64,000 nucleotides of DNA. Source: Branchiostoma floridae (lineage: Eukaryota; Chordata; Leptocardii; Amphioxiformes; Branchiostomatidae). The notes under the pieces are model-generated. The model was given only the letters and a program-made list of their open reading frames with translations. It ran no database searches and was not told where the DNA came from. Location of the stretch: NCBI RefSeq assembly GCF_000003815.2, contig NC_049990.1, forward strand, positions 4,068,094 to 4,132,093, in the 5' to 3' direction. Shown one piece after another: positions 1-64,000 of this stretch (the first letter of the stretch is position 1; each line of letters starts with the position of its first letter). A program made the translations under genes and the position numbers.

Positions 1-2124
1 GGGGGGGGCAAACAGCGCAAGGTTTACGGGTGAGACAATTCACGAGACACGCAATCGGGTTTCTTGGTTTCTAAATTCCATATGAAAAGGGAGGTATCGA
101 AAACAATCTTTAAAGACATTCTATTTTTTGATCATGTAAAGAAAACTATGTTGAATTCATACATATGCACCCATGCGAGAAAAACAATTTTCATTCTTTT
201 TTCTTAGTCTTATATTGTCTGTGTTCGACACAAAACCTGTAGTCAGTCAACACACGTAAGATGTTTGTGTTAGCACAAACAGTTATGGATTTTCTACAAA
301 AAAATTGGGGTCTTCACCCAAACAACACCCAAGTGGCAAACCAGCTTTGTTGCAGTAATGCAATGAGCTGTAAGGTGGCGTCATTTACGCGACCTCTCAT
401 CCGGATCTCCAACCATGTACATACGGCACCTAGAATGTCTCACTTTCTGAACTTTTTAAAAACAGTTTGATGAGTGAGCAATTTAACAGCAACTACCCTC
501 GATATAATGCGCCCATTAAAATTTGCACTTCTAGTACATGTACAACTAAAGGGGGCTTAGGATATTTTGCAAACAATCCACCACAAGGTATGTCAACTTC
601 CTACGATGTACGACTCTATTTATCAAGGCTGACACCCAGGCCTCTCTTATTCCTGTCGGAATGTTCGGATCGATCCAAAAATACGTGGGAAGACATTTCA
701 GGTCAGCCCCTCGGGTACTATGCCTTGGGATCGTGCCGAGCTCTGACAACCTCTCGAGCTTAGTAAGGCCCAGGAAAACAATGTTGAGTTTTCGGGTACC
801 CGTCCCGATAGCACATACCTACCATTCTCCTACGCAGAGTGACCACGCAGCGTCGTTATGTACTCCAGTCAAGAAGTTTCTACGACACAGATTCATTTTG
901 TGTGCTGTAGGAGAAAGATATCTACCAACCTAGTCTTTTGTTAGGGTCGACCGCAGCCAAGGAACCGTTGAAAACTTGTCGATATGAGTTGATCATCGTA
1001 GAACCGTCTTCCAACGTGTTCTCCTCATTCCTGTTGCAAAATAGAAAGTGTGGTAAACAGACCCACCACCATTATTTTGACATTATTATCATAATCATCA
1101 TATACACTCTGCATAGTACTATGTCTGTATCATCAAAAGGTATGATGTTGAAAATGCAAGTCTCGGGCTCCTGATGCTTTTATAATTAAGTTTTACATTG
1201 CGAAACTGTATCTGTTGCTTCATTTAGGGCGAAATCTAAAAAGAAGAAGAATATTTTCCCGCGCGGCAATCGGAAACAAAACAGTAATTTCTTCAGGCCT
1301 GAGGTATGCAGTTGACGGTCGCGGACTAAGCCAGACAAGCCAAGACTGTGGAGCTAAAACAAACTAGTAAATCATACAGAGGACCACTCTGTAGCGGCGA
1401 ACAACGGATTGCAAACACGTAGAATTTCATAAGGTGAGTTTACAACTGTTTTTCATTTTCTTGGGAACCGACTACACTACACTTGCAGGCAACGGTCGGT
1501 CTGGCAAGATCTTGTTTAATGCTTAAAGGGGCTAAAGCTTGACTTAAGTGTCTGCAGCGGCTTTGTTCAACTTAGGTGACCTGAATCAGTGAATGTTAGA
1601 ATTTGACAACTTTGGAGCTTTGTTTTGGACAACCTGGAATGTTGAGCTGACGACACAACCGGGTAAATCATAAACTGAACGGTCATCCAGCGTGCACAGA
1701 ATCAATACCGTTATCGACAAGTGTTTGATGTACTCATGTGGCGTGGCCCTCTTCACACCTGTGATTGTTGTTTCTATTTCGATAACACAGATCAGATACC
1801 CCTCCTGTAATAAGTAGAACAGCCAAGGGACAGCCGTAATGTTTCGATGTGCAAACGTTCAGTGTTTGAACACTTTTTTTAGTCCGGGTAACGGATGACC
1901 CACGAGGAGGAACTTGAGTGGGGTCTTCATTTCTATTTTTGCTACGTACGTGGGATCAAATTTCGCTAGAATTTGTCATGTAGCCTGTAGAAGATACCTT
2001 GCGAAAAGTTTACCATGGATCGATTTTCATAATTTCTGTACAAGACTTCCCCAAATTCATACTCCTTGTGGCTTCTATTCTAACTGCAGCTGGTCGATCG
2101 CAACTTTCTTTGCCAACATGATCT
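1..2124. other. Intergenic, no gene recognised
   Basis: Short open frames here have no recognisable domain and no supporting splice structure, so I call no gene. The window opens with a run of G. At about 1300-1433 a GC-richer stretch ends in AAG followed by GTGAGT, which could be the donor of an untranslated first exon, but nothing downstream confirms it. Confidence 0.4.
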
Positions 2125-2925
2125 CGGTTCAGTGGTTTGATCAGACTGGCGTGGTTCTGCATCGATCTTGCCACCACCCCTATTTATGTTTACAATGGTA
2201 TAGCCCTAAACTAGAGTGTTATTAAAGGTAACCTGATACAAGTTAGATGATAAGATCTTTCCACAAACAGATTCCCGGTAAACAAAATACAAAATGTAGT
2301 GTATATTATGAGTCTCGGTGCAGTGGTTTGATCCGACTGACGTGGTTCTGCATCGATCTTTCCGCCACCCCCTATGAACGTTTACAATGGTATAGCCCTA
2401 TTATAAATCTAGAGTGTTATTATACCTGATACAAGGTAGATGATAAGATCTTTCCACAAACAGATTCCCCCGATAAAACAAAACACAAAAGGAAGAAGTG
2501 TACTGGGTCTTGGTGCAGTGGTTTGATCCGACTGGCGTGGCTCTGCATCCATCTTTCCGCCACCCCTATTAACGTTTACAATGGTATAGCCCTAATCTAG
2601 AGTGTTATTAAAGGTAACCTGATACAAGGTAGATGATAAGATCTTTCCACAAACAGATTCCCGGTAAACAAAATACAAAATGTAGTGTATATTGGGTCTC
2701 GGTGCAGTGGTTTGATCCGACTGGCGTGCTTCTGCATCGATCTTTCCGCCACCCCTATGAATGTTTACAATGGTATAGCCCTAATCTAGAGTGTTAACCT
2801 GATACAAGGTGAGATAAAATCTTTCCACAAACCAAACAACTTCCCGATAAAACAAAACACAAAAGGTAGTGTGTTGGGTCTCGGTACAGTGGTTTGATCC
2901 GGCTGCTGTGCTTCTACATCGATCT
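2125..2925. repeat. Tandem repeat, about 190-bp unit, 4+ copies
   Basis: A unit of about 190 bp beginning near TCAGTGGTTTGATC recurs at about 2125, 2312, 2507, 2697 and, partially, 2880. Each contains the blocks TTTACAATGGTATAGCCC and GATCTTTCCACAAAC in the same order. Small indels make the copies unequal, and the last is truncated. No coding content is visible. Confidence 0.9.
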
Positions 2926-4473
2926 GTGAGTTTGGAGCCTTACTAGGACACGTCACAGGAACTGTGCAGTGTTTTCAAAACTGTTGTAGGGCCTTCTGAA
3001 AGCATTTCTTGAAGAGGTGCCGACAGTTGGAGAAATAAGACTGGATCTGGACGGAAGGTAAGAGGTAAGAACGTCGCTATCCACCCTATAAATCGGAAGA
3101 AATAAGTGTCATTGTTGTGGTTAGGGGACAGTTGCCAATTGAAGCAATTACAGCCTCTATAATAGGGTCCTGTCACAAAACATGAAGATCGATCGACTGA
3201 CCAGCGGCCCTAAAGGTCATTTTCCGTTCTTCTAGCGATCATGACGCGATTTTAGGGATCGGCCGACATTCGCAGGTCCCAGGTCCCGAGTCAATATATC
3301 ATAGGGTAGATTTTAATGCCGAAAATCCTCTGTCGATTTTGAAATAAAGTCGAGCGACCTTCGTCGACTGAGTGACACGGGCTACAGTAATTGGTGTACC
3401 TGTCAGACGAGTTGATATACTGTTTTCGCCGAGACAGGGTTGACTGTTGTTCTGTCCAAACAGACTTGACTTGACTTTACTTTACTCAGTTCCACATTTA
3501 GCATAATATACAAGTACATTGTAACTTTTGAACGCTGATTTAACAGTACAACAACTTAAGACACACAGGAACACAAACACAGACCATACAATGTACATAT
3601 TTAAAGATTCACACACAATAAAAGGTAAGGCTACTTGAGGTCATATATAGAACTCGTTTTCATCTCTGAATGGTGGCTTTGTATTACAATATCTCTGCCT
3701 TTAACATATTCACTCGTACGTATTTTGCTTGCTGTCTGTCTGCTATATTCGGGTGTTACAAGCCTTGTTAGTGTACCAACTTACAATAACAGTGTCTGTA
3801 AAAGGGAGAGGGGGCGTGTATTTAAGAGACAAGTCGGAGTGTCGCTGTCCACAAAATGGCGAAATTGTATACCTTATTAAGTCTGATTAGTGTTACAGCG
3901 TCCCTGCATATGGAGAGGAGGGTAACAAGTGTTAGTGAAATATCGTTTTAGAGGGAGGAATCCTCCCGTAATGTTTGTTCCTGTTAAAATGCAGATAAAT
4001 ATAGCTATATTCCAGCGTATAGATGTGAAATGTTGAGAGCTACTAGAGGGACAGGGTAATGTCAGAAATCACGACCGCCCCGGGCTAAGTTCTTTTAGGT
4101 CAACTCGTTTGACCCCAAAGGAAGGATTTGAAATGTTGAAAAGTGACACCATTGGAACAGTCCACTAAGAATCGGAAGGGGGTGTTAATGAATGAAAACA
4201 GACAACACATATCAATAGAATATCAAATTAGCAAATTAGCAATTAAGGATGATTTGTGTGATAGTTTGTGAAAAGTTGGAGATATTAATGGGTTTCTCGT
4301 TGTATGCACACCGTTTAATTTAAAGTGCTACTTTCCTGTATTACATTCGTCTTTTTAAACTACTTTTAAAAGACGTTGACGCCCTGTCACTAGTGCACTG
4401 TCTTTTTACAATATGAGAATTACACTCTTTTTTCCCACGCACAATTCCCGAGTGGAATGCCCTGCCTGGCACG
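2926..4473. other. Intergenic, nothing recognised
   Basis: AT-rich unique-looking sequence with no supported ORF, RNA or transposon end. It ends at an assembly gap. Confidence 0.4.
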
Positions 4474-4921
4474 NNNNNNNNNNNNNNNNNNNNNNNNNNN
4501 NNNNNNNNNNNNNNNNNNNNNNNNNNNNNNNNNNNNNNNNNNNNNNNNNNNNNNNNNNNNNNNNNNNNNNNNNNNNNNNNNNNNNNNNNNNNNNNNNNNN
4601 NNNNNNNNNNNNNNNNNNNNNNNNNNNNNNNNNNNNNNNNNNNNNNNNNNNNNNNNNNNNNNNNNNNNNNNNNNNNNNNNNNNNNNNNNNNNNNNNNNNN
4701 NNNNNNNNNNNNNNNNNNNNNNNNNNNNNNNNNNNNNNNNNNNNNNNNNNNNNNNNNNNNNNNNNNNNNNNNNNNNNNNNNNNNNNNNNNNNNNNNNNNN
4801 NNNNNNNNNNNNNNNNNNNNNNNNNNNNNNNNNNNNNNNNNNNNNNNNNNNNNNNNNNNNNNNNNNNNNNNNNNNNNNNNNNNNNNNNNNNNNNNNNNNN
4901 NNNNNNNNNNNNNNNNNNNNN
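4474..4921. other. Assembly gap (448 N)
   Basis: Run of N. The right edge is a poly-C tract followed by a short (ATGCAG)n repeat to about 4996. Frames crossing the gap are not genes. Confidence 0.99.
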
Positions 4922-5055
4922 TCCCCCCCCCCCCCTACTTTTGCCCCTCGCGGGGTCATTTGGGGGTATATATGCAGATGCAGATGCAGATGTGCAGTTT
5001 ATCATTATGTTTAGCACTTTGTGGCTTTCAATTAGTCTCTATCAGATTACACAAG

Positions 5056-5231
5056 ATGCTGGAAAAAAGTAGAAATTGGTCAAATTGACTAGATAATATG
5101 CTAGAGGGGTTAGCCGGCCATATGAGTAGATCATGAGTACAGTTTGCCAATGGCCTTAGTCCCCTGGCATAGTATTCTGTCTATTTTGCCAATTTTTACT
5201 ATTTCTGGAGCAACCTTTGGAGCTTGGTAGA
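5056..5231. repeat. Foldback MITE, family A (copy 1)
   Basis: The left arm contains GTAGAAATTGGTCAA and the right arm contains its partner TTGCCAATTTTTACTA followed by GGAGCTTGGTAGAG. The same arms occur in the longer foldbacks at 13119-13429 and 31762-31970, defining a dispersed family marked by CTACCAGGCTCCACAGG. Confidence 0.7.
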
Positions 5232-5324
5232 GACTACTCTTTCAGATATTTCTCAGAGAAGACTCCGAGTAAAGGTGATGCAATTTTTCTATTGATGAAA
5301 ACCTCAACTTTGAAAATGATGCGG

Positions 5325-5500
5325 TCGTTATGGGTCCCAATTTGGGCCGGTCGCGGTCGTGTTGGCCAGGTGGTCGTTGAGAAAAGGTCGCTTAATGCTT
5401 ACGTCAATGGGAAAATAAATCGGGACCGACAAAAAGCGGTCGAAATGGACAGGTGGTCGCTGAGAAGAGGTGGTCGCTCGGGCAGGTTTGACTGTACTTA
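5325..5500. repeat. Partial TIR element (pogo/Tigger-like end)
   Basis: The right end reads CAGGTTTGACTGTA. In reverse this is the TACAGTCAAACCTG terminus typical of pogo/Tigger-type elements, which use TA target sites. Several GGTCG-rich subrepeats lie inside. The opposite terminus was not found, so the element is truncated or the assignment is wrong. Confidence 0.45.
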
Positions 5501-7060
5501 ATGTTCACCACCGAAAACAAGGCTCGTGTGTTTTGGGTTACAGTACAGGATACTGAAGAAAGATGTTTGTTTACCCTGGAAGATGAACAAGTTGAAGTTT
5601 TAGATTGTACCCCACAGGGAAGCAATTCTGTGAAAGCTTGTTCCATAACGATGTAGCCTGGGAATTGAACAGTACAACGGTACAAAATAGAAATCTGAAA
5701 CTGCAAAATACGGAGGCGTCTTTGAGACTTTTCCTTTGACATTGACCTGTTCCTTCGAGTTTGACGGACGAGCACCTCTGACCCCTCATTCCTCGCGAGG
5801 CGGTGAGAGAAAACAAACGACACATCATCCTGTCACTGGGGGTCACGCGGGGTCAATCTCGCCGTATATTTAGTCTCGTGAGAATGTGAGAGATTTACGG
5901 GCTGGAAGGTCAGGGGCAACAATTCTCGTGTTGTTGTTCGCTCTGTGGGTGCTGGCCGGGTGTAAATTACAGACTGATCTAGCTATTTATCAGGCTTGGC
6001 ACGGAGGATTTATTTTCGTCGGCCTTGTCCTACGACAAGTGTCAATATCAGTTTATAGTCGAACTTGCTGAAGCTCGATGTTTCTGACTTAGGGTAGGGA
6101 GAAGAGATGCTACCACAGTGAGCATAGTTCAGTGCCTTCGTTTTTTAAAAGCTCGTTAAAAAATTATATATAGATTTGGGGTGGGGTGATTTTGTCCTCC
6201 TAGAATCTTACGTTATACAACTGCAATCTACTTTGAAACATTGTTCCTTGTTGGTAGGCAGATATTGATAATTAAGAATGAAGGCACTAAACAACCTGTC
6301 TTGTGAGTCGGGGAGGACTTCGATGCTTTGCAATCACTTAATCCATTATATCAAAGATAATCTCCTTGCTTATGCCCTGAGCTTTATTTATGCGCATGCT
6401 TTGTATATTTCAATGCATGTTCGCCCTTAAAACGTGATGATGGGGTGAATTCATTTATAGTTTCCTAGATGGGAAAATCGAAACTGCACTTCGACGTTGT
6501 ATCGCTAGATGACGCTGCTTCGAGGGTCCACTTGTTGCATTATAACGCAACTCTTCAGAGAGGGAACCGCCGCTCAATGAATGATGTATGACCACCAATG
6601 ACCAAATGTAACATGTAATCGAACCCTTCTGATCACCGTTCTTTGGTACCATTTGGGGCTGTTGTAGGTCGTGTCAGACATAGGGGGCGAACCAAGGAAA
6701 ATGGGGAATGGATTCTGAGGTCGGATAACATTGATGGACAGGTTTGAATTCGTTGTTGGCGAGTCAATCAAAGAAATTTATGATCTGAATTATCACGAAT
6801 TCAGAGTGCCTAAAACTTTCTCAAAGTATCCAAAAAATTAAGGACAAATTTGAAATTACAGAAAACGAGCATTATTGTCATGTCAACGAGCAATGTAAAG
6901 AATGCCTTTCGTCAGATTTAATTTATTTCAGCAAAGCAACTGAAATATCTGAAAGCAGGAATCAATTTGGCTTACTGTAAAGGATGATACTTGCCCATCC
7001 TTTTAAGTAGTTTGCTTTCTGTAGTTAACGTAGCGTACTAGTAATATCTGTTCGTCTTTC
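5501..7060. other. Intergenic, nothing recognised
   Basis: No supported gene. A 61-codon open frame from 5886 starts with a hydrophobic stretch, but it has no family resemblance and no splice context, so I do not call it. Confidence 0.35.
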
Positions 7061-7277
7061 TGTAACTCTAGTTCACTTTTATCCGCGGGGTAACCTATAT
7101 CCGTCGTATGGAAAAACTGGGTATTTAAAGAAATCGAATTGAGTTTTCAAATCGACATTTTAAATATAATGCAGTTTAAAACCACCGTCCGTCGATTTGG
7201 TATCCCTAAATACTCTGTTTTTAAAAACAACGGAACGGATATAGGTTAGCCCGCGGATAAAGGTGAACAAGCGTTAC
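7061..7277. repeat. Foldback MITE, family B
   Basis: Inverted arms begin GTTCACTTTTATCCGCGG on the left and end CCGCGGATAAAGGTGAAC on the right, with further pairing of TAACCTATATCC and GGATATAGG inside. Related foldbacks lie at about 45088-45299 and 53895-54100; those two are paralogous copies of one insertion. Confidence 0.85.
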
Positions 7278-7594
7278 AACTCTAAGCTTAATCTTCGAGG
7301 AAGCTGTTATCAGGACAAAATGCAGAAATACGAATATCTTCATCTTTAAATCGATTACAACAATTCTTTATGCAAAATGTGCCAGAACCTGCCCCTCCCC
7401 CTACCGCAATGGACTGTCCCTAAAAGTTAGTGTATACAGTTTCAGCCAGACGCGACCCGGTAGTGTGCATGTGATACACACGTGCACACTGAGCTTTCTA
7501 GCCATCACACTAGTATATACTGTTGTACTCTGGTTCATAGCAAGACAACCTGTAGAGGAGCTTCATATATATCTTCCTAGACCGGTGAGGCGTT

Positions 7595-8060
7595 TCTCTC
7601 TCTTATTTGTCACATACATCAACTTTGTAATGATGTCTGGTTAGTAGGTTGGTACATGCATGTACATTTGATGCATAGCGATGTCGGCGGCGCGGGTGAC
7701 ACAAGTTGTGTGCAACTGACGACCTCGGGTATCTCTTGGTGTGTGTTTTGTCGAGTCTCTCTTATTTGTCACATACATCAAATTTGTAATGATATCTGGC
7801 TGGAAGGCTGGTAGATGCAATGTACATTTGATGCATAGCGATGTCGGCGTGTGACACAAGTTGGTTGCAACTGACGACCTCGGTGTCTCGTGATGTGTGT
7901 TTCGTCGAGTCTCTCTTATTTGTCACATACATCAAATTTGTAATGATATCTGGTTGGTAGGTTGGTAGATACACTGGATGCATAGCGATGTCGACATGCT
8001 GCCCTCTCCTCAAATTGTGTGCAAACGATCTCAGTGTCTCTTGATGTGTGTTTTGTCTAG
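7595..8060. repeat. Tandem repeat, about 155-bp unit, 3 copies
   Basis: The blocks TCTCTCTTATTTGTCACATA, ATGCATAGCGATGTCG and GTGTGTTTTGTC recur in order three times, starting near 7597, 7757 and 7911. The third copy is the most diverged. No coding function is seen. Confidence 0.85.
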
Positions 8061-9235
8061 TGTAATTGTCCGAACTTGTCAGATAATCATCCATTACACG
8101 GAACGTAACGAGGCAGTTTCTGTCTAATTTGACTTGGTCATTCGTCTTAGTCAATCAATCAATTAGTATCTGTAACGTTAGGTTTCAATGCCGTAAGGGT
8201 TCTGATATTTGTTCTACAGTTAATCAAAAACAGACCGGAACGTCTGCTCTGTGAAACTAAAGCCTGCCAAATGACAATGTGTGTTGGCTGTTACTTTTAA
8301 TTCATTGGATGAAGTCAGTCATTTGTTTGTTTGTGGATTTGTTCACAACTTGACATAAGTCTATCGACGCAGGTGTTGTTGCGTTGTTTACGTTATTCCT
8401 TGACATGACGAACTCCGGGGTCAGAAAACTATATGAAAAGTGTTTCTAATGACAGTTTCGTATAGAGTGATGTAAAAGTGGCATTGTGGTCCACGTTTTC
8501 AAAACATTTTCCATTCAACTGTTTGTCTTTCAAAAGCTGTCACATAGATTGACCTCCAGGGTTAATCAATATTGATGGTGGGTTGAAACCTAACCTATCT
8601 GCACGGTGTCATCGGATATGTTCCGATAACGAGTGAGATTGCGTTTTGTTTCGCTCGAGGGCTTAAATATAAAGTAATGATGTATTTTCACGAATTACCT
8701 TCTATAGTACTGTGAATTGAAGGACTAAGTGATCCCACTACTCGTCCAGTATGCAACAAGTAGATTTCGGTTTGGTTTGACTTGTGCTCGAAATAGATAG
8801 CAGTTGAAGACGATATGTCGTCCCACGTTTTTCAATGTATGATATTTTATAAAACTATGCGTGCGTATATGTTATATATAAGCGTTGGTTTGAATAGAAA
8901 TATAGCCAAGAGAGCAGTTGATGATATTGTGTAAGAGGGTCCAAAACTTAGCGTATTTGGAGAATCATCTGCCATATCAGCTAGCACTTTTCACCCCGTC
9001 TGTATGTCTAGTCTCCGAATGTCGTGCTGGGTTTACAGCTGTAGACAGCTCCCTGGGTGGATATGAACTAACTGTCACCCCGTCTGTACGGATGGAGGCC
9101 ATGTTCAGTTCGTGATGGAAAATTACCGGCAGTTGCTCGTATGCAGGATGTATCTTGGTGTATGTTGCATAGTGGCCTTTGAAAAGTTTGGGAGGAACGT
9201 TTGCGGATGCGAGAGACAGAGACAGACAGACAGAC
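8061..9235. other. Intergenic, nothing recognised
   Basis: No gene, RNA or clear repeat structure could be supported here. Confidence 0.35.
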
Positions 9236-9341
9236 TAGCCTGGTATCTAGCCGTATTATAGCTCCCGAGTGTCTCTTGCAGTCCTTTGCAGATAGGCCAG
9301 AAGAGACTCGGGAGCTATGATACGGCTGGATACCAGGCTAC
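9236..9341. mobile_element. Foldback MITE with TAGCCTGG ends (hAT-like)
   Basis: A near-perfect inverted repeat: TAGCCTGGTATC..CCGTAT on the left and ATACGGCTGGATACCAGGCTA on the right, around a short loop. CAGACAGA flanks both sides, consistent with an 8-bp target duplication, although the left side lies in a CAGA microsatellite. The termini match the clearer element at 44516-44613. Confidence 0.8.
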
Positions 9342-9384
9342 AGACAGACAATGAGACAAACACGCAAAACTCACACATAATTCT

Positions 9385-9562
9385 TTCTCTCTCTCTCTCC
9401 CTCTCTCTGTCACACACATACGCATACATACACACACACACATACACACACATACACACACACACACACATACATACACACATACACACAGACACAATCA
9501 CACCCACATACATACACACTCACAAATGCACACACCCACACAAACATACACACACACACTTT
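9385..9562. repeat. (CT)n and (CA)n microsatellite
   Basis: A CT-rich run is followed by about 150 bp of interrupted CA/CATA repeats. Open frames here in either direction are low-complexity artefacts. Confidence 0.95.
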
Positions 9563-10562
9563 CTGAGTTCGGAACGTTTTCCAACGCCATGTCATGTGTC
9601 CCATTCACCCCCTGCCTGGAAAGCTATGACGGGTTATCAGTATCATCAAAGAAATTGTCCGCCAAGTCATATATTTCGATTCATAGCAATGTCGTTTCTT
9701 TGTCCAACAATAAACGTAAAGCAGATGGTAGCACGTAAAGAGATGTCTATTACGGAGGAAGAGTTATTTCATTGCATGTGAACCTAGTGATTCCCGAATG
9801 TCCTGGAATTTCCATACAAAGTATTCTAGGGAATCATGATATTACGGTCTAGAGGAATCTTTGGAATGCAGGTCAATGATAACGCCTCAAATATCATTGA
9901 ACTTACGGAAACGTCGTCGGAGCTAGGCTGCTAAATAAGAGGATATCTTCAACATTGTGGTAAATTAGGTGCGGAAAGTGCCAATGATTTTCCTGCTTCG
10001 TTATGATGCAACCACATTCAGCCTGCCCTATTTATCTGTTTTATCTTTTTATTTCATCTTAAGACAACTTTTAAGGTTGATTTTGAGCGTGTCCACGTTA
10101 ACAGGACAAAACGTTTTACATTCAGTCAATTAGAGAGAACACAAAAATCCGATGCGTCAAAACCAAATCCATCACTAGCACCCAACGCCATAGCCGTTCC
10201 AAGGTCAAAACCACCAAAATAGACAACAATTGAAGTTTCGCGAGTTTAGCTAGCAAACAGTAAACCACCTTGATGCGGCCTAACTCATAGGAGTCCCTCT
10301 CTCAAGCATGACTTTTCAATTAGAAGGATCTCCACGGAGGAAGGAGATAATCGCATTTATGTCCAGGGGTAACGTTTGTGCTCACAGGTGGTGCGTGTAA
10401 CTCCAACTCAAGGTCACCACTGGTCCTTGGGTTCTGCAGGCCGCTTGATTGTGTCGATTGCAAGGGTGAGAACAACACGTGAGATGATTTTGACCTCTTA
10501 AAAGTCTAGCCTGTGTAGTGTGTACCATCTTTCGTAATAAACTCTCTCAGTCTCTGGCTCAA
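9563..10562. other. Intergenic, nothing recognised
   Basis: No gene could be supported; unique-looking sequence. Confidence 0.35.
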
Positions 10563-10570
10563 TCTTTTCG

Positions 10571-10658
10571 CTAGTCTGTGTAACGCAAACTCCGCTATCC
10601 GGAGCTTATAGACTCGGCAATGTAGGACGGGCCTAAGAAGCGCGATTAAATCAGGCTA
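10571..10658. mobile_element. Small hAT-like MITE with 8-bp TSD
   Basis: An 88-bp element is flanked by exact 8-bp direct repeats TCTTTTCG (10563-10570 and 10659-10666). It starts CTAGTCTGTGTAACGC and ends GATTAAATCAGGCTA. A related element sits at 44725-44831 and a diverged relative at about 19117-19216. The 8-bp duplication points to the hAT superfamily. Confidence 0.8.
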
Positions 10659-10666
10659 TCTTTTCG

Positions 10667-12592
10667 CTTGCTAACTGCGGAAAGATGTAGCGATTGTTTT
10701 GGATTGTATCCATGCTATCAAAAGCTGCCTTGCTCGTTTCGAACGATATGGCCGCATTTGAAGATCGTGAAAGAAAACAGGACTTTTGCTGCCAAAGAAG
10801 ACTCCCACTCCCACTCCCCTACTCGCGTCGTTCGATTAATCGATTTTTCGCTGTCTGGTAGGGGTATTCTGGACAATTATTGCACCCCACCCACCACCAA
10901 ACTGCTGCAAGCATTGGGATTCAACCTGGCTCCTTTTGACGCTGTTTAACGTCTATCTACTTGGAGATTAGCCAGCGTAGATACATGTAGATGAATTTAG
11001 GAAAATGACAACTGATCTACAGCGTTGACAATGTTGTACTTGTCCATCCTTTGCCCTAAGTTTACTGTTTATAACTTGTGGGAAACTTGTGGGAAAGTTA
11101 TTCTCAACTTTGTCTATTCCCTGCTGCAACAGTTGGCATTGCTTTGCGTTTAAAAATCCTACAAACGAAATCATTAAGAAAGCAAAATACTATCTTTACG
11201 TATCCTTACACTACATTTGGGTCTCTAGAAGTTGTTATACATAACCCCAACTTTGCATATCCTCGTGTGCTTTGAATGCATGTGCGCATGCCTGAGGCTC
11301 ACCCCTCTCCAAGGTCACGATTCTTTCCTGTTTACGATGCAAATATGACGGATGACCTTGTCTTGCTGAACTGGTTTGGCTGGACGGAAAGCTTGTTTTT
11401 AATTCCGCACCGCATTCCTCTCTTGGTAAACTTGACCTTCGATGGATTTGTGGAGAACCGTCATGAAGCTGTTTGATACAACAGGAGTAGACAAAACTTT
11501 AGTATAATCATCGATTCATCATCTTCATTTCAAATATTGATCGAAATTCTACGTTACATGAGTGAAAAATCTTTGTCTACATGCTAACGTTAAGTCTGAA
11601 ATGACATGTGGTCTTCAGAGTAGTTAACTACCGCTTAGAGTTGGTTTGATCTTCCTAAGACTTTTAAAACCTTCAAGGATAGTAAGGATCGAGACTTATT
11701 AGTCCACAAGAAAAGTAAACTAGCATTCAACTGCCATTTATCGCAAGTTAAGTTTTTTTCTTCAGACATCAGCTTTGCGACAGAGGGCTAAACGAGAATG
11801 AATGCCATTCTCAACTATGTGTTTAACTGTTCCATGATTCATGGTAGTTCTTGATGTAAATACGACCTTTAAAGTTCTTTCTGTGAAGAGGGCATTCTGT
11901 ACAGAGGTAGTTTTGCTGAGTGCAGCTGTCGGTGCGAACTCGCCAACTTGGCAGACAGTCTCGTGTCTGTTTCACGTAAATAGGTAGCCGACTCGCTGTT
12001 TGCCGTAAGGATTTGCTCCCTGGCGCAGGGCAGGTCTTTTGTTGTGTCCCACGATCTTGTTTGCCTCCAAGACACCGCGCTGCGACTTAAAGAAAGTAAT
12101 TAGATTTCTTCAGCAACGCGGTCCGGGCTGTGCGCACCCACAGGTGCGACATATCTGCGTGAGGCAAGGTCGTGTGAGGTCAGTCTATGGGATAGTCTTT
12201 CTGTGTACGCTGTCAGAGCAAGGCTGAAGCCAGGAACGTTTCAGGCTTGGGCGTCTGGAAGCCCGACGGCGTGTGTTTTGTAGATTCAGATCTCTAGAGC
12301 GAGACGACTGAGCTGTTGTTGTCGAACTTGAGGTTCACTGAAGAAGAAGAAGAAGAAGAAGAAGAAACTTCTGCGTTCTAACGTCTCGTTGATAAACAAG
12401 TGGCAGAGGGTGTGTCTTCTGCTTTCCATTTGTAAGTACTGTTGTTGTTGTTAGAGTTATCTGTTTCCTTCGTCGTGCACGTGTTATGATACATAGTCTC
12501 TTCCAGAGTGAGACATCCCACCGATTGTAGAAATCGGCCGCAAAATGGACGGGGACTCAGAGCTTACCCGGAGAAGAATGTTCTGAAAATTC
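10667..12592. other. Intergenic, nothing recognised except (GAA)n
   Basis: No gene supported. A (GAA)n run lies at about 12341-12366. Confidence 0.35.
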
Positions 12593-12593
12593 A

Positions 12594-12780
12594 TTTAAGT
12601 TCGCGGGAATTTAAATTCGCGGTAGCGGGAAAATGGAGTGTTCTTGTGGTTTCGGTGGTTTTGAGTTCGCAGTAGCGCCTTATACTGTAGTCAAATAATG
12701 TCCTGGAAAAATATTCGCGGTGGTTTTGAGTTCGCGATGAAACGGTAACGCGACAACCGCGAACATAAAACCATCGCAAA
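12594..12780. repeat. Dispersed repeat with TTCGCGGT motifs
   Basis: Motifs such as TTCGCGGTAG, GAGTTCGCAGTAG and GAGTTCGCGATGAA recur in both orientations within 190 bp, as in a decayed foldback element. The ends are not clear. Confidence 0.55.
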
Positions 12781-12902
12781 CATACCAGACTAGACGAGTA
12801 ATTTGGCCCGATTGCTCAAAAACTCGGCAGGGATGTTGGAGGTACATGTATTGTAGAGACTCCACGTTTCACAAAACAATGTGTTTCAGGTGTTGTTGTT
12901 TA

Positions 12903-12975
12903 GGGCGTGGCCATATACGTCGTGCAATCGTTGTACGCGCGTGTACGATCGCGAACTTTTGTGTCCTGCAAAGTT
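12903..12975. repeat. Fragment of GTCGTACGATCG repeat family
   Basis: GGGCGTGGCCATATACGTCG and the following CGTACGATCGCGAACTTT resemble one arm of the foldback at 29359-29559, so this is probably a broken copy. Confidence 0.5.
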
Positions 12976-13118
12976 CAGATGTTATACTACTTAAAAGGCC
13001 GCTGTCCTAGGACAATTGACGTCGTGCAAAGTGCCTCGTGTAAATCGACCCGTGACGGAATTCAAGTACCAAATATATTTAAAATCACGAGAAGGATATG
13101 TGATAACCTGCCATCATA

Positions 13119-13429
13119 AAGGTGGGGTCACACATGCGTATATATTCAAGTCCGTTTGAGGTGCGTATGACGCTCTTAGCCTCTACCAGGCGCCACAGGA
13201 AAAATAGTACAAATTGGACAAACATAGATACATAACATGCCAGATGAGTTAGCTGACCGAGAAGTATGGTTAGCGACCCAGCTTACTCGTCTGACATGTT
13301 ACCTGTTTGCGTTTGTCCAATTTCTATTATTTTGCAACGACCTGTGGAGCCTGGTGGAGGTAAATACTCCCATGCGCGCCTCATACGGACTTAAATACTA
13401 GTATATACGCAGGTGTGACCCCACCTTAA
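13119..13429. mobile_element. Long foldback MITE, family A (copy 2)
   Basis: Terminal inverted repeats read AAGGTGGGGTCACAC..GCGTATATA on the left and TATATACGC..GTGTGACCCCACCTT on the right. Pairing continues inward for about 100 bp, including AGGCGCCACAGG against CCTGTGGAGCCTGG and AATTGGACAAAC against GTTTGTCCAATT. This is the most complete member of the family seen at 5056 and 31762. No transposase is present. Confidence 0.9.
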
Positions 13430-13974
13430 GACAGCCAGCTGAATTGGATACAACTGACATAAGAATGTATAAAATGTGCTGTCAAATACCTGCCTTGCGA
13501 CGTATGTGACAAAGCTAGGCCTTGCATAGCATGTTGAATTCCTTCTATTTGTTTTTCTGGAAAGAAGTTGCGAAAGACGTTTCTGATGTCGTTGTGTAAG
13601 TACATGTCCCCTAAAGGATTCCCAGAGGGAGTGTTATTTTCCGATGTATTAATTTTAGGAAGTAAAAAAAAAATACATACCACTTCACATTACACGATAA
13701 AGTATCCACTATATAGTGTCGCGTACATTAAAAAAAATTCAGTATTGTGCTAAATTCCTTAGTTACAAACTGAGGCAGCTGGTATACCATCAGTGCTAGG
13801 GCTGCGTATAACTATTGATGCATACTGCACTTAAAATCAAGGAAATCTCCAATAAGACAATACAATTCATTTTCATATATTTATCAACCATTTAATCCAA
13901 TTTGAAACACACGAAACTTCGCAATACTGTCAAACACTTAACCGAAGAAAAAGAGATAACAATTTCTATTTTAC

Positions 13975-14100
13975 AAAGCTTAAGGCCATGTTGATTTGAT
14001 TATACAGATGACATCCTGTAGAACCCAAAAACTGACGCGAGCGTGCGAATAAAAAAAAAGTCCCCCAAAAAAGTTGCCTTCATCATGAAATTTAAGTGGT
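13975..14100. repeat. Dispersed repeat shared with 63816-63912
   Basis: CCATGTTGATTTGA, GCGTGCGAATAAAA, CAAAAAAGTTGCC and TCTAAGTGGTC-like blocks occur in the same order and spacing at 63816-63912. The right end overlaps the stop codon of the leucine-rich-repeat gene, so its last residues derive from, or coincide with, the repeat. Confidence 0.75.
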
Positions 14101-16191
14101 CCGCGGGCTTCGGTACAGAATGCTCAAATCCTCCACAGAGTCGTGATCCGACGTTGTTGTGACGTCACGGATGGTGGCAGTGTCATCAGTTTGCTGTCCG
14201 CACGAGTCAGAGGTGACGGTTTCCGTTTGGTTCGCATCTGCTGCACTGTCATTTGCAGTTACTGCGGTTCTGCCTGCATGATCTCTTGTGAGGGTTCTAC
14301 GTTTCGTAGCCGTAGCTCGGTCATAAAGTGTGTTTGCTTCTTCCATTTGGTTCCCTTCAGTAGCACAGTAACTATCAGAGGTGCTGTCTGCGTGCCCACA
14401 TGTGAGAGCGATACGGTTTGGAGCCGTATCTCGTTGATACAGCGAATTTGCCGCGGCTATTCCATAAGGCATTATTTCCTCCTCACCAGTTTCGGTATTG
14501 CCTATTTGAAAAGCAGGCTGATCAGATACTGGTACTCCTTCTAGCACTTTGGGTGCAATCTCATTATAGACCGGTAGAGGGGGTTGCGCTGCAGAGGCAT
14601 ACTGGTGATTTAGCACCTCGCCATCTGCGTTTAAAGCATCATCGTTGTCATAGTGATGAACCTGAGCCCCTGTAGAACCGACCGTGTCCGCAGGGGGCGC
14701 TTCTTGCACGCCATGGAAACTACTATGTTGCGTGGCGACCCTTGTCATCTCCGACCAGTGGGTTTCGAGCGGTCGCAGACGTCTAATAGGGAAGGCGTTT
14801 GGGTTGGATTCTCCTACCGTAGATTGTTCTGTGTGCAATGTTGTACTGGTGGTGCAAATGTTGTTTTCTCGATTCGTTCGTAGTTTTCTCCAACAGAATA
14901 CCGTGGTAAGGCAGAAAATCGTAACACCGACAAGACCAAATGAAAATTTTAGTACGACGATATGTGTTTCTTGTGGGTTAGTGTTTCCAACAAAACAGAA
15001 CTTCAGATGAAAAGATGGCTTGGAGACTAACCAATAGGAACAACAGGATTGATTGGTAGAACCTGAACAAGTGTCGGTGTTGTTTTCACTCTGTGGTAAA
15101 AAGTCGCCGGATGGGGACATTGTTGTCCTCTGTGGTAAAACGTCGTCGGATGTGAACATTGTCGTGTTTTGTTCCCGTGCCTCCTTTCGTGGCTGGTGAA
15201 GGCACAACAGCAGATCGCCACGAAAAGTTTTCGAGCTCCCCTTCCTACCCATTTCACTTGTGTACAAGCCCGAGTCTTTTGCGGTAAAGTCTGCAACTCT
15301 GTGCGCATCGGTGACAGGTTTCACCAAATGGCGCCCTGTCGGGGTGTGCCAGAAGTAGGAACCAATACTCCAGGCATCAACCCACAAAATCAAAGGCAGA
15401 GAAAAAGAAAGATGCTCTCTTACGTAGAAGGTGGGAGGAAGAACATCAAAGCTCCCGCGCCGACCTTTCAGGAGGATAGACTTTTCGACGAAAGTTCGGT
15501 TATGTTCAGTGCTGACGGCGTAAAATGTCATCGCGGGCCACGTATCAGGGATAAACGTTAACCCATCATCATCATCATCATCATCATGGCTGCCCTGCGC
15601 ATCAGGACAGCGCAAAGGGTTCCCATCCAACTGATAAGACGAGGACGGGCGCGCTGATTTTAGATAGCGGGGTATCTGACTGATGTTGTTGACTCTGAGA
15701 AGCACTAACAGTGGTTGTTTGCTTGGAATCCGCCTGATGGCCTGCATGGGAAACGCAGTCAGTCGATTCCCGGAAAGTTCCAGGAACTCCAGACTTGCCA
15801 GACCGTGGAACGCGCGTTCCGATATGGCGGAGATCAGGTTGTTGGAGAGGAACAGATCCAAAAGCGCGGACTGGTCGGAAAAGATGAAGTCACGAAGGAA
15901 AACGATGTAGTTTCTGTCCAGATCTAGAAGACGAAGCTCATCCAGACCTTGGAAGGTTTGCGGGAATAAGTCAGTTACCCTGTTGTTGTCGAGAAATAGA
16001 TAGCGTATGTACGGGGTTGTGTTGAAGGAGCCAAGGTGAGATATTTTGTTGTTTGAGAGCTTGACAGAATAGACGTCTGGTGTAATGACGTCTATCGGGA
16101 CCTGCGTCAAATCACGGCCGGTATAGTCAACGGTCTTCCCAACAGTGGCGGTCAGCAGAGTAAGAACGAAAAAGGCAATCGCGGATTCCAT
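14092..16191 (-). CDS. Leucine-rich-repeat single-pass transmembrane protein (699 aa)
   Basis: A single uninterrupted reading frame. I chose the ATG at 16191 (a further in-frame ATG lies 20 codons upstream) because it begins directly with a hydrophobic signal peptide (residues 1-18, ending near ATVG). About five leucine-rich repeats follow (residues 38-190, visible as L-x-x-N-x-I/L units), then a cysteine-containing cap (NPLRCPD) and a seven-Asp tract from a GAT microsatellite. Residues 260-320 carry an Ig-like DSGLY signature (306-310), but the cysteine expected two positions after the Tyr is absent. Residues 409-434 form a transmembrane helix. The 260-residue tail has many Ser/Thr, several tyrosines, and two copies of an N-S/T-LY unit spaced 38 residues apart. 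The architecture suggests a cell-surface receptor or adhesion protein; lancelets are known for large LRR and LRR-Ig repertoires. Ligand and role are unknown. A weak poly(A) signal candidate lies at 13891-13896. Confidence 0.85.
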   Translation of the reverse strand: MESAIAFFVLTLLTATVGKTVDYTGRDLTQVPIDVITPDVYSVKLSNNKISHLGSFNTTPYIRYLFLDNNRVTDLFPQTFQGLDELRLLDLDRNYIVFLRDFIFSDQSALLDLFLSNNLISAISERAFHGLASLEFLELSGNRLTAFPMQAIRRIPSKQPLLVLLRVNNISQIPRYLKSARPSSSYQLDGNPLRCPDAQGSHDDDDDDDGLTFIPDTWPAMTFYAVSTEHNRTFVEKSILLKGRRGSFDVLPPTFYVREHLSFSLPLILWVDAWSIGSYFWHTPTGRHLVKPVTDAHRVADFTAKDSGLYTSEMGRKGSSKTFRGDLLLCLHQPRKEAREQNTTMFTSDDVLPQRTTMSPSGDFLPQSENNTDTCSGSTNQSCCSYWLVSKPSFHLKFCFVGNTNPQETHIVVLKFSFGLVGVTIFCLTTVFCWRKLRTNRENNICTTSTTLHTEQSTVGESNPNAFPIRRLRPLETHWSEMTRVATQHSSFHGVQEAPPADTVGSTGAQVHHYDNDDALNADGEVLNHQYASAAQPPLPVYNEIAPKVLEGVPVSDQPAFQIGNTETGEEEIMPYGIAAANSLYQRDTAPNRIALTCGHADSTSDSYCATEGNQMEEANTLYDRATATKRRTLTRDHAGRTAVTANDSAADANQTETVTSDSCGQQTDDTATIRDVTTTSDHDSVEDLSILYRSPRTT

Positions 16192-17132
16192 TTTTATCGC
16201 GGTACTAGTGTATTCGGCAGACAAGCGCTTCCTATGACAACATATAAGCAAAGAATAAAGAAATAAAGGTATGAATACATCATCATCATAATGGTTTATT
16301 TCTTATTTCTTATCCAACTGCACGATACATAATATATTATTCGTAACTTCGGAGATCTACAGCCACGAAAAACTAGCCGCCAGATGTTTTATTATTCCGT
16401 GCATTTTACTCTTACCACTTTACGGCTTTAGTTGTTCTACATTTTCATTATGGCACAGAGTGTCTAACTCATCTGCAATACTTACCTCCTGATTGTGCTG
16501 GGTTGGATTGACGTTACGTTGGTCCACACTCCCGTCTTCTCAGCTGGCCAGTGTGAGGTACAGTCGCCGTCTGTCAGAAAATAGCTGTTATGTATATCAT
16601 CATGCATATGCGAACTCGCGGTTACCATCGGTCAGCGATGGTTTTACTATGAAACAGCTTGTCCTAAATGTTGCAACTGGGCGATCGACATTTCCATATG
16701 TCTCGGCAATTATACAACGACAGGGCTCGAAATCCTTTGCAGAAATACTTACACAGCTCCAATATTACCTACACTTTACAGGTAGTATTGGTATTTACAG
16801 CCTTGTGTTTTGAGGGACGGTCTAAGAAAAAATTATAAAAACCTGGATTGCAGAAAACATATAAAATTTGTGTAAGATTGCTTGTAGATTTGAGGGTAGA
16901 TGCCATCCAGGAGAAGAACTACGTATACCAGATACATGGTTGTATATTTATATAATAAATTGATATTTATATAACTGATATATCTATTCATGTAACAGAT
17001 ATTTATAGAACATGTTCTATACTAGACTACTTCCCGTTGACTTATTAATCAGGGACAAGGCCGCGTGACGAGACGAACGCACACCGTTGAAAACAAACAA
17101 CTGCGTGTTTATGATAAATTATCATTAAGCAT
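16192..17132. other. Intergenic upstream of the LRR gene
   Basis: This should contain the LRR gene promoter, but I could not identify a core promoter motif. No other gene is supported. Confidence 0.4.
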
Positions 17133-17620
17133 TTGGCCCAGACCCCCCCCCCCCTCAAACATCTCTTGAGAATCTGGGGGTGGGAAACTCAGACCGATTT
17201 TAAAACATATTATACAACCAGACTCCGAATAATAGACTGTACACTTTGTAACTCCAACCGTCAAGTCCATTTTATATTAGAGTGTTCTTGCGCAACTCTT
17301 TTATCAGTGCTCTCAATGTAGATACACGATGTAAAGAGTTAACCAACGACAACCTGTTTGTACATATAATGACAACCACAGACAACTTTGTACAACACAA
17401 ACTCTGTGACAGTGTGAGTTCGTATACACATGTTTTAAGAAAAGGGAAGAGTCATGTAAACGTTAGATATAGTGATAGCATGGATGCAGATGTATTGTTT
17501 ATTCAATTGTAATATGTACTACCTGTAATAGTACTTAGTCTTTAGTATCCCATCATGGGATTTGCTGCATTTAGCCCACATGGGCAGGAACATACAAATA
17601 AAGATCATCATTATAACTAT
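17133..17620 (+). pseudogene. 3' remnant of a non-LTR retrotransposon
   Basis: Broken frames encode a Cys-x2-Cys block followed within about ten residues by VHFILEC, resembling the cysteine/histidine motif that follows reverse transcriptase in several LINE clades (typically C-x2-C .. H-F-x3-C). The 3' end reads through a short hairpin region and AATAAAGATCATCATT, a plausible LINE tail. Frameshifts and the missing RT domain show that it is dead. The clade is not determined. Confidence 0.55.
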
Positions 17621-17670
17621 AGTATAACGCTGTAAACCTCATGTATCGATGAACGTAATGTTGTTATTGT

Positions 17671-19010
17671 TACCTTTGCCAGAATGGCTAAGGTTATGTT
17701 TTAGGCTTGTGAGTCTGTCTGTCTGTCTGTTAACAGTATAACTCGAGAAGCCTTGGATGGATCCCGATGATATTTGGTAGGTGGATAGGGGTCGGGAAAA
17801 CGAAGGTCAAGTTCGATAATGGGCCCCCTAGCGGCTTGCTAAGGTACTGCAACAGAACCTCAATATTTGATATCTCGTGTTCTGGACATGCTGTGGTTAT
17901 GATTTTTGAGTGGTAGATAGCCCTTGAGGCAGAGAATAAGTACTATAAGTTTGGACACCCTAGCGGCTTGTTTGGAACTGCAGTCGCCGATTTCCTTTCA
18001 AACTTTGGACGAGAATAACTCGAGAACGTGTTGATGAATCATCACGATTTTTGGTATGTAGATAGCCCAAGTAACAATGTACATTATGAAATACTAATTA
18101 TGCAAATCAGGAACTAATTTACATAATTAATGAGGAAAGTTTATATATCCACTGCATTTCATGATAGGACTTTCAAACTTGTCACATGTATAGATGAGAA
18201 AGAGAGAAATATCAATGCATGTTAATTATGCAAATGATGACCTCATTTGCATAATTAATGAGAAAATATAAACGCATTGATGGATCGTTATGGTCTTTGG
18301 TATGTAGATAGCCAAAGGCAAGACTTACATGATGGAATTCTAATCATGCAAATCAACAGCTAATTTGCATAATTGATTAGGAAAATGTGTAAATCCACTG
18401 CATTCCTTTATAGGACTTTCAAACTTGTCACATGTGCAGCTGAGAAAGACAGAAATATCAATAAAAATTAATTATGCAGATGATGATCACATTTGCATAA
18501 TTAATGGAAATATGAACGTGCTGACGGATCGTCATGATTTTTGGTATGTTGATAGCCTAAGTAAAACGTTACATAATGAGATACCAGTTATGCAAATTAA
18601 CAGCTAATTTGCATAATTCATTAGGAAAGTTGATAAATCCACTGTATTCCGTAACAGGACTTTCAGACTTGTCACATATGTAACTGAGAAAGATGGCAGA
18701 GAGTAAGAGGTGTATGTTTGGGTCCGCTAACATCTTTTCTTGAACTGCAGGAGCCGGTATAGTTTCCTACTTTGAAAGAAAATAAGTCAAGAAGGGATTG
18801 AATGGATCATCATGATTTTTGGTATGCTGACAGCTTAAGTGATGCTTGATACAATTTAATATTAGTATGTAAATAGGGATCTAATTTGTATAAGCAATGG
18901 CAAAATGTTATGAACCAACTCCAGGCATATAAAATAAAATATAATGAGTAGCACATTTATGTCTACAGACATCATTCTACATAACAAACCTGGTTTATTT
19001 GGCAAAGGTA
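17671..19010. mobile_element. Non-autonomous TIR element, 1.34 kb, with internal tandem palindromes
   Basis: Terminal inverted repeats TACCTTTGCCA (17671-17681) and TGGCAAAGGTA (19000-19010) bracket the element. Inside, a unit of about 245 bp repeats (GGACTTTCA..CTTGTCACAT recurs near 18165, 18413 and 18658). Phrases such as CTCGAGAA and ATGATTTTTGGTATG recur as well. Five palindromes contain ATGCAAAT facing ATTTGCAT. No transposase frame is present. The superfamily is uncertain; TA at the ends could be the target duplication. Confidence 0.8.
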
Positions 19011-19041
19011 TGTGTTCGTGGAACTCTAGTTTATTGTGCAG

Positions 19042-19117
19042 TTACCAGGGCTAGCCCTTGATAATAGCCTCCGACTAGTAGGGTAATCATGACTGTATTT
19101 CTCTCTATACAGCCGAA
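19042..19117 (+). repeat. CR1-like LINE 3' terminus
   Basis: CCAGGGCTAGCCCTTG, AATAGCCT and ACAGCCGAAT match, in order, the 3' end of the LINE at 47407-50335. Only this terminal hairpin region remains; the small TAGCCTG-type MITE follows directly. Confidence 0.7.
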
Positions 19118-19216
19118 TATAGCCTGTCTTTACACAATCTCTCGCTGGCTGGGGTTAATGACCCCCTCTCCTAGGGCGGCGGCAATTGTAGGGCCGGCCG
19201 CTAGGAGCGCGATTTT
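19117..19216. repeat. TAGCCTG..CAGGCTA small MITE
   Basis: Begins TAGCCTGTCTTTACAC and ends GATTTTACTCAGGCTA, like the elements at 10571-10658 and 44725-44831. No clear target duplication is seen. Confidence 0.5.
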
Positions 19217-19568
19217 ACTCAGGCTAAGCCTGAAGATAAAATCAACTGTATACGTAACACATTAATGGAAGGACGAACATGTTTTAGGGAGACTTATGGA
19301 TTCTATAATTTTACACCTGATCGGCAATACAAAGTTTGAACCCTCTGCCTGGCCACCGAGGGATCAAAATATTATTCATTTATTCCTCTTGGCACGGTTG
19401 GGTAACCTCTTCAGTCAAGTTGACTGATTTTCAACAGAGCCCAACATACCATTAAAATGAATAACAACAATTATATGAAAGAAAATTTACAAATTCACAT
19501 CATCAAAATTGACATCGTTGATGGGGTGGAATCCTAAAACTTGAAAGATGAATATCATATCGAATATT
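19217..19568. other. Intergenic, nothing recognised
   Basis: No supported feature. Confidence 0.35.
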
Positions 19569-19650
19569 GAATGAATGAATGAAGACCTTTATTGTACATT
19601 CATACCCACTGGGTTCAGTACAGGTCACAATAAACGATACAACATGATAT
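19569..19650 (-). repeat. LINE 3' terminus, minus strand
   Basis: Read on the minus strand, the sequence ends GTACAATAAAGGTCTTCATT followed by a (CATT)n tail. This is a polyadenylation-like signal plus simple-repeat tail, as in CR1/L2-type LINEs. Upstream coding parts are absent. Confidence 0.6.
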
Positions 19651-19819
19651 AATGATACAATGAATCTACACTACTCAAGAATCGTATTCTACTGCGTACA
19701 TTCGGCTTCTTCTCGTTTCTTTGTGATATTGAAAATGTAAGAACAGATATGCTTTATAAGTGAAGGTTTGTCTAGATTCATAAGGAAAATAAAATATTGT
19801 ATGAACCACTATTTTGATT

Positions 19820-19980
19820 GCTTGAAACATTCCTTTATTCATGAAAGCTCAAATTTGTCTGAAGGCCGCTTTTCAGGGTCATGAGGAAAGAGGTAAGGGG
19901 CAGACAAATATATATAACTGAGATACTGTTTACATTATTTGACAGTCCTAACAAATAAGGCTATACAGATTTTACACATA
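19820..19980 (-). repeat. Dispersed LINE-tail repeat, family C (copy 1)
   Basis: CCTTTATTCATGAAAGCTCA, GGCCGCTTTTCA and GGTCATGAGG occur in the same order at 23660-23760 and 39150-39330. TTTATT at the left edge on the minus strand suggests a LINE tail. Confidence 0.65.
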
Positions 19981-20519
19981 AAAATGTAGTTGGCAGACAG
20001 ACGCAGATACACCCAAAACAATACATCCGTTTTAATGGAACCCAGAGGTTTTTGAGTTATGTTGACCACAAATATACTGAAACAGAGAGTGGGAAAGGGG
20101 GAGACAAAGACAGACAGACAGACAGAGACACACCCCAAACAAACCTTCGTTCTCATGGAGATAACAATTAGGACCGGCCCAACCGGTATATCTATGTGTG
20201 TCATTCAATGTGATTGGTTCAAACGGAGGTTAACGAACCACAGGACGAAGGGTCACACAAACATTTGTCACCTGGTTCTCTGGAGTCGATCAGCCGGTAC
20301 TAAATCTTACAGCTGGGCAGCGTTACAGGGCTTCCCTTCTTCTTTGCTTGTATGTTCTTTCAAAATCAAATGTTGACAAAAAAGATTAAAACAGTGAAAA
20401 AACTCGTCTCTATAGTTTTCCTTCTTTTTTTTCTTTGCACCCGAATCAAAAACGGACTTTCATTCTTCTCTTGTATGTTCTTTCAAATGTTGACCTCAAA
20501 ATGAAAACAGTGGAAAAAA

Positions 20520-20760
20520 AACCTCTTGTCTCTCTTGTTTAGTTTAAATCCCCAATTAAAAATGGGTTGTAGTACTAGTAGTTGTAACGTTTGTGATAGG
20601 TTGACAATACAACTTTTTTGGAACATGTTTTACAATGTGACACTGACACACCATGGAGCCTCAAATCGACCTTGGCATCATTTCTTCCCGAAATGGGGCC
20701 CTTATCGACATACCAAATGGCTTTAGAATCCATCTAGACATTCCAGAGTTCCCTTAACCA
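20520..20760. other. Intergenic, nothing recognised
   Basis: No supported feature. Confidence 0.3.
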
Positions 20761-20778
20761 CAACCGTCCGGAAAAGAA

Positions 20779-21010
20779 CACAAACACATAGGCACACACA
20801 GAGGCACGCACACATGCACGGGTGCGCGCGCACACACACGCACACACACGCACAGCCACACACACACACACACACACACACAGCCACACACGCACACACA
20901 CACATACACAAACACGAAACAACCACACACACACACACACACTACAGACCACTACAAACACAAAGACACGCGCACACAGACAGACAAACACACACGCACA
21001 AACAAACACC
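20779..21010. repeat. (CA)n microsatellite
   Basis: Interrupted CA repeats of about 230 bp. Cys/Val and His/Thr frames across it are artefacts. Confidence 0.95.
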
Positions 21011-21461
21011 AAACAAGATACCTCCAATTTTTCATGGAGGTAACTATGTACGTGTACTGATTATATGGCGCTACGGTGTTGTGATTTTCTATTCGGACGG
21101 CCATCATCACTACATGTCCCCGCCCCAGTTCAAGACCCAGATAGACGAAAGTGGTCAGACTAGCTGCGAATGCGCAACGACCTTAAGGCTGCTGGCCTCA
21201 CCATCGGCCACAGCCGGGTAGGCAATCAGGAACAGGTCCGCAGGAGGCTGCGAGTGTGTGTGGCGTTTTGTTTGTAAGATGTCCTTGGTTAGTTTAACCT
21301 ATTCAAGTGCATCACCTTGACACACACAGTAGATCATCGATGGGTCCATTGTTAACTTGAAATAATATACACTACATACTGCTCTTATACACATTAGGAC
21401 TTTATAGCAGTTAGACGAAGGACCAGACGATCCTCCCATACTGCGCGGAAGGCAGTTACAG

Positions 21462-21717
21462 CTAGCCTGAGTATCATCTTCCCGTAGTAACCCGCTGGAG
21501 CACATAGTTTGACAAGTCCAATTCTTTTGTCCTTCTCTTTACCTCCCTCGCTTTGCCCCTTCTCTCTTACTTTCCTCCACGCTCCCACCCAAAATTTTAA
21601 AACNNNNNNNNNNNNNNNNNNNNNNNNNNNNNNNNNNNNNNNNNNNNNNNNNNNNNNNNNNNNNNNNNNNNNNNNNNNNNNNNNNNNNNNNNNNNNNNNN
21701 NNNATGATACTCAGGCT
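21462..21717. repeat. Inverted repeat spanning an assembly gap
   Basis: AGCCTGAGTATCAT at 21464-21477 is the reverse complement of ATGATACTCAGGCT at 21704-21717, and each is flanked on the outside by GTTACAG or its complement. This probably represents the TIRs of a small element whose centre is partly lost in the N gap at 21604-21703. Confidence 0.6.
21604..21703. other. Assembly gap (100 N)
   Basis: Exactly 100 N, so a placeholder of unknown true size. Confidence 0.99.
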
Positions 21718-22818
21718 AAGTTACAGCCAGTCCTAACTAAATTTTAGAAAACCGTCCGACACTGGCCTGATTTGTTTCACCCACTGAGTCCCGCGTCTGC
21801 GCGTCACCAGTCGACTAGTCACAAACGCAAGGTCGGGTCATGCCAGACCCCTGTGGTGTCAGGATCGCTAGCGGTTTTTCCTTTTCCAGAACGGCTAAAG
21901 AGTCACTGGAACAGCTTGTGTGACAGCAGAGGTAGTGTACAGCTCCACACTTGACAACATCAAATCCCAATTATAGATCCCTCCCTCCCCGTTTAATATG
22001 ACATTCTATTTGTCGATTGTCCTCTCCCAACCTTGCAGTAGACCCTCACACAATAGGCAACATAATCTTCACTTAATCCCTATGATGAAGGAGGTTGAAG
22101 GCACAACTGAAAGAAGAAGAAAAGAAGGAGTCAGATTCCCGTAGTGTAAGGAGCGGTTAAAGGCAGTTTCCTCTGATGACGTGATGTAAGGAGCGATGGA
22201 AGCTTGACTTTGCCTTGCCTTTGTTTTCTATTGTCTTACAACGTTTCCTATTGTGTGTGCATTCAAAATTGTCTTCATTCATAGTTTCCTTCAGATCACT
22301 TCAGTGTAGCTTACGAGAGATAGTGGATGCTACCCGTGAAAAATCTGACCGTTTCCGAAATCATATCCAGTGTGCTTGAGTAACTGCTTTTTGGTTGAAG
22401 CTACAGTCCCGTGGTGTAAGGATCGGTTGAGGGCAGATTCCCGTAGTGTGATAGGCGGTTGAACCTGCCAGGTTCCCGTCAAGAGCGGTCGAAACTAGTT
22501 CTAACCAGAAAAGGATAACTTTGAGGCACCGCCTTCACACGTCAAGAAAAAATGTACCCTGGTCGAAAAATGCCAATCAGACTTTCACATGAGAGGCTGA
22601 GATAATAACTTGTGTGCGCTCAAGTTTGCCATTCTGATGGGAGACTCAAACAAAAGGGCGAATCGATCCATACTCTCGCATGTGCACAGCGTAAGCAGTA
22701 GTTTTATTCGTTTCTAATCCAGAAACTAATCATGCGGCGAACCTGAGACAAAACGTTTACGCGAGAGACTGACACATGATAATGTAGCTTTCGTCTTAAC
22801 GCGTGAGGATCCAATTCC
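21718..22818. other. Intergenic with weak local repeats
   Basis: The phrases CCCGTAGTGTAAGGAGCGGT and close variants occur at about 22138, 22183, 22410 and 22440, indicating a decayed tandem repeat. No gene is supported. Confidence 0.4.
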
Positions 22819-22950
22819 GCATCTGCTTGGAGCTCACAGTGACAGGACCCTGCCCTTTTGTTACATAATTACGTAATTCCACCCGATTGGTCGAAACACG
22901 GTGGTGTGTAGGGGCGTGAGGTAGGCCCTGTCTGATCTCCAAGCAGATGT
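22819..22950. repeat. Foldback MITE, CATCTGCTTGGAG ends
   Basis: CATCTGCTTGGAG (left) and CTCCAAGCAGATG (right) form exact inverted ends about 132 bp apart. Related ends recur at 23161, 24539 and, with AACCTCTGCTTGGAG, in the element at 31990-32129. Confidence 0.8.
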
Positions 22951-23659
22951 AGAGTATAGAAAAGTGACCCACGTCTGTTGAGAGTCTTGTAGCCCCTTGA
23001 CCTTCGTCGTTGACCTCGAGTTATGCTGTTAACACACACACAGACAGACAGACAGGCAGACACGCTCATAATATCTGGCGAAATATTCTGGTGAAGGCAG
23101 CTAAAAAGACGAAGAAGGTGCCTCCAAACACAAGTAATAAACCACTGAACCTAACGCTGCATCTGCTTTGAGAGTGACGCTTTGTGGTTATTGAAACGTG
23201 ACCATTTATTTTAAACCTGCCTACTGCGCGATTGGTCCAACACGGGATACCTTCTGCTTAAGAAGGTGTACAAAAGTTGTTTTGTTTCTCCTGCGCACCA
23301 GGTGTGGCGTTGCCTTGTGTATTATACCTACCCTCTGGCCCAGGTAGGCCTGAGACTGTGATCATCGCAGCAGGGAGTCACATCGTGTAGAGTTCGCTAC
23401 CCTTTAATAAAGGGGAAACGCTGTCACTGTAATTGATCCATGTAGGAGAATTGTATTCTCCAAGCAGAGGTTTAATTCATCATTGAATGGGATTAGTCTA
23501 CTGATAGTCAGTCTACACAGACTATGAAGAAAGTTTTCAGAAACAATCATCTTAAAACAAGGGATTTGGAGAAAAAAATCAAGAACCATACGTGACAAGA
23601 TGTAGTACCCACAGAAGTCATCAACTATTGTTTGTTTGAATGATTCATTCATGATATTC

Positions 23660-23765
23660 ATGTTTATTCATGAGAAGATCAAACCGGCCAGCAGGCCGCT
23701 TTTCATTGAGGTCATGAGGGAGGTAAGGGTCAGACAAAATATAATGGAAATACAGATAACTGTAA
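23660..23765 (-). repeat. LINE-tail repeat, family C (copy 2)
   Basis: Shares GCAGGCCGCTTTTCATTGAG and the following GTCATGAGG with 39190-39230, and more loosely with 19862-19890. Confidence 0.65.
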
Positions 23766-24151
23766 CTCTAATTGGAGATCGAAATAAACAAACAAACAAA
23801 TAAACAGATTACGTTGAACTCTAATAAATCTATCAACCTATATCACTAAACATACATGGTACAAAACATATACCCGCTGCATGCCCTTTTCGTCGTTTCT
23901 ACTTGAGATTGCAAGTCAATGGCACATGTACAGTGGCTAATAAGTCAACATATGTACTACATGTTAACACATGCAAATTAATTTGATTCAATCACGCAGA
24001 AACATCTGAAGATTGGCAACGAAACAAGATAACACGATTTAAGCAGGTGTGAACAGGTCTAAACGACAAAGAATTGACTTAATGGTCCGGTTAACATGTT
24101 AACACGGCACATCCGCGCACAGTGCGTCATGAGAAGGGTGTGGAGTTGTTT

Positions 24152-24390
24152 AGCCTGGGGGCCAGCTGGAATCGTGCAGCTAGGACAGTGTATTCGGTGG
24201 CCCACGACAGTCAGGCCCGCAGATCTCCTATTAGCGCTCGGGGAAGTTTAAGCCCGAAGGAGGTCCACCTGGTAGCGATAACTCCTTCGGGCTTAAACTC
24301 CCCGGAGCACTAATGTAAGATCGGTGGGCTGACTGCCTTGCATCCCCGAACAAAACTCGCTAGCTTCCCGATCCTGTCTGGTACCCAGGG
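24152..24390. mobile_element. Foldback MITE with CCTGGG..CCCAGG ends (copy 1)
   Basis: Palindromic element: GGGGAAGTTTAAGCCCGAAG pairs with CTTCGGGCTTAAACTCCCC in the centre, and CCTGG..CCAG with CTGGTACCCAGG at the ends. An exact direct repeat (GTGTGGAGTTGTTT) lies immediately outside both ends (24138-24151 and 24390-24403). A second copy lies at 30827-31066. Confidence 0.85.
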
Positions 24391-24403
24391 TGTGGAGTTG
24401 TTT

Positions 24404-25000
24404 TGTAGTCTTGTCCTCGCCTCTGGCGCACACACAGGTACAGGTAGCAGTGAGAATGTCACCAACACAGTAGGGTGCCGCGTCACAGAAAGTTCACCCA
24501 AAGTGCTTCAGCTTTTAACCTAATGGAAACGTAATGCCCAAGCAGATGTATACTTCTGTACTCTACAAAATTAGGCTCGACTTGTTCTGGCCATCTTTTT
24601 GATTTATGTGTTTTGGGGACTTTCTATTTTGTTTGCCAGCGGCCATATAGCAGCCACATGGGGCTAAAAATTAAAAGAAAACCTGACATAAAAAATAGAA
24701 AGCCCCAAAACACAGCAAAAGACGTCTAACACAAATTGAAGTCTCACCTCTGCTTGGAAAGTAACTCTTCTCCTTTTTCCGATGCTTTGGTGTTCTTAGG
24801 TATCTGTGGCTTCTCAGTAGTCGTATATTTAAGTCTAAGTAATTTCCTTTTGTGTTGTGTGACAAATGGAGGGGATTATAGCTGTAAATCACAGTAGAGA
24901 TAATGGCATACCGCGAGACTTAATAGCTACTTAATTTTGTTTTGTTCAACGTAATGGCGCCTTATTGGAAAATTACCTGAATACTTCGGTGGTCGGGTAA
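24404..25000. other. Intergenic, nothing recognised
   Basis: An imperfect inverted repeat (TTTTGGGGACTTTCTATTTT at about 24612 against AAAATAGAAAGCCCCAAAA at about 24693) flanks GCCACATGGGGC. It could be another small foldback. No gene. Confidence 0.45.
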
Positions 25001-25234
25001 TACCCCTGTCACATTATCCACGATCTTCGGGCGTATCGATGGAAGATCGACCATATTTAGATCGGCAGAGCGTTGCGCGTATTTTTCACCTGAAACCCGT
25101 CCCTGTCACATATAAGCCATACTTTGTACCTTGTACAATTGTTGTGCAATAAAGTTATTATTATAAGCGAGGCTCGGGCGATTGCCACAGAATCGTCGTT
25201 CGATCGGTTTTCGCCAAATGTGACAGGAGTATTA
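25001..25234. mobile_element. TIR MITE (TACCCCTGTCACA ends) with nested LINE tail
   Basis: TACCCCTGTCACATT (left) pairs with AATGTGACAGGAGTA (right), and internal arms with GATCG-rich blocks also pair. The centre is interrupted by ACTTTGTACCTTGTACAATT..AATAAAGTTATTATTAT, which looks like a LINE 3' tail inserted later. Confidence 0.7.
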
Positions 25235-26199
25235 AGGGCACTTTTTACGACGCTTGTTGTAGTCCAAGCAGGGAAGCTCCTTGGGTAACCTTATGATCTA
25301 TCTCATCCAAACTCTACATTGTTTGTCGGCTTGTTTGTATCTTGAGAGGAAACTTGGAATACATTTTCTGTTACTACTCTTCATCTTGTGGCTACTAAAC
25401 GTTAACAATAGTCAAGATCGGTGTGGTTTTAAGATCTGCTAACAAATATGTAGGGTTATTATTGTTTGGTCGCACACGGTCCAAATGCATCTAATCGGCT
25501 TGCTTATTTCTTGAAAAGAAGCCGGAAGAATATTTACAGCTTCTACACTCAATTTTGTGGCCACTTGATATAAGTTATGGTCATAATCAACGAAGTTGGA
25601 AACCTGTTAACACATATGTAGTTTTATGTTGTTGTTTTTCCTTTTTGCCGGACACGGTTCACCGTTTGTTGTAAACGGCATAGCCATTTCATGCCTCGTC
25701 CCTCGGGCACCGATAGTACCGATAACATGTCTAACATCTTTGTATGGTGTAATTTGAAAATAGATACATCAAAGGTATGCGGGTAGGGCATCTGTGAGCT
25801 TGTAACACTTTCTCGGCACTATAGGAAGAAAAACGACCGCCAAACTGCACACTTAACTCGGGCAACTGGTCCCCTAATTCTTTTCTACGCGTGTTAAATC
25901 TTTTGACTTTGTCGTGACAAAAAAGTACGCCCGTCCCAATCCGGTGTTGTCCGGTTCTAGGCTGGACGCATGCCCATAGGGGGCTTCTTAATATGCCGAA
26001 TCACGCGTCAACGAACAGGCTGACACGTTTTACTCTCGCCACAGGAGTGACGGCTCAAGGCTGAAGCTTAGCGGTGGTGGACTCAGAACCAGACCAGTCT
26101 GCTTAGCGACAGGACCTACTAGTCCACCGGGGCGTCTTTTCTACATACCACCACTCAACCCACGGTTCCATTCCAACCTAGGACGGCGATAGAGACACC

Positions 26200-29100
26200 A
26201 TGGCTTGGAGAAGGGGAAAACTTACGGCCATTCTACTCATATTTGAGGTACGTTTACTTAATGATAGACTTTGAAACCCTTTAGTTTGTTCGTTGGCTGT
26301 TGATGAGTGTACATTGTTGGTGTGCGCTGGGGTTAGAATCAACTCAAATGGTGCTAATGGACGTGGGAGATGTTTGTTAGGGCAAACTTTTGATGTCAGC
26401 TTTCGGGAAAATTGGTTGGTAAATGTTGTTACGGAGAGGGAGAGTTTATACCAACTGCTGGGCCGTGGCCTCGAAAACATCGCCCGACGCTTCTCAATTT
26501 TCCCTCCGCACTCTCACTAAAAGTAGAACAACTTTTCCTTCTTTTGTGCGTCGAATATGGCATAAACTGGACAAAAGATCGGTACGTTTCGACCGCATTA
26601 CGATGGGATCAACATGTTGTTTTTGTGGTTAGCGTCCTAGTTAGCGGATCTAGTTTGTTTACTGAGCGTTGAACGCGTGCCTGTAAGTTGTGTACTCTGG
26701 ACTGAAAGTATTAGGTACCTCCCCCATTGCCTACCTGTGATGTCTAGGCCACATTTACAAACCGGGGCCCCGCTGACGACAAATGAAAATGTATACCTAG
26801 AAATAAACACAAATCATCTCCTTTTTTACGTATTGTGTACTTTTGGTGTATTCAAAATCATACTTTTCGTTCCTGAAAGCTGTCCGGTTTGCCCCGGTTT
26901 GGAAATGTGACCTAGGCATGAGTGGGGGTTTTTCACGGGATATTCCTTTACAGCTGTTTACTTTAGCTAACTTTTCCTCCATATCTGTTCCCCTACTGGG
27001 TGGTCCTCATCGTGTTGTTTGGGATTGTATATTTTGGTGTCTTTTGTATCATATTTTTCGCTCCGGAAAGCTGTCTGGTCTTGCCCCGGTTTGACCTAGC
27101 CATAAGTGTGGGTTTCACTGGACATTCCTCTACAGCTGATATAACTATTCCTCCGTATTTTTATTCCCCACCCACAGGTGGTCTTCATCGTGCTGTTCGG
27201 GATCCTGGTGGTGTATGATGACCAGGCGAACGCCACCGCCACCCAGAACAGCCTGACTCCGGCTCAGGGCGGGGCCGATGCCGACAACAACGTGCTCAGG
27301 GCCTACTACCCGAGTGAGTAGAGTCGAGCCCCCGCCACGCCCCCAACGCACCCAGCATACACCTAGGGATCTAGGGACAGACCATTTGCGATGGGAGGGG
27401 GGTATTCACCAGACAAGGGTCATCCAACGCCTTTTTTTGACGTCCTTCTTAGTAGGCGTTTAGGTCGGCTTTTTTTATGTTGTCAGGTTTTCTTTTTTCG
27501 CCAGCAAAAACGCACAAAGAGACAAAAAGTCAAGCCGGAGCGTAACCTCTGCAGTTTAACAAGAGGTACTTTCCCGAAAGTACAAGAAGATTATAACAAC
27601 ATGTTAATCTATGTTTCTAACGCTGGTATGCCTTGTTGATTGTGGCGAAATAGAGCATGTCATTAGGGATTCCCCTTGATAAACACACTGTACCCTTAAA
27701 ATTCTTTCTTAAGCTTTTATGAAAACTTTAAGGACAGTTCTGGAATGTTCTTTCACATCACCTCACCTCACCTAGTCCCCCATACTTAATCAATAGTGAA
27801 AGAACAGGAAATTGAAAGGTTGTAGGATTTCGTCCATTTGAGGCTTGACCATATGTGTGGGTTATGTAACCATGGATACGCCCCACTTCTGCCCACGTAC
27901 ACACCCTCTGACGTCATGTGACGTCACCTTTCGTCATGCGATTTATGTTCATCTCATCTCATTTCTTATAACTATGCCAAGGTTCCCCGAAATGTCTTAC
28001 GAAAATTTATCACTTCTCTCTCTGGCAAAGACCCAGTTCTCTCAGCTTGAAGGAGGGCCTCGAAGTTTCCAATAGGAGTAACCGTCATGCAGACATTTCT
28101 CAATTGTTTCACAGTCACACCATTGTTACTTTGATACCAGTTGTATTGGGTAGTGAACGCACCATTGATCCGCGTAATTTTGTCACCTGTCGTCTTTTCT
28201 CTGATATTCTTGATACTCGAAACACTTGGGCATAGAGGGTACGGCAATCAATGGTTCAGTCACTTAACACCATTCCTGAGAAAAGTGTTTTCTACATAGT
28301 CTTAATTAATAATTTCTTAGTGCCAGAGGGGTGAAATTCAGAAATGGGTACGTTGACATCCCCTCCCTTCTGGGTCACTTGCCAACTCGTTAAGATGTCA
28401 AACCTCATCATGTTGACTTTGATATTTACAACTTGTTTTCAACATGGGTCATGGCTTATGTGAGCTGTAATTTGTAACACCGTGGTAAAAAGATTTACTT
28501 GCGGATAGAATGTATTAATCATCATATCTTGTCGTGCCATTACTACAACCAATTCAAAGGGTGTTCGTTCGTGTAGGTCTTGTCAGTCATATTGGAACAC
28601 AATTGGCACTGAATAAGAATCTTTTTTTTTTTGGTTGTTGTTTTTTTGTTATGTTATTGTTATTGGGTGGGCCGACTACTCACTCTTTGCAGCCAGGGGC
28701 TGAATTGCGAGGAGCTTACAATGAGCGGGGCTAAATCGCAAGGGTCTGGAGCGAGCTGCCATTCGGCGCCACTCAGGTGACCTCAATACGACTGTCGCAA
28801 GTGTCTGGAGCGAGCTGCCATTCGGCGCCACTCAGGTGACCTCAATACGACTGTCGCAAGTGTCTGGAGCGAGCTGCCATTCGGCGTTTTTGTTAACCTT
28901 GTAATGAAAACTGTTCATAGGGTAGAAACTTCCCATGCTGTTTGTGTAGCAGGGTATATTTTTACTAGGAAGGGTTGCTAGCCCTTCGCAACGTTCGAGG
29001 CACCTTCTCGAACATGGAACCCCCCTTTGACGTCCCTTCCGAAAGACGAGTGCAGCCCCAACCAAGATGCCGTTCTTTGAACCGGGCTCTTCCAGTCACA

Positions 29101-32100
29101 GAGTGATAGAAAAGCTGCTACAGAATGGATGGCGTGGCGCCGTACGGTTGACAGTAACTGCTTTATAATTACTGTGCTGGTGACGAAGTGTTTGATTAAC
29201 GGTGTGTTTACAGCCATTGATGGACTTTGCACGTTTTAATGGCCGCGACCTTCCGCTGGCTGATAGTGGCACGGTGGCTTTGTGGTTAGCGTTGTTGACT
29301 GAAACCTTGGGGTACTGGCTTCGAGTCTTTAACAGGTCCCGATGTTGCCCCCTTATTTCGGGGTCACATAGGTCGTGCGATCGTCGTACGATTCTGATGC
29401 CATAGGATTTTAAGCGGGCCGTGACAGAACCAACCACTGACATGGATCCAAAACAGTTGAACTTTGCAAGAGGCGTACATTTGCACGGTGACATTTGTGT
29501 CCTCCAAAATGCCCAAAGTTAGCGATCGTACGACGCTCGCACAACCTTTGTGACCACGCCCTCAGGAAATGCACTGACCATTTCCTTCAGTACCAACCTA
29601 GTGTGTCATATCATGAGACAACAGAATGACTGAAAACTTGAGCTTAATCGTACTTCCACAGGTTGAAGTTAACATCAAATTCAAAAATATATTTTACTAA
29701 TTGAACTTTAGTTTTCAAGAATTAAACATTTTGCAACGTACTAGTATTGATGAACCCATCCCCTGTAGTAGTTTACCGACCTCGGAGAGCTTAGCACAAA
29801 TATGAATAAGAATGAACTTCGGATTGTAAGTCCCCTCTTAGACCCTACTTCATGGGTCAATTATTCACCTGAACACGCTACTACAAAGTCAATAAGTGCT
29901 ACCGTCGCTCTTTGTACGTAAGATGTACCAATAGCAAAATATCAGGGCGATTTACTGCTGAAAATGCCACTTAGACTAAGTTAGAGGTCACAGGTTTGTA
30001 AGCCGTGCGATTTTCCTGTCAGGGGCATACAAGAGACACCTGTTGAATTTCCCTCGCCACTTACTCCTCACTGCAACCAACGGGTTTCTGTTCAAAACAA
30101 CCGTCACAAACTTGACAACTTGTCAGCGGGTATCCTGCATCTATAGATGTTTGTGCGAGCTCTCAAAGCAATTTGTCAACTGGTCAATGGCAATGGGGCG
30201 TGGTCCTGTTTGTTCCAATCTAGAAATGCAGCACTGGACATTGTCAAGACCTCTTTGGACAATTCTTCACCCGTCGTGTCTTGTAACCGTTCTGTTTTTC
30301 TGACCCCGTTGTGACCCTGAAAACTCCGGCTGCTTCATGTCTCTTTGCGTTTGCTTGTCGTTCAACCTGGAGGAGGAATTCGAAGCGTTTTTCTGCGATC
30401 GTTATCGAGCTAAAGGTGGCCAACCAAAACGAAGGGTAAACATCATCAAGTGAAGAAGAAGTCCTTGCCCTTATCCTTTGTTATTTTCGTCAGTCATTGG
30501 GCTCTGTCTTGTCCAAAGTTCCGTCTAAATATGGCCGGAAATTATGATTTTCACAATTTGCGTCGTTTTTTTCCCGATCCATAATTAGCTTGCCAATGTA
30601 GAATTTCAGAATGGCCATGACCATGAAATTCAGATTGATTATCGAAAAAAGTTAAAAGTGCACACACGAACGTCGTTACATTCTTGACATACCTTACATC
30701 AGCCCACTGGCGACAGAGAACAGACCATCTTACGCCTTATCGGCGTGTTGTTATTAGAAGAGACCTGGTGTTACTAAGACTGGAGACCTTCTTCCGAAAA
30801 CAGACAACAAAAGAGACCAGTTGACGTACCCTGGGAGCCAGCCAGGATTGGGCAGCTAGGACAGTTTATTCGGTGGCCCAAGACAGTCAGGCCCGCCGAT
30901 CCTATTAGTGCCCGGGGAGTTTAAGCCCGATTAGGTCCATCTGCGATAACTCCTTCGGGCTTAGACTCCCCCGGAGCACTAATGTGAGATCTGCGAGCTG
31001 ACTGCCTTATGTCCCCGAACAAAACTCGCTAGCTACCCGGCCCTGTCTGGCTCCCAGGGTAGTGTCAGCTAGAACATCTCTTCAAGTACGAGGGTAGTAC
31101 CAGGGGTGCGGTCATCTTGAACTCAACTAAGCCACTCACAAAAGCATGAACAAGAAATTTAGATATATCAATCTCGGGAGTATATATGCCTTTACCTCTG
31201 TGCCAAATTTCAACACATTCGATGAAAAAGATTAGCCAGTTATAAAACTAATGACGTTACTTTCTGAAGCCCCCTTCTCGCTGTTTGAACCTCTGACCAT
31301 TCCACGTTATTGTGGCATTTATTTTTGAAACCCATAACATTTAAGTATTTATTTGTGGATTACATTTAAGTTAAAAGCTTTTCTAAATGTTTGATTTTTT
31401 TCTGTCCCGTCATTGGCCTAAGTCTCAAGCATTTTCAACTAATCATTTGTGAAATACTTTGAGTTTTCTGCCTCTTTGACTCTGTAATACATTGTCGTCC
31501 AGCCGTCTTCATGGGGTCTAGGTCCTAGGTATGGGTCTATATGTAATGCTACAGGCGAACAAATGAACCAATACCACAACTCCAACAACTCCACTGACGA
31601 CCACCCTGTGCACGCATAGTAAACTGTAGTGACCCCCGTCAAGCAGGTTTTAGCCTTGGCCCAGATTGACGTCATTTCCTCACCTTTCCCGCTGAGTTGA
31701 TGTAAGGCTAGAGCGGAAAAACCGCTCCTGTGCCCACCTTCTGTACTGACAGGGAAAGATAGACTCTACCAGGCTCCACAGGTCGCTGGAAAAATAGTAG
31801 ATATAAGACAGAAAACGTTCCAGAGGAGTTAGATTGCTAAGGAGTACAGTTTGCGACCTAATTAAGTGTACTACTCGGCCATCTAACTCCTGGCGTGTTT
31901 TCTTTCTTATTCGGCCAATTTCTACTACATGTACTTTTCCAGCGTTATGTGGAGCCTGGTAGAAGCTAGGTCCAATGCCTTTTTGAGGCCATTGGTATTC
32001 TCCAAGCAGAGGTTGGGTCGCGAGGATTAGTGGTTTGTTGGAATTTTTACTGGCTCGTGAGGGGAGTGAGTCGGTAAGAATCCTGGCCACGACTAATGCC

Positions 32101-35100
32101 CGCGACCCAACCTCTGCTTGGAGAATACTTACGGCCTCAAAAATGCAATGAGTTGGGTTGTGCTATCCACGGTGTCTGAGGTACAGTGTTGGAATTCGGA
32201 GACTTTTACTCTTACCTCCCTGGCGGAAGTCAAGTAGCCATTTTCACACCTAGGTGAAGTAAGAAAGTCGTGTTAAGTGCCTTTCCCAAGAGCACAGGAT
32301 AGGTAGCATGGTAGGATTTGAACCCAGAACCTCTGGCTTCTGGGCCAAGCACCTTCTGTACACATGTACACTCAACAAAGGACCGATAAAAAAACATCAT
32401 CCTTTACACAACATAATGCCCTCAGATGGTGGGGAATAGTTGATCCACTTAGCCTCACTTTTGTTAGGTGTTTTGTGAACAACATAATTAAGACTTAAAA
32501 TCTTTCAAAGGACTGCTGTTGCTTTGTAGGAATGCTACGGTTGAACGAATATGTTATTGAATTTTCAAGTGGCCGATGTTTAAAAGCTTGTTAACGATAT
32601 GTCATGAAATTGTCGTTTGGCACATCCGGATCTGCATGTAATCCATTCAATTTCTTCATCACTTATCAAATTTGCGATGTAGTGAAGCTTACTTGACCTG
32701 GCTGAAGTAACAACAAGGCAACGGAAGACCCAAAACCTTGCCGTGTTATTGTGTAGTGTTAGTGACCCGCCCCTACATGCACTTACCCACTGTTCAAACC
32801 CACCTGAGCAGCAATAACGAACATCATCCACTCAGTAACATTATCCCCTTAGACACCCATGACTGCAGCATGTGATCCCTTCACTTCATGCTTCTTGGTT
32901 TTGTTTTGGTGGAAAGAAGAATAGCTCGCCTGGTAAAAGCAATGACAAGACAACGTTGTTCTACCATGACTTTCCAAGTGTTAAAAGATGCTGCCCAGTA
33001 TTCTATCAGTACCTGAGTTACTAAACGTATTATAAAACGCAATGTACTATAGAAAGGGATAGATAGATAGATAGATAAATGGGAAGAGAGAGAGAGAGGC
33101 GGATGATTGGATAGATAGATAGATAGACTCTTGTATTGAGCAATCCTTGAAAAGCTTTTAGGAAAAGCCTTCTTGGGTACACAAGGACAAATATTCAGCT
33201 TGACTTCATCAAGCAATGAAGCATTAAATCTACCTGAAGGAGTCATCTGTGTTGGCAAAGAACAATTTTGTACAGTTAATCCACAGATATGCACCTCTTT
33301 GTTAGCGTGATGATTCTTGAGGTCATCTTTAAGTATTTGGGATCAAGAAGATCATAGTAGTAAGACCTCCAACAGTGTGTAGATCTTTGTAAGAACTACA
33401 GCCGTACAGGTGTGAGAGATTTGTTTGTGTAAGTTTGTTTGTAAATCTCTTAACGCATTTCTCTCGCATTTATGAAGAAATTGCTAGATTTAAAGTTTTA
33501 CTTTATTTTTATCTAAATCCCGGCAAAAATATTTGCCTCAAGCATATTTTCCTTTGAGGTAAGTAAAGGTAACCCACCTGGCTTCAAACCTCTTCAGTTG
33601 TTTACTAGTAAGAACCAGGTGTGCCGCCAGTGAGCCGTTTGTAATTTTGCGGAAACTTTGTGAATCCCCGTGTCCAGTTCTACATACCATGCGGGCATAC
33701 CATGCGGGCATGCTTGTGTTTGCAGTGACAATGTATGCTTAGCTTTGAAGTGAGCCAGACATCAAATAAGAACACATGTACAAAACGAATACAGTAGAAG
33801 CCAGTTAATTGCACAACGGATAATCGCACACTTCTGTTAATTGTATAAAATCGCCAAATCCCATGGTGGTGTGATCCAAAACTTAATAGCTTTGTAGCAC
33901 CATTCGGATAATTGCACGATATGCACTGGCAAATGGGGTGTGCAATTTAGTGACTTCTACTGTATGTGACGTACAGAAAAAAAGCCGAAGACGTACTAGT
34001 ATATCATCGTAAACTTTCTTAGAGAAGCCATCGTCTTCTTGTGTCGATCTTACCAGTTGGTTGAGCACAAATCTGGGGGTTCCAAGAAACAACACCTGTG
34101 ATGTGTCATGCGTCATGAGAAGTGTCACACCTGATATTAGCATCTTAAATCACGTACACAACACCTGACGTGTGTTTCTTTCTAAATTACTTTACCCTGT
34201 GGCATCTGATCTTCTTACAACAAAGGAACATCACATTGCAACGTTGTACGTCTGCTTGGAAGTAACAAACTGAACGGTTTAGTAGAAAGATACGAACAGA
34301 AAAGATTTTACCTCCAACAATCGCCATGGCACAAAGACTTAGCTTTTTAATTGAGATATTCCACAAAAATGTGAAGGCCAAAAAGGCCAACCACCTGTGC
34401 TTGTCTGGGATTATGCTCGTGTTGTTTCTGCATAATTTGCTTTAACAATCGCCGATATACAGGAATCTGAAAAACAAAGGATCACAAATCACATGACATG
34501 ATACGCTGGTGAAGGTTCGGCATCCAGATAGAGCACACATAAAACTAAGTACAAAATAAATCATACAAGTGGATAAATTTTCCTCATGATAAAATACAAC
34601 CACATGCAAACGCACCAGGTGGCCCCTTCACATTCTAACTATTCTAACTGCAGTATGACCACATTCTAGGGCATCCCAGCATTATTCGAACATTCTAATC
34701 TCATTCGAACATTCTAATCTCATTCGATGGAGAACCGGCCGGGCACAAGAATGAACACAAATATCTTTAATGCAGTGAGAATTTATAGAATGTACTACGA
34801 ATACCCAGGAATATAAAAGAATTTTCATTCAGACGGCATTCCGGCTCATTCCGCCTCACGTGTGAAGAGGGCCCATTTGGAATTCCCGCCCGAATGTGGC
34901 TCGAATTTTGCAATTCTTCATTCCCGCTGGTACTGCTTGATTCCTGCTGATTCGGTTTCAGTGTAAACTGTAAAGGCCCTATAACTAGTAAAGGAACCAG
35001 CTATGTAGGCACCTTGTTTATCAGCTACTTCCCTCTTTCCAAGGGTCACAAAAAGTTCACTACTTACAAACTGTCATTCAGCGCAGTGGTGTCATCCTGT

Positions 35101-38100
35101 TGTTATCTTTCCGCTCCGCTAGTCTGATATTAATTACCCCCGACAGTTGACAGCACAGTGGTCACACTTAATGGGACAGGCGGGGCTCGTTATCCTTCAC
35201 TAGCTAAAGGTGCGAAAAACAACTCTTCAAACAAAGGATCTGGTGGATAACATGGCAGGAAGGTGTATACTATTCCCTGGGGGTGTCTTTGGCCAATGAA
35301 AGTTCACGCGTGCATTTTAGAAGTAAGGTGTACGCTTCCAACTTGTTTTGCACGTCTTCTTGTGGCGTTTTGTATGTTATTCCACCCAACAGTTATCAAG
35401 AATAGTGACATGATAGGCATGGCTAAAACGCATGTTGAAGCAAAGCCACATTACACTATCAGCTATCGAATAAGTATTACACTTCGTCGGAAGTCTTTCG
35501 CCTCGAGTGCGACCCTGTTGTTTTCTGTCGGTGGGGTTCAAATCAAAAGCCGAAATCTCGCACTTATGTATGCTTGGATATTTTGCCAGAATTTCGCAGG
35601 GCTCATTACTATAGCGCTTCGAAAATAGCCTTTGCGTTATTCAGTTCACAAATAAACGAAAAAAAATCAACGTTAGTCGAAAACAAACGTTAACCCTTCT
35701 TGGCGAATATTTAGAATCTCACTACACGTTCCCAGTAATAAATCGACCCGTTGCGTGTCACCAGTTGAAAGGTGGGATCTGCGACATCGCATTCTGCCTA
35801 AAATGAACAGCAGGAGTCGAAGACATTCTCCAGATCCAAGGAGCTCAAAGGTCACCAAGGAGCAAGTGTTAGAGCCAAGCTGTTTCCTTAAGGAGGAAGC
35901 GTTCTCACCTTGGCTAAGACTAGCGTCTTGGCATGGTTGACTGCACTGGCTGTTTGGGTAGTGAAGCTTGCCCTCAGTATCCACAGGTGTTGACAACCTG
36001 CCATCAAAACAGATGTCATCACTTTCCTAGGGGCAGACGGCCTGAACTATGAGGGGAAATAGCAAGGGCGTTTTAAATGATATAGCTATTTTGTGAGAGT
36101 CTAGCCAAGGAGATTATATGAGACAACCCACCGACAAAACAGATGTCATCACTTTACTATGGGTAGCCGGCACGGATAGCCTAATGATGAATAAATGAAT
36201 AAATAATGAAGGTTATCGGAAGGAAGGAAGGAAATAATAAATCAATTGCAGTCCTATAATCAATCAATTGATTGGAGTCTATGGGTGAAAATACACAGTG
36301 TGTTCTGACTGGTACTGATTCTCACCGCTATATGTAGTCGATATAGGTGTCGCTTTTGTGTCGAAAATACAGTCCCAGACGTGTTTGTATCCCCTCCTCC
36401 CGGTTCATCTCTGGTGAGAGACTTTACTGGTTGTGTAAAAGACAACCCCAATATTCTGCGTTCTACTGACTTAATGAAATTATTTTTGGAGGTAATGATG
36501 ATATTGGATGATAATGCCACACCTCTCCCTCTCCAGCGTTCCAGATAACCTATGTCGCCCCCCGTCTCTGTTCAGCGTTGTATAATAATATTATACGTAG
36601 TGGTGCGTACCTAAACTCATATTCAAGTTCAGGTCCGGATTCAGGTCCGGATTCAGGTCCAGCAGTTCAGGTTCATCATCTAAACCCATCATTGAATATT
36701 ATATTTTTTTAGGGGCAGGGGGTGGTACATATAAAATTACATGTTGTCATGAATTGACATGCAGTGTGAAAAATACATGCAAATTATATACAGCCAGTGT
36801 AAGTACAAAAGGTCAGTAATAAAAACGAATATTTTTTTGCCTTTTTCCAGTGTAAATTTCACTATCTATGGAAGGTTTTAGTTGGTTTAGAACAAAAAAA
36901 AGGGAACATAAGTGAGGGATAGCTTTTTACGGGTTTTTAGGTACGCACCACTTATTATACGTCTCTCTCTTCAGTGTTCCAGGATGTGCACGTGATGATG
37001 TTCATCGGTTTCGGCTTCCTGATGACGTTTCTGAAGAAGTACGGATTCGGCAGCGTTGGGTTCAACTTCCTGGTGGCAGCCTTCGTCCTGCAATGGGCCA
37101 CACTCATGAGCGGATTCCTGCATCTGCACCATGGCAAAATCGTGGTGGACATCACTACGTAAGTGCCTTCGAATTCATTTTACCTAGAAGTACCATAGAA
37201 TAGCTTCAGAAGTTTCTTGAGTGTTGGCTTCAACTTCCTGGTGTTGGCCTTCGTCCTGCAGTGGGCCACTCTCATGAGCGGGTTCCTGCATATGCACCAT
37301 GGCAAAATCGTGGTGGACATCACTACGTAAGTGTGAAAAGGCGTTATGCCTTACGTTGTACCCCAAAACTACATTAGAATAGCTTCGAAGTTTCTTGGGT
37401 GTTGGATTCAACTTCCTGGTGGCTGCGTTTGTCCTCCAATGGGCAACACTCATGAGCGGATTCCTGCATCTGCACCATGGCAAAATCGCATTGGACATCA
37501 CTACGTACGTTTGCTGAGCGACAGGTAGTAGTCTCTTGAACGTGATGGAAGAGGTTGAATTGACTATGCAAAACAGCCGTCATGAGCTACAAAGACGGCG
37601 AAAGAATGGGGATTGAGTAAATGCGGTACAGTCAGTACAACAATGTTCTTGATCGGAAATGGGGCGTCCAAGAAATAATGGTTTGGTCAACAGTGAATAC
37701 AGTTGGCAATCATGATGGACACAAGAATGAGGATGATGCGTTTACAGTGATGGTAGAAATTAGGATGGCAATTGTCGATGATGCTAAAGATGGGACTGGG
37801 TATGATTTTGGAAAACCATTGCTATGTGGCTTAAATGGCGTTGTTATTTCCTGCAGCCTGCTGACGTCTGACTTTGCTGCGGCGGCGGTGCTGATCTCCA
37901 TGGGGGCGGTACTGAGCTATATAAGCAGTAGAAAGGGCAAAGATGTTGATGAAGGTTATATTGTGTTATTTTTCTGTAGCCTGCTGACGTCGGACTTCGC
38001 TGCGGTGGCGGCACTTATCTCCATGGGAGCGGTGCTGAGTTATATAAGCAGTAGAAAGGATGAAGACTATACATGTATTTTGTTATATGTTGTAGCCTGC

Positions 38101-41100
38101 TGACATCAGACTTCGCTGCGGCGGCGGTACTGATCTCTAGGCGCGGTTGTGAGGAAGGTCTAGAGTACCGATTCAAAGCCGACTTTTGGGCTCCTAAATG
38201 ACGGTAGAAAGGATAAAGATATTGATGAAGACTATTGTGTTGTCTTCCATAGCCTGCTGACGTCGGACTTCGCTGCGGCGGCGGTACCATGGGAGCGGTG
38301 CTGAGCTTTCTGATGATTTGATGACAATAGAAATGATTATATTGTGTTGTGTTTTGCAGTCTGCTGACGTCAGACTTCGCTGCGGCGGCGGTGCTGATCT
38401 CCATGGGAGCGGTGCTGGGGAAAGTCAGCCACATCCAGCTCATCATCATGGCCTTCGTGGAGATCATCTTCTTCTCCATCAACGAGTGGGTCGGACTCAC
38501 CTTCTTCAAGGTCAGGACAAAATGGTTGCATTGGTTATGTTATTTCTAATATTTTATAGATCGGCGGGGTGTTGGGAACCCAATTCTATATGGTTAGTTG
38601 ATAGAGCTGTAAGGCTATCAATGCCAAGGAAAGACAAGGTATAGAAGAGCCGCTATAACATAGCTGTATCCGCCTTCAATTGACTTGTTAAAGTTAGGTC
38701 TTGCATGTTAGCTTTAAGGTAATGAAAAGGTAAAGCAGCCATCCGTAGTTGGGAGGAAGCATGCCGCATGCCGCTTTTGAGGTTGTTGTGGCTAGTAGCA
38801 GATTCGCTTCAACCAAGCACCCCCTCCCCACCCCACACAAAACGTCTCGATAAGTGTGTGAAAGTTTTCAGAAACCTTTGAAAGTTTTTAAGGGGGGATA
38901 ATATAACATTCGTTTCCACAGGCCGTGGACGTCGGCGGTTCCATGTTCGTGCACGCGTTCGGAGCGTACTTCGGGCTTGCGGTGGCGCGGGTGCTGTACC
39001 GGGAGGACATGGTCGGGCACAGCAAGGAGGGGTCCAACTACCACTCGGACATCTTCGCCATGATCGGTAAGGGCATGGTCCTATTTATCATACGATCGCA
39101 TTCTTGAGATAGTCGCGCACGTGACACACAAATAATAACTGCCTTGTTCTTGTTTGAACCTTTATTTATTCACGAAAGCTCACATCGGCCTGCAGGCCGC
39201 TTTTCATTGAGGTCATGAGGGAAGAGGCAAGGGTCAGGTAAAGTATATAACAGAGATACAGTTACATTGTTTAGAGTCCTAATGAGTCTTATATCTCTAT
39301 ATGCACAATTTTTACATACATACAAAGAACGAAACTGCTACATGATTCAAGTCCGTTCATTTGGCCGTTTCCATTGTTCTTGTAAGTGGTTGGTTCTCTC
39401 ATAGCCAGCTCCAAAACCCTCAGTGCCTTTACTCAGGAACAACATTTGCCAGGTGCAGGTGATTTTGAATCTTAGTTGCACTAGTGCTGGCATGCAAGAA
39501 AAACGCATTCCGATCCCTGCCATTTGAAGGGTCAAGGATGACCTGACTGGCCCGACAATATCCATGGCTGTATCTTGTTAACCACATGTTGATCTTATCG
39601 TGCCCCTATCTTATGTACTAACTACTTGTCCTTAAAGCTACACAGCCTGATACGTTCTGACCAGACCTGTCAGTCATTGTGGTGCATTTTTGGAAATCTT
39701 GTTACAACTAGCGACAAAGTGGAATCTAGTCTTTCTACAGTGTAGAATTTCCAGCACATGTAGAAATCTCAGTGTCTACCGGTGTGTCTATATATTACAC
39801 TAAAAGCCTCAGAAATACATACTGCAGTGTAACTTTACGTCACATACCAGGCGTGTTCGTTGAGAGTGTTCTGTAACAACACGTCAAACTGAGCTGCCCC
39901 TGTCTTCATGACGCGTCAGTCCCTACACGCCCTTCTCATACGTTTTACGGGTTAGGGTTGGAGACCTGGTCTACTTTTCCGTGACAGGTGTCATCGGGAT
40001 CCATGTGGGACGGACCACTCGATCCACGGTGACGAGTTTAAGCTGTTACTTTAATACTCTGAGGGAAAATCTTAAAGCTTACATGAAATGAAATTTCCAA
40101 TTTTAACGCGTCCCTGGCTTCAGAAGATTCATCAAACTTACAAAGTAAATACCCAGTACTTTGCTTGCTGCACGAGACAGTTTTAGAAGTTGTCAGGGAA
40201 TGTTAAGTATACTATCTGTAATGTTTTCCCGCAGATACTGTGTTGCTGTTCTGGCACAGTTTTAACGCCGCCATGACTGATGAAGTAAAGACCAGTTGTA
40301 AGAAAATGTAAACTAGACCATCTCTAATATTTCCTCTCAGCAAGGAGGTTTTTTTTTTAACCTCCATGCTCTCAGGTACCGTGTTCCTGTGGCTGTTCTG
40401 GCCCAGCTTTAAGTTTAACGCCGCCCTGGCTGCTGAAAATATTAACAATTTGAAAGTAAAGAACTAGTGCGTCACTAGGCGAGCCAAACCTAGTGCGTTA
40501 TTGTCAAATAAAGAAAACTAGAATATGTATTTATTAATGTCTGTCTTGCTAGGTACTGTCTTCCTGTGGCTGTTCTGGCCCATCTTTAACGCCGCCCTGG
40601 CTCCCGGAAAATATAGAAACCTGACTATCTGTAATCATTTTCCCACAGGTACCGTATTCCTGTGGCTGGTCTGGCCCAGTTTTAACGCCGCCCTGGCTCC
40701 CGGAGATATCATCAAATTATCAAAGCAAAGACTAGTGCATTACTGTACAAGAAAGTTTAGAAGAAGAAAATGTGAACTAGACCATCTGTAATATCTTCCC
40801 ATCACAGGTACGGTCTTCCTGTGGCTGTTCTGGCCCAGTTTTAAGACAGTCCAGAAGACACAATCATAGTTAAGACCAGTTGTAAGAAAAAGTATATTAA
40901 TCTATTTTACTACAGGTACTGTCTTCCTGTGGCTGTTCTGGCCCAGTTTTAACGCGGCCCTGGCTCCCGGAGACGACCAGCACCGAGCCGTCATCAACAC
41001 ATACTTCTCCCTAGCCGCATGCGCAGTAGTCACCTTCGCCATCTCCTCAGCGGTGGAGAAGGACGGCAAGGTCAACATGGTAAGGTCCCGGATTTAAACT

Positions 41101-44100
41101 GATAAAAATGTTGATGTTTCCATAGTTATTTCTTTTTAAGCATAATTCAGAAAAATCAGAATTATCACCAAAGAAAAACTTTCAAAGTCTTAACAAATCA
41201 GTACAGAACTGGAGCTCGAGGAAAGCTCTTACGCATATGATATATGACTCTAAGCCCTAATAGAATTAGAAGTTAGGAAAATCCTCAACCTTTTGATAAA
41301 TCTTCCTTCACGGGGGTAATAATCAGTAGCATCTTGAATTGCTGTTCTATTTTTGTCAAATTTGTCAAATTATATTATGGCTTGACAAAGAAACAAAGAT
41401 CGGGAAAATTCTCAATAATTACAAACAAAACAATTTACAAATTCAGATAGGACGATAGTATTCTGGAAGACTAGTTATACTTATAGAGAACTTACGTTGA
41501 AAGGTTTCCCCATAGGCCTAACGCCATTACCTTTTGATCAAGTTTCCTTTAATTAGGTTACTGTCCAATACTGATTTTTATAGATCCGATACTGATATTT
41601 CTAGATCCGGAAAATAAACCGACCAAAATCTAAATGCCAATAGAAACATAGCCTTCTTCAGGCAATGACAGTGAACTTTTAAAAACAGATTGGGAAAGTC
41701 TCCATAATAACGAACAATTTATAAATTCCGATAAAAAGGTAGTCTTCTGTAAGTAGTTATTGATAATTTACGGCGAAACTTTCCCCTCCCACAGGTTCAC
41801 GTTCAGAACGCGACCCTGGCGGGGGGCGTGGCCATCGGGACGAGTGCAGACATGATGGTCCACCCCTGGGGGGCGCTGCTGATCGGCAGTATCGCCGCCG
41901 TGCTGTCTGTGGTCGGCTACTCCTACATCACGGTAAGGATATCAACGCTGAATTATTCATTACAACATATATTGAACTTGACATAAACAGGTAACATTTT
42001 TACCTTTTAAGGTCCTTTTAAAAGTCCTTTCCTCATTGCACTTTGTGTGGATTTATTTTACCTTCAAGTTGAAAAAGACTACATTTGACCGAGGAGGAAG
42101 CCCTAGCCCTTAGATCCTTGTATAACCTCCTTGGATTAACTCACTGACTTACATGTTTATGGAAGCCCAGCTTTGTGGAGGGAGAGAAGATGACCATACT
42201 TTCTTCATATCCCATTTTGATACAAACATCCAAAGAGCCTTTTTAATTTTTTTATAGGGGCTCACAATACATTTTGACAAGCGGCACAAGCAACCCAGTA
42301 TACTAAAACGAAACGGCAAGCTTAAGCAAATTCAAGTGTATTGTGAGTCCCCCAATAACGAGAAAAAAAGCCCAGAGAGCCTGCTATAGAGGCTAACAAC
42401 ATCAGAATAATTCAGATTTTGTGGAATTTTGCAGCCCTTCATGGCGGACAAGTTGAAGATCCATGACACGTGCGGAGTGAACAACCTGCACGGCATGCCG
42501 GGAGTTCTGGCCGGTATTATCGGCGCCATCGTAGCTGCTGTGGCTTCACCGGCACAGTATGGCAACAGGTGGGGCGACTCTTTCAAAACACAGAAGCACA
42601 TGAATATAGTTAGGTACCTTTTTTCAGCTTTTTTCAGCTTTATATATCAAGATTTACATGGAACTGGCAATGAAAAAGTCAGATATGATAATTTCTTTGC
42701 AAGGCCAGTTTAAGTCCATCTAAGCGCGGTGACGTCACCAGCACAGTGTTGCATCTGAGGTGGAGCAACTTTTTTTCAAAAACACATATATGTAGTTATG
42801 ATCCTTTTGTATTAAGCTTTAGAATAATTCAATTTTGATAACAAGATTTATGTAGAACTGGCAACGAGCAAAGGGATGATCAGATGTTTTATATATTTCA
42901 TCTGAGTTTAATTGCGCATCAAAGCTGGCAACAGGAACCATTTTAATGTTTAAGCAACTGCATTATCATCTTCCATTAGACCTGACTAACAAATCGTGTT
43001 TCTGACATGATGCTGTTCACAGTGCTGTTAACGACATCTTTCTGCCATATTATGTTTCGCAGCTCTCAATGATGATGACTTTTTCTTCTACACAGTGTGT
43101 ACCAGATTTTCCCCGCCCGAGCTCCCATCGAAAACAGCACGGAGCTGGCCACCATCCAGGCCGCCTTCCCCGCTATTGAGGCTGGTAACGGGCGCTCGGC
43201 CGGGCTGCAGGCTGGCTTCCAGATGGCTGCTCTTATCGTCTCCGTACTCGTCGCTCTGGTGACTGGCGCGCTCACTGGTAAGGTTACCATTATCAAACCA
43301 GTCTCATTGTATCCACCTGTTGTCTATTCTCTTACCCCCCCCCCCCCCCAACCCCATCCCGTAGACTACAGGGCCTCTTAGTCGAGGATTTCATTCTTCG
43401 TTGCTCTCGTTCTTGAGAGACCCTCTCATTCTTAGTTCTATCTAGTCAACCCAGTCCATACACTATGCTTGGATTGCAATCGTAGCAATTGGGGAACAAT
43501 TCAGACGGACCTTCCCAGATTACGTTTTGTTTCTAACACAATATACAGAGTAATTATACTTCAAGCATGTCACTTAAGAGTTGTTGTGACATGCAAGTGA
43601 TATGATAAATTACTTTTGTCCTTCTCTAGGCCTCCTGCTGCGCCTGCCGATCTGGGACCAGCCTGAGAAGGACTCCATGTACGAGGACGAGGATTACTGG
43701 GAGGTGAGTACCGAGAGTACTTCCGTTTTGGTTTGTCTTTTTTAATATTTTTTGGTTTATGATCTGTCTGACAAATGACTCAATCTCTCATTGGAAGGTG
43801 GAGCCCAACCCTCTCCTCCCACCTCTGTATACTTCCCCAACCGAAGTTAAGGTACCCATTTTTACACTTGGGTGGCCTAAGGAAAGTCGTGTTAAGTGCC
43901 TTTCCCACGAGCAAAAGATTGGTGGCATGGGCCATGATAGGATTCGAACCCAGGACCTCTGGGTTCTGGGCCCACCAGTTACGCCACATGACCCTTGAGC
44001 TTGAGGACAAAATCAATTTCTAGTATTCAAGATTTCTCCTACGCAGAAACATCCAACAGCACAAGCAAACCACTTCTTGTCTGTACTCTGCTATCTCAAC

Positions 44101-44488
44101 CGTCACCATCAGTTTCTGACTGCCCTGCTTATAAATATTAATGAGATCACCCTAATAGATGAGAGATCCCTTTCGAAAACTGAAAGGCCTATTCTCTGAT
44201 TGGCTGACAGATGGTTTGTGGTGACACCCACAGGAACTGATAGCAGAGTACAGACAAGAGGCGGTTTGCTGGCGCTGTTGGATGTCTCTGCGTAGGAGAA
44301 TGTATTGTTTTCATGAAACAGAGGCCTAGTGGACTTTAACGTTATTCCACCATCTCTCTCACCCCCAGATACCAGAGGAGGAAGCCGTGGACATGAACGG
44401 CAGTCTGGAGGGAGTTGGGCACAAGAAGCCGGACAGCAGGGCAAGGACCGAGTCCGACACCAACAACGAGCAGGACACCAAAGTGTGA
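26200..44488 (+). CDS. RHBG/RHCG-like: Rh-type ammonium/ammonia transporter (11 coding exons, 491 aa)
   Basis: Member of the Amt/Mep/Rh family: a multi-pass plasma-membrane channel for NH3/NH4+ (possibly CO2), usually trimeric. Coding exons, all with GT-AG borders and matching phase: 26200-26247, 27178-27313, 36975-37158, 38360-38510, 38922-39066, 40916-41079, 41795-41932, 42435-42568, 43096-43277, 43630-43703, 44369-44488 (stop TGA). They sum to 1476 nt, the usual Rh length. Family signatures seen in order: MAW start and hydrophobic first helix; an extracellular loop with NAT as a possible glycosylation site; [13 protein letters not shown] with GFGFLMTF (exon 3); [12 protein letters not shown] (exon 4); HAFGAYFGL (exon 5) and NNLHGMPG (exon 8), which supply the two pore histidines; [12 protein letters not shown] (exon 6); and an acidic cytoplasmic tail. 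The assignment to the B/C-type Rh glycoprotein group rather than erythroid Rh is by overall resemblance. Exons 7-11 are repeated downstream. Confidence 0.93.
26834..27177 (+). repeat. Exon-edge tandem repeat before Rh exon 2
   Basis: A unit of about 180 bp is present twice: TTTTGGTGT..GAAAGCTGTC..CCCCGGTTTG..ACAGCTG..TTCCTCC, followed by the first about 35 nt of exon 2. The upstream copy (GGTGGTCCTCATCGTGTTGT at about 26999) has lost the acceptor AG; the second copy is the real exon at 27178. Confidence 0.8.
28740..28887. repeat. 60-bp tandem repeat, 2.4 copies
   Basis: The block GTCTGGAGCGAGCTGCCATT, continuing through GACCTCAATACGACTGTCGC, is repeated almost perfectly at about 28744, 28801 and 28861. 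The last copy is cut after CATTCGGCG. Confidence 0.95.
29266..29346 (+). repeat. tRNA-derived SINE-like sequence
   Basis: GTGGCTTTGTGGTTAGCG resembles a tRNA-like A box and GGCTTCGAGTC resembles a B box about 35 nt later, a typical pol III internal promoter spacing. It runs directly into the foldback at 29359, which may be the body of the same element. Confidence 0.55.
29359..29559. repeat. Foldback element with GTCGTACGATCG arms
   Basis: GGGTCACATAGGTCGTGCGA..GTCGTACGATT (left) pairs with GATCGTACGACGCTCGCACA..TTTGTGACC (right). A fragment of the same family is at 12903-12975. Confidence 0.75.
30827..31066. mobile_element. Foldback MITE with CCTGGG..CCCAGG ends (copy 2)
   Basis: TACCCTGGGAGCCAG (left) pairs with CTGGCTCCCAGGGTA (right). 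Internal sequence follows 24152-24390 closely, including the central GTTTAAGCCCGA palindrome. No direct flanking repeat is apparent. Confidence 0.85.
31762..31970. mobile_element. Foldback MITE, family A (copy 3)
   Basis: CTCTACCAGGCTCCACAGG (left) pairs with TTATGTGGAGCCTGGTAGAA (right). Pairing continues through GGAGTTAGAT against ATCTAACTCC. Arms match 13119-13429 and 5056-5231. Confidence 0.85.
31990..32129. mobile_element. Foldback MITE, AGTATTCTCCAAGCAGAGG ends
   Basis: TATTCTCCAAGCAGAGGTTG followed by GGTCGCG pairs exactly with CGCGACC and CAACCTCTGCTTGGAGAATA on the right. The arms are almost identical, which suggests recent activity. It abuts the preceding foldback. Confidence 0.9.
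32166..32375 (-). repeat. tRNA-derived SINE, minus strand
   Basis: Shares AAGTCGTGTTAAGTGCCTTT with the SINE at 43785-44005. On the minus strand it has a B box GGTTCAAATCC (complement of 32314-32324). Diverged relative to the other two copies. Confidence 0.7.
33059..33126. repeat. (GATA)n and (GA)n microsatellite
   Basis: Interrupted GATA repeats with a central GAGAGA block. Confidence 0.9.
33792..33962. mobile_element. Pogo/Tigger-like MITE with TA target site (copy 1)
   Basis: CAGTAGAAGCCAGTTAATTG at the left and a TGACTTCTACTG right end are inverted relative to each other, and TA lies on both sides (33790-33791, 33963-33964). It is homologous to 53462-53617. No transposase is present. 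Confidence 0.85.
34618..34985. repeat. Probable decayed foldback element
   Basis: GGCCCCTTCACATTC at the left is partly complementary to GTGTGAAGAGGGCCC at about 34860. CATTCTAA and ATTCGAACATTCTAATCTC repeats lie inside. The ends are uncertain. Confidence 0.45.
36601..36950. mobile_element. 350-bp TIR element just upstream of Rh exon 3
   Basis: TGGTGCGTACCTAAA (36601-36615) and TTTAGGTACGCACCA (36936-36950) are exact 15-bp inverted ends. It lies only 24 bp before exon 3, so it has displaced or become part of the polypyrimidine/branch region. No transposase is present. Confidence 0.85.
37221..37509 (+). repeat. Exon-edge tandem repeat after Rh exon 3 (2 extra copies)
   Basis: The last about 105 nt of exon 3 plus its donor are repeated twice downstream: about 37222-37326 (donor GTAAGT) and about 37400-37504 (donor GTACGT). 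Both keep an open frame in phase with exon 3 and encode nearly the same residues (VGFNFL through DITT). The segment before each copy is a degenerate version of the upstream exon sequence without an obvious acceptor. The true exon ends at 37158. Confidence 0.9.
37840..38315 (+). repeat. Exon-edge tandem repeat before Rh exon 4 (4 extra copies)
   Basis: The first about 60 nt of exon 4 with an acceptor AG occurs four times before the real exon: from 37857, 37980, 38096 and 38253 (real start 38360). Each begins CCTGCTGAC and runs to about GCGGTGCTGAGC, then leaves homology into ATATAAGCAGTAGAAAG-like intron sequence with no donor. Copies c and d are shorter or internally deleted. Confidence 0.92.
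39150..39640 (-). repeat. LINE-tail repeat, family C (copy 3), in Rh intron 5
   Basis: CTTTATTTATTCACGAAAGC and GGCCTGCAGGCCGCTTTTCA match 19820 and 23660. This copy extends further, to about 39640, and on the minus strand could hold a decayed end of a LINE coding region. No intact frame. Confidence 0.55.
40215..40915 (+). repeat. Exon-edge tandem repeat before Rh exon 6 (5 extra copies)
   Basis: Acceptor AG plus the first about 35-60 nt of exon 6 recur from 40235, 40376, 40553, 40649 and 40808, before the real exon at 40916. Spacings range from 96 to 177 bp. All five carry an AG directly before the edge; most keep the family residues FLWL..WP and FNAALA. None has a clear donor. The copies at 40553 and 40649 are joined in one open frame that ends at 40791. 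A CT-rich to GA-rich flank accompanies most units, so the repeat unit includes both intron and exon sequence. Confidence 0.93.
43785..44005 (-). repeat. tRNA-derived SINE in Rh intron 10
   Basis: On the minus strand the A box TGGCGTAACTGG (complement of 43975-43986) and the B box GGTTCGAATCC (complement of 43940-43950) are at tRNA-like spacing. The body runs on to about 43785. The same insertion is in copy 2 (52652-52872), so it predates the duplication. Confidence 0.8.
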
Positions 44489-44515
44489 AGACAGGAGAAC
44501 TAGACTAGTACAGAC

Positions 44516-44613
44516 TAGCCTGGATACGAGACCCCAGCCCGAACTCAAAAATGTCTATCGTGTAGGATAGATAGATATTTTTTAGATCGGGCTGGGGTCT
44601 GGTATCCAGGCTA
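44516..44613. mobile_element. hAT-type MITE in the Rh 3' UTR, copy 1 only
   Basis: 98 bp, TAGCCTGGATACGAGACCCC on the left paired with GGGGTCTGGTATCCAGGCTA on the right. Exact 8-bp target duplications GTACAGAC lie at 44508-44515 and 44614-44621. Copy 2 has the empty site with a single GTACAGAC at about 53377-53384. Confidence 0.93.
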
Positions 44614-44724
44614 GTACAGACTAGCCTCCTCCACCGACCTTTCTGTGGGCGTTTGTATGTATGTTGTTTTGCACTGGGAAGGTTCTTATGCTGTGAAAGG
44701 AATATATGCCAGGGAGCTTGTAGT

Positions 44725-44831
44725 CGAGTCTGTGTAACACAAACTCCACTGTCCAGGTTTGTAACTGGCCCCTCTCCGCGGAGTCCGGCAGATGTTGGGC
44801 GGGCTGCTATAAGCAAGATTAAATCAGGCTA
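44725..44831. mobile_element. Small hAT-like MITE, copy 1 only
   Basis: Element of about 107 bp beginning CGAGTCTGTGTAACAC and ending GATTAAATCAGGCTA, homologous to 10571-10658. The flanks CTTGTAGT and CTTATAGT look like an 8-bp duplication with one change. Copy 2 reads straight through (GAGCTTGTATTCTG near 53629). Confidence 0.8.
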
Positions 44832-45087
44832 CTTATAGTCCATCCACGTCCATGCCAAACGGCCGTGTTTTTGATGGGCCTTGTAGGAACCGAAAGGGCA
44901 CAGGCCCGCTGTGGACAGACTAGAAACTCCCCGGCATAAGAACCTTTCAGGTGCCAAACAACATACGAAAGTCCACAGAAAGGCCCATGGACTGGAGGCT
45001 AGATACAGACAAGCTGGTTAATCTAGACTCTACCAGGCCTCTAAGTCGAATTGAAAAAAAAACAGTCGACCCAAATAGTGATAGGGA

Positions 45088-45299
45088 AACGCTAGCTCAC
45101 CTCTATCCGTGGAATAACCTATACTCGTTGTTATTACAAAGTTAACAGGGGATCTATATTTGCAGGGATATCAAGTCGACAGACTGTGGTTTCAAACTGC
45201 AATATTTCGAAAACATTGCACGGCTTAATGCCCCTAAATACCCTGTTTTTAAAAACAATGGATATAGGTAACCCCGTAGATAAAGGTGAACTAGCGTTG
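45088..45299. repeat. Foldback MITE, family B (duplication copy 1)
   Basis: CTAGCTCACCTCTATCC on the left and GATAAAGGTGAACTAGCG on the right match the arms of 7061-7277. The corresponding element in copy 2 is at about 53895-54100. Confidence 0.75.
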
Positions 45300-46240
45300 A
45301 TTAACGCCAAGGTAGCCGTTGAGAAGGAAAACCAACTTTCCTGTTGTTATTCGGTGATTCTGTATCAATAGAGGTAGAATTCATAACAATCTGAGTTTAT
45401 GATTAGTTGTAAGACAATTATGTTATAAAGTAATTTTGAAATTACGTATTTCTAGATTAAATCTCACGTGGCCACATGTCTACCAAACAGTGATGTTTTC
45501 CATCTTAGCAATGATAGGTGTGCCAGTTTATTCTTGGGTGGTAAACGGAATTTTGACCAATGAAGCAATGTACTAACGGACTCTGTGATAACCGGACCAA
45601 TGTTAACATTGTTTTGCTAGTTATCTTTACCTACAGCTGAGGTCTTTGAAAAAAAAAAAACTTCTAATACAGTGTAGTTATTTTTTTGAGCACGCGATCA
45701 TGTTAACCCTGTCAAATGTATTAGGAATGTGCCTAATATGATCATACATTTAACACTTTAATTTGTGATTATGCCATGGTATATACAGTTCTTTCATAGA
45801 GTTAGAACGCTTTAGCTATTGGTCATAACATAATGCAATGTTTTTTTGTCCATTGAGAATTTGTACAAAGCAGGTTTGAAGCACCCCCTATAGTTTACTA
45901 ATGGTACTTCATGTTTTACTTAGACAAAATATTCAAATATACAACACTTTGTGCCTTCCTGTACGCTTTAAGGATAAGAAAACGACAGCAAAAACTTATT
46001 GGTGCTGTAATGTTGTTGTATAAGACTAGCTATGGAATCGAGCTGTTCTCTGTTCTATTGTAGCTTGAATTTGTTAGTGTGTAGCTACTAGTAGTATTAT
46101 AAGCCTTGTATATGATTTTTCAAGTTCATAAACAGGTAAATGGTTTGTAGATGTAGTGCTAGTATGTGTCTAGTTGGTTTACAGGGTGACTAACAAATTA
46201 TGTAAGTTTTGCTCACATTTATAAGGATTTATGAAGTGAC

Positions 46241-46246
46241 ATTAAA
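46241..46246 (+). terminator. Candidate Rh poly(A) signal ATTAAA
   Basis: ATTAAA within a stretch conserved between the duplicate copies (equivalent at 55086-55091). If used, the 3' UTR is about 1.75 kb and includes both copy-1 MITEs. No transcript evidence is available. Confidence 0.4.
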
Positions 46247-47416
46247 GCTATACTAACTCAGGATTTCTACTGTGGTCTCTTATTATAATTTATATACCCG
46301 GTAACTGTTTTTTATCCAAGTATGGACAATTCCAGTACTGAAACAACTGCAACTCCACTGTCACATAATCATCAAGAACCAAACTCGAAACAGTTTTCTA
46401 ACAGCTCAGCTAAGAATCAAGCTTCCCAAATTTGTTGTGATTTGGAAGATGGCCCAAAATTGGTATGAATAAACAAACACTATCACTGTCAACCAAAATA
46501 TGGCTTAGCACAACTCAAATATATGCAGATGCAAGGATCTGTGTTCTATGGGTTCTTGTAACATTTTTTGGTACATCTTTCATGCAGTTTTCACTCGGCC
46601 CTTGAGACTTGGCCAGAACCAATGCCATGTGGACAATGACTAGTAAATGAACATAATAGAAATTCAGTATACATACCGTATTTAAAAAAAACACACACCC
46701 AAGATGTTGAATTATTGACTATAATGAAATATTCTCCTAACATCTAGTACATACATGTATTTTGCACCTATTGTCAATAGAAGTCTTTTTTTCTACACAA
46801 CTTCAAGAACTATACAATAACTAATGTTCTACTTCTAGGAGAATGGATAGGACAAATGGTTACAACAGACTTCACAAACTAACAGTGACTAAGATAATTA
46901 TAACGCAAAAAAAGGTAATGTTATTTGTACAACAGTAAAAGGAAATACCCCTAGTAATTGGACCACTATACAACAAAATATGAAAACAAAATCTAATCTA
47001 ACGCCATTGAATATACCCAGTAAAAAACAAAGTTTGCAAACTGATACAGCACTTGTTTGGGGAACACAGGGAACAATTGTACAACACATGGTGATGAAGA
47101 CAAGAATAAGGCAACTAAAACGAAACTTCTGTAACAAAAAGTTTTGCACTTTCTCAAACACAAAGTCTTGACAATGGAAAAGGTATGAAAAGAATTGAAG
47201 AATTTTTGCTGCCATACACAACACATTTGGTATTAGACGAAACAAGACAGAAACAAAACAGCATTATGTACAAGACAAGGAAAACAACTATTAAGTACAT
47301 AGAATACATGTGTGACTCCACCTAAAGCAGAATAAAAATAGTTGCTGCTACAGAAACAAATACTGACATACATGTTTGGCATTCTATATACACAACATTG
47401 AACTTTTTAATGTTGG

Positions 47417-48033
47417 GATAGAAACAGGCATGGTGGTGGAGTGATGATATATGTTAGTGACCATCTATACTCAGTAAGACGTAACGACCTTGAAAATGAT
47501 GATATTGAATCCGCATGGTGTGAAATAACTAAATCCAATGTTAGTCTCTTGATTAACTGTACGTATAGACCACCCTCAGCAGACAATACCTTCTTTGATT
47601 TCTTCGAGTCACAACTACAGAAAGCCACAAGTTACACACAGTCTGTGAAGTTTATCGTAGGGGACTTTAATTCTAAGAACAGTAATTGGTTAAAAAGCAA
47701 CATCACAGATAACCCTGGACGCCAACTGGAAAACATTCTTTTGGACTATGGACTTGAGCAAGTACTACATGAGCCCACTCGCGGTGGAAATCTACTAGAT
47801 CTGATCGTTACTTCCCACCCAGCGATGTGCAACCAAACCGGAACCACTGCACCCCTTGGGGACTCTGATCACTTAACAACTGTTGTAACACTGAACCTTA
47901 AGTCTAGTCGGCCCGGTGGTAGAAGGTTTGTCTGGTTGTACAAGAAAGCCAATTCCGAAACACTTTGTGAAAATCTCAACAATGCCCCTTGGAATGTAAA
48001 TTTTGTCTATGATTCAATGGACGATGTCTGGAT
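47417..48033 (+). pseudogene. LINE endonuclease domain (N-terminal part missing)
   Basis: C-terminal two thirds of an exonuclease-endonuclease-phosphatase-type domain: GGGVMIYV, TYRPPSAD, VGDFNSKN and the DSDHLTTV block with the catalytic Asp-His pair. The N-terminal catalytic region is absent because of 5' truncation. A one-base deletion at about 48031 moves the frame so that this part no longer reads into the reverse transcriptase; the alternative frame continues to 48247 as nonsense. Confidence 0.85.
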
Positions 48034-48045
48034 TCCTGGTATTCC

Positions 48046-50070
48046 ATGTTCCTCACAATATGCAAGCAACACATTCCCCACAAGCTTGTATCAACACAAA
48101 GAACTGCTAAACCATGGATTCACGGAAACAAGGAGATCAAAAGTGCGATCCGCAAAAAACATCGCCTCCACTCCAAAGCTAAACAGATGGACACCCCAGA
48201 AGCCTGGTCACGCTACAGGAGCCAGAGGAACTTGGTCACTGCCCTGACACGACGAGCCGAGGCTACCTACATCAGGGAAGTCTTGGAAGACGTAGAGGGC
48301 GGAAACACGAGACGTCTGTTCAAATACACCAAGACGGTACTAGGGCAAGCCTCAACAGGTGTGCCGGCTTTTAAACTGGGAACTAACGTCCTTGACTCTC
48401 CAAGAGAAAAGGCTACAGCACTGAACGACTACTTCGTACAACAAACCAACCTACCTGGCAGAGATGACTCTCCCCCTACTTTTCGCCCACCTGTCGCTCC
48501 CGAGACACTCCTGGAATCACTACATGTAACAGTGGAGGAAGTACGTCAACAACTCCTCACGCTTAAAGTTGGGAAGTCTTGTGGCCCAGACGACATTACA
48601 CCAAACCTCTTACGGCGTGTGGCTGACCCTATTTCGGCACCTCTGACCAAACTGTTTAATATGTCGCTGTCCCGCGGCCAAGTGCCCTCCATGTGGAAAG
48701 ACGCAAACGTCACGCCAATCCACAAAGGTGGCAGTCGCCATGTTCCCAACAACTACAGGCCAATATCCCTTCTGAATATCATCCCCAAAGTCCTGGAAAA
48801 TCTCGTAAACAAACGCCTGGCGGAGCACATCTACCCAATGCTGACTCGACACCAAAGTGGCTTTCGCTCGAAAGACAACACAACTCTCCAGCTACTCCGT
48901 CTGGTGGACGAGTGGACCAAAGCCATGGACAAAGGAGAGGTGGTCGGAGTCGCATTTTTGGACCTACGCAAGGCCTTCGATAAGGTTTGGCATAAGGGCC
49001 TCCTAGCCAAACTTGAAGGGTACGGAATTCGAGGGCCCTTACTTGAGTGGTTTGGAAGCTACCTCACAGACAGACGTCAGCGAGTTGTTGTTAATGGTGC
49101 GACCTCCGACTGGAAGACCCCCCTTGCTGGCGTCCCACAGGGCTCTGTCCTTGGGCCTACACTTTTCATCTTATACATAAACGATCTACCCTACAGATGT
49201 ACTGCATGTGAAGCGAACTTGTTCGCAGATGACACTTCAGTCTCAACAGCCCACCGCTCCATCTCCATCGTCACAGACTCACTGAACAAGGATTTGGCCA
49301 CTGTATCCGACTGGCTCTTATGCTGGAAACTCGAGGCCAACAGAGACAAGTGTAAGGTCATGTACCTCACTTCCCGCCCCCTCCCACGTACGATCCCACC
49401 AGTCATCCTGGCTGGTACCACACTACAGATTGTCTACAGCTTCAAACACCTAGGCGTGACCATGACTCACAAACTCACCTGGTCCCTCCATGTTGAAGCT
49501 ACAACAAACAAGGCCAGACGTACAGCCGGCATGCTCTGCTGTCTACGGAAGAAAATCCCCAAGACCACACTTCTACAGTTGTACAAGACCTTGACTAGAC
49601 CGGTACTGGAATACGCAGACATCGTTTGGTCCGGTCTCACTAAACGGGACGAAAAACTCATCGAATCTGTTCAGTACCGGGTCGCCAGAGTGATTAGTGG
49701 ACTCCACGGCTTTCCTTACCCTTCCTATCGTACAGTCTACGCCCACCTTGGTCTTCCATCGCTCATCTTCCGTCGCAAATTCCACTCTCTGACTGCCCTC
49801 TACAAACTGACCAATGGACACTGCCCACCCCACCTTTGCAATCTCCTACCCAGTACCAGGTCATCAGCCATTCAATCTAGATACCCTCTTAGAAACGGAA
49901 ACAGCCTGACAATACCAATTCCCAAAAGTGCACGTACCCAGAAAACCTTCTTCCACAGAGCCACCCAGTTGTGGAACATTCTCCCACTTGAAACTCAGAC
50001 AGCTCGCTCATTGTCCACCTTCAAGGCCAAAGCCTGGCTCTCTCTTGGAGACCCATTCTCCGTTAACTAA
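48046..50070 (+). CDS. LINE reverse transcriptase (intact frame, part of a truncated element)
   Basis: A 674-codon open frame covering the linker and the whole reverse transcriptase. Motifs in order: SCGPDDITPNLL, NYRPISLLNIIPKVLE, HQSGFR, FLDLRKAFDKVWH, GVPQGSVLGPTLF, the catalytic FADD (about 49222-49233), then the thumb with HLGV. The enzyme would copy element RNA into DNA at a nicked target. The natural protein begins upstream in the endonuclease domain; the ATG at 48046 is just the first after the frameshift. The frame lacks stops in RT, suggesting a fairly recent insertion, but the element cannot be autonomous. Confidence 0.9.
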   Translation: MFLTICKQHIPHKLVSTQRTAKPWIHGNKEIKSAIRKKHRLHSKAKQMDTPEAWSRYRSQRNLVTALTRRAEATYIREVLEDVEGGNTRRLFKYTKTVLGQASTGVPAFKLGTNVLDSPREKATALNDYFVQQTNLPGRDDSPPTFRPPVAPETLLESLHVTVEEVRQQLLTLKVGKSCGPDDITPNLLRRVADPISAPLTKLFNMSLSRGQVPSMWKDANVTPIHKGGSRHVPNNYRPISLLNIIPKVLENLVNKRLAEHIYPMLTRHQSGFRSKDNTTLQLLRLVDEWTKAMDKGEVVGVAFLDLRKAFDKVWHKGLLAKLEGYGIRGPLLEWFGSYLTDRRQRVVVNGATSDWKTPLAGVPQGSVLGPTLFILYINDLPYRCTACEANLFADDTSVSTAHRSISIVTDSLNKDLATVSDWLLCWKLEANRDKCKVMYLTSRPLPRTIPPVILAGTTLQIVYSFKHLGVTMTHKLTWSLHVEATTNKARRTAGMLCCLRKKIPKTTLLQLYKTLTRPVLEYADIVWSGLTKRDEKLIESVQYRVARVISGLHGFPYPSYRTVYAHLGLPSLIFRRKFHSLTALYKLTNGHCPPHLCNLLPSTRSSAIQSRYPLRNGNSLTIPIPKSARTQKTFFHRATQLWNILPLETQTARSLSTFKAKAWLSLGDPFSVN

Positions 50071-50335
50071 CATTTATGACACCATGCTATGTGATTTCCT
50101 ATGTGTACATATTGTACATGATGTATATATATATATACGATGCACATTTGTAAATTTGTAACCATTTTGCTATGTCAATGATAGTGCTTTTATATTGACA
50201 ATTTGTTTACTACAATGATTTTATATGTAACATGTATTGTTCTTTCCCAGGGCTAGCCCTTGGCAATAGCCTATGGCTAGTTGGGCAGCCCTGGCTGTCT
50301 GTAAACAGCCGAATGAATAAATAAATAAAATAAAA

Positions 50336-50600
50336 ATGCCTCTACATAGGCAGGTGCCAGATTTGACTCAAGGAACATTGTTTTGAAGGGCAAGTCTTCA
50401 CTCCGAAGTATTCAAATACAATTCAATCTCTGCAACTGGAGAATTGTTCAGCCAGTTCATTCTAGTGACACTGAAGAAGAGTGATGGATGTCAATCAAAA
50501 CGTCCGGAAGTGAAATCTCAGTTTTTATCCAGTTGTAGGGATTAAATTATTATAAGTAGTTATAAAGAACTTACGACGACCACCCACTCCCCTCCCACAG
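50336..50600. other. Duplication junction
   Basis: 50336 to about 50405 matches 56677-56749 (GCCTCTA..AGGCAGGTGCCAG) and so is the end of copy 1. About 50406-50552 matches neither copy and contains CAAAACGTCCGG and GAAATCTCAGTTTTTATCC, possibly another element at the breakpoint. Copy 2 homology starts near 50553. Confidence 0.6.
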
Positions 50601-53355
50601 GTTCACGTTCAGAACGCGACCCTGGCGGGGGGCGTGGCCATCGGGACGAGTGCAGACATGATGGTCCACCCCTGGGGGGCGCTGCTGATCGGCAGTATCG
50701 CCGCTGTGCTGTCTGTGGTCGGCTACTCCTACATCACGGTAAGGATATGTCTAAGGCAATGCTAAATACAACATACAAGTGAACATAATTGACACAACTG
50801 CATAAAAATAACGCTGTATTTACTTAGTCCTCTTCTCTCTGGTTCTCTTCTGGGTGCAGAGTTAGGAATAAAACAACTTTCGTTCCTGGTCGAATCCATA
50901 GTAACTGTTGTAAAACTTGAGCTTTGTTCCAACACGAAATAAACACACCATGAATGGCCAGTCGATCTCGCTGGCCAACATCAGTTTCACTGATTCACTG
51001 CGCTGACTATTTTACCTTTATAATGATAGGGGAAAGGTCCTTAGATTAACAGATATATAGACACAGGTGGAAGTCCAAGTTTGAGGAGGGAGAGAAGATG
51101 GTAATGCTTTCTTACCATCCCATTTCACAAACAGAACAGTAACTTAGATTTTGTGGAAATTTGCAGCCCTTCATGGCGGACAAGTTGAAGATCCATGACA
51201 CCTGCGGAGTCAACAACCTGCACGGCATGCCGGGAGTTCTGGCCGGCATTATCGGCGCCATCGTAGCCGCGGTGGCGTCACCTGCACAGTATGGTAACAG
51301 GTGGGGCAACTCTTTGTAAAACAATTTATGTACTGACAACTTTTTAGTAGGTTTTATTCTGAGCTTTATATTTTAGAATCTGTGAGGGTCTGGTATCAAT
51401 ATCCTATCTGAGTTGAAGAGAACTTGAACATTCCTCCACAATGCCAAAACTAAATAGAGGTTCACCTTAGTAGTAGAAGAATTGAAAGTGAAATAAAAGC
51501 ATTTAACGTAAAACATAACATCAATGCAGTGAATGTTTTGTTAATAATTCTTTTGCGCTTTTGGGAGCTTTACAGCTTAAAAGCTGTCAACGGAAATTAT
51601 TTTGATGTAGTTGAAAAACAACTTTGCAACATCTGTAAACACAGATTTACAAACTGTTTTCCACAGTGCTGATAATAACATCTCTTATAATGCCATATCA
51701 TGTTGGGCAGCTCAATAATTATGACGTTTTCAACTTCTGCGCAGCGTGTACCAGATTTTCCCCGCCCGAGCCCCCATCGAAAACAGCACGGAGCTGGCCA
51801 CGATCCAGGCCGCCTTCCCCGCTATCGAGGCCGGTAACGGGCGCTCGGGCGGGCTGCAGGCGGGCTTCCAGATGGCTGCTCTTATCGTCTCCGTACTCGT
51901 CGCTCTGGTGACTGGCGCGCTCACTGGTAAGGTTATGGCATACCAGTTATATAATAAGTCCTTCCCACACTATTTGGTGGATAGGGTGGCTCCTATCTCT
52001 ATTTCTGTAGCCCTTGGGCCACACAGTTTTGTGCTATCACTACAGAAGGGGGCTAGTCAACTCAAAGTTGGCTGCTCTAATCGTCACCTTAGTCGTCGCT
52101 CTGGTGACTGGCGCGCTCACTGGAAAGGTTACCATTATCAAACCAGTCTCATTGTATCCTTCCACCTGTTGTCTATTCTATTACCCCCCCCCCCACACAC
52201 ACACACACACCACCTTCACCACCCCATCCCGTAGACTACAGGGCCTATTAGTCGAGGATTTCATTCTTTGTTGCTCTCGTTCTTGAAAGACCCTCTCATT
52301 CTTAGTTTTTCTAGTCTACCCAGTCCATACACTATGCTTGGCTTGCAATCGTAGCAATTGGGGAACAATTCAGACGGACCTTCCCAGATTACATTTTGTT
52401 TCTAACACAATGTACAGAGTAATTATACTTCAAGCATGTCACTTACGAGTTGTTGTATTTCAAGTGATATGATGAATTACTTTTGTCTTTCTCTAGGCCT
52501 CCTGCTGCGCCTGCCGATCTGGGACCATCCTGAGAAGGACTCTATGTACGAGGACGAGGATTACTGGGAGGTGAGTACCGAGAGTACTTCCGTTTTGGTT
52601 TGTCTTTTTTGATATTTTTTGGTTTATGACCTGTCTGACAAATGACTCACTCTCTCATTGGAAGGTGGAGCCCAACCCTCTCCTCCCACCTCTGTATACT
52701 TCCCCAACCGAAGTTAAGGTACCCATTTTTACACTTGGGTGGCCTAGGGAAAGTCGTGTTAAGTGCCTTTCCCACGAGCAAAAGATTGGTGGCATGGGCC
52801 ATGATAGGATTCGAACCCAGGACCTCTGGGTTCTGGGCCCACCAGTTACGCCACATGACCCTTGAGCTTGAGGACAAAATCAATTTCTAGTATTCAAGAT
52901 TTCTCCTACACAGAAACATCCAACAGCACCAGCAAACCACTTCTTGTCTGTACTCTGCTATCTCAACCGTCACCATCAGTTTCTGACCGCCCTGCTTATA
53001 AATATTAATGAGATCACCGTAATAGATGCGAGATCCCTTTTGAAAACTGAAAGGCCTATTCTCTGATTGGCTGACAGATGGTTTGTGGTGACACCCACAG
53101 GAACTGATAGCAGAGTACGGACAAGAGGCGGTTTGCTGGCGCCGTTGGATGTCTCTGCGTAGGAGAATGTATTGTTTTCATGAAACAGAGGCCTAGTGGA
53201 CTTTAACGTTATTCCCCCATCTCTCCAACCCCCAGATACCAGAGGAGGAAGCCGTGGACATGAACGGCAGTCTGGAGGGAGTGGGGCACAAGAAGCCGGA
53301 CAGCCGTGCGAGGACCGAGTCTGACACCAACAATGAGCAGGACACCAAAGTGTGA
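50601..53355 (+). CDS. Second copy of Rh exons 7-11 (5' half absent)
   Basis: Five exons with intact GT-AG sites, the same phases and the same lengths as in the main Rh gene: 50601-50738, 51167-51300, 51745-51926, 52497-52570, 53236-53355 (TGA stop). They encode the C-terminal 215 residues, including the NNLHGMPG pore histidine and the acidic tail. Only two residues differ from the first copy (Ala to Gly in exon 9, Gln to His in exon 10). No equivalent of exons 1-6 lies between, so it cannot encode a transporter alone. It could be reached by splicing from exon 6, could be a partial gene, or could be the other haplotype placed in tandem. No disabling change is seen. Confidence 0.85.
52055..52150 (+). 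repeat. Extra copy of the 3' edge of exon 9 (broken donor)
   Basis: The last about 65 nt of exon 9 plus following intron (TGACTGGCGCGCTCACTGG, then TTACCATTATCAAACC) reappear about 200 bp after the real exon in copy 2. At the junction the donor GTAAGG has become GAAAGG, so it cannot serve as a GT donor. Copy 1 (43277) lacks the extra piece. Confidence 0.9.
52652..52872 (-). repeat. tRNA-derived SINE (duplication copy 2)
   Basis: Counterpart of 43785-44005, with an intact B box (complement of 52807-52817) and A box (complement of 52842-52853). Confidence 0.8.
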
Positions 53356-53461
53356 AGACTGGAGAACTAGATCAGTACAGACTGGCACCCTCCGCTGGCC
53401 TTTCTGTGGGCGTTCGTATGTTGTTTGGCACCAGGAAGGTTCTTATGTGGGGAAAGGAATA

Positions 53462-53617
53462 CAGTAAAAGCTAGTAAATTGCACATCTGATAATTGCACA
53501 GAATCCCCAAATCCCGTGATGGTGCAGTTCAGCTTGATGACTTCGTTTTGTTGCACCACCCGGATAATTGCACGAATTCGCTGGCAAATCAGGTGTGCAA
53601 TTAAACGACTTCTACTG
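53462..53617. mobile_element. Pogo/Tigger-like MITE, copy 2 only
   Basis: CAGTAAAAGCTAGTAAATTG at the left, ACGACTTCTACTG at the right, and TA on both sides (53460-53461, 53618-53619). The empty site is read in copy 1 as GGAATATATGCC (near 44699). Homologous to 33792-33962. Confidence 0.93.
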
Positions 53618-53894
53618 TATATGCCAGGGAGCTTGTATTCTGTTCACATTCATGCGAAATGGTCGTGTTTTTGATGGGCCTTTGTAGGAATGAAAAGGAT
53701 GCAAGCCCGCTGTAAAGGGGCTACAAGCTCCATGGCATATACTAGTATTCCTTTCCTGGCATAAGAACTTTCCCTGTGCAAAACAATTCAACGCACAAAA
53801 CATCTACAGAAAGGTTAGCGGAGGAATCTAGGTACAGACAAGCTGGTCTCTAGACTCTAGCTGGCCCAAAGTTGGCCCAAATAGGGAAACTTGG

Positions 53895-54100
53895 TAACGC
53901 TAGCTCACCTCTATCCGTAGAATAATCTATACCCGTTGTTTTTATAGACAGGGTATCATGCTTTTTAGGGATATCAAGTCGAAAATAATTTCAAACCAGT
54001 CCGTTGGTTTGATCAATGATGTCCTTAAGTACCCTGTTTTAGAAAAAAAACGGATTATGGTAACACTGCGAATAAAGGTGAATTAGTGTTAATTAACGCT
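53895..54100. repeat. Foldback MITE, family B (duplication copy 2)
   Basis: Counterpart of 45088-45299, more complete in the centre. Confidence 0.75.
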
Positions 54101-54267
54101 GAGGTAGCCGTTGAGAAGGAAAACTAACTTTCCTGTTGTTATTCGGTGATTCTGTATCAATAGAGGTAGAATTCATAACAATCCGAGTTTATGATTAGTT
54201 GTAAGACAATTATGTTATAAAATAATTTTGAAATTACGTATTTCTAGATTGAATTTCACGTGGCCAT

Positions 54268-54367
54268 NNNNNNNNNNNNNNNNNNNNNNNNNNNNNNNNN
54301 NNNNNNNNNNNNNNNNNNNNNNNNNNNNNNNNNNNNNNNNNNNNNNNNNNNNNNNNNNNNNNNNNNN
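54268..54367. other. Assembly gap (100 N)
   Basis: Placeholder of exactly 100 N inside duplication copy 2. The matching copy-1 sequence (about 45470-45507) suggests the true missing length is only tens of bases. Confidence 0.99.
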
Positions 54368-55394
54368 GCAATGATAGGTGTGTCAGTTTATCTTGGGTCA
54401 CGTGTAAACGGAATTTTGACCAATGAAGCAATGTACTAACGGACTCTGTGATAACCGGACCAATGTTAACATTGTTTTGCTAGTTATCTTTACCTACAGC
54501 TGAGGTCTTTGAAAAAAAAAAACTTCTAATACAACGTAGTTATTTTTTGAGCACGTTATCTCGGTCAAATGTATTAGGAATCTGCCTAATATGATCATAC
54601 ATTTAAAGCTTTAATTTGTGATTATGCCATGGTATATATAATTCTTGCGTAGAGTTAGAACGCCCTAGCTATTGGTCATAACACAATGTTTTTTGTCCAT
54701 CGAGAATTTGTACAAAGCAGGTTTGAAGCACCCCCTATAGTTTATTAATGGTACTTCATGTTTTACTCAGACAAAATATTCAAATATACAACACTTTGTG
54801 CCTTCCTGTACGCTTTAAGGATAAGAAAACGACAGCAAAAACTTATTGGTGCTGTAAATTAATGTTGTTGTATTAGACTAGCTATGGAATTGAGCTGTTC
54901 TGTTATATTGCAGCTTGAATTTGTTAGTGTATAGCTAGTATTATAAGCCTTGTATATGATTTTTTCAAGTTCATAAACAGGTAAATGGTTTGGAGATGTA
55001 GTGCTAGTATGTGTCTAGTTGGTTTACAGGGTGACTAACAAACTATGTAAGTTTTGCTCACATTTATAAGGATTTATGAAGTGACATTAAAGCTATACTA
55101 ACTCAGGATTTCTACTGTGGTCTCTTATTATAATTTATATACCCGGTAACTGTTTTTTATCCAAGTATTGACAATTCCAGTATTGAAACAACTGCAACTC
55201 CACTGTCACATAATCTTCAAGAACCAAACTCGAAACAGTTTTCTAACAGCTCAACTAAGAGTCAAGCTTCCCAAATTTGTTGTGATTTGGAAGATGGCCC
55301 AAAATTGGTATGAATAAACAAACACTATCACTGTCAACCAAAATATGGCTTAGCACAACTCAAATATATGCAGATGCAAGGATCTGTGTTCTAT

Positions 55395-55789
55395 ACACCT
55401 TTCTCACGCGGCGGCCATGATAGATCGAAGAAGAGGTCAATGAGGCAAACAGACAAAACTTATTTCTAAAATCAGGTCCCATTTAGTTTTCCCCCAAACC
55501 ACACAAATTTTCATGATATAAGATAGAATAATAAATATTACAAGAAGTGTTATGCACCGAAAGATGTAGCAATTTAGAGTAGTGTAGACTGACCCCATAG
55601 CCCCTTAAGAGATGCAAAATAAAAACATAATAATGCAAATTTTTAACGAATTTGCAGCCATTCACTTATTGGTCGAATTCCTAATTGGCAGGCTACCATT
55701 GGTCGAACTGCTAATTATGATGGACAGCCTTTTGTTTGCCACATTGAACTCGTTTTAGATCTATCATGACCGCCGCGTGAGAAAGGTGT
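55395..55789. mobile_element. 395-bp TIR element, copy 2 only
   Basis: ACACCTTTCTCACGCGGCGG and CCGCCGCGTGAGAAAGGTGT are inverted ends; the match continues inward as CCATGATAGATC and GATCTATCATGACC. Copy 1 has the empty site (TTCTATGGGTTC near 46545), giving a 2-3 bp target duplication (TA or TAT). No transposase. Superfamily unresolved; a 3-bp TSD would fit PIF/Harbinger. Confidence 0.9.
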
Positions 55790-56749
55790 ATGGGTTCTTG
55801 TAACATTTTTTGGTACATCTTTCATGCAGTTTTCACTGGGTCCTTGAGACTTGGCCAGAACCAATGCCATGTGGACAATGACTAGTAAATGAACATAACA
55901 GAAATTCAGTATACATACCGTATTTAAAAAACACACACCCAAGATGTTGAATTATTGACTATAATGAAATATTCTCCTAACATCTAGTACATACATGTAT
56001 TTGCACCTATTGTCAATAGAAGTCTTTTTTTTCTACACAACTACAATGAGAACTATACAATAACTAATGTTCTACTTCTAGGAGAATGGATAGGACAAAT
56101 GGTTAACATACAACACTACTGACTGCACAATAGACAACTGACAATGACTAAAATTACTATTAAGTATAAGGAATTGTTATTTGTACAACAGTAAAAGGAA
56201 AAACCCCTAGTAATTGGGCCACTATACAACAAAATATGAAAACAAAATCTAGGGATGCGCCATTCAATCTACCCAGTAAGAAACAAAGTTTGCAAACTGA
56301 TACAAAGAAGACAGCACTTGTTTTTGGAACACAGGAAACAATTGTACAACACATGGTGATGAAGACAAGAATAGGGCAACATGAAATGAAACTTCTGTAA
56401 CAAAAAGTTTTGCTCGTTCTCAAACACAAAGTCTTGACAATGGAAAAGATATGAAAAGAATTGAAGAATTTTTGCTGCCATGCACAACACATTTGGTATT
56501 AGACGAAGAAAGACAGAAAACAGCATTATGTACAAGACAAGGATAACATGAAACTATTAAGTATATAGCATACATGTGTGACTTCACCTAAAGCAGAATA
56601 AAAATAGTTACTGCTACAGAAACAAATACTGACATACATGTTTGACATTCTATATACACAACTTTTTAAAAAGCCTCTACTAGGCAGGTGCCAGATTTGA
56701 CTCAAGGAACATTGTTTTGAAGGGCAAGTCCTCACTTCAGATGTTTCTG

Positions 56750-57552
56750 GTAATACTGTTGTAGACATGACTACTGCTAGATATAGCTTTGCTATCTTGC
56801 ACTATGAACTGCTTGGAGATTAGTCTACAAGCAGACGTAAGGATTTGGCTCATTGTTTTCCACCTGTTTTTGCAACATTAAGTGCGCTTTTCGCAGTTCC
56901 CCTTTAGATGGAGACTCAAAAAGGCGCACTTTTATTAAAAGGCCAAACTAAATGCTGCAAGAATGTGTGAAACAAGACTGAGTTGGATTCTACATCTGCA
57001 TGGACGTTACTATGAGCTAGAAAGTGGTAATTTTGCACTCCACATATTACTACAAACCTGGAACAGACTCTACTGGTTGAAAGATTGCAGTGACTGCAGA
57101 CATGTCTTTGAATGGCAAGGCAATAGTTGGTGAAATACTGGTGGTGTTTTGTAATTTTTCTACTTGTCTTGAGAGCTAGTTGGAACACAACTTACACAAT
57201 CTAGTAGTAAAAATGTGATTTTAGCTTTTTGCAACAAAATCAAGCTTCCAAAATTATACAATTCCATATTGATGAAGATTTCCTTCATTACGAAATTAAA
57301 AATTTCTTTTGAACTAGTTTCTCCTGATTCAAACATTTGGTACATTCTCTTTTCAATTTCACATTAAAATTTCTTGTTCCATAATACACATTTCCAAAAG
57401 TATTTTTGTCTTCTTCTAATGAGTGCAAACAGTTGGAATAATCTGTTATTTACTGAGTTCCAGTCATCTTTGTTTTCTCTTGATTGCAGTTGAGTCTTCT
57501 GGCTGACTAAAAACTTGCACTAATTGCACAAACAGACAGGGGGAGCTGCAGA
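56750..57552 (-). other. Cyclin B3 3' UTR and intergenic spacer
   Basis: The minus-strand AATAAA (complement of 56931-56936) lies about 620 nt after the cyclin stop and is the best poly(A) signal candidate. No other feature. Confidence 0.5.
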
Positions 57553-60500
57553 CTAGTCCATCTCCTCAATCATGTCCAGGGGCGGTAGCTTTGCAACTTC
57601 ATAGAAGACGCTGGAAAAACAAAAAATCAGTCGTTAGAAATCAACTATTAAACCTTGGTGAAATAGACCATGAACAAAACCCCCTTTATTTCTCGAATCT
57701 ACATATTTTTTATTTGCTAGTTCAATGGACTTGAGGGTTAACTTAGATACTGGAAGTCTTCGAAGTAGTGCTGCATTTATAAACATAACATCAGGTACAG
57801 GTGCCTGGGGCTAATCCTTTGGCCAGCTAAAATCCTTGACCAGCTTTGATACTATCTTATGCCATCGGTAAATCTGCCTGGAGATTAAAACTTACATTTT
57901 TTGCTTCAGAGGTGCAGTTGTCTTACCTGTGAGAGTACTTAGCCCGGATAGTCTTCAGTCTGGAGTCCTTCGGGGCAGCTAAGATGGAGTTCAGGTGTCT
58001 GACAATGTCCCTCAGCTCCTCCCCCTTGTAACCAGAGTAGTATTCTAACGTCGGGGTCTGAAACATAAAAGGAACGTGTGAATTTCCAGGTCCCGTAAGT
58101 GGCATCCTTATTAACCTTTTGGTAGTGAAAATAGAAAACTTACTCAAGTAATTTTCTTTTAGCACCCTTCAACTAAGGGTAGTGCAGTCAAAGAAAGGGC
58201 TTCAAACCTGGGAGGAATATTTTTTCGTGACCTAATCCTTCATCCACTGGCTTGAGTACCATCCTCCGTAGTGACTGCTGGCTCAATCCCTTTGCTTGCT
58301 AACCATGGAGCAAGCAAAAGGACTGACCTAGTGGTCACTACAGAGGATGGTGGTCAGGCTATCTATAAACTTAGATACTGATGCCGTATATTTTTGCCTC
58401 AATATTTTGAAATTTTCACAGCACTCAACACAAAAAGCTTCCACAGTTCAAGCCATCAATCCATTCCCTAAGGCCCCTACTTTACTTAGCCTTCAGGTTC
58501 TTTATCTTGAATGCAAGCAGTGGGCCATATTTGGGCAGGCCTAACCAACACCACAGACACACCTATCAACTCACCCAGCAACAAACCCACCCTCAGAACA
58601 CCCATCTACTTAACCAGTCTCCCTGTTTCTTCATCTTGAATGCCAGCAGCAGGGTCAATTTGGATAGTCCTGTATCTACACACTAAGTCACTGTAAATTC
58701 AGATACCTTACCCAATGTCTTATCTTCCATGTACTCACCCAGTCTCCCAGTTTCTTCATCTTGAAGGCCAGTACTTCCACCCACCTATGGTATCTACTCA
58801 CCCAGTGACAAACCCACCCCAAATACCCACATCTACCATACACCCATCTACTCACCCAGTCTCCCAGTTTCTTCATCTTGAAGGCCAGCAGCAAGGCCCC
58901 TGCCGCCAGTTTGGACTCTCGGTACGTGACAAACTCGTACTCCTGCAGCGCCAACTCCAGCACAAACCTCGCCAGAGTCAGGGTCCCCATGTCTACTTTA
59001 GAGCACTGTAGACATGAGAGAAAAAAAATCATCAATTTTGAAGTTGTAAAGTATCTTGCCACTGGTCATGATAATGAAAAATAAAGACAGATGATATGTA
59101 TAAAGATAATATGTATAAACTGTGCAAAGTACTGGGAGAAGTCCCCAATGTCAACAATGAAGGGTGGACTGCAGCTTGAAGTAGTGTCAGTTCAAACAGC
59201 ATACTGCTGCACATTGATTGATCAAACAGCAGGGATTCAAACATTCAATCTCAGGCCTAGAAATAGATACTAGGCATTCGTTGGTTGGAAGTAATTTTTG
59301 TATTTAGTTGAGGAAGACTTATAACATATTTCTTCAGATGCTTAAGGAGAGGGGAAGTTTAAGAAAACTGTACTGCTAACTAGCATATCTCCTAAGGAAC
59401 CTGTACGAGATGGGAACTTTAAGAAGTAGAAGGAATGTTTAAGAAAACTGTACCTTAGCATATCTCCTTAAGAACCTGTAGGAGATGGGGAAGTTTAGGA
59501 AGAAGTCCAGTTTGATGAGGATGGTCTGTTCCATCAGGATGATGTCCTCCCTCCGGTAGGCGTCGTCACAGATGAACACAAAGTCGTCGATCAACGGCGG
59601 ACACCTCTCCTGTGAAGGCGGCAGAAAATTTGTTTGAAATTCAAATCCTTGTGTAGCTTTGTCCATGTTCTCCGTGGATTTTTTCATAGCATAGAGGGCA
59701 TCTTGGTGCACAATGCCACGAGCAAGTGGTACAGCATTTTGGGGGAGGGGCATTTTGGGGCATCCTCCCCCTGAAAATTCTTTAGTTTAAAACTTTCAGA
59801 AATACTTAACCCTCTCGCCACGGTCAGCCACTAAAGTGCCGTGGCGCATCAACCACGGTGCGCCACTATAAATCCAAAATATTTGAATCTCCCGCCAGAC
59901 CTGTGGCCAATAGACAAATTACTTTAAATTGGCCAGCCAATAGGCTTCTAACAAGAGACAATGAACCAATCAGACGTTATCTAGCATTTGGACCACGTTG
60001 GAGGTGTCATGGAGTGTTTTTGAGAGCTTTTGAGGGAGCGTTTCTTGGTGAAAATGAGTGAATCTGAGAGTGATATCACAGATGGCGACACGAGCATGGA
60101 CTCGGGGAAAGGAGTGCCAGCAGTGCCACAAATGGAGAGCAGGAACGTAAATAAGCTGTTGTTTTGATTGGAAATTGAACCAGACCAAATTTTGCCGATT
60201 CTGGCACGCCTGGTGGGCTTTGTTTGTTTTTCTTACGCTAGTACTGGGTAAATGTTATTAGCGGGTGCTGGGCTAGGTCCCTCGGCAATTTTCTGTAACT
60301 TTATCTCTGTGTAGGGAAGAGCTACTTGTCAGAAAGTCGCTCAAAGACTTGAATAATGCTTTGAATCCGAGTCAGGTGGAAAAAACATGTGATTTTTCAG
60401 TAGCATTTCTCAGTAGGAATCTGTGGGGGACTTGTTGGGGAGGGGGGCGTGGCACATGTTGGTACATGTATGTTTGAATTAGGCATAGCATATCTGAGAG

Positions 60501-63500
60501 TTTATCAACACTGATCTTTGTGAAATCATTCTAGATTACTCTGTTGAACGGTGTTTTAGTTTCCATTTCATACTGTCAGCTTTATAGACTCTAATAAAGT
60601 ATTTTGTCTATAATTTGAGAATAATTTTGTTTGAGCCTACACTTATACTCATAGGGGTGGTGCAAACATTTTATAGACTTTTATTATTTTTTTCAATTGT
60701 TCTGAAACAAAACAACAATGTATTTTTTTTACATCTAACTATACTACTATAATACAATGTAGTTCTTCAACATAACAGGTTTGTAACTATCATGTTGAAT
60801 AAGTAAATAAAAAGATAAATAAATTGTAACTATAGCTGTGTTTATTATTTTTTTCAAAGCATCCAGTAGTGACAGTGATGATGTGTTGAGTGCTTTGCTA
60901 GGTACCATGAGTAATGAAGGTGACTGCATACAATCATTGTATACATGTGGTGGAATATTTCTGTGCAATTTCATGATAAATGAAACACATTTAAGCCCTT
61001 GAACAGACATTTTCTTTTGAGAGAGACTTTTTTTTTCGTTTAGCATATTTTGTTTTGCACCGTTTCCATGGCAACTGTTGCCATAACATTGATTGTATCA
61101 TGTTTGTTTTACTTTTATCAAAAAGTTTAGACTGTGAGCTTTGCAGCAATATATAGTTTTCCTAGTCTACTCATTACATAAGAGCTGTAAAGACTATGAA
61201 CAAAAAGTACCCATTGACGCTTGCTAAGTCTGAAATTTTAGCTAGTGTTCTGGAATACATAAAAAATTTTATGCAGTGCCGAGAGGGTTAATACCGGTAA
61301 TATTTCTGAGGGTTATATATGTCAAAATTTTCAGTGGTAGGAGACCTCCTATAATATTGGCACCTTTGCCACTTGCTATGCTGTGAAAAAATCCTGATGA
61401 GAGCCCTGCATAGGAACATAGACACACCATAATCAAAGCTTCCATTAGGCAATACGAGGGTTTCCAATTTTTTCCCCAACTCACATCAAACTTGCAGGAC
61501 ATGAAGAGCGCCGTTGCCCCGACCAGCTGAAGCTTCTCCTTGGTGACCTTGGTCTTGGCCAGGTAGTGGTCCACGATCTTCACAGCCTGGTACAGGGTCT
61601 CATGGTTCAACTCAAAATTCTCCTGGACCTACAGAAGGATACAGAGCTTTCTTAGAATGCAAGCTCAAGATTTCTATTATACATGTATAAAGACTTTATT
61701 AGAACATCCTCTTTTGGATAGTTTTAAAGAGCATTTCCAGAGAGATGTGTAAAAGCTAGGTGTGACGGGTCGTTCAGTGTAATATAACCAGCTGCTACCA
61801 CACCGCATGACTGCGAAGCTGGTGTGTTACGCGAAGGGTGGTTTTACCGGCTATTTTGTATACAGAAGCTGGTGTGTTATGCCAAAGGGCAGTTATACCC
61901 GCTATATAGATACTCTCATGTCCCTAATAAACGTACCGGGACGTTTATTTTTTTCCCAGGAAAATTCCACCAGGTACGTTCTTATTTGGGACGGTACGTT
62001 TATTATTTTTTTGAAAATTGGGGCTTTGCTAACCAGGGACAACCGCATAATAAAAAGTTTGGGGTTTTCTGCCCATATGTCCGCGGTATTTTTGCTCAAA
62101 ATTCACTATTTTCGGCCGAAGCTGCTTGGATTTCCCCTCCACTGTGACCCAAACATCCTAGCGATTATGTAAAATATCGGTCGATTTCGCTATGAATGTA
62201 CAAAATAAATGTTATTATTGGGAAAATAAGCCGCCACACTGACGTTTTGAAGCACAATTTTTTATATAAACAACTTTTACAGTCTCTATTTACATCGTAA
62301 ATGAACACACTGATCACATAATTTTAGCATGTACAGGTACAGTATATTTCCGACCATGTGGTTCCATGCGCTATCGGCAGCGTCAACGGGGCGGACGAAT
62401 AATTCCTTCACATAAGAAACAACAATTAGAACCTTCTTTCCCTTGTAATGTGGGTTTTGGGGCTGCAAATTCTCCAAAAACAGCAGAAATCCGTCCGTAA
62501 AAACAGCTTTTAACTTGAAGAAAAAGACCGAAACTGATCCAACATGGCTGCCAGGAATAACACGCACTGACAGTAAAGCTAGCACCCTGTTGCGCGGCAG
62601 ATTCGAATCACTAAAATGAGGCCGTAAACGGGTGAAAATGATTTTATTTCGGTGAAATGATGGGTACAAAATGTCGTATATATTTTCAGAGTGTTGAATT
62701 TCAGAAATAATCATAAAATTTTCTAATTTTAGCGGTTTCTAGTGTCAAAATATAATCTGTAACATATTTAGTATTTGTGGCCTGAATGCTGGGCTACTTC
62801 ACAGACGAGCTCTCACAAAAACTTTGTGAACAGTTTGTGTCCATTTTGGGAGTGTTGATGTGTGTTTTAATTGGTGGTTATGTCTAAAACATATATAGTT
62901 GAGTACTTGGAGCTATATTTATAATGATTTTATTGATATGCCAGTAATTTTAAGTAATGTACAAAAATATTTATTGATTACTTGCTTCAAGTTCTGAGTA
63001 GAAAATTCATACATCATGTAAATTTTCACTTGTTGAATTTGAAAGCACTGTTGGCCCCCGGTTAGGAGTCTGTATACCTTTCATTAGAAAATGGAGAAAA
63101 TATTATAATTTGAACAAGATATCTATAGTTATTCAATATTCATTATTCATACAGCTATATTTAACTGATTTGGTGATCAGGTATAAGTAAATAAAAATAA
63201 CCTACCTGCTTATTTGTTATTACTTCTTTCCCTTGAACAGAAGTAGCATGGTCAATTTGGTCATTTTCCGGGGGGTATGTTTATTCCGGGGGGTATGTTT
63301 ATTAGATTTTGAAGATTTGTCCGGGGGGTATGTTTATTCCGGAAGGTATGTTTATTAGGGACATGAGAGTACAGATACAGAAGCTGGTGTGTTACACCGA
63401 AGGGCGGTTATACCGGCTATATAGATACAGGTACAGAAGCTGGTGTGTTACACCGAAGGGCGGTTATACCCGCTATATAGATACAGATACAGAAGCTGGT

Positions 63501-63762
63501 GTGTTACACCGAAGGGCGGTTATACCGGCTATATAGATACAGGTACAGAAGCTAGTGTGTTACACGGAAAGGCGGTTATGCCGGCTATATACCTCTGAAT
63601 AGTTTAGTATCTATATACCGGCTATATACATACAGATGCAGGTACCAATAAACTGTCAGTGAGCAAACAAACCTCGACGAGCCAGTCGACCAGGATAGCC
63701 CTCATGTACGGCTCCAGGTGTGCATTGTGGATCTGCAGGTACTGGGGGAGCAGGTACTTCTC
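57553..63762 (-). CDS. CCNB3: Cyclin B3 (C-terminal 242 residues; 5' exons outside window)
   Basis: Mitotic cyclin that activates CDK1 (and possibly CDK2) in M phase and meiosis. Six minus-strand coding exons with consistent phase: 63762-63673, 61628-61485, 59609-59454, 59005-58856, 58057-57927, 57610-57553 (stop TAG). The first visible exon carries MRAILVDWLVE, the hallmark of the first cyclin fold, followed by QENFELNHETLY, CKFD/ERCPP and DDFVFICDDAY, LIKLDFFLNFPISYRFLRRYAK, TLTLARF, then the second fold with YSGY and RAKYSHSVFYEVAKLPP. The KYSH..FFEVAK-type C-terminus separates B3 from B1/B2, which lack it. The exon at 63762 uses a weaker donor (GTTTGT). The N-terminus, including the expected destruction box, is beyond 64000. 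Introns contain a piggyBac derivative, a TA-flanked TIR element, a minisatellite and exon-edge repeats. Confidence 0.93.
58475..58855 (-). repeat. Exon-edge tandem repeat after the cyclin exon at 58856 (3 extra copies)
   Basis: The last about 40 nt of the exon ending at 58856 (encoding AFKMKKLGDW) recur in the adjacent intron at about 58733-58772, 58605-58650 and 58480-58520, roughly every 125 bp. The nearest copy keeps an intact donor (CTGGGTGAGTAC on the minus strand). The second has GGTTAAGT and the third has lost the GT. Between the copies CACCCATCTAC-like blocks also repeat, so the unit covers exon edge plus intron. Confidence 0.9.
59340..59453 (-). repeat. Exon-edge duplicate after the cyclin exon at 59454
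   Basis: AAGAAAACTGTA..TAGCATATCTCC..GGAACCTGTA..GAGATGGGAA..TTTAAGAAG repeats, with changes, the 3' edge of the neighbouring exon and the first bases of its intron. The true border is at 59454; the extra copy lies about 70 bp into the intron and has lost an intact donor. Confidence 0.8.
59806..61291. mobile_element. piggyBac-type derivative (TTAA target, CCCTCTCG ends)
   Basis: TTAA at 59806-59809 and 61288-61291 flanks inverted ends CCCTCTCGCCACGG and CTGCCGAGAGGG-type (right strand GTGCCGAGAGGG). TTAA duplication with CCC-starting TIRs defines the piggyBac group. Two short acidic coding remnants, described next, look like the N-terminus of a transposase; the catalytic DDD domain is missing. 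Non-autonomous. Confidence 0.85.
60054..60926 (+). pseudogene. Remnant N-terminal piggyBac transposase exons
   Basis: From the ATG at 60054 a 38-codon frame begins MSESESDITDGD and ends in TGA; GTAAAT inside it could be a former splice donor. At about 60859 a second acidic piece (SSSDSDDVLSAL) is open. An acidic, Ser/Asp-rich N-terminus is usual in piggyBac transposases. Nothing corresponding to the catalytic core follows. Confidence 0.5.
61803..61912. repeat. Minisatellite, left part (about 58-bp unit)
   Basis: Two diverged units containing GAAGCTGGTGTGTTA and CGCTATATAGATAC. It continues on the other side of the inserted TIR element at 63371. Confidence 0.9.
61913..63369. mobile_element. 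1.46-kb TIR element at a TA site inside a minisatellite
   Basis: CTCTCATGTCCCTAATAAAC (left end) pairs with GTTTATTAGGGACATGAGAG-type sequence on the right (one mismatch, ATGTTTATTAGGGACATGAG). TA flanks both ends (61911-61912, 63370-63371), as for Tc1/mariner-type elements. Subterminal repeats GGTACGTTTATT and GGGGTATGTTTATT occur several times at both sides. A 142-codon minus-strand frame (62714-62286) has no recognised domain; no DDE transposase is seen. Confidence 0.85.
63371..63620. repeat. Minisatellite, right part (about 58-bp unit, 4 copies)
   Basis: Units starting near 63371, 63430, 63488 and 63545 each contain ACAGAAGCTGGTGTGTTACA, GAAGGGCGGTTATACC and CTATATAGATAC. A fifth partial unit ends near 63640. 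Units differ at one to four bases. Confidence 0.95.
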
Positions 63763-63815
63763 CTGTAGGGCAGGGAAATGTGTTAAACTTGTTAGCTTAC
63801 GTTATGTTATAAAGT

Positions 63816-63912
63816 GCAAGCCCATGTTGATTTGACTATCCTGTCATGCGAGTGTGTGAATAAAAAAGTTTGGCAAAAAAGTTGCCCTCAGTGTAAAATC
63901 TAAGTGGTCAGG
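63816..63912. repeat. Dispersed repeat shared with 13975-14100
   Basis: GCCCATGTTGATTTGACTAT, GCGAGTGTGTGAATAAAAAA, CAAAAAAGTTGCC and ATCTAAGTGGTC follow the order of the LRR-gene 3' region. No termini recognised. Confidence 0.75.
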
Positions 63913-64000
63913 AAGATTGATTCAACAAACAAACAGAGTATGTTATACTGAGGAATGGATTCTACCTTATCTGTTTTTACCTTGGCATTCAATGACATGA

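Follow-up and report, generated by a model that had tools for sequence, protein, structure and literature searches.

The window analysed here, a 64-kb stretch of the amphioxus Branchiostoma floridae genome, carries an Rh ammonia-transporter gene, whose translated exons match RhAG (E = 4.4e-117) and RhCG (E = 4.5e-116) and whose protein matches the Pfam family PF00909 (E = 4.4e-72). Nine exons were modelled, all on the plus strand: E2 (27178-27313), E3 (36975-37158), E4 (38360-38510), E5 (38922-39066), E6 (40916-41079), E7 (41795-41932), E8 (42435-42568, with the donor placed at 42569 by codon count), E9 (43096-43277) and E10 (43630-43703). The designation "exon 6" agrees with the model if a single first coding exon, unlocated, lies 5' of 27178. 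Exon 6 is 164 nt long, opens with GT, and is bounded by the acceptor CTACAG/GTAC (the slash marks the junction) and the donor ATG/GTAAGG at 41080; it is preceded by intron 5 of ∼1.85 kb (39067-40915), in which the feature described here resides.

The 3' half of the Rh gene, comprising exons 7 to 10 and downstream sequence (41750-46862), is duplicated in tandem ∼8.8 kb away (50553-56105), in nine aligned pieces with 73-97% DNA identity, and no copies of E2 to E6 were found in this duplicate. Coding differences between the two 3' halves are mostly synonymous, and three nonsynonymous E8 differences fall beyond the E8 donor (42569). The duplicated half may represent a haplotype that was retained, or else an alternative 3' end. 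Between the two copies, at 47411-50070, lie two overlapping open reading frames of 278 and 685 aa, which we take to resemble a non-LTR retrotransposon. The minus strand of the window contains a 736-aa leucine-rich-repeat open reading frame (14095-16302) and a cyclin gene recognized by Pfam (58477-59480).

The start of exon 6 occurs in six copies that are in register, with junctions at 40235, 40376, 40553, 40649, 40808 and, for the true exon, 40916. The five decoys (c1 to c5) occupy roughly the final 800 bases of intron 5; each is preceded by AG, and AG/GT stands at the junction in five of the six copies. In c2 to c5 the exonic match extends over 37-58 nt of the exon's 164 nt. As delimited by blastn and site scores, c5 (40808-40844) consists of an acceptor and the first 37 nt of exon 6 and c4 (40649-40706) of an acceptor and the first 58 nt, while c3 (40553-40608; blastn) has an acceptor and the first 56 nt, its reading frame remaining open through c4. 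Blastn combined with hand alignment placed c2 (40376-40431), an acceptor with ∼50 nt of the exon and a 6-nt insertion, and c1 (40235-40278), the most degenerate AG-bearing copy, which has a deletion of 9 nt and begins with AT instead of GT. The gapless match of c1 to exon 6 is only 15 nt, and its edge could be aligned (70%) only with gaps. The original prediction of six AG-preceded copies of the exon 6 start was confirmed. It was right that the repeat unit spans intron and exon, since the tandem copies include the exon 6 boundary with its splice site, and that only the last copy continues into a complete exon followed by a donor.

A headless relic further upstream, c0 (40097-40127; blastn E = 0.002), retains exon 6 positions 28-58 only. 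We counted it as a member of the array because c0 and c1 together align with c4 and c5 over 234 nt at 70% identity, an alignment which also suggests that units were possibly duplicated in blocks. Overall, divergence among the copies ranges from several to tens of percent, with indels in addition. When the 56-nt start of exon 6 was searched against intron 5 with blastn, the scores were 50, 48, 35, 34, 28 and 19, followed by 9; the best score in 100 dinucleotide shuffles was 13. These shuffles replaced an earlier control with a poor shuffle, which had reached 28. Tandem Repeats Finder at a score of 40 did not report the exon 6 array, probably because its copies differ by indels. The junctions are spaced by 141, 177, 96, 159 and 108 bp, and all five spacings are divisible by 3, which would occur by chance in ∼1 of 243 cases; this regularity was spotted after the fact and is peculiar to the exon 6 array among four arrays checked.

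Splice sites were scored in bits, using human frequencies. On these frequencies the acceptors of c1 to c5 reach 4.0, 3.1, 2.5, 4.3 and 3.6, compared to 5.3 for the true exon 6 and 2.9-7.3 for the real Rh acceptors (all nine modelled exons), and all of them lie above the 95th percentile (2.4) of 706 intronic AGs. The decoys are therefore of acceptor grade, and the prediction that the spliceosome would meet five competing 3' splice sites holds at this level. At exon 6 the true acceptor outscores all five decoys, but this does not hold at exon 4, where four decoys described below score 5.2, 5.2, 3.7 and 4.2 compared to 4.8 for the true site (human frequencies). Since two decoys outscore the true site, acceptor strength alone cannot account for the correct choice of exon 4.

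Donors separate true from decoy exons better than acceptors, though not fully. Real Rh donors score 2.8-7.3 on human frequencies (eight of nine scored, the E8 donor being left out), and the true exon 6 combines an acceptor of 5.3 with a donor of 5.3 at a distance of 164 nt. By contrast, the best donor within 300 nt downstream scores 0.5 for c1, 0.3 for c2 and at most 0.4 for the exon 4 decoys a1 to a3. The only donor within reach of c3 and c4, 255 and 159 nt away, is the AG/GT of c5 (CAG/GTACGG, 4.3), while c5 reaches the E6 donor at 272 nt and the exon 4 decoy a4 reaches the E4 donor at 258 nt. Within their own units, four of the five exon 6 decoys lack a donor of real strength; the exception is c4, at the c5 junction. 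The c4 acceptor (4.3) and the c5 GT (4.3) delimit a potential cryptic exon of 159 nt (40649-40807), containing an in-frame TAA that ends at 40791. With thresholds of 2.9 for acceptors and 2.8 for donors and a distance of 50-300 nt, this is the sole acceptor-donor pair in 1,810 nt of intron 5. Intron 2 contains 17 such pairs in 9,500 nt, intron 3 one in 1,170 nt and intron 4 two in 370 nt, and none were found in introns 6 and 7 of the Rh gene. One pair per 1.8 kb in intron 5 is thus no excess, given their presence in other introns.

As had been predicted, use of any exon 6 decoy would truncate the protein: joining E5 to each of the five, with the E6 donor retained, yields a stop after 20-79 codons. 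These stops fall 210-768 nt upstream of the E6/E7 junction, and transcripts using the decoys are for this reason expected to be degraded.

Exon 6 is not the only exon affected. Searching the window by blastn (E ≤ 0.01) with the nine Rh exons and 40-nt flanks, with exon ends off by up to 3 nt and the E8 end taken as 42588, 20 nt past its donor, we found edge copies at five of the nine modelled exons, at the acceptor edge of E2, E4 and E6 and the donor edge of E3 and E8; each copy sits on its own side of its exon. E4 is preceded by the four acceptor-edge decoys a1 to a4 (37857-38303; junctions 37857, 37980, 38096 and 38253), and E3 is followed by two donor-edge copies (37220-37513; donors at 37327 and 37505), both sets being delimited by blastn and site scores. 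Single copies are found at E2 (26968-27025; blastn and hand alignment), where the AG has been lost, and at E8 (42716-42808; blastn, ∼70% identity). Apart from the tandem duplicate of the 3' half, no edge copies were detected in the window for E5, E7 and E10; within this duplicate, blastn detected an E9 donor-edge copy that has lost its GT (52066-52159). A 47-nt match to the E8 acceptor edge far downstream (55618-55664; 72%, blastn E = 0.002) is unexplained.

Donor-edge copies also exist at two exons of the cyclin gene. At one of them, an array on the minus strand (58477-58896) follows the true exon end at 58856, with copies ending at 58739 and 58614, found by blastn, and at ∼58494, found by pattern only; the other exon has a single copy, recognized by eye and by pattern. 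The cyclin copies are more decayed with growing distance from the true donor. A further cyclin match at 59763-59821 (69%, blastn E = 4e-4) is unexplained as well.

Elsewhere in the genome, a DNA search that scored only the best candidates identified an Rh paralog on C1 as the only other gene matching exon 6. There are 47 PF00909 matches in the genome, and in five stretches inspected on C3, C4 and C9 no Rh-type exon 6 was found. The paralog carries three exon 6 decoys, one of them without AG, whose intronic halves resemble TTAGGG repeats and which sit amid such telomere-like sequence inside the intron (positions 7880-8549 of the C1 stretch L007), as well as at least seven exon 8 decoys; the latter count is a minimum, as it was made with a pattern requiring an acceptor, which acceptor-less copies would escape. 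We considered whether the exon 6 edge shared by both Rh genes reflects a hot spot or common descent and make no claim for either: all seven alignments between the two exon 6 arrays are centred on their exonic parts, and by simple arithmetic, with 5 of 18 edges affected here and two in the paralog, the odds of a chance overlap are about even. The exon breakpoints at exon 6 are close (56-58 nt in the window and 53 nt in the paralog), which we treated as one coincidence. The exonic part of the copied edge measures ∼51-58 nt in five arrays (E4, E6, the E9 copy, and E6 and E8 of the paralog), the exceptions being E2 (26 nt), E3 (>100 nt) and the cyclin gene (∼33 nt).

Local direct repeats are common in this genome. 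An unbiased scan of the window detected 50 pairs; three shuffles gave none. The window contains 18 repeat clusters covering 12.2% of its bases, and, at the same setting, 20 other 10-kb regions of C1 (35 Mb) and C12 (23 Mb), drawn from the 513.4-Mb genome, contain 34 clusters covering 11.8% of 197 kb. By number, the window has more clusters than this baseline (2.8 versus 1.7 per 10 kb), and 8 of the 20 baseline regions have none. Seven of 32 exon edges fall in repeat clusters, compared to 4.1 expected by circular shift (P = 0.15) or 3.8 by independent placement (P = 0.14); clusters for this test were merged by hand and some exon ends are approximate, the shifted E8 end leaving the count unchanged. 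Special targeting of exon edges is thus not supported, and the edge copies look like the result of local duplication that chanced to cover an edge.

We next compared how the decoys diverge. The codon counts exclude c0 altogether, gapped codons in c1 and a4, the 6 nt inserted in c2 and the final codon of a3. The exon 6 decoys show 10 nonsynonymous and 6 synonymous changes, which at the codon level fits neutrality (P = 0.28). In contrast, the arrays of intron 3 keep a coding-like pattern that is not easily explained by neutral decay, with 2 nonsynonymous to 8 synonymous changes in the exon 4 decoys (P = 0.003) and 5 to 12 in the exon 3 decoys (P = 0.0002). Pooled over the three exons, the ratio is 17 to 26 (neutral fraction 0.70, P = 3e-5). 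Under a conservative null, in which the true exon was allowed to supply half of the synonymous changes, P becomes 0.051 for E4, 0.018 for E3 and 0.78 for E6, and 0.013-0.053 for the pool depending on the fraction used. In the exon 8 array of the paralog, counted without the 6-nt insertion of q3 and without copy p1, we observed 9 nonsynonymous and 6 synonymous changes, again in line with neutrality (P = 0.21), and the pooled E3 and E4 decoys (20 synonymous, 7 nonsynonymous) differ from this array (Fisher P = 0.047).

The exonic and intronic halves of the decoys were compared in a similar manner. In four disjoint decoy pairs, chosen from 16 possible in E6 and E4, differences were counted at 16 of 148 exonic and 65 of 154 intronic sites. 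Exonic identity exceeds intronic identity by 2-15 points in every one of the six gapped comparisons, the split between exon and intron being approximate for E8. The intronic halves may partly differ in ancestry, most of all in c2 and c3. We rejected a general rule by which exonic halves would survive longer than intronic ones, since in the eight-copy array of the paralog the decoys diverge among themselves equally in both halves (10.3% exonic, 10.4% intronic); relative to the true copy, divergence is 14.0% and 11.1%, respectively. As for reading frames, a1 is in frame with a2 and c3 with c4, and the decoys carry visible damage: a frameshift in a4, truncations in a3 and c5, and early stops.

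Tandem duplications of exon-intron boundaries, termed mirages, have been described in amphioxus globin, Adh3, TnC and PGBD5 genes (PMC3087553, PMC3902484), at least since the TnC (1998) and Adh3 (2002) papers that PMC3902484 cites. Published units measure 10-72 bp in Adh3, 60 and 108 bp in PGBD5 and 150-160 bp in the globins, with 2-7 copies where stated. Globin RT-PCR and Adh3 data are said to suggest that splicing is undisturbed by mirages, and a citing statement on the Adh and TnC mirages agrees (PMC3087553, PMC3902484). Like the mirages of BflGb6, BflGb9, Adh3, TnC and PGBD5, the exon 6 array duplicates a boundary together with its splice site, and either edge can be hit, in unrelated genes: acceptor edges at Rh E2, E4 and E6, donor edges at Rh E3 and E8 and in the cyclin gene, and edges in the paralog. 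Its five decoys and one relic are near the published copy numbers, and of its spacings (96-177 bp) only 177 exceeds the published 10-160 bp. Unlike those mirages, the exon 6 copies vary in length and degree of decay, and edge copies occur at five of the nine exons modelled for the Rh gene, with further ones in the cyclin neighbour and the Rh paralog. In the literature found on mirages and intron gain, with most subscription papers outside its scope, there was no Rh gene of this kind, and the papers found for amphioxus together with Rh or ammonium transporters dealt, judged by title, with other subjects.

Other known arrangements resemble the array in part. Dual-specific AGGT sites in tandem repeats, with an excess of multiple-of-3 units, are documented for human UBC (PMC10809524); as in UBC and VCX3A, AG/GT stands at most unit borders (five of six) and the spacings are multiples of 3. 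Unlike in those genes, the exon 6 units are half intron, an in-frame stop occurs in four of the five, and as donors four of the five AG/GT sites are weak on human frequencies. In the model of Rogers, and in the potato RdRp case (PMC4974935), introns are gained by tandem AGGT duplication, and a duplicated AG/GT could here too provide both ends of a new intron; in contrast to that model, the exon 6 duplication lies inside an existing intron, so the coding sequence gains none. Mutually exclusive or duplicated exons were rejected as an interpretation, because c2 to c5 end at 37-58 of 164 nt and no decoy other than c4, which reaches the c5 junction, has a donor of real strength in its unit.

Taken together, the exon 6 array is most likely, and in our view quite probably, an ordinary mirage that is mostly ignored by the splicing machinery. 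A piece of ∼160 bp (two spacings being given as 159 bp), covering the intron 5 terminus together with 56-58 nt from the start of exon 6, would have been duplicated in tandem repeatedly, the copies then decaying. The array would be one outcome of widespread local tandem duplication, which at times includes an exon edge, as supported by the repeat counts in the window and the 20 other regions, and its decoys are most likely non-coding by-products. On exon-definition grounds, the spliceosome would mostly ignore them, most being half an exon with an acceptor but without a well-placed strong donor, which agrees with the published statements on the globin, Adh3, Adh and TnC mirages; if a decoy were used now and then, the resulting mRNA would stop early and presumably be degraded. 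That the array itself calls for a dedicated suppressor or for regulated non-productive transcripts, as the original suggestion implied, is not supported, given the lack of any donor above 0.5 within 300 nt of c1 and c2 (human frequencies), the 10:6 codon ratio and the published splicing statements. Several observations weigh against the ordinary-mirage reading: the c4-c5 cryptic exon is of real-exon strength, c5 and a4 lie less than 300 nt from a true donor, the exon 6 spacings are multiples of 3, and the window clusters are denser than the baseline. Plain neutral decay is opposed by the lower exonic divergence in the older window arrays and the synonymous bias at E3 and E4.

These observations bear on other explanations. 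We consider it unlikely that the decoys, chiefly 40649-40807, form an array of poison exons that are spliced in conditionally and lower Rh mRNA via nonsense-mediated decay; both c4-c5 sites lie within the range of real exons, they are the only pair over threshold in intron 5 and an in-frame TAA ends at 40791, but introns 2, 3 and 4 hold comparable pairs, the codon changes in the array fit neutrality, published mirages are said to leave splicing undisturbed, and the scores rest on human frequencies. Even less probable is stepwise, harmless removal of intron 5 through CAG/GTAC copies acting as an acceptor and then as a regenerated donor. This would make sense of AG/GT in five of six copies and of the spacings, and has a precedent in the UBC repeats (PMC10809524), but as donors GTACCG and GTACTG do not exceed 0.2 on human frequencies and only the GTACGG of c5 reaches 4.3, the intron is short, and the true exon start would face the same re-splicing. 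There is very little likelihood that the array consists of decoys kept coding-like, whether the true exon converts them or they serve as alternative coding exons. The 20:7 ratio at E3 and E4 and its difference from the paralog array, the less diverged exonic halves in the four pairs and six gapped comparisons, and the mutual frames of a1/a2 and c3/c4 all point that way; against this, the pattern is absent from the exon 6 array and from the paralog exon 8 array with its equal halves, the pooled P is just 0.013-0.053 under the conservative null, a4, a3 and c5 are damaged and early stops occur, and the intronic halves may partly differ in ancestry. Lastly, an assembly error, which had been named as what would undo the prediction, has a negligible probability: although the BflGb6 mirage was once misassembled in a draft genome (PMC3087553, PMC3902484), the copies here have diverged from one another (several to tens of percent, plus indels), the contig spans 23 Mb, and the same kind of repeat occurs in the Rh paralog, the cyclin gene and other regions.

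We conclude that the feature is real and that the exon 6 array by itself is an instance of a described phenomenon; what is new is the density of mirages in one gene, its paralog and its neighbour, together with a hint of exon-half preservation. It is rather unlikely, in our estimate, that the exonic halves of older mirages are kept near the true exon by repeated gene conversion, with the selected exon as the source and the divergence in the intron 3 arrays being chiefly synonymous, and form an archive of past alleles; if this were true, intron arrays could hand past exon alleles back to the exon. The exon 6 array offers a natural test of how the spliceosome chooses one edge among six similar ones, and at both exon 6 and exon 4 it is a well-placed donor that marks the true exon. 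With five of nine exons affected in the Rh gene and decoys at the same exon 6 edge in its paralog, the two would be a good system for measuring the rate at which mirages originate and decay, and could show whether new introns ever arise from them or expression is reduced.
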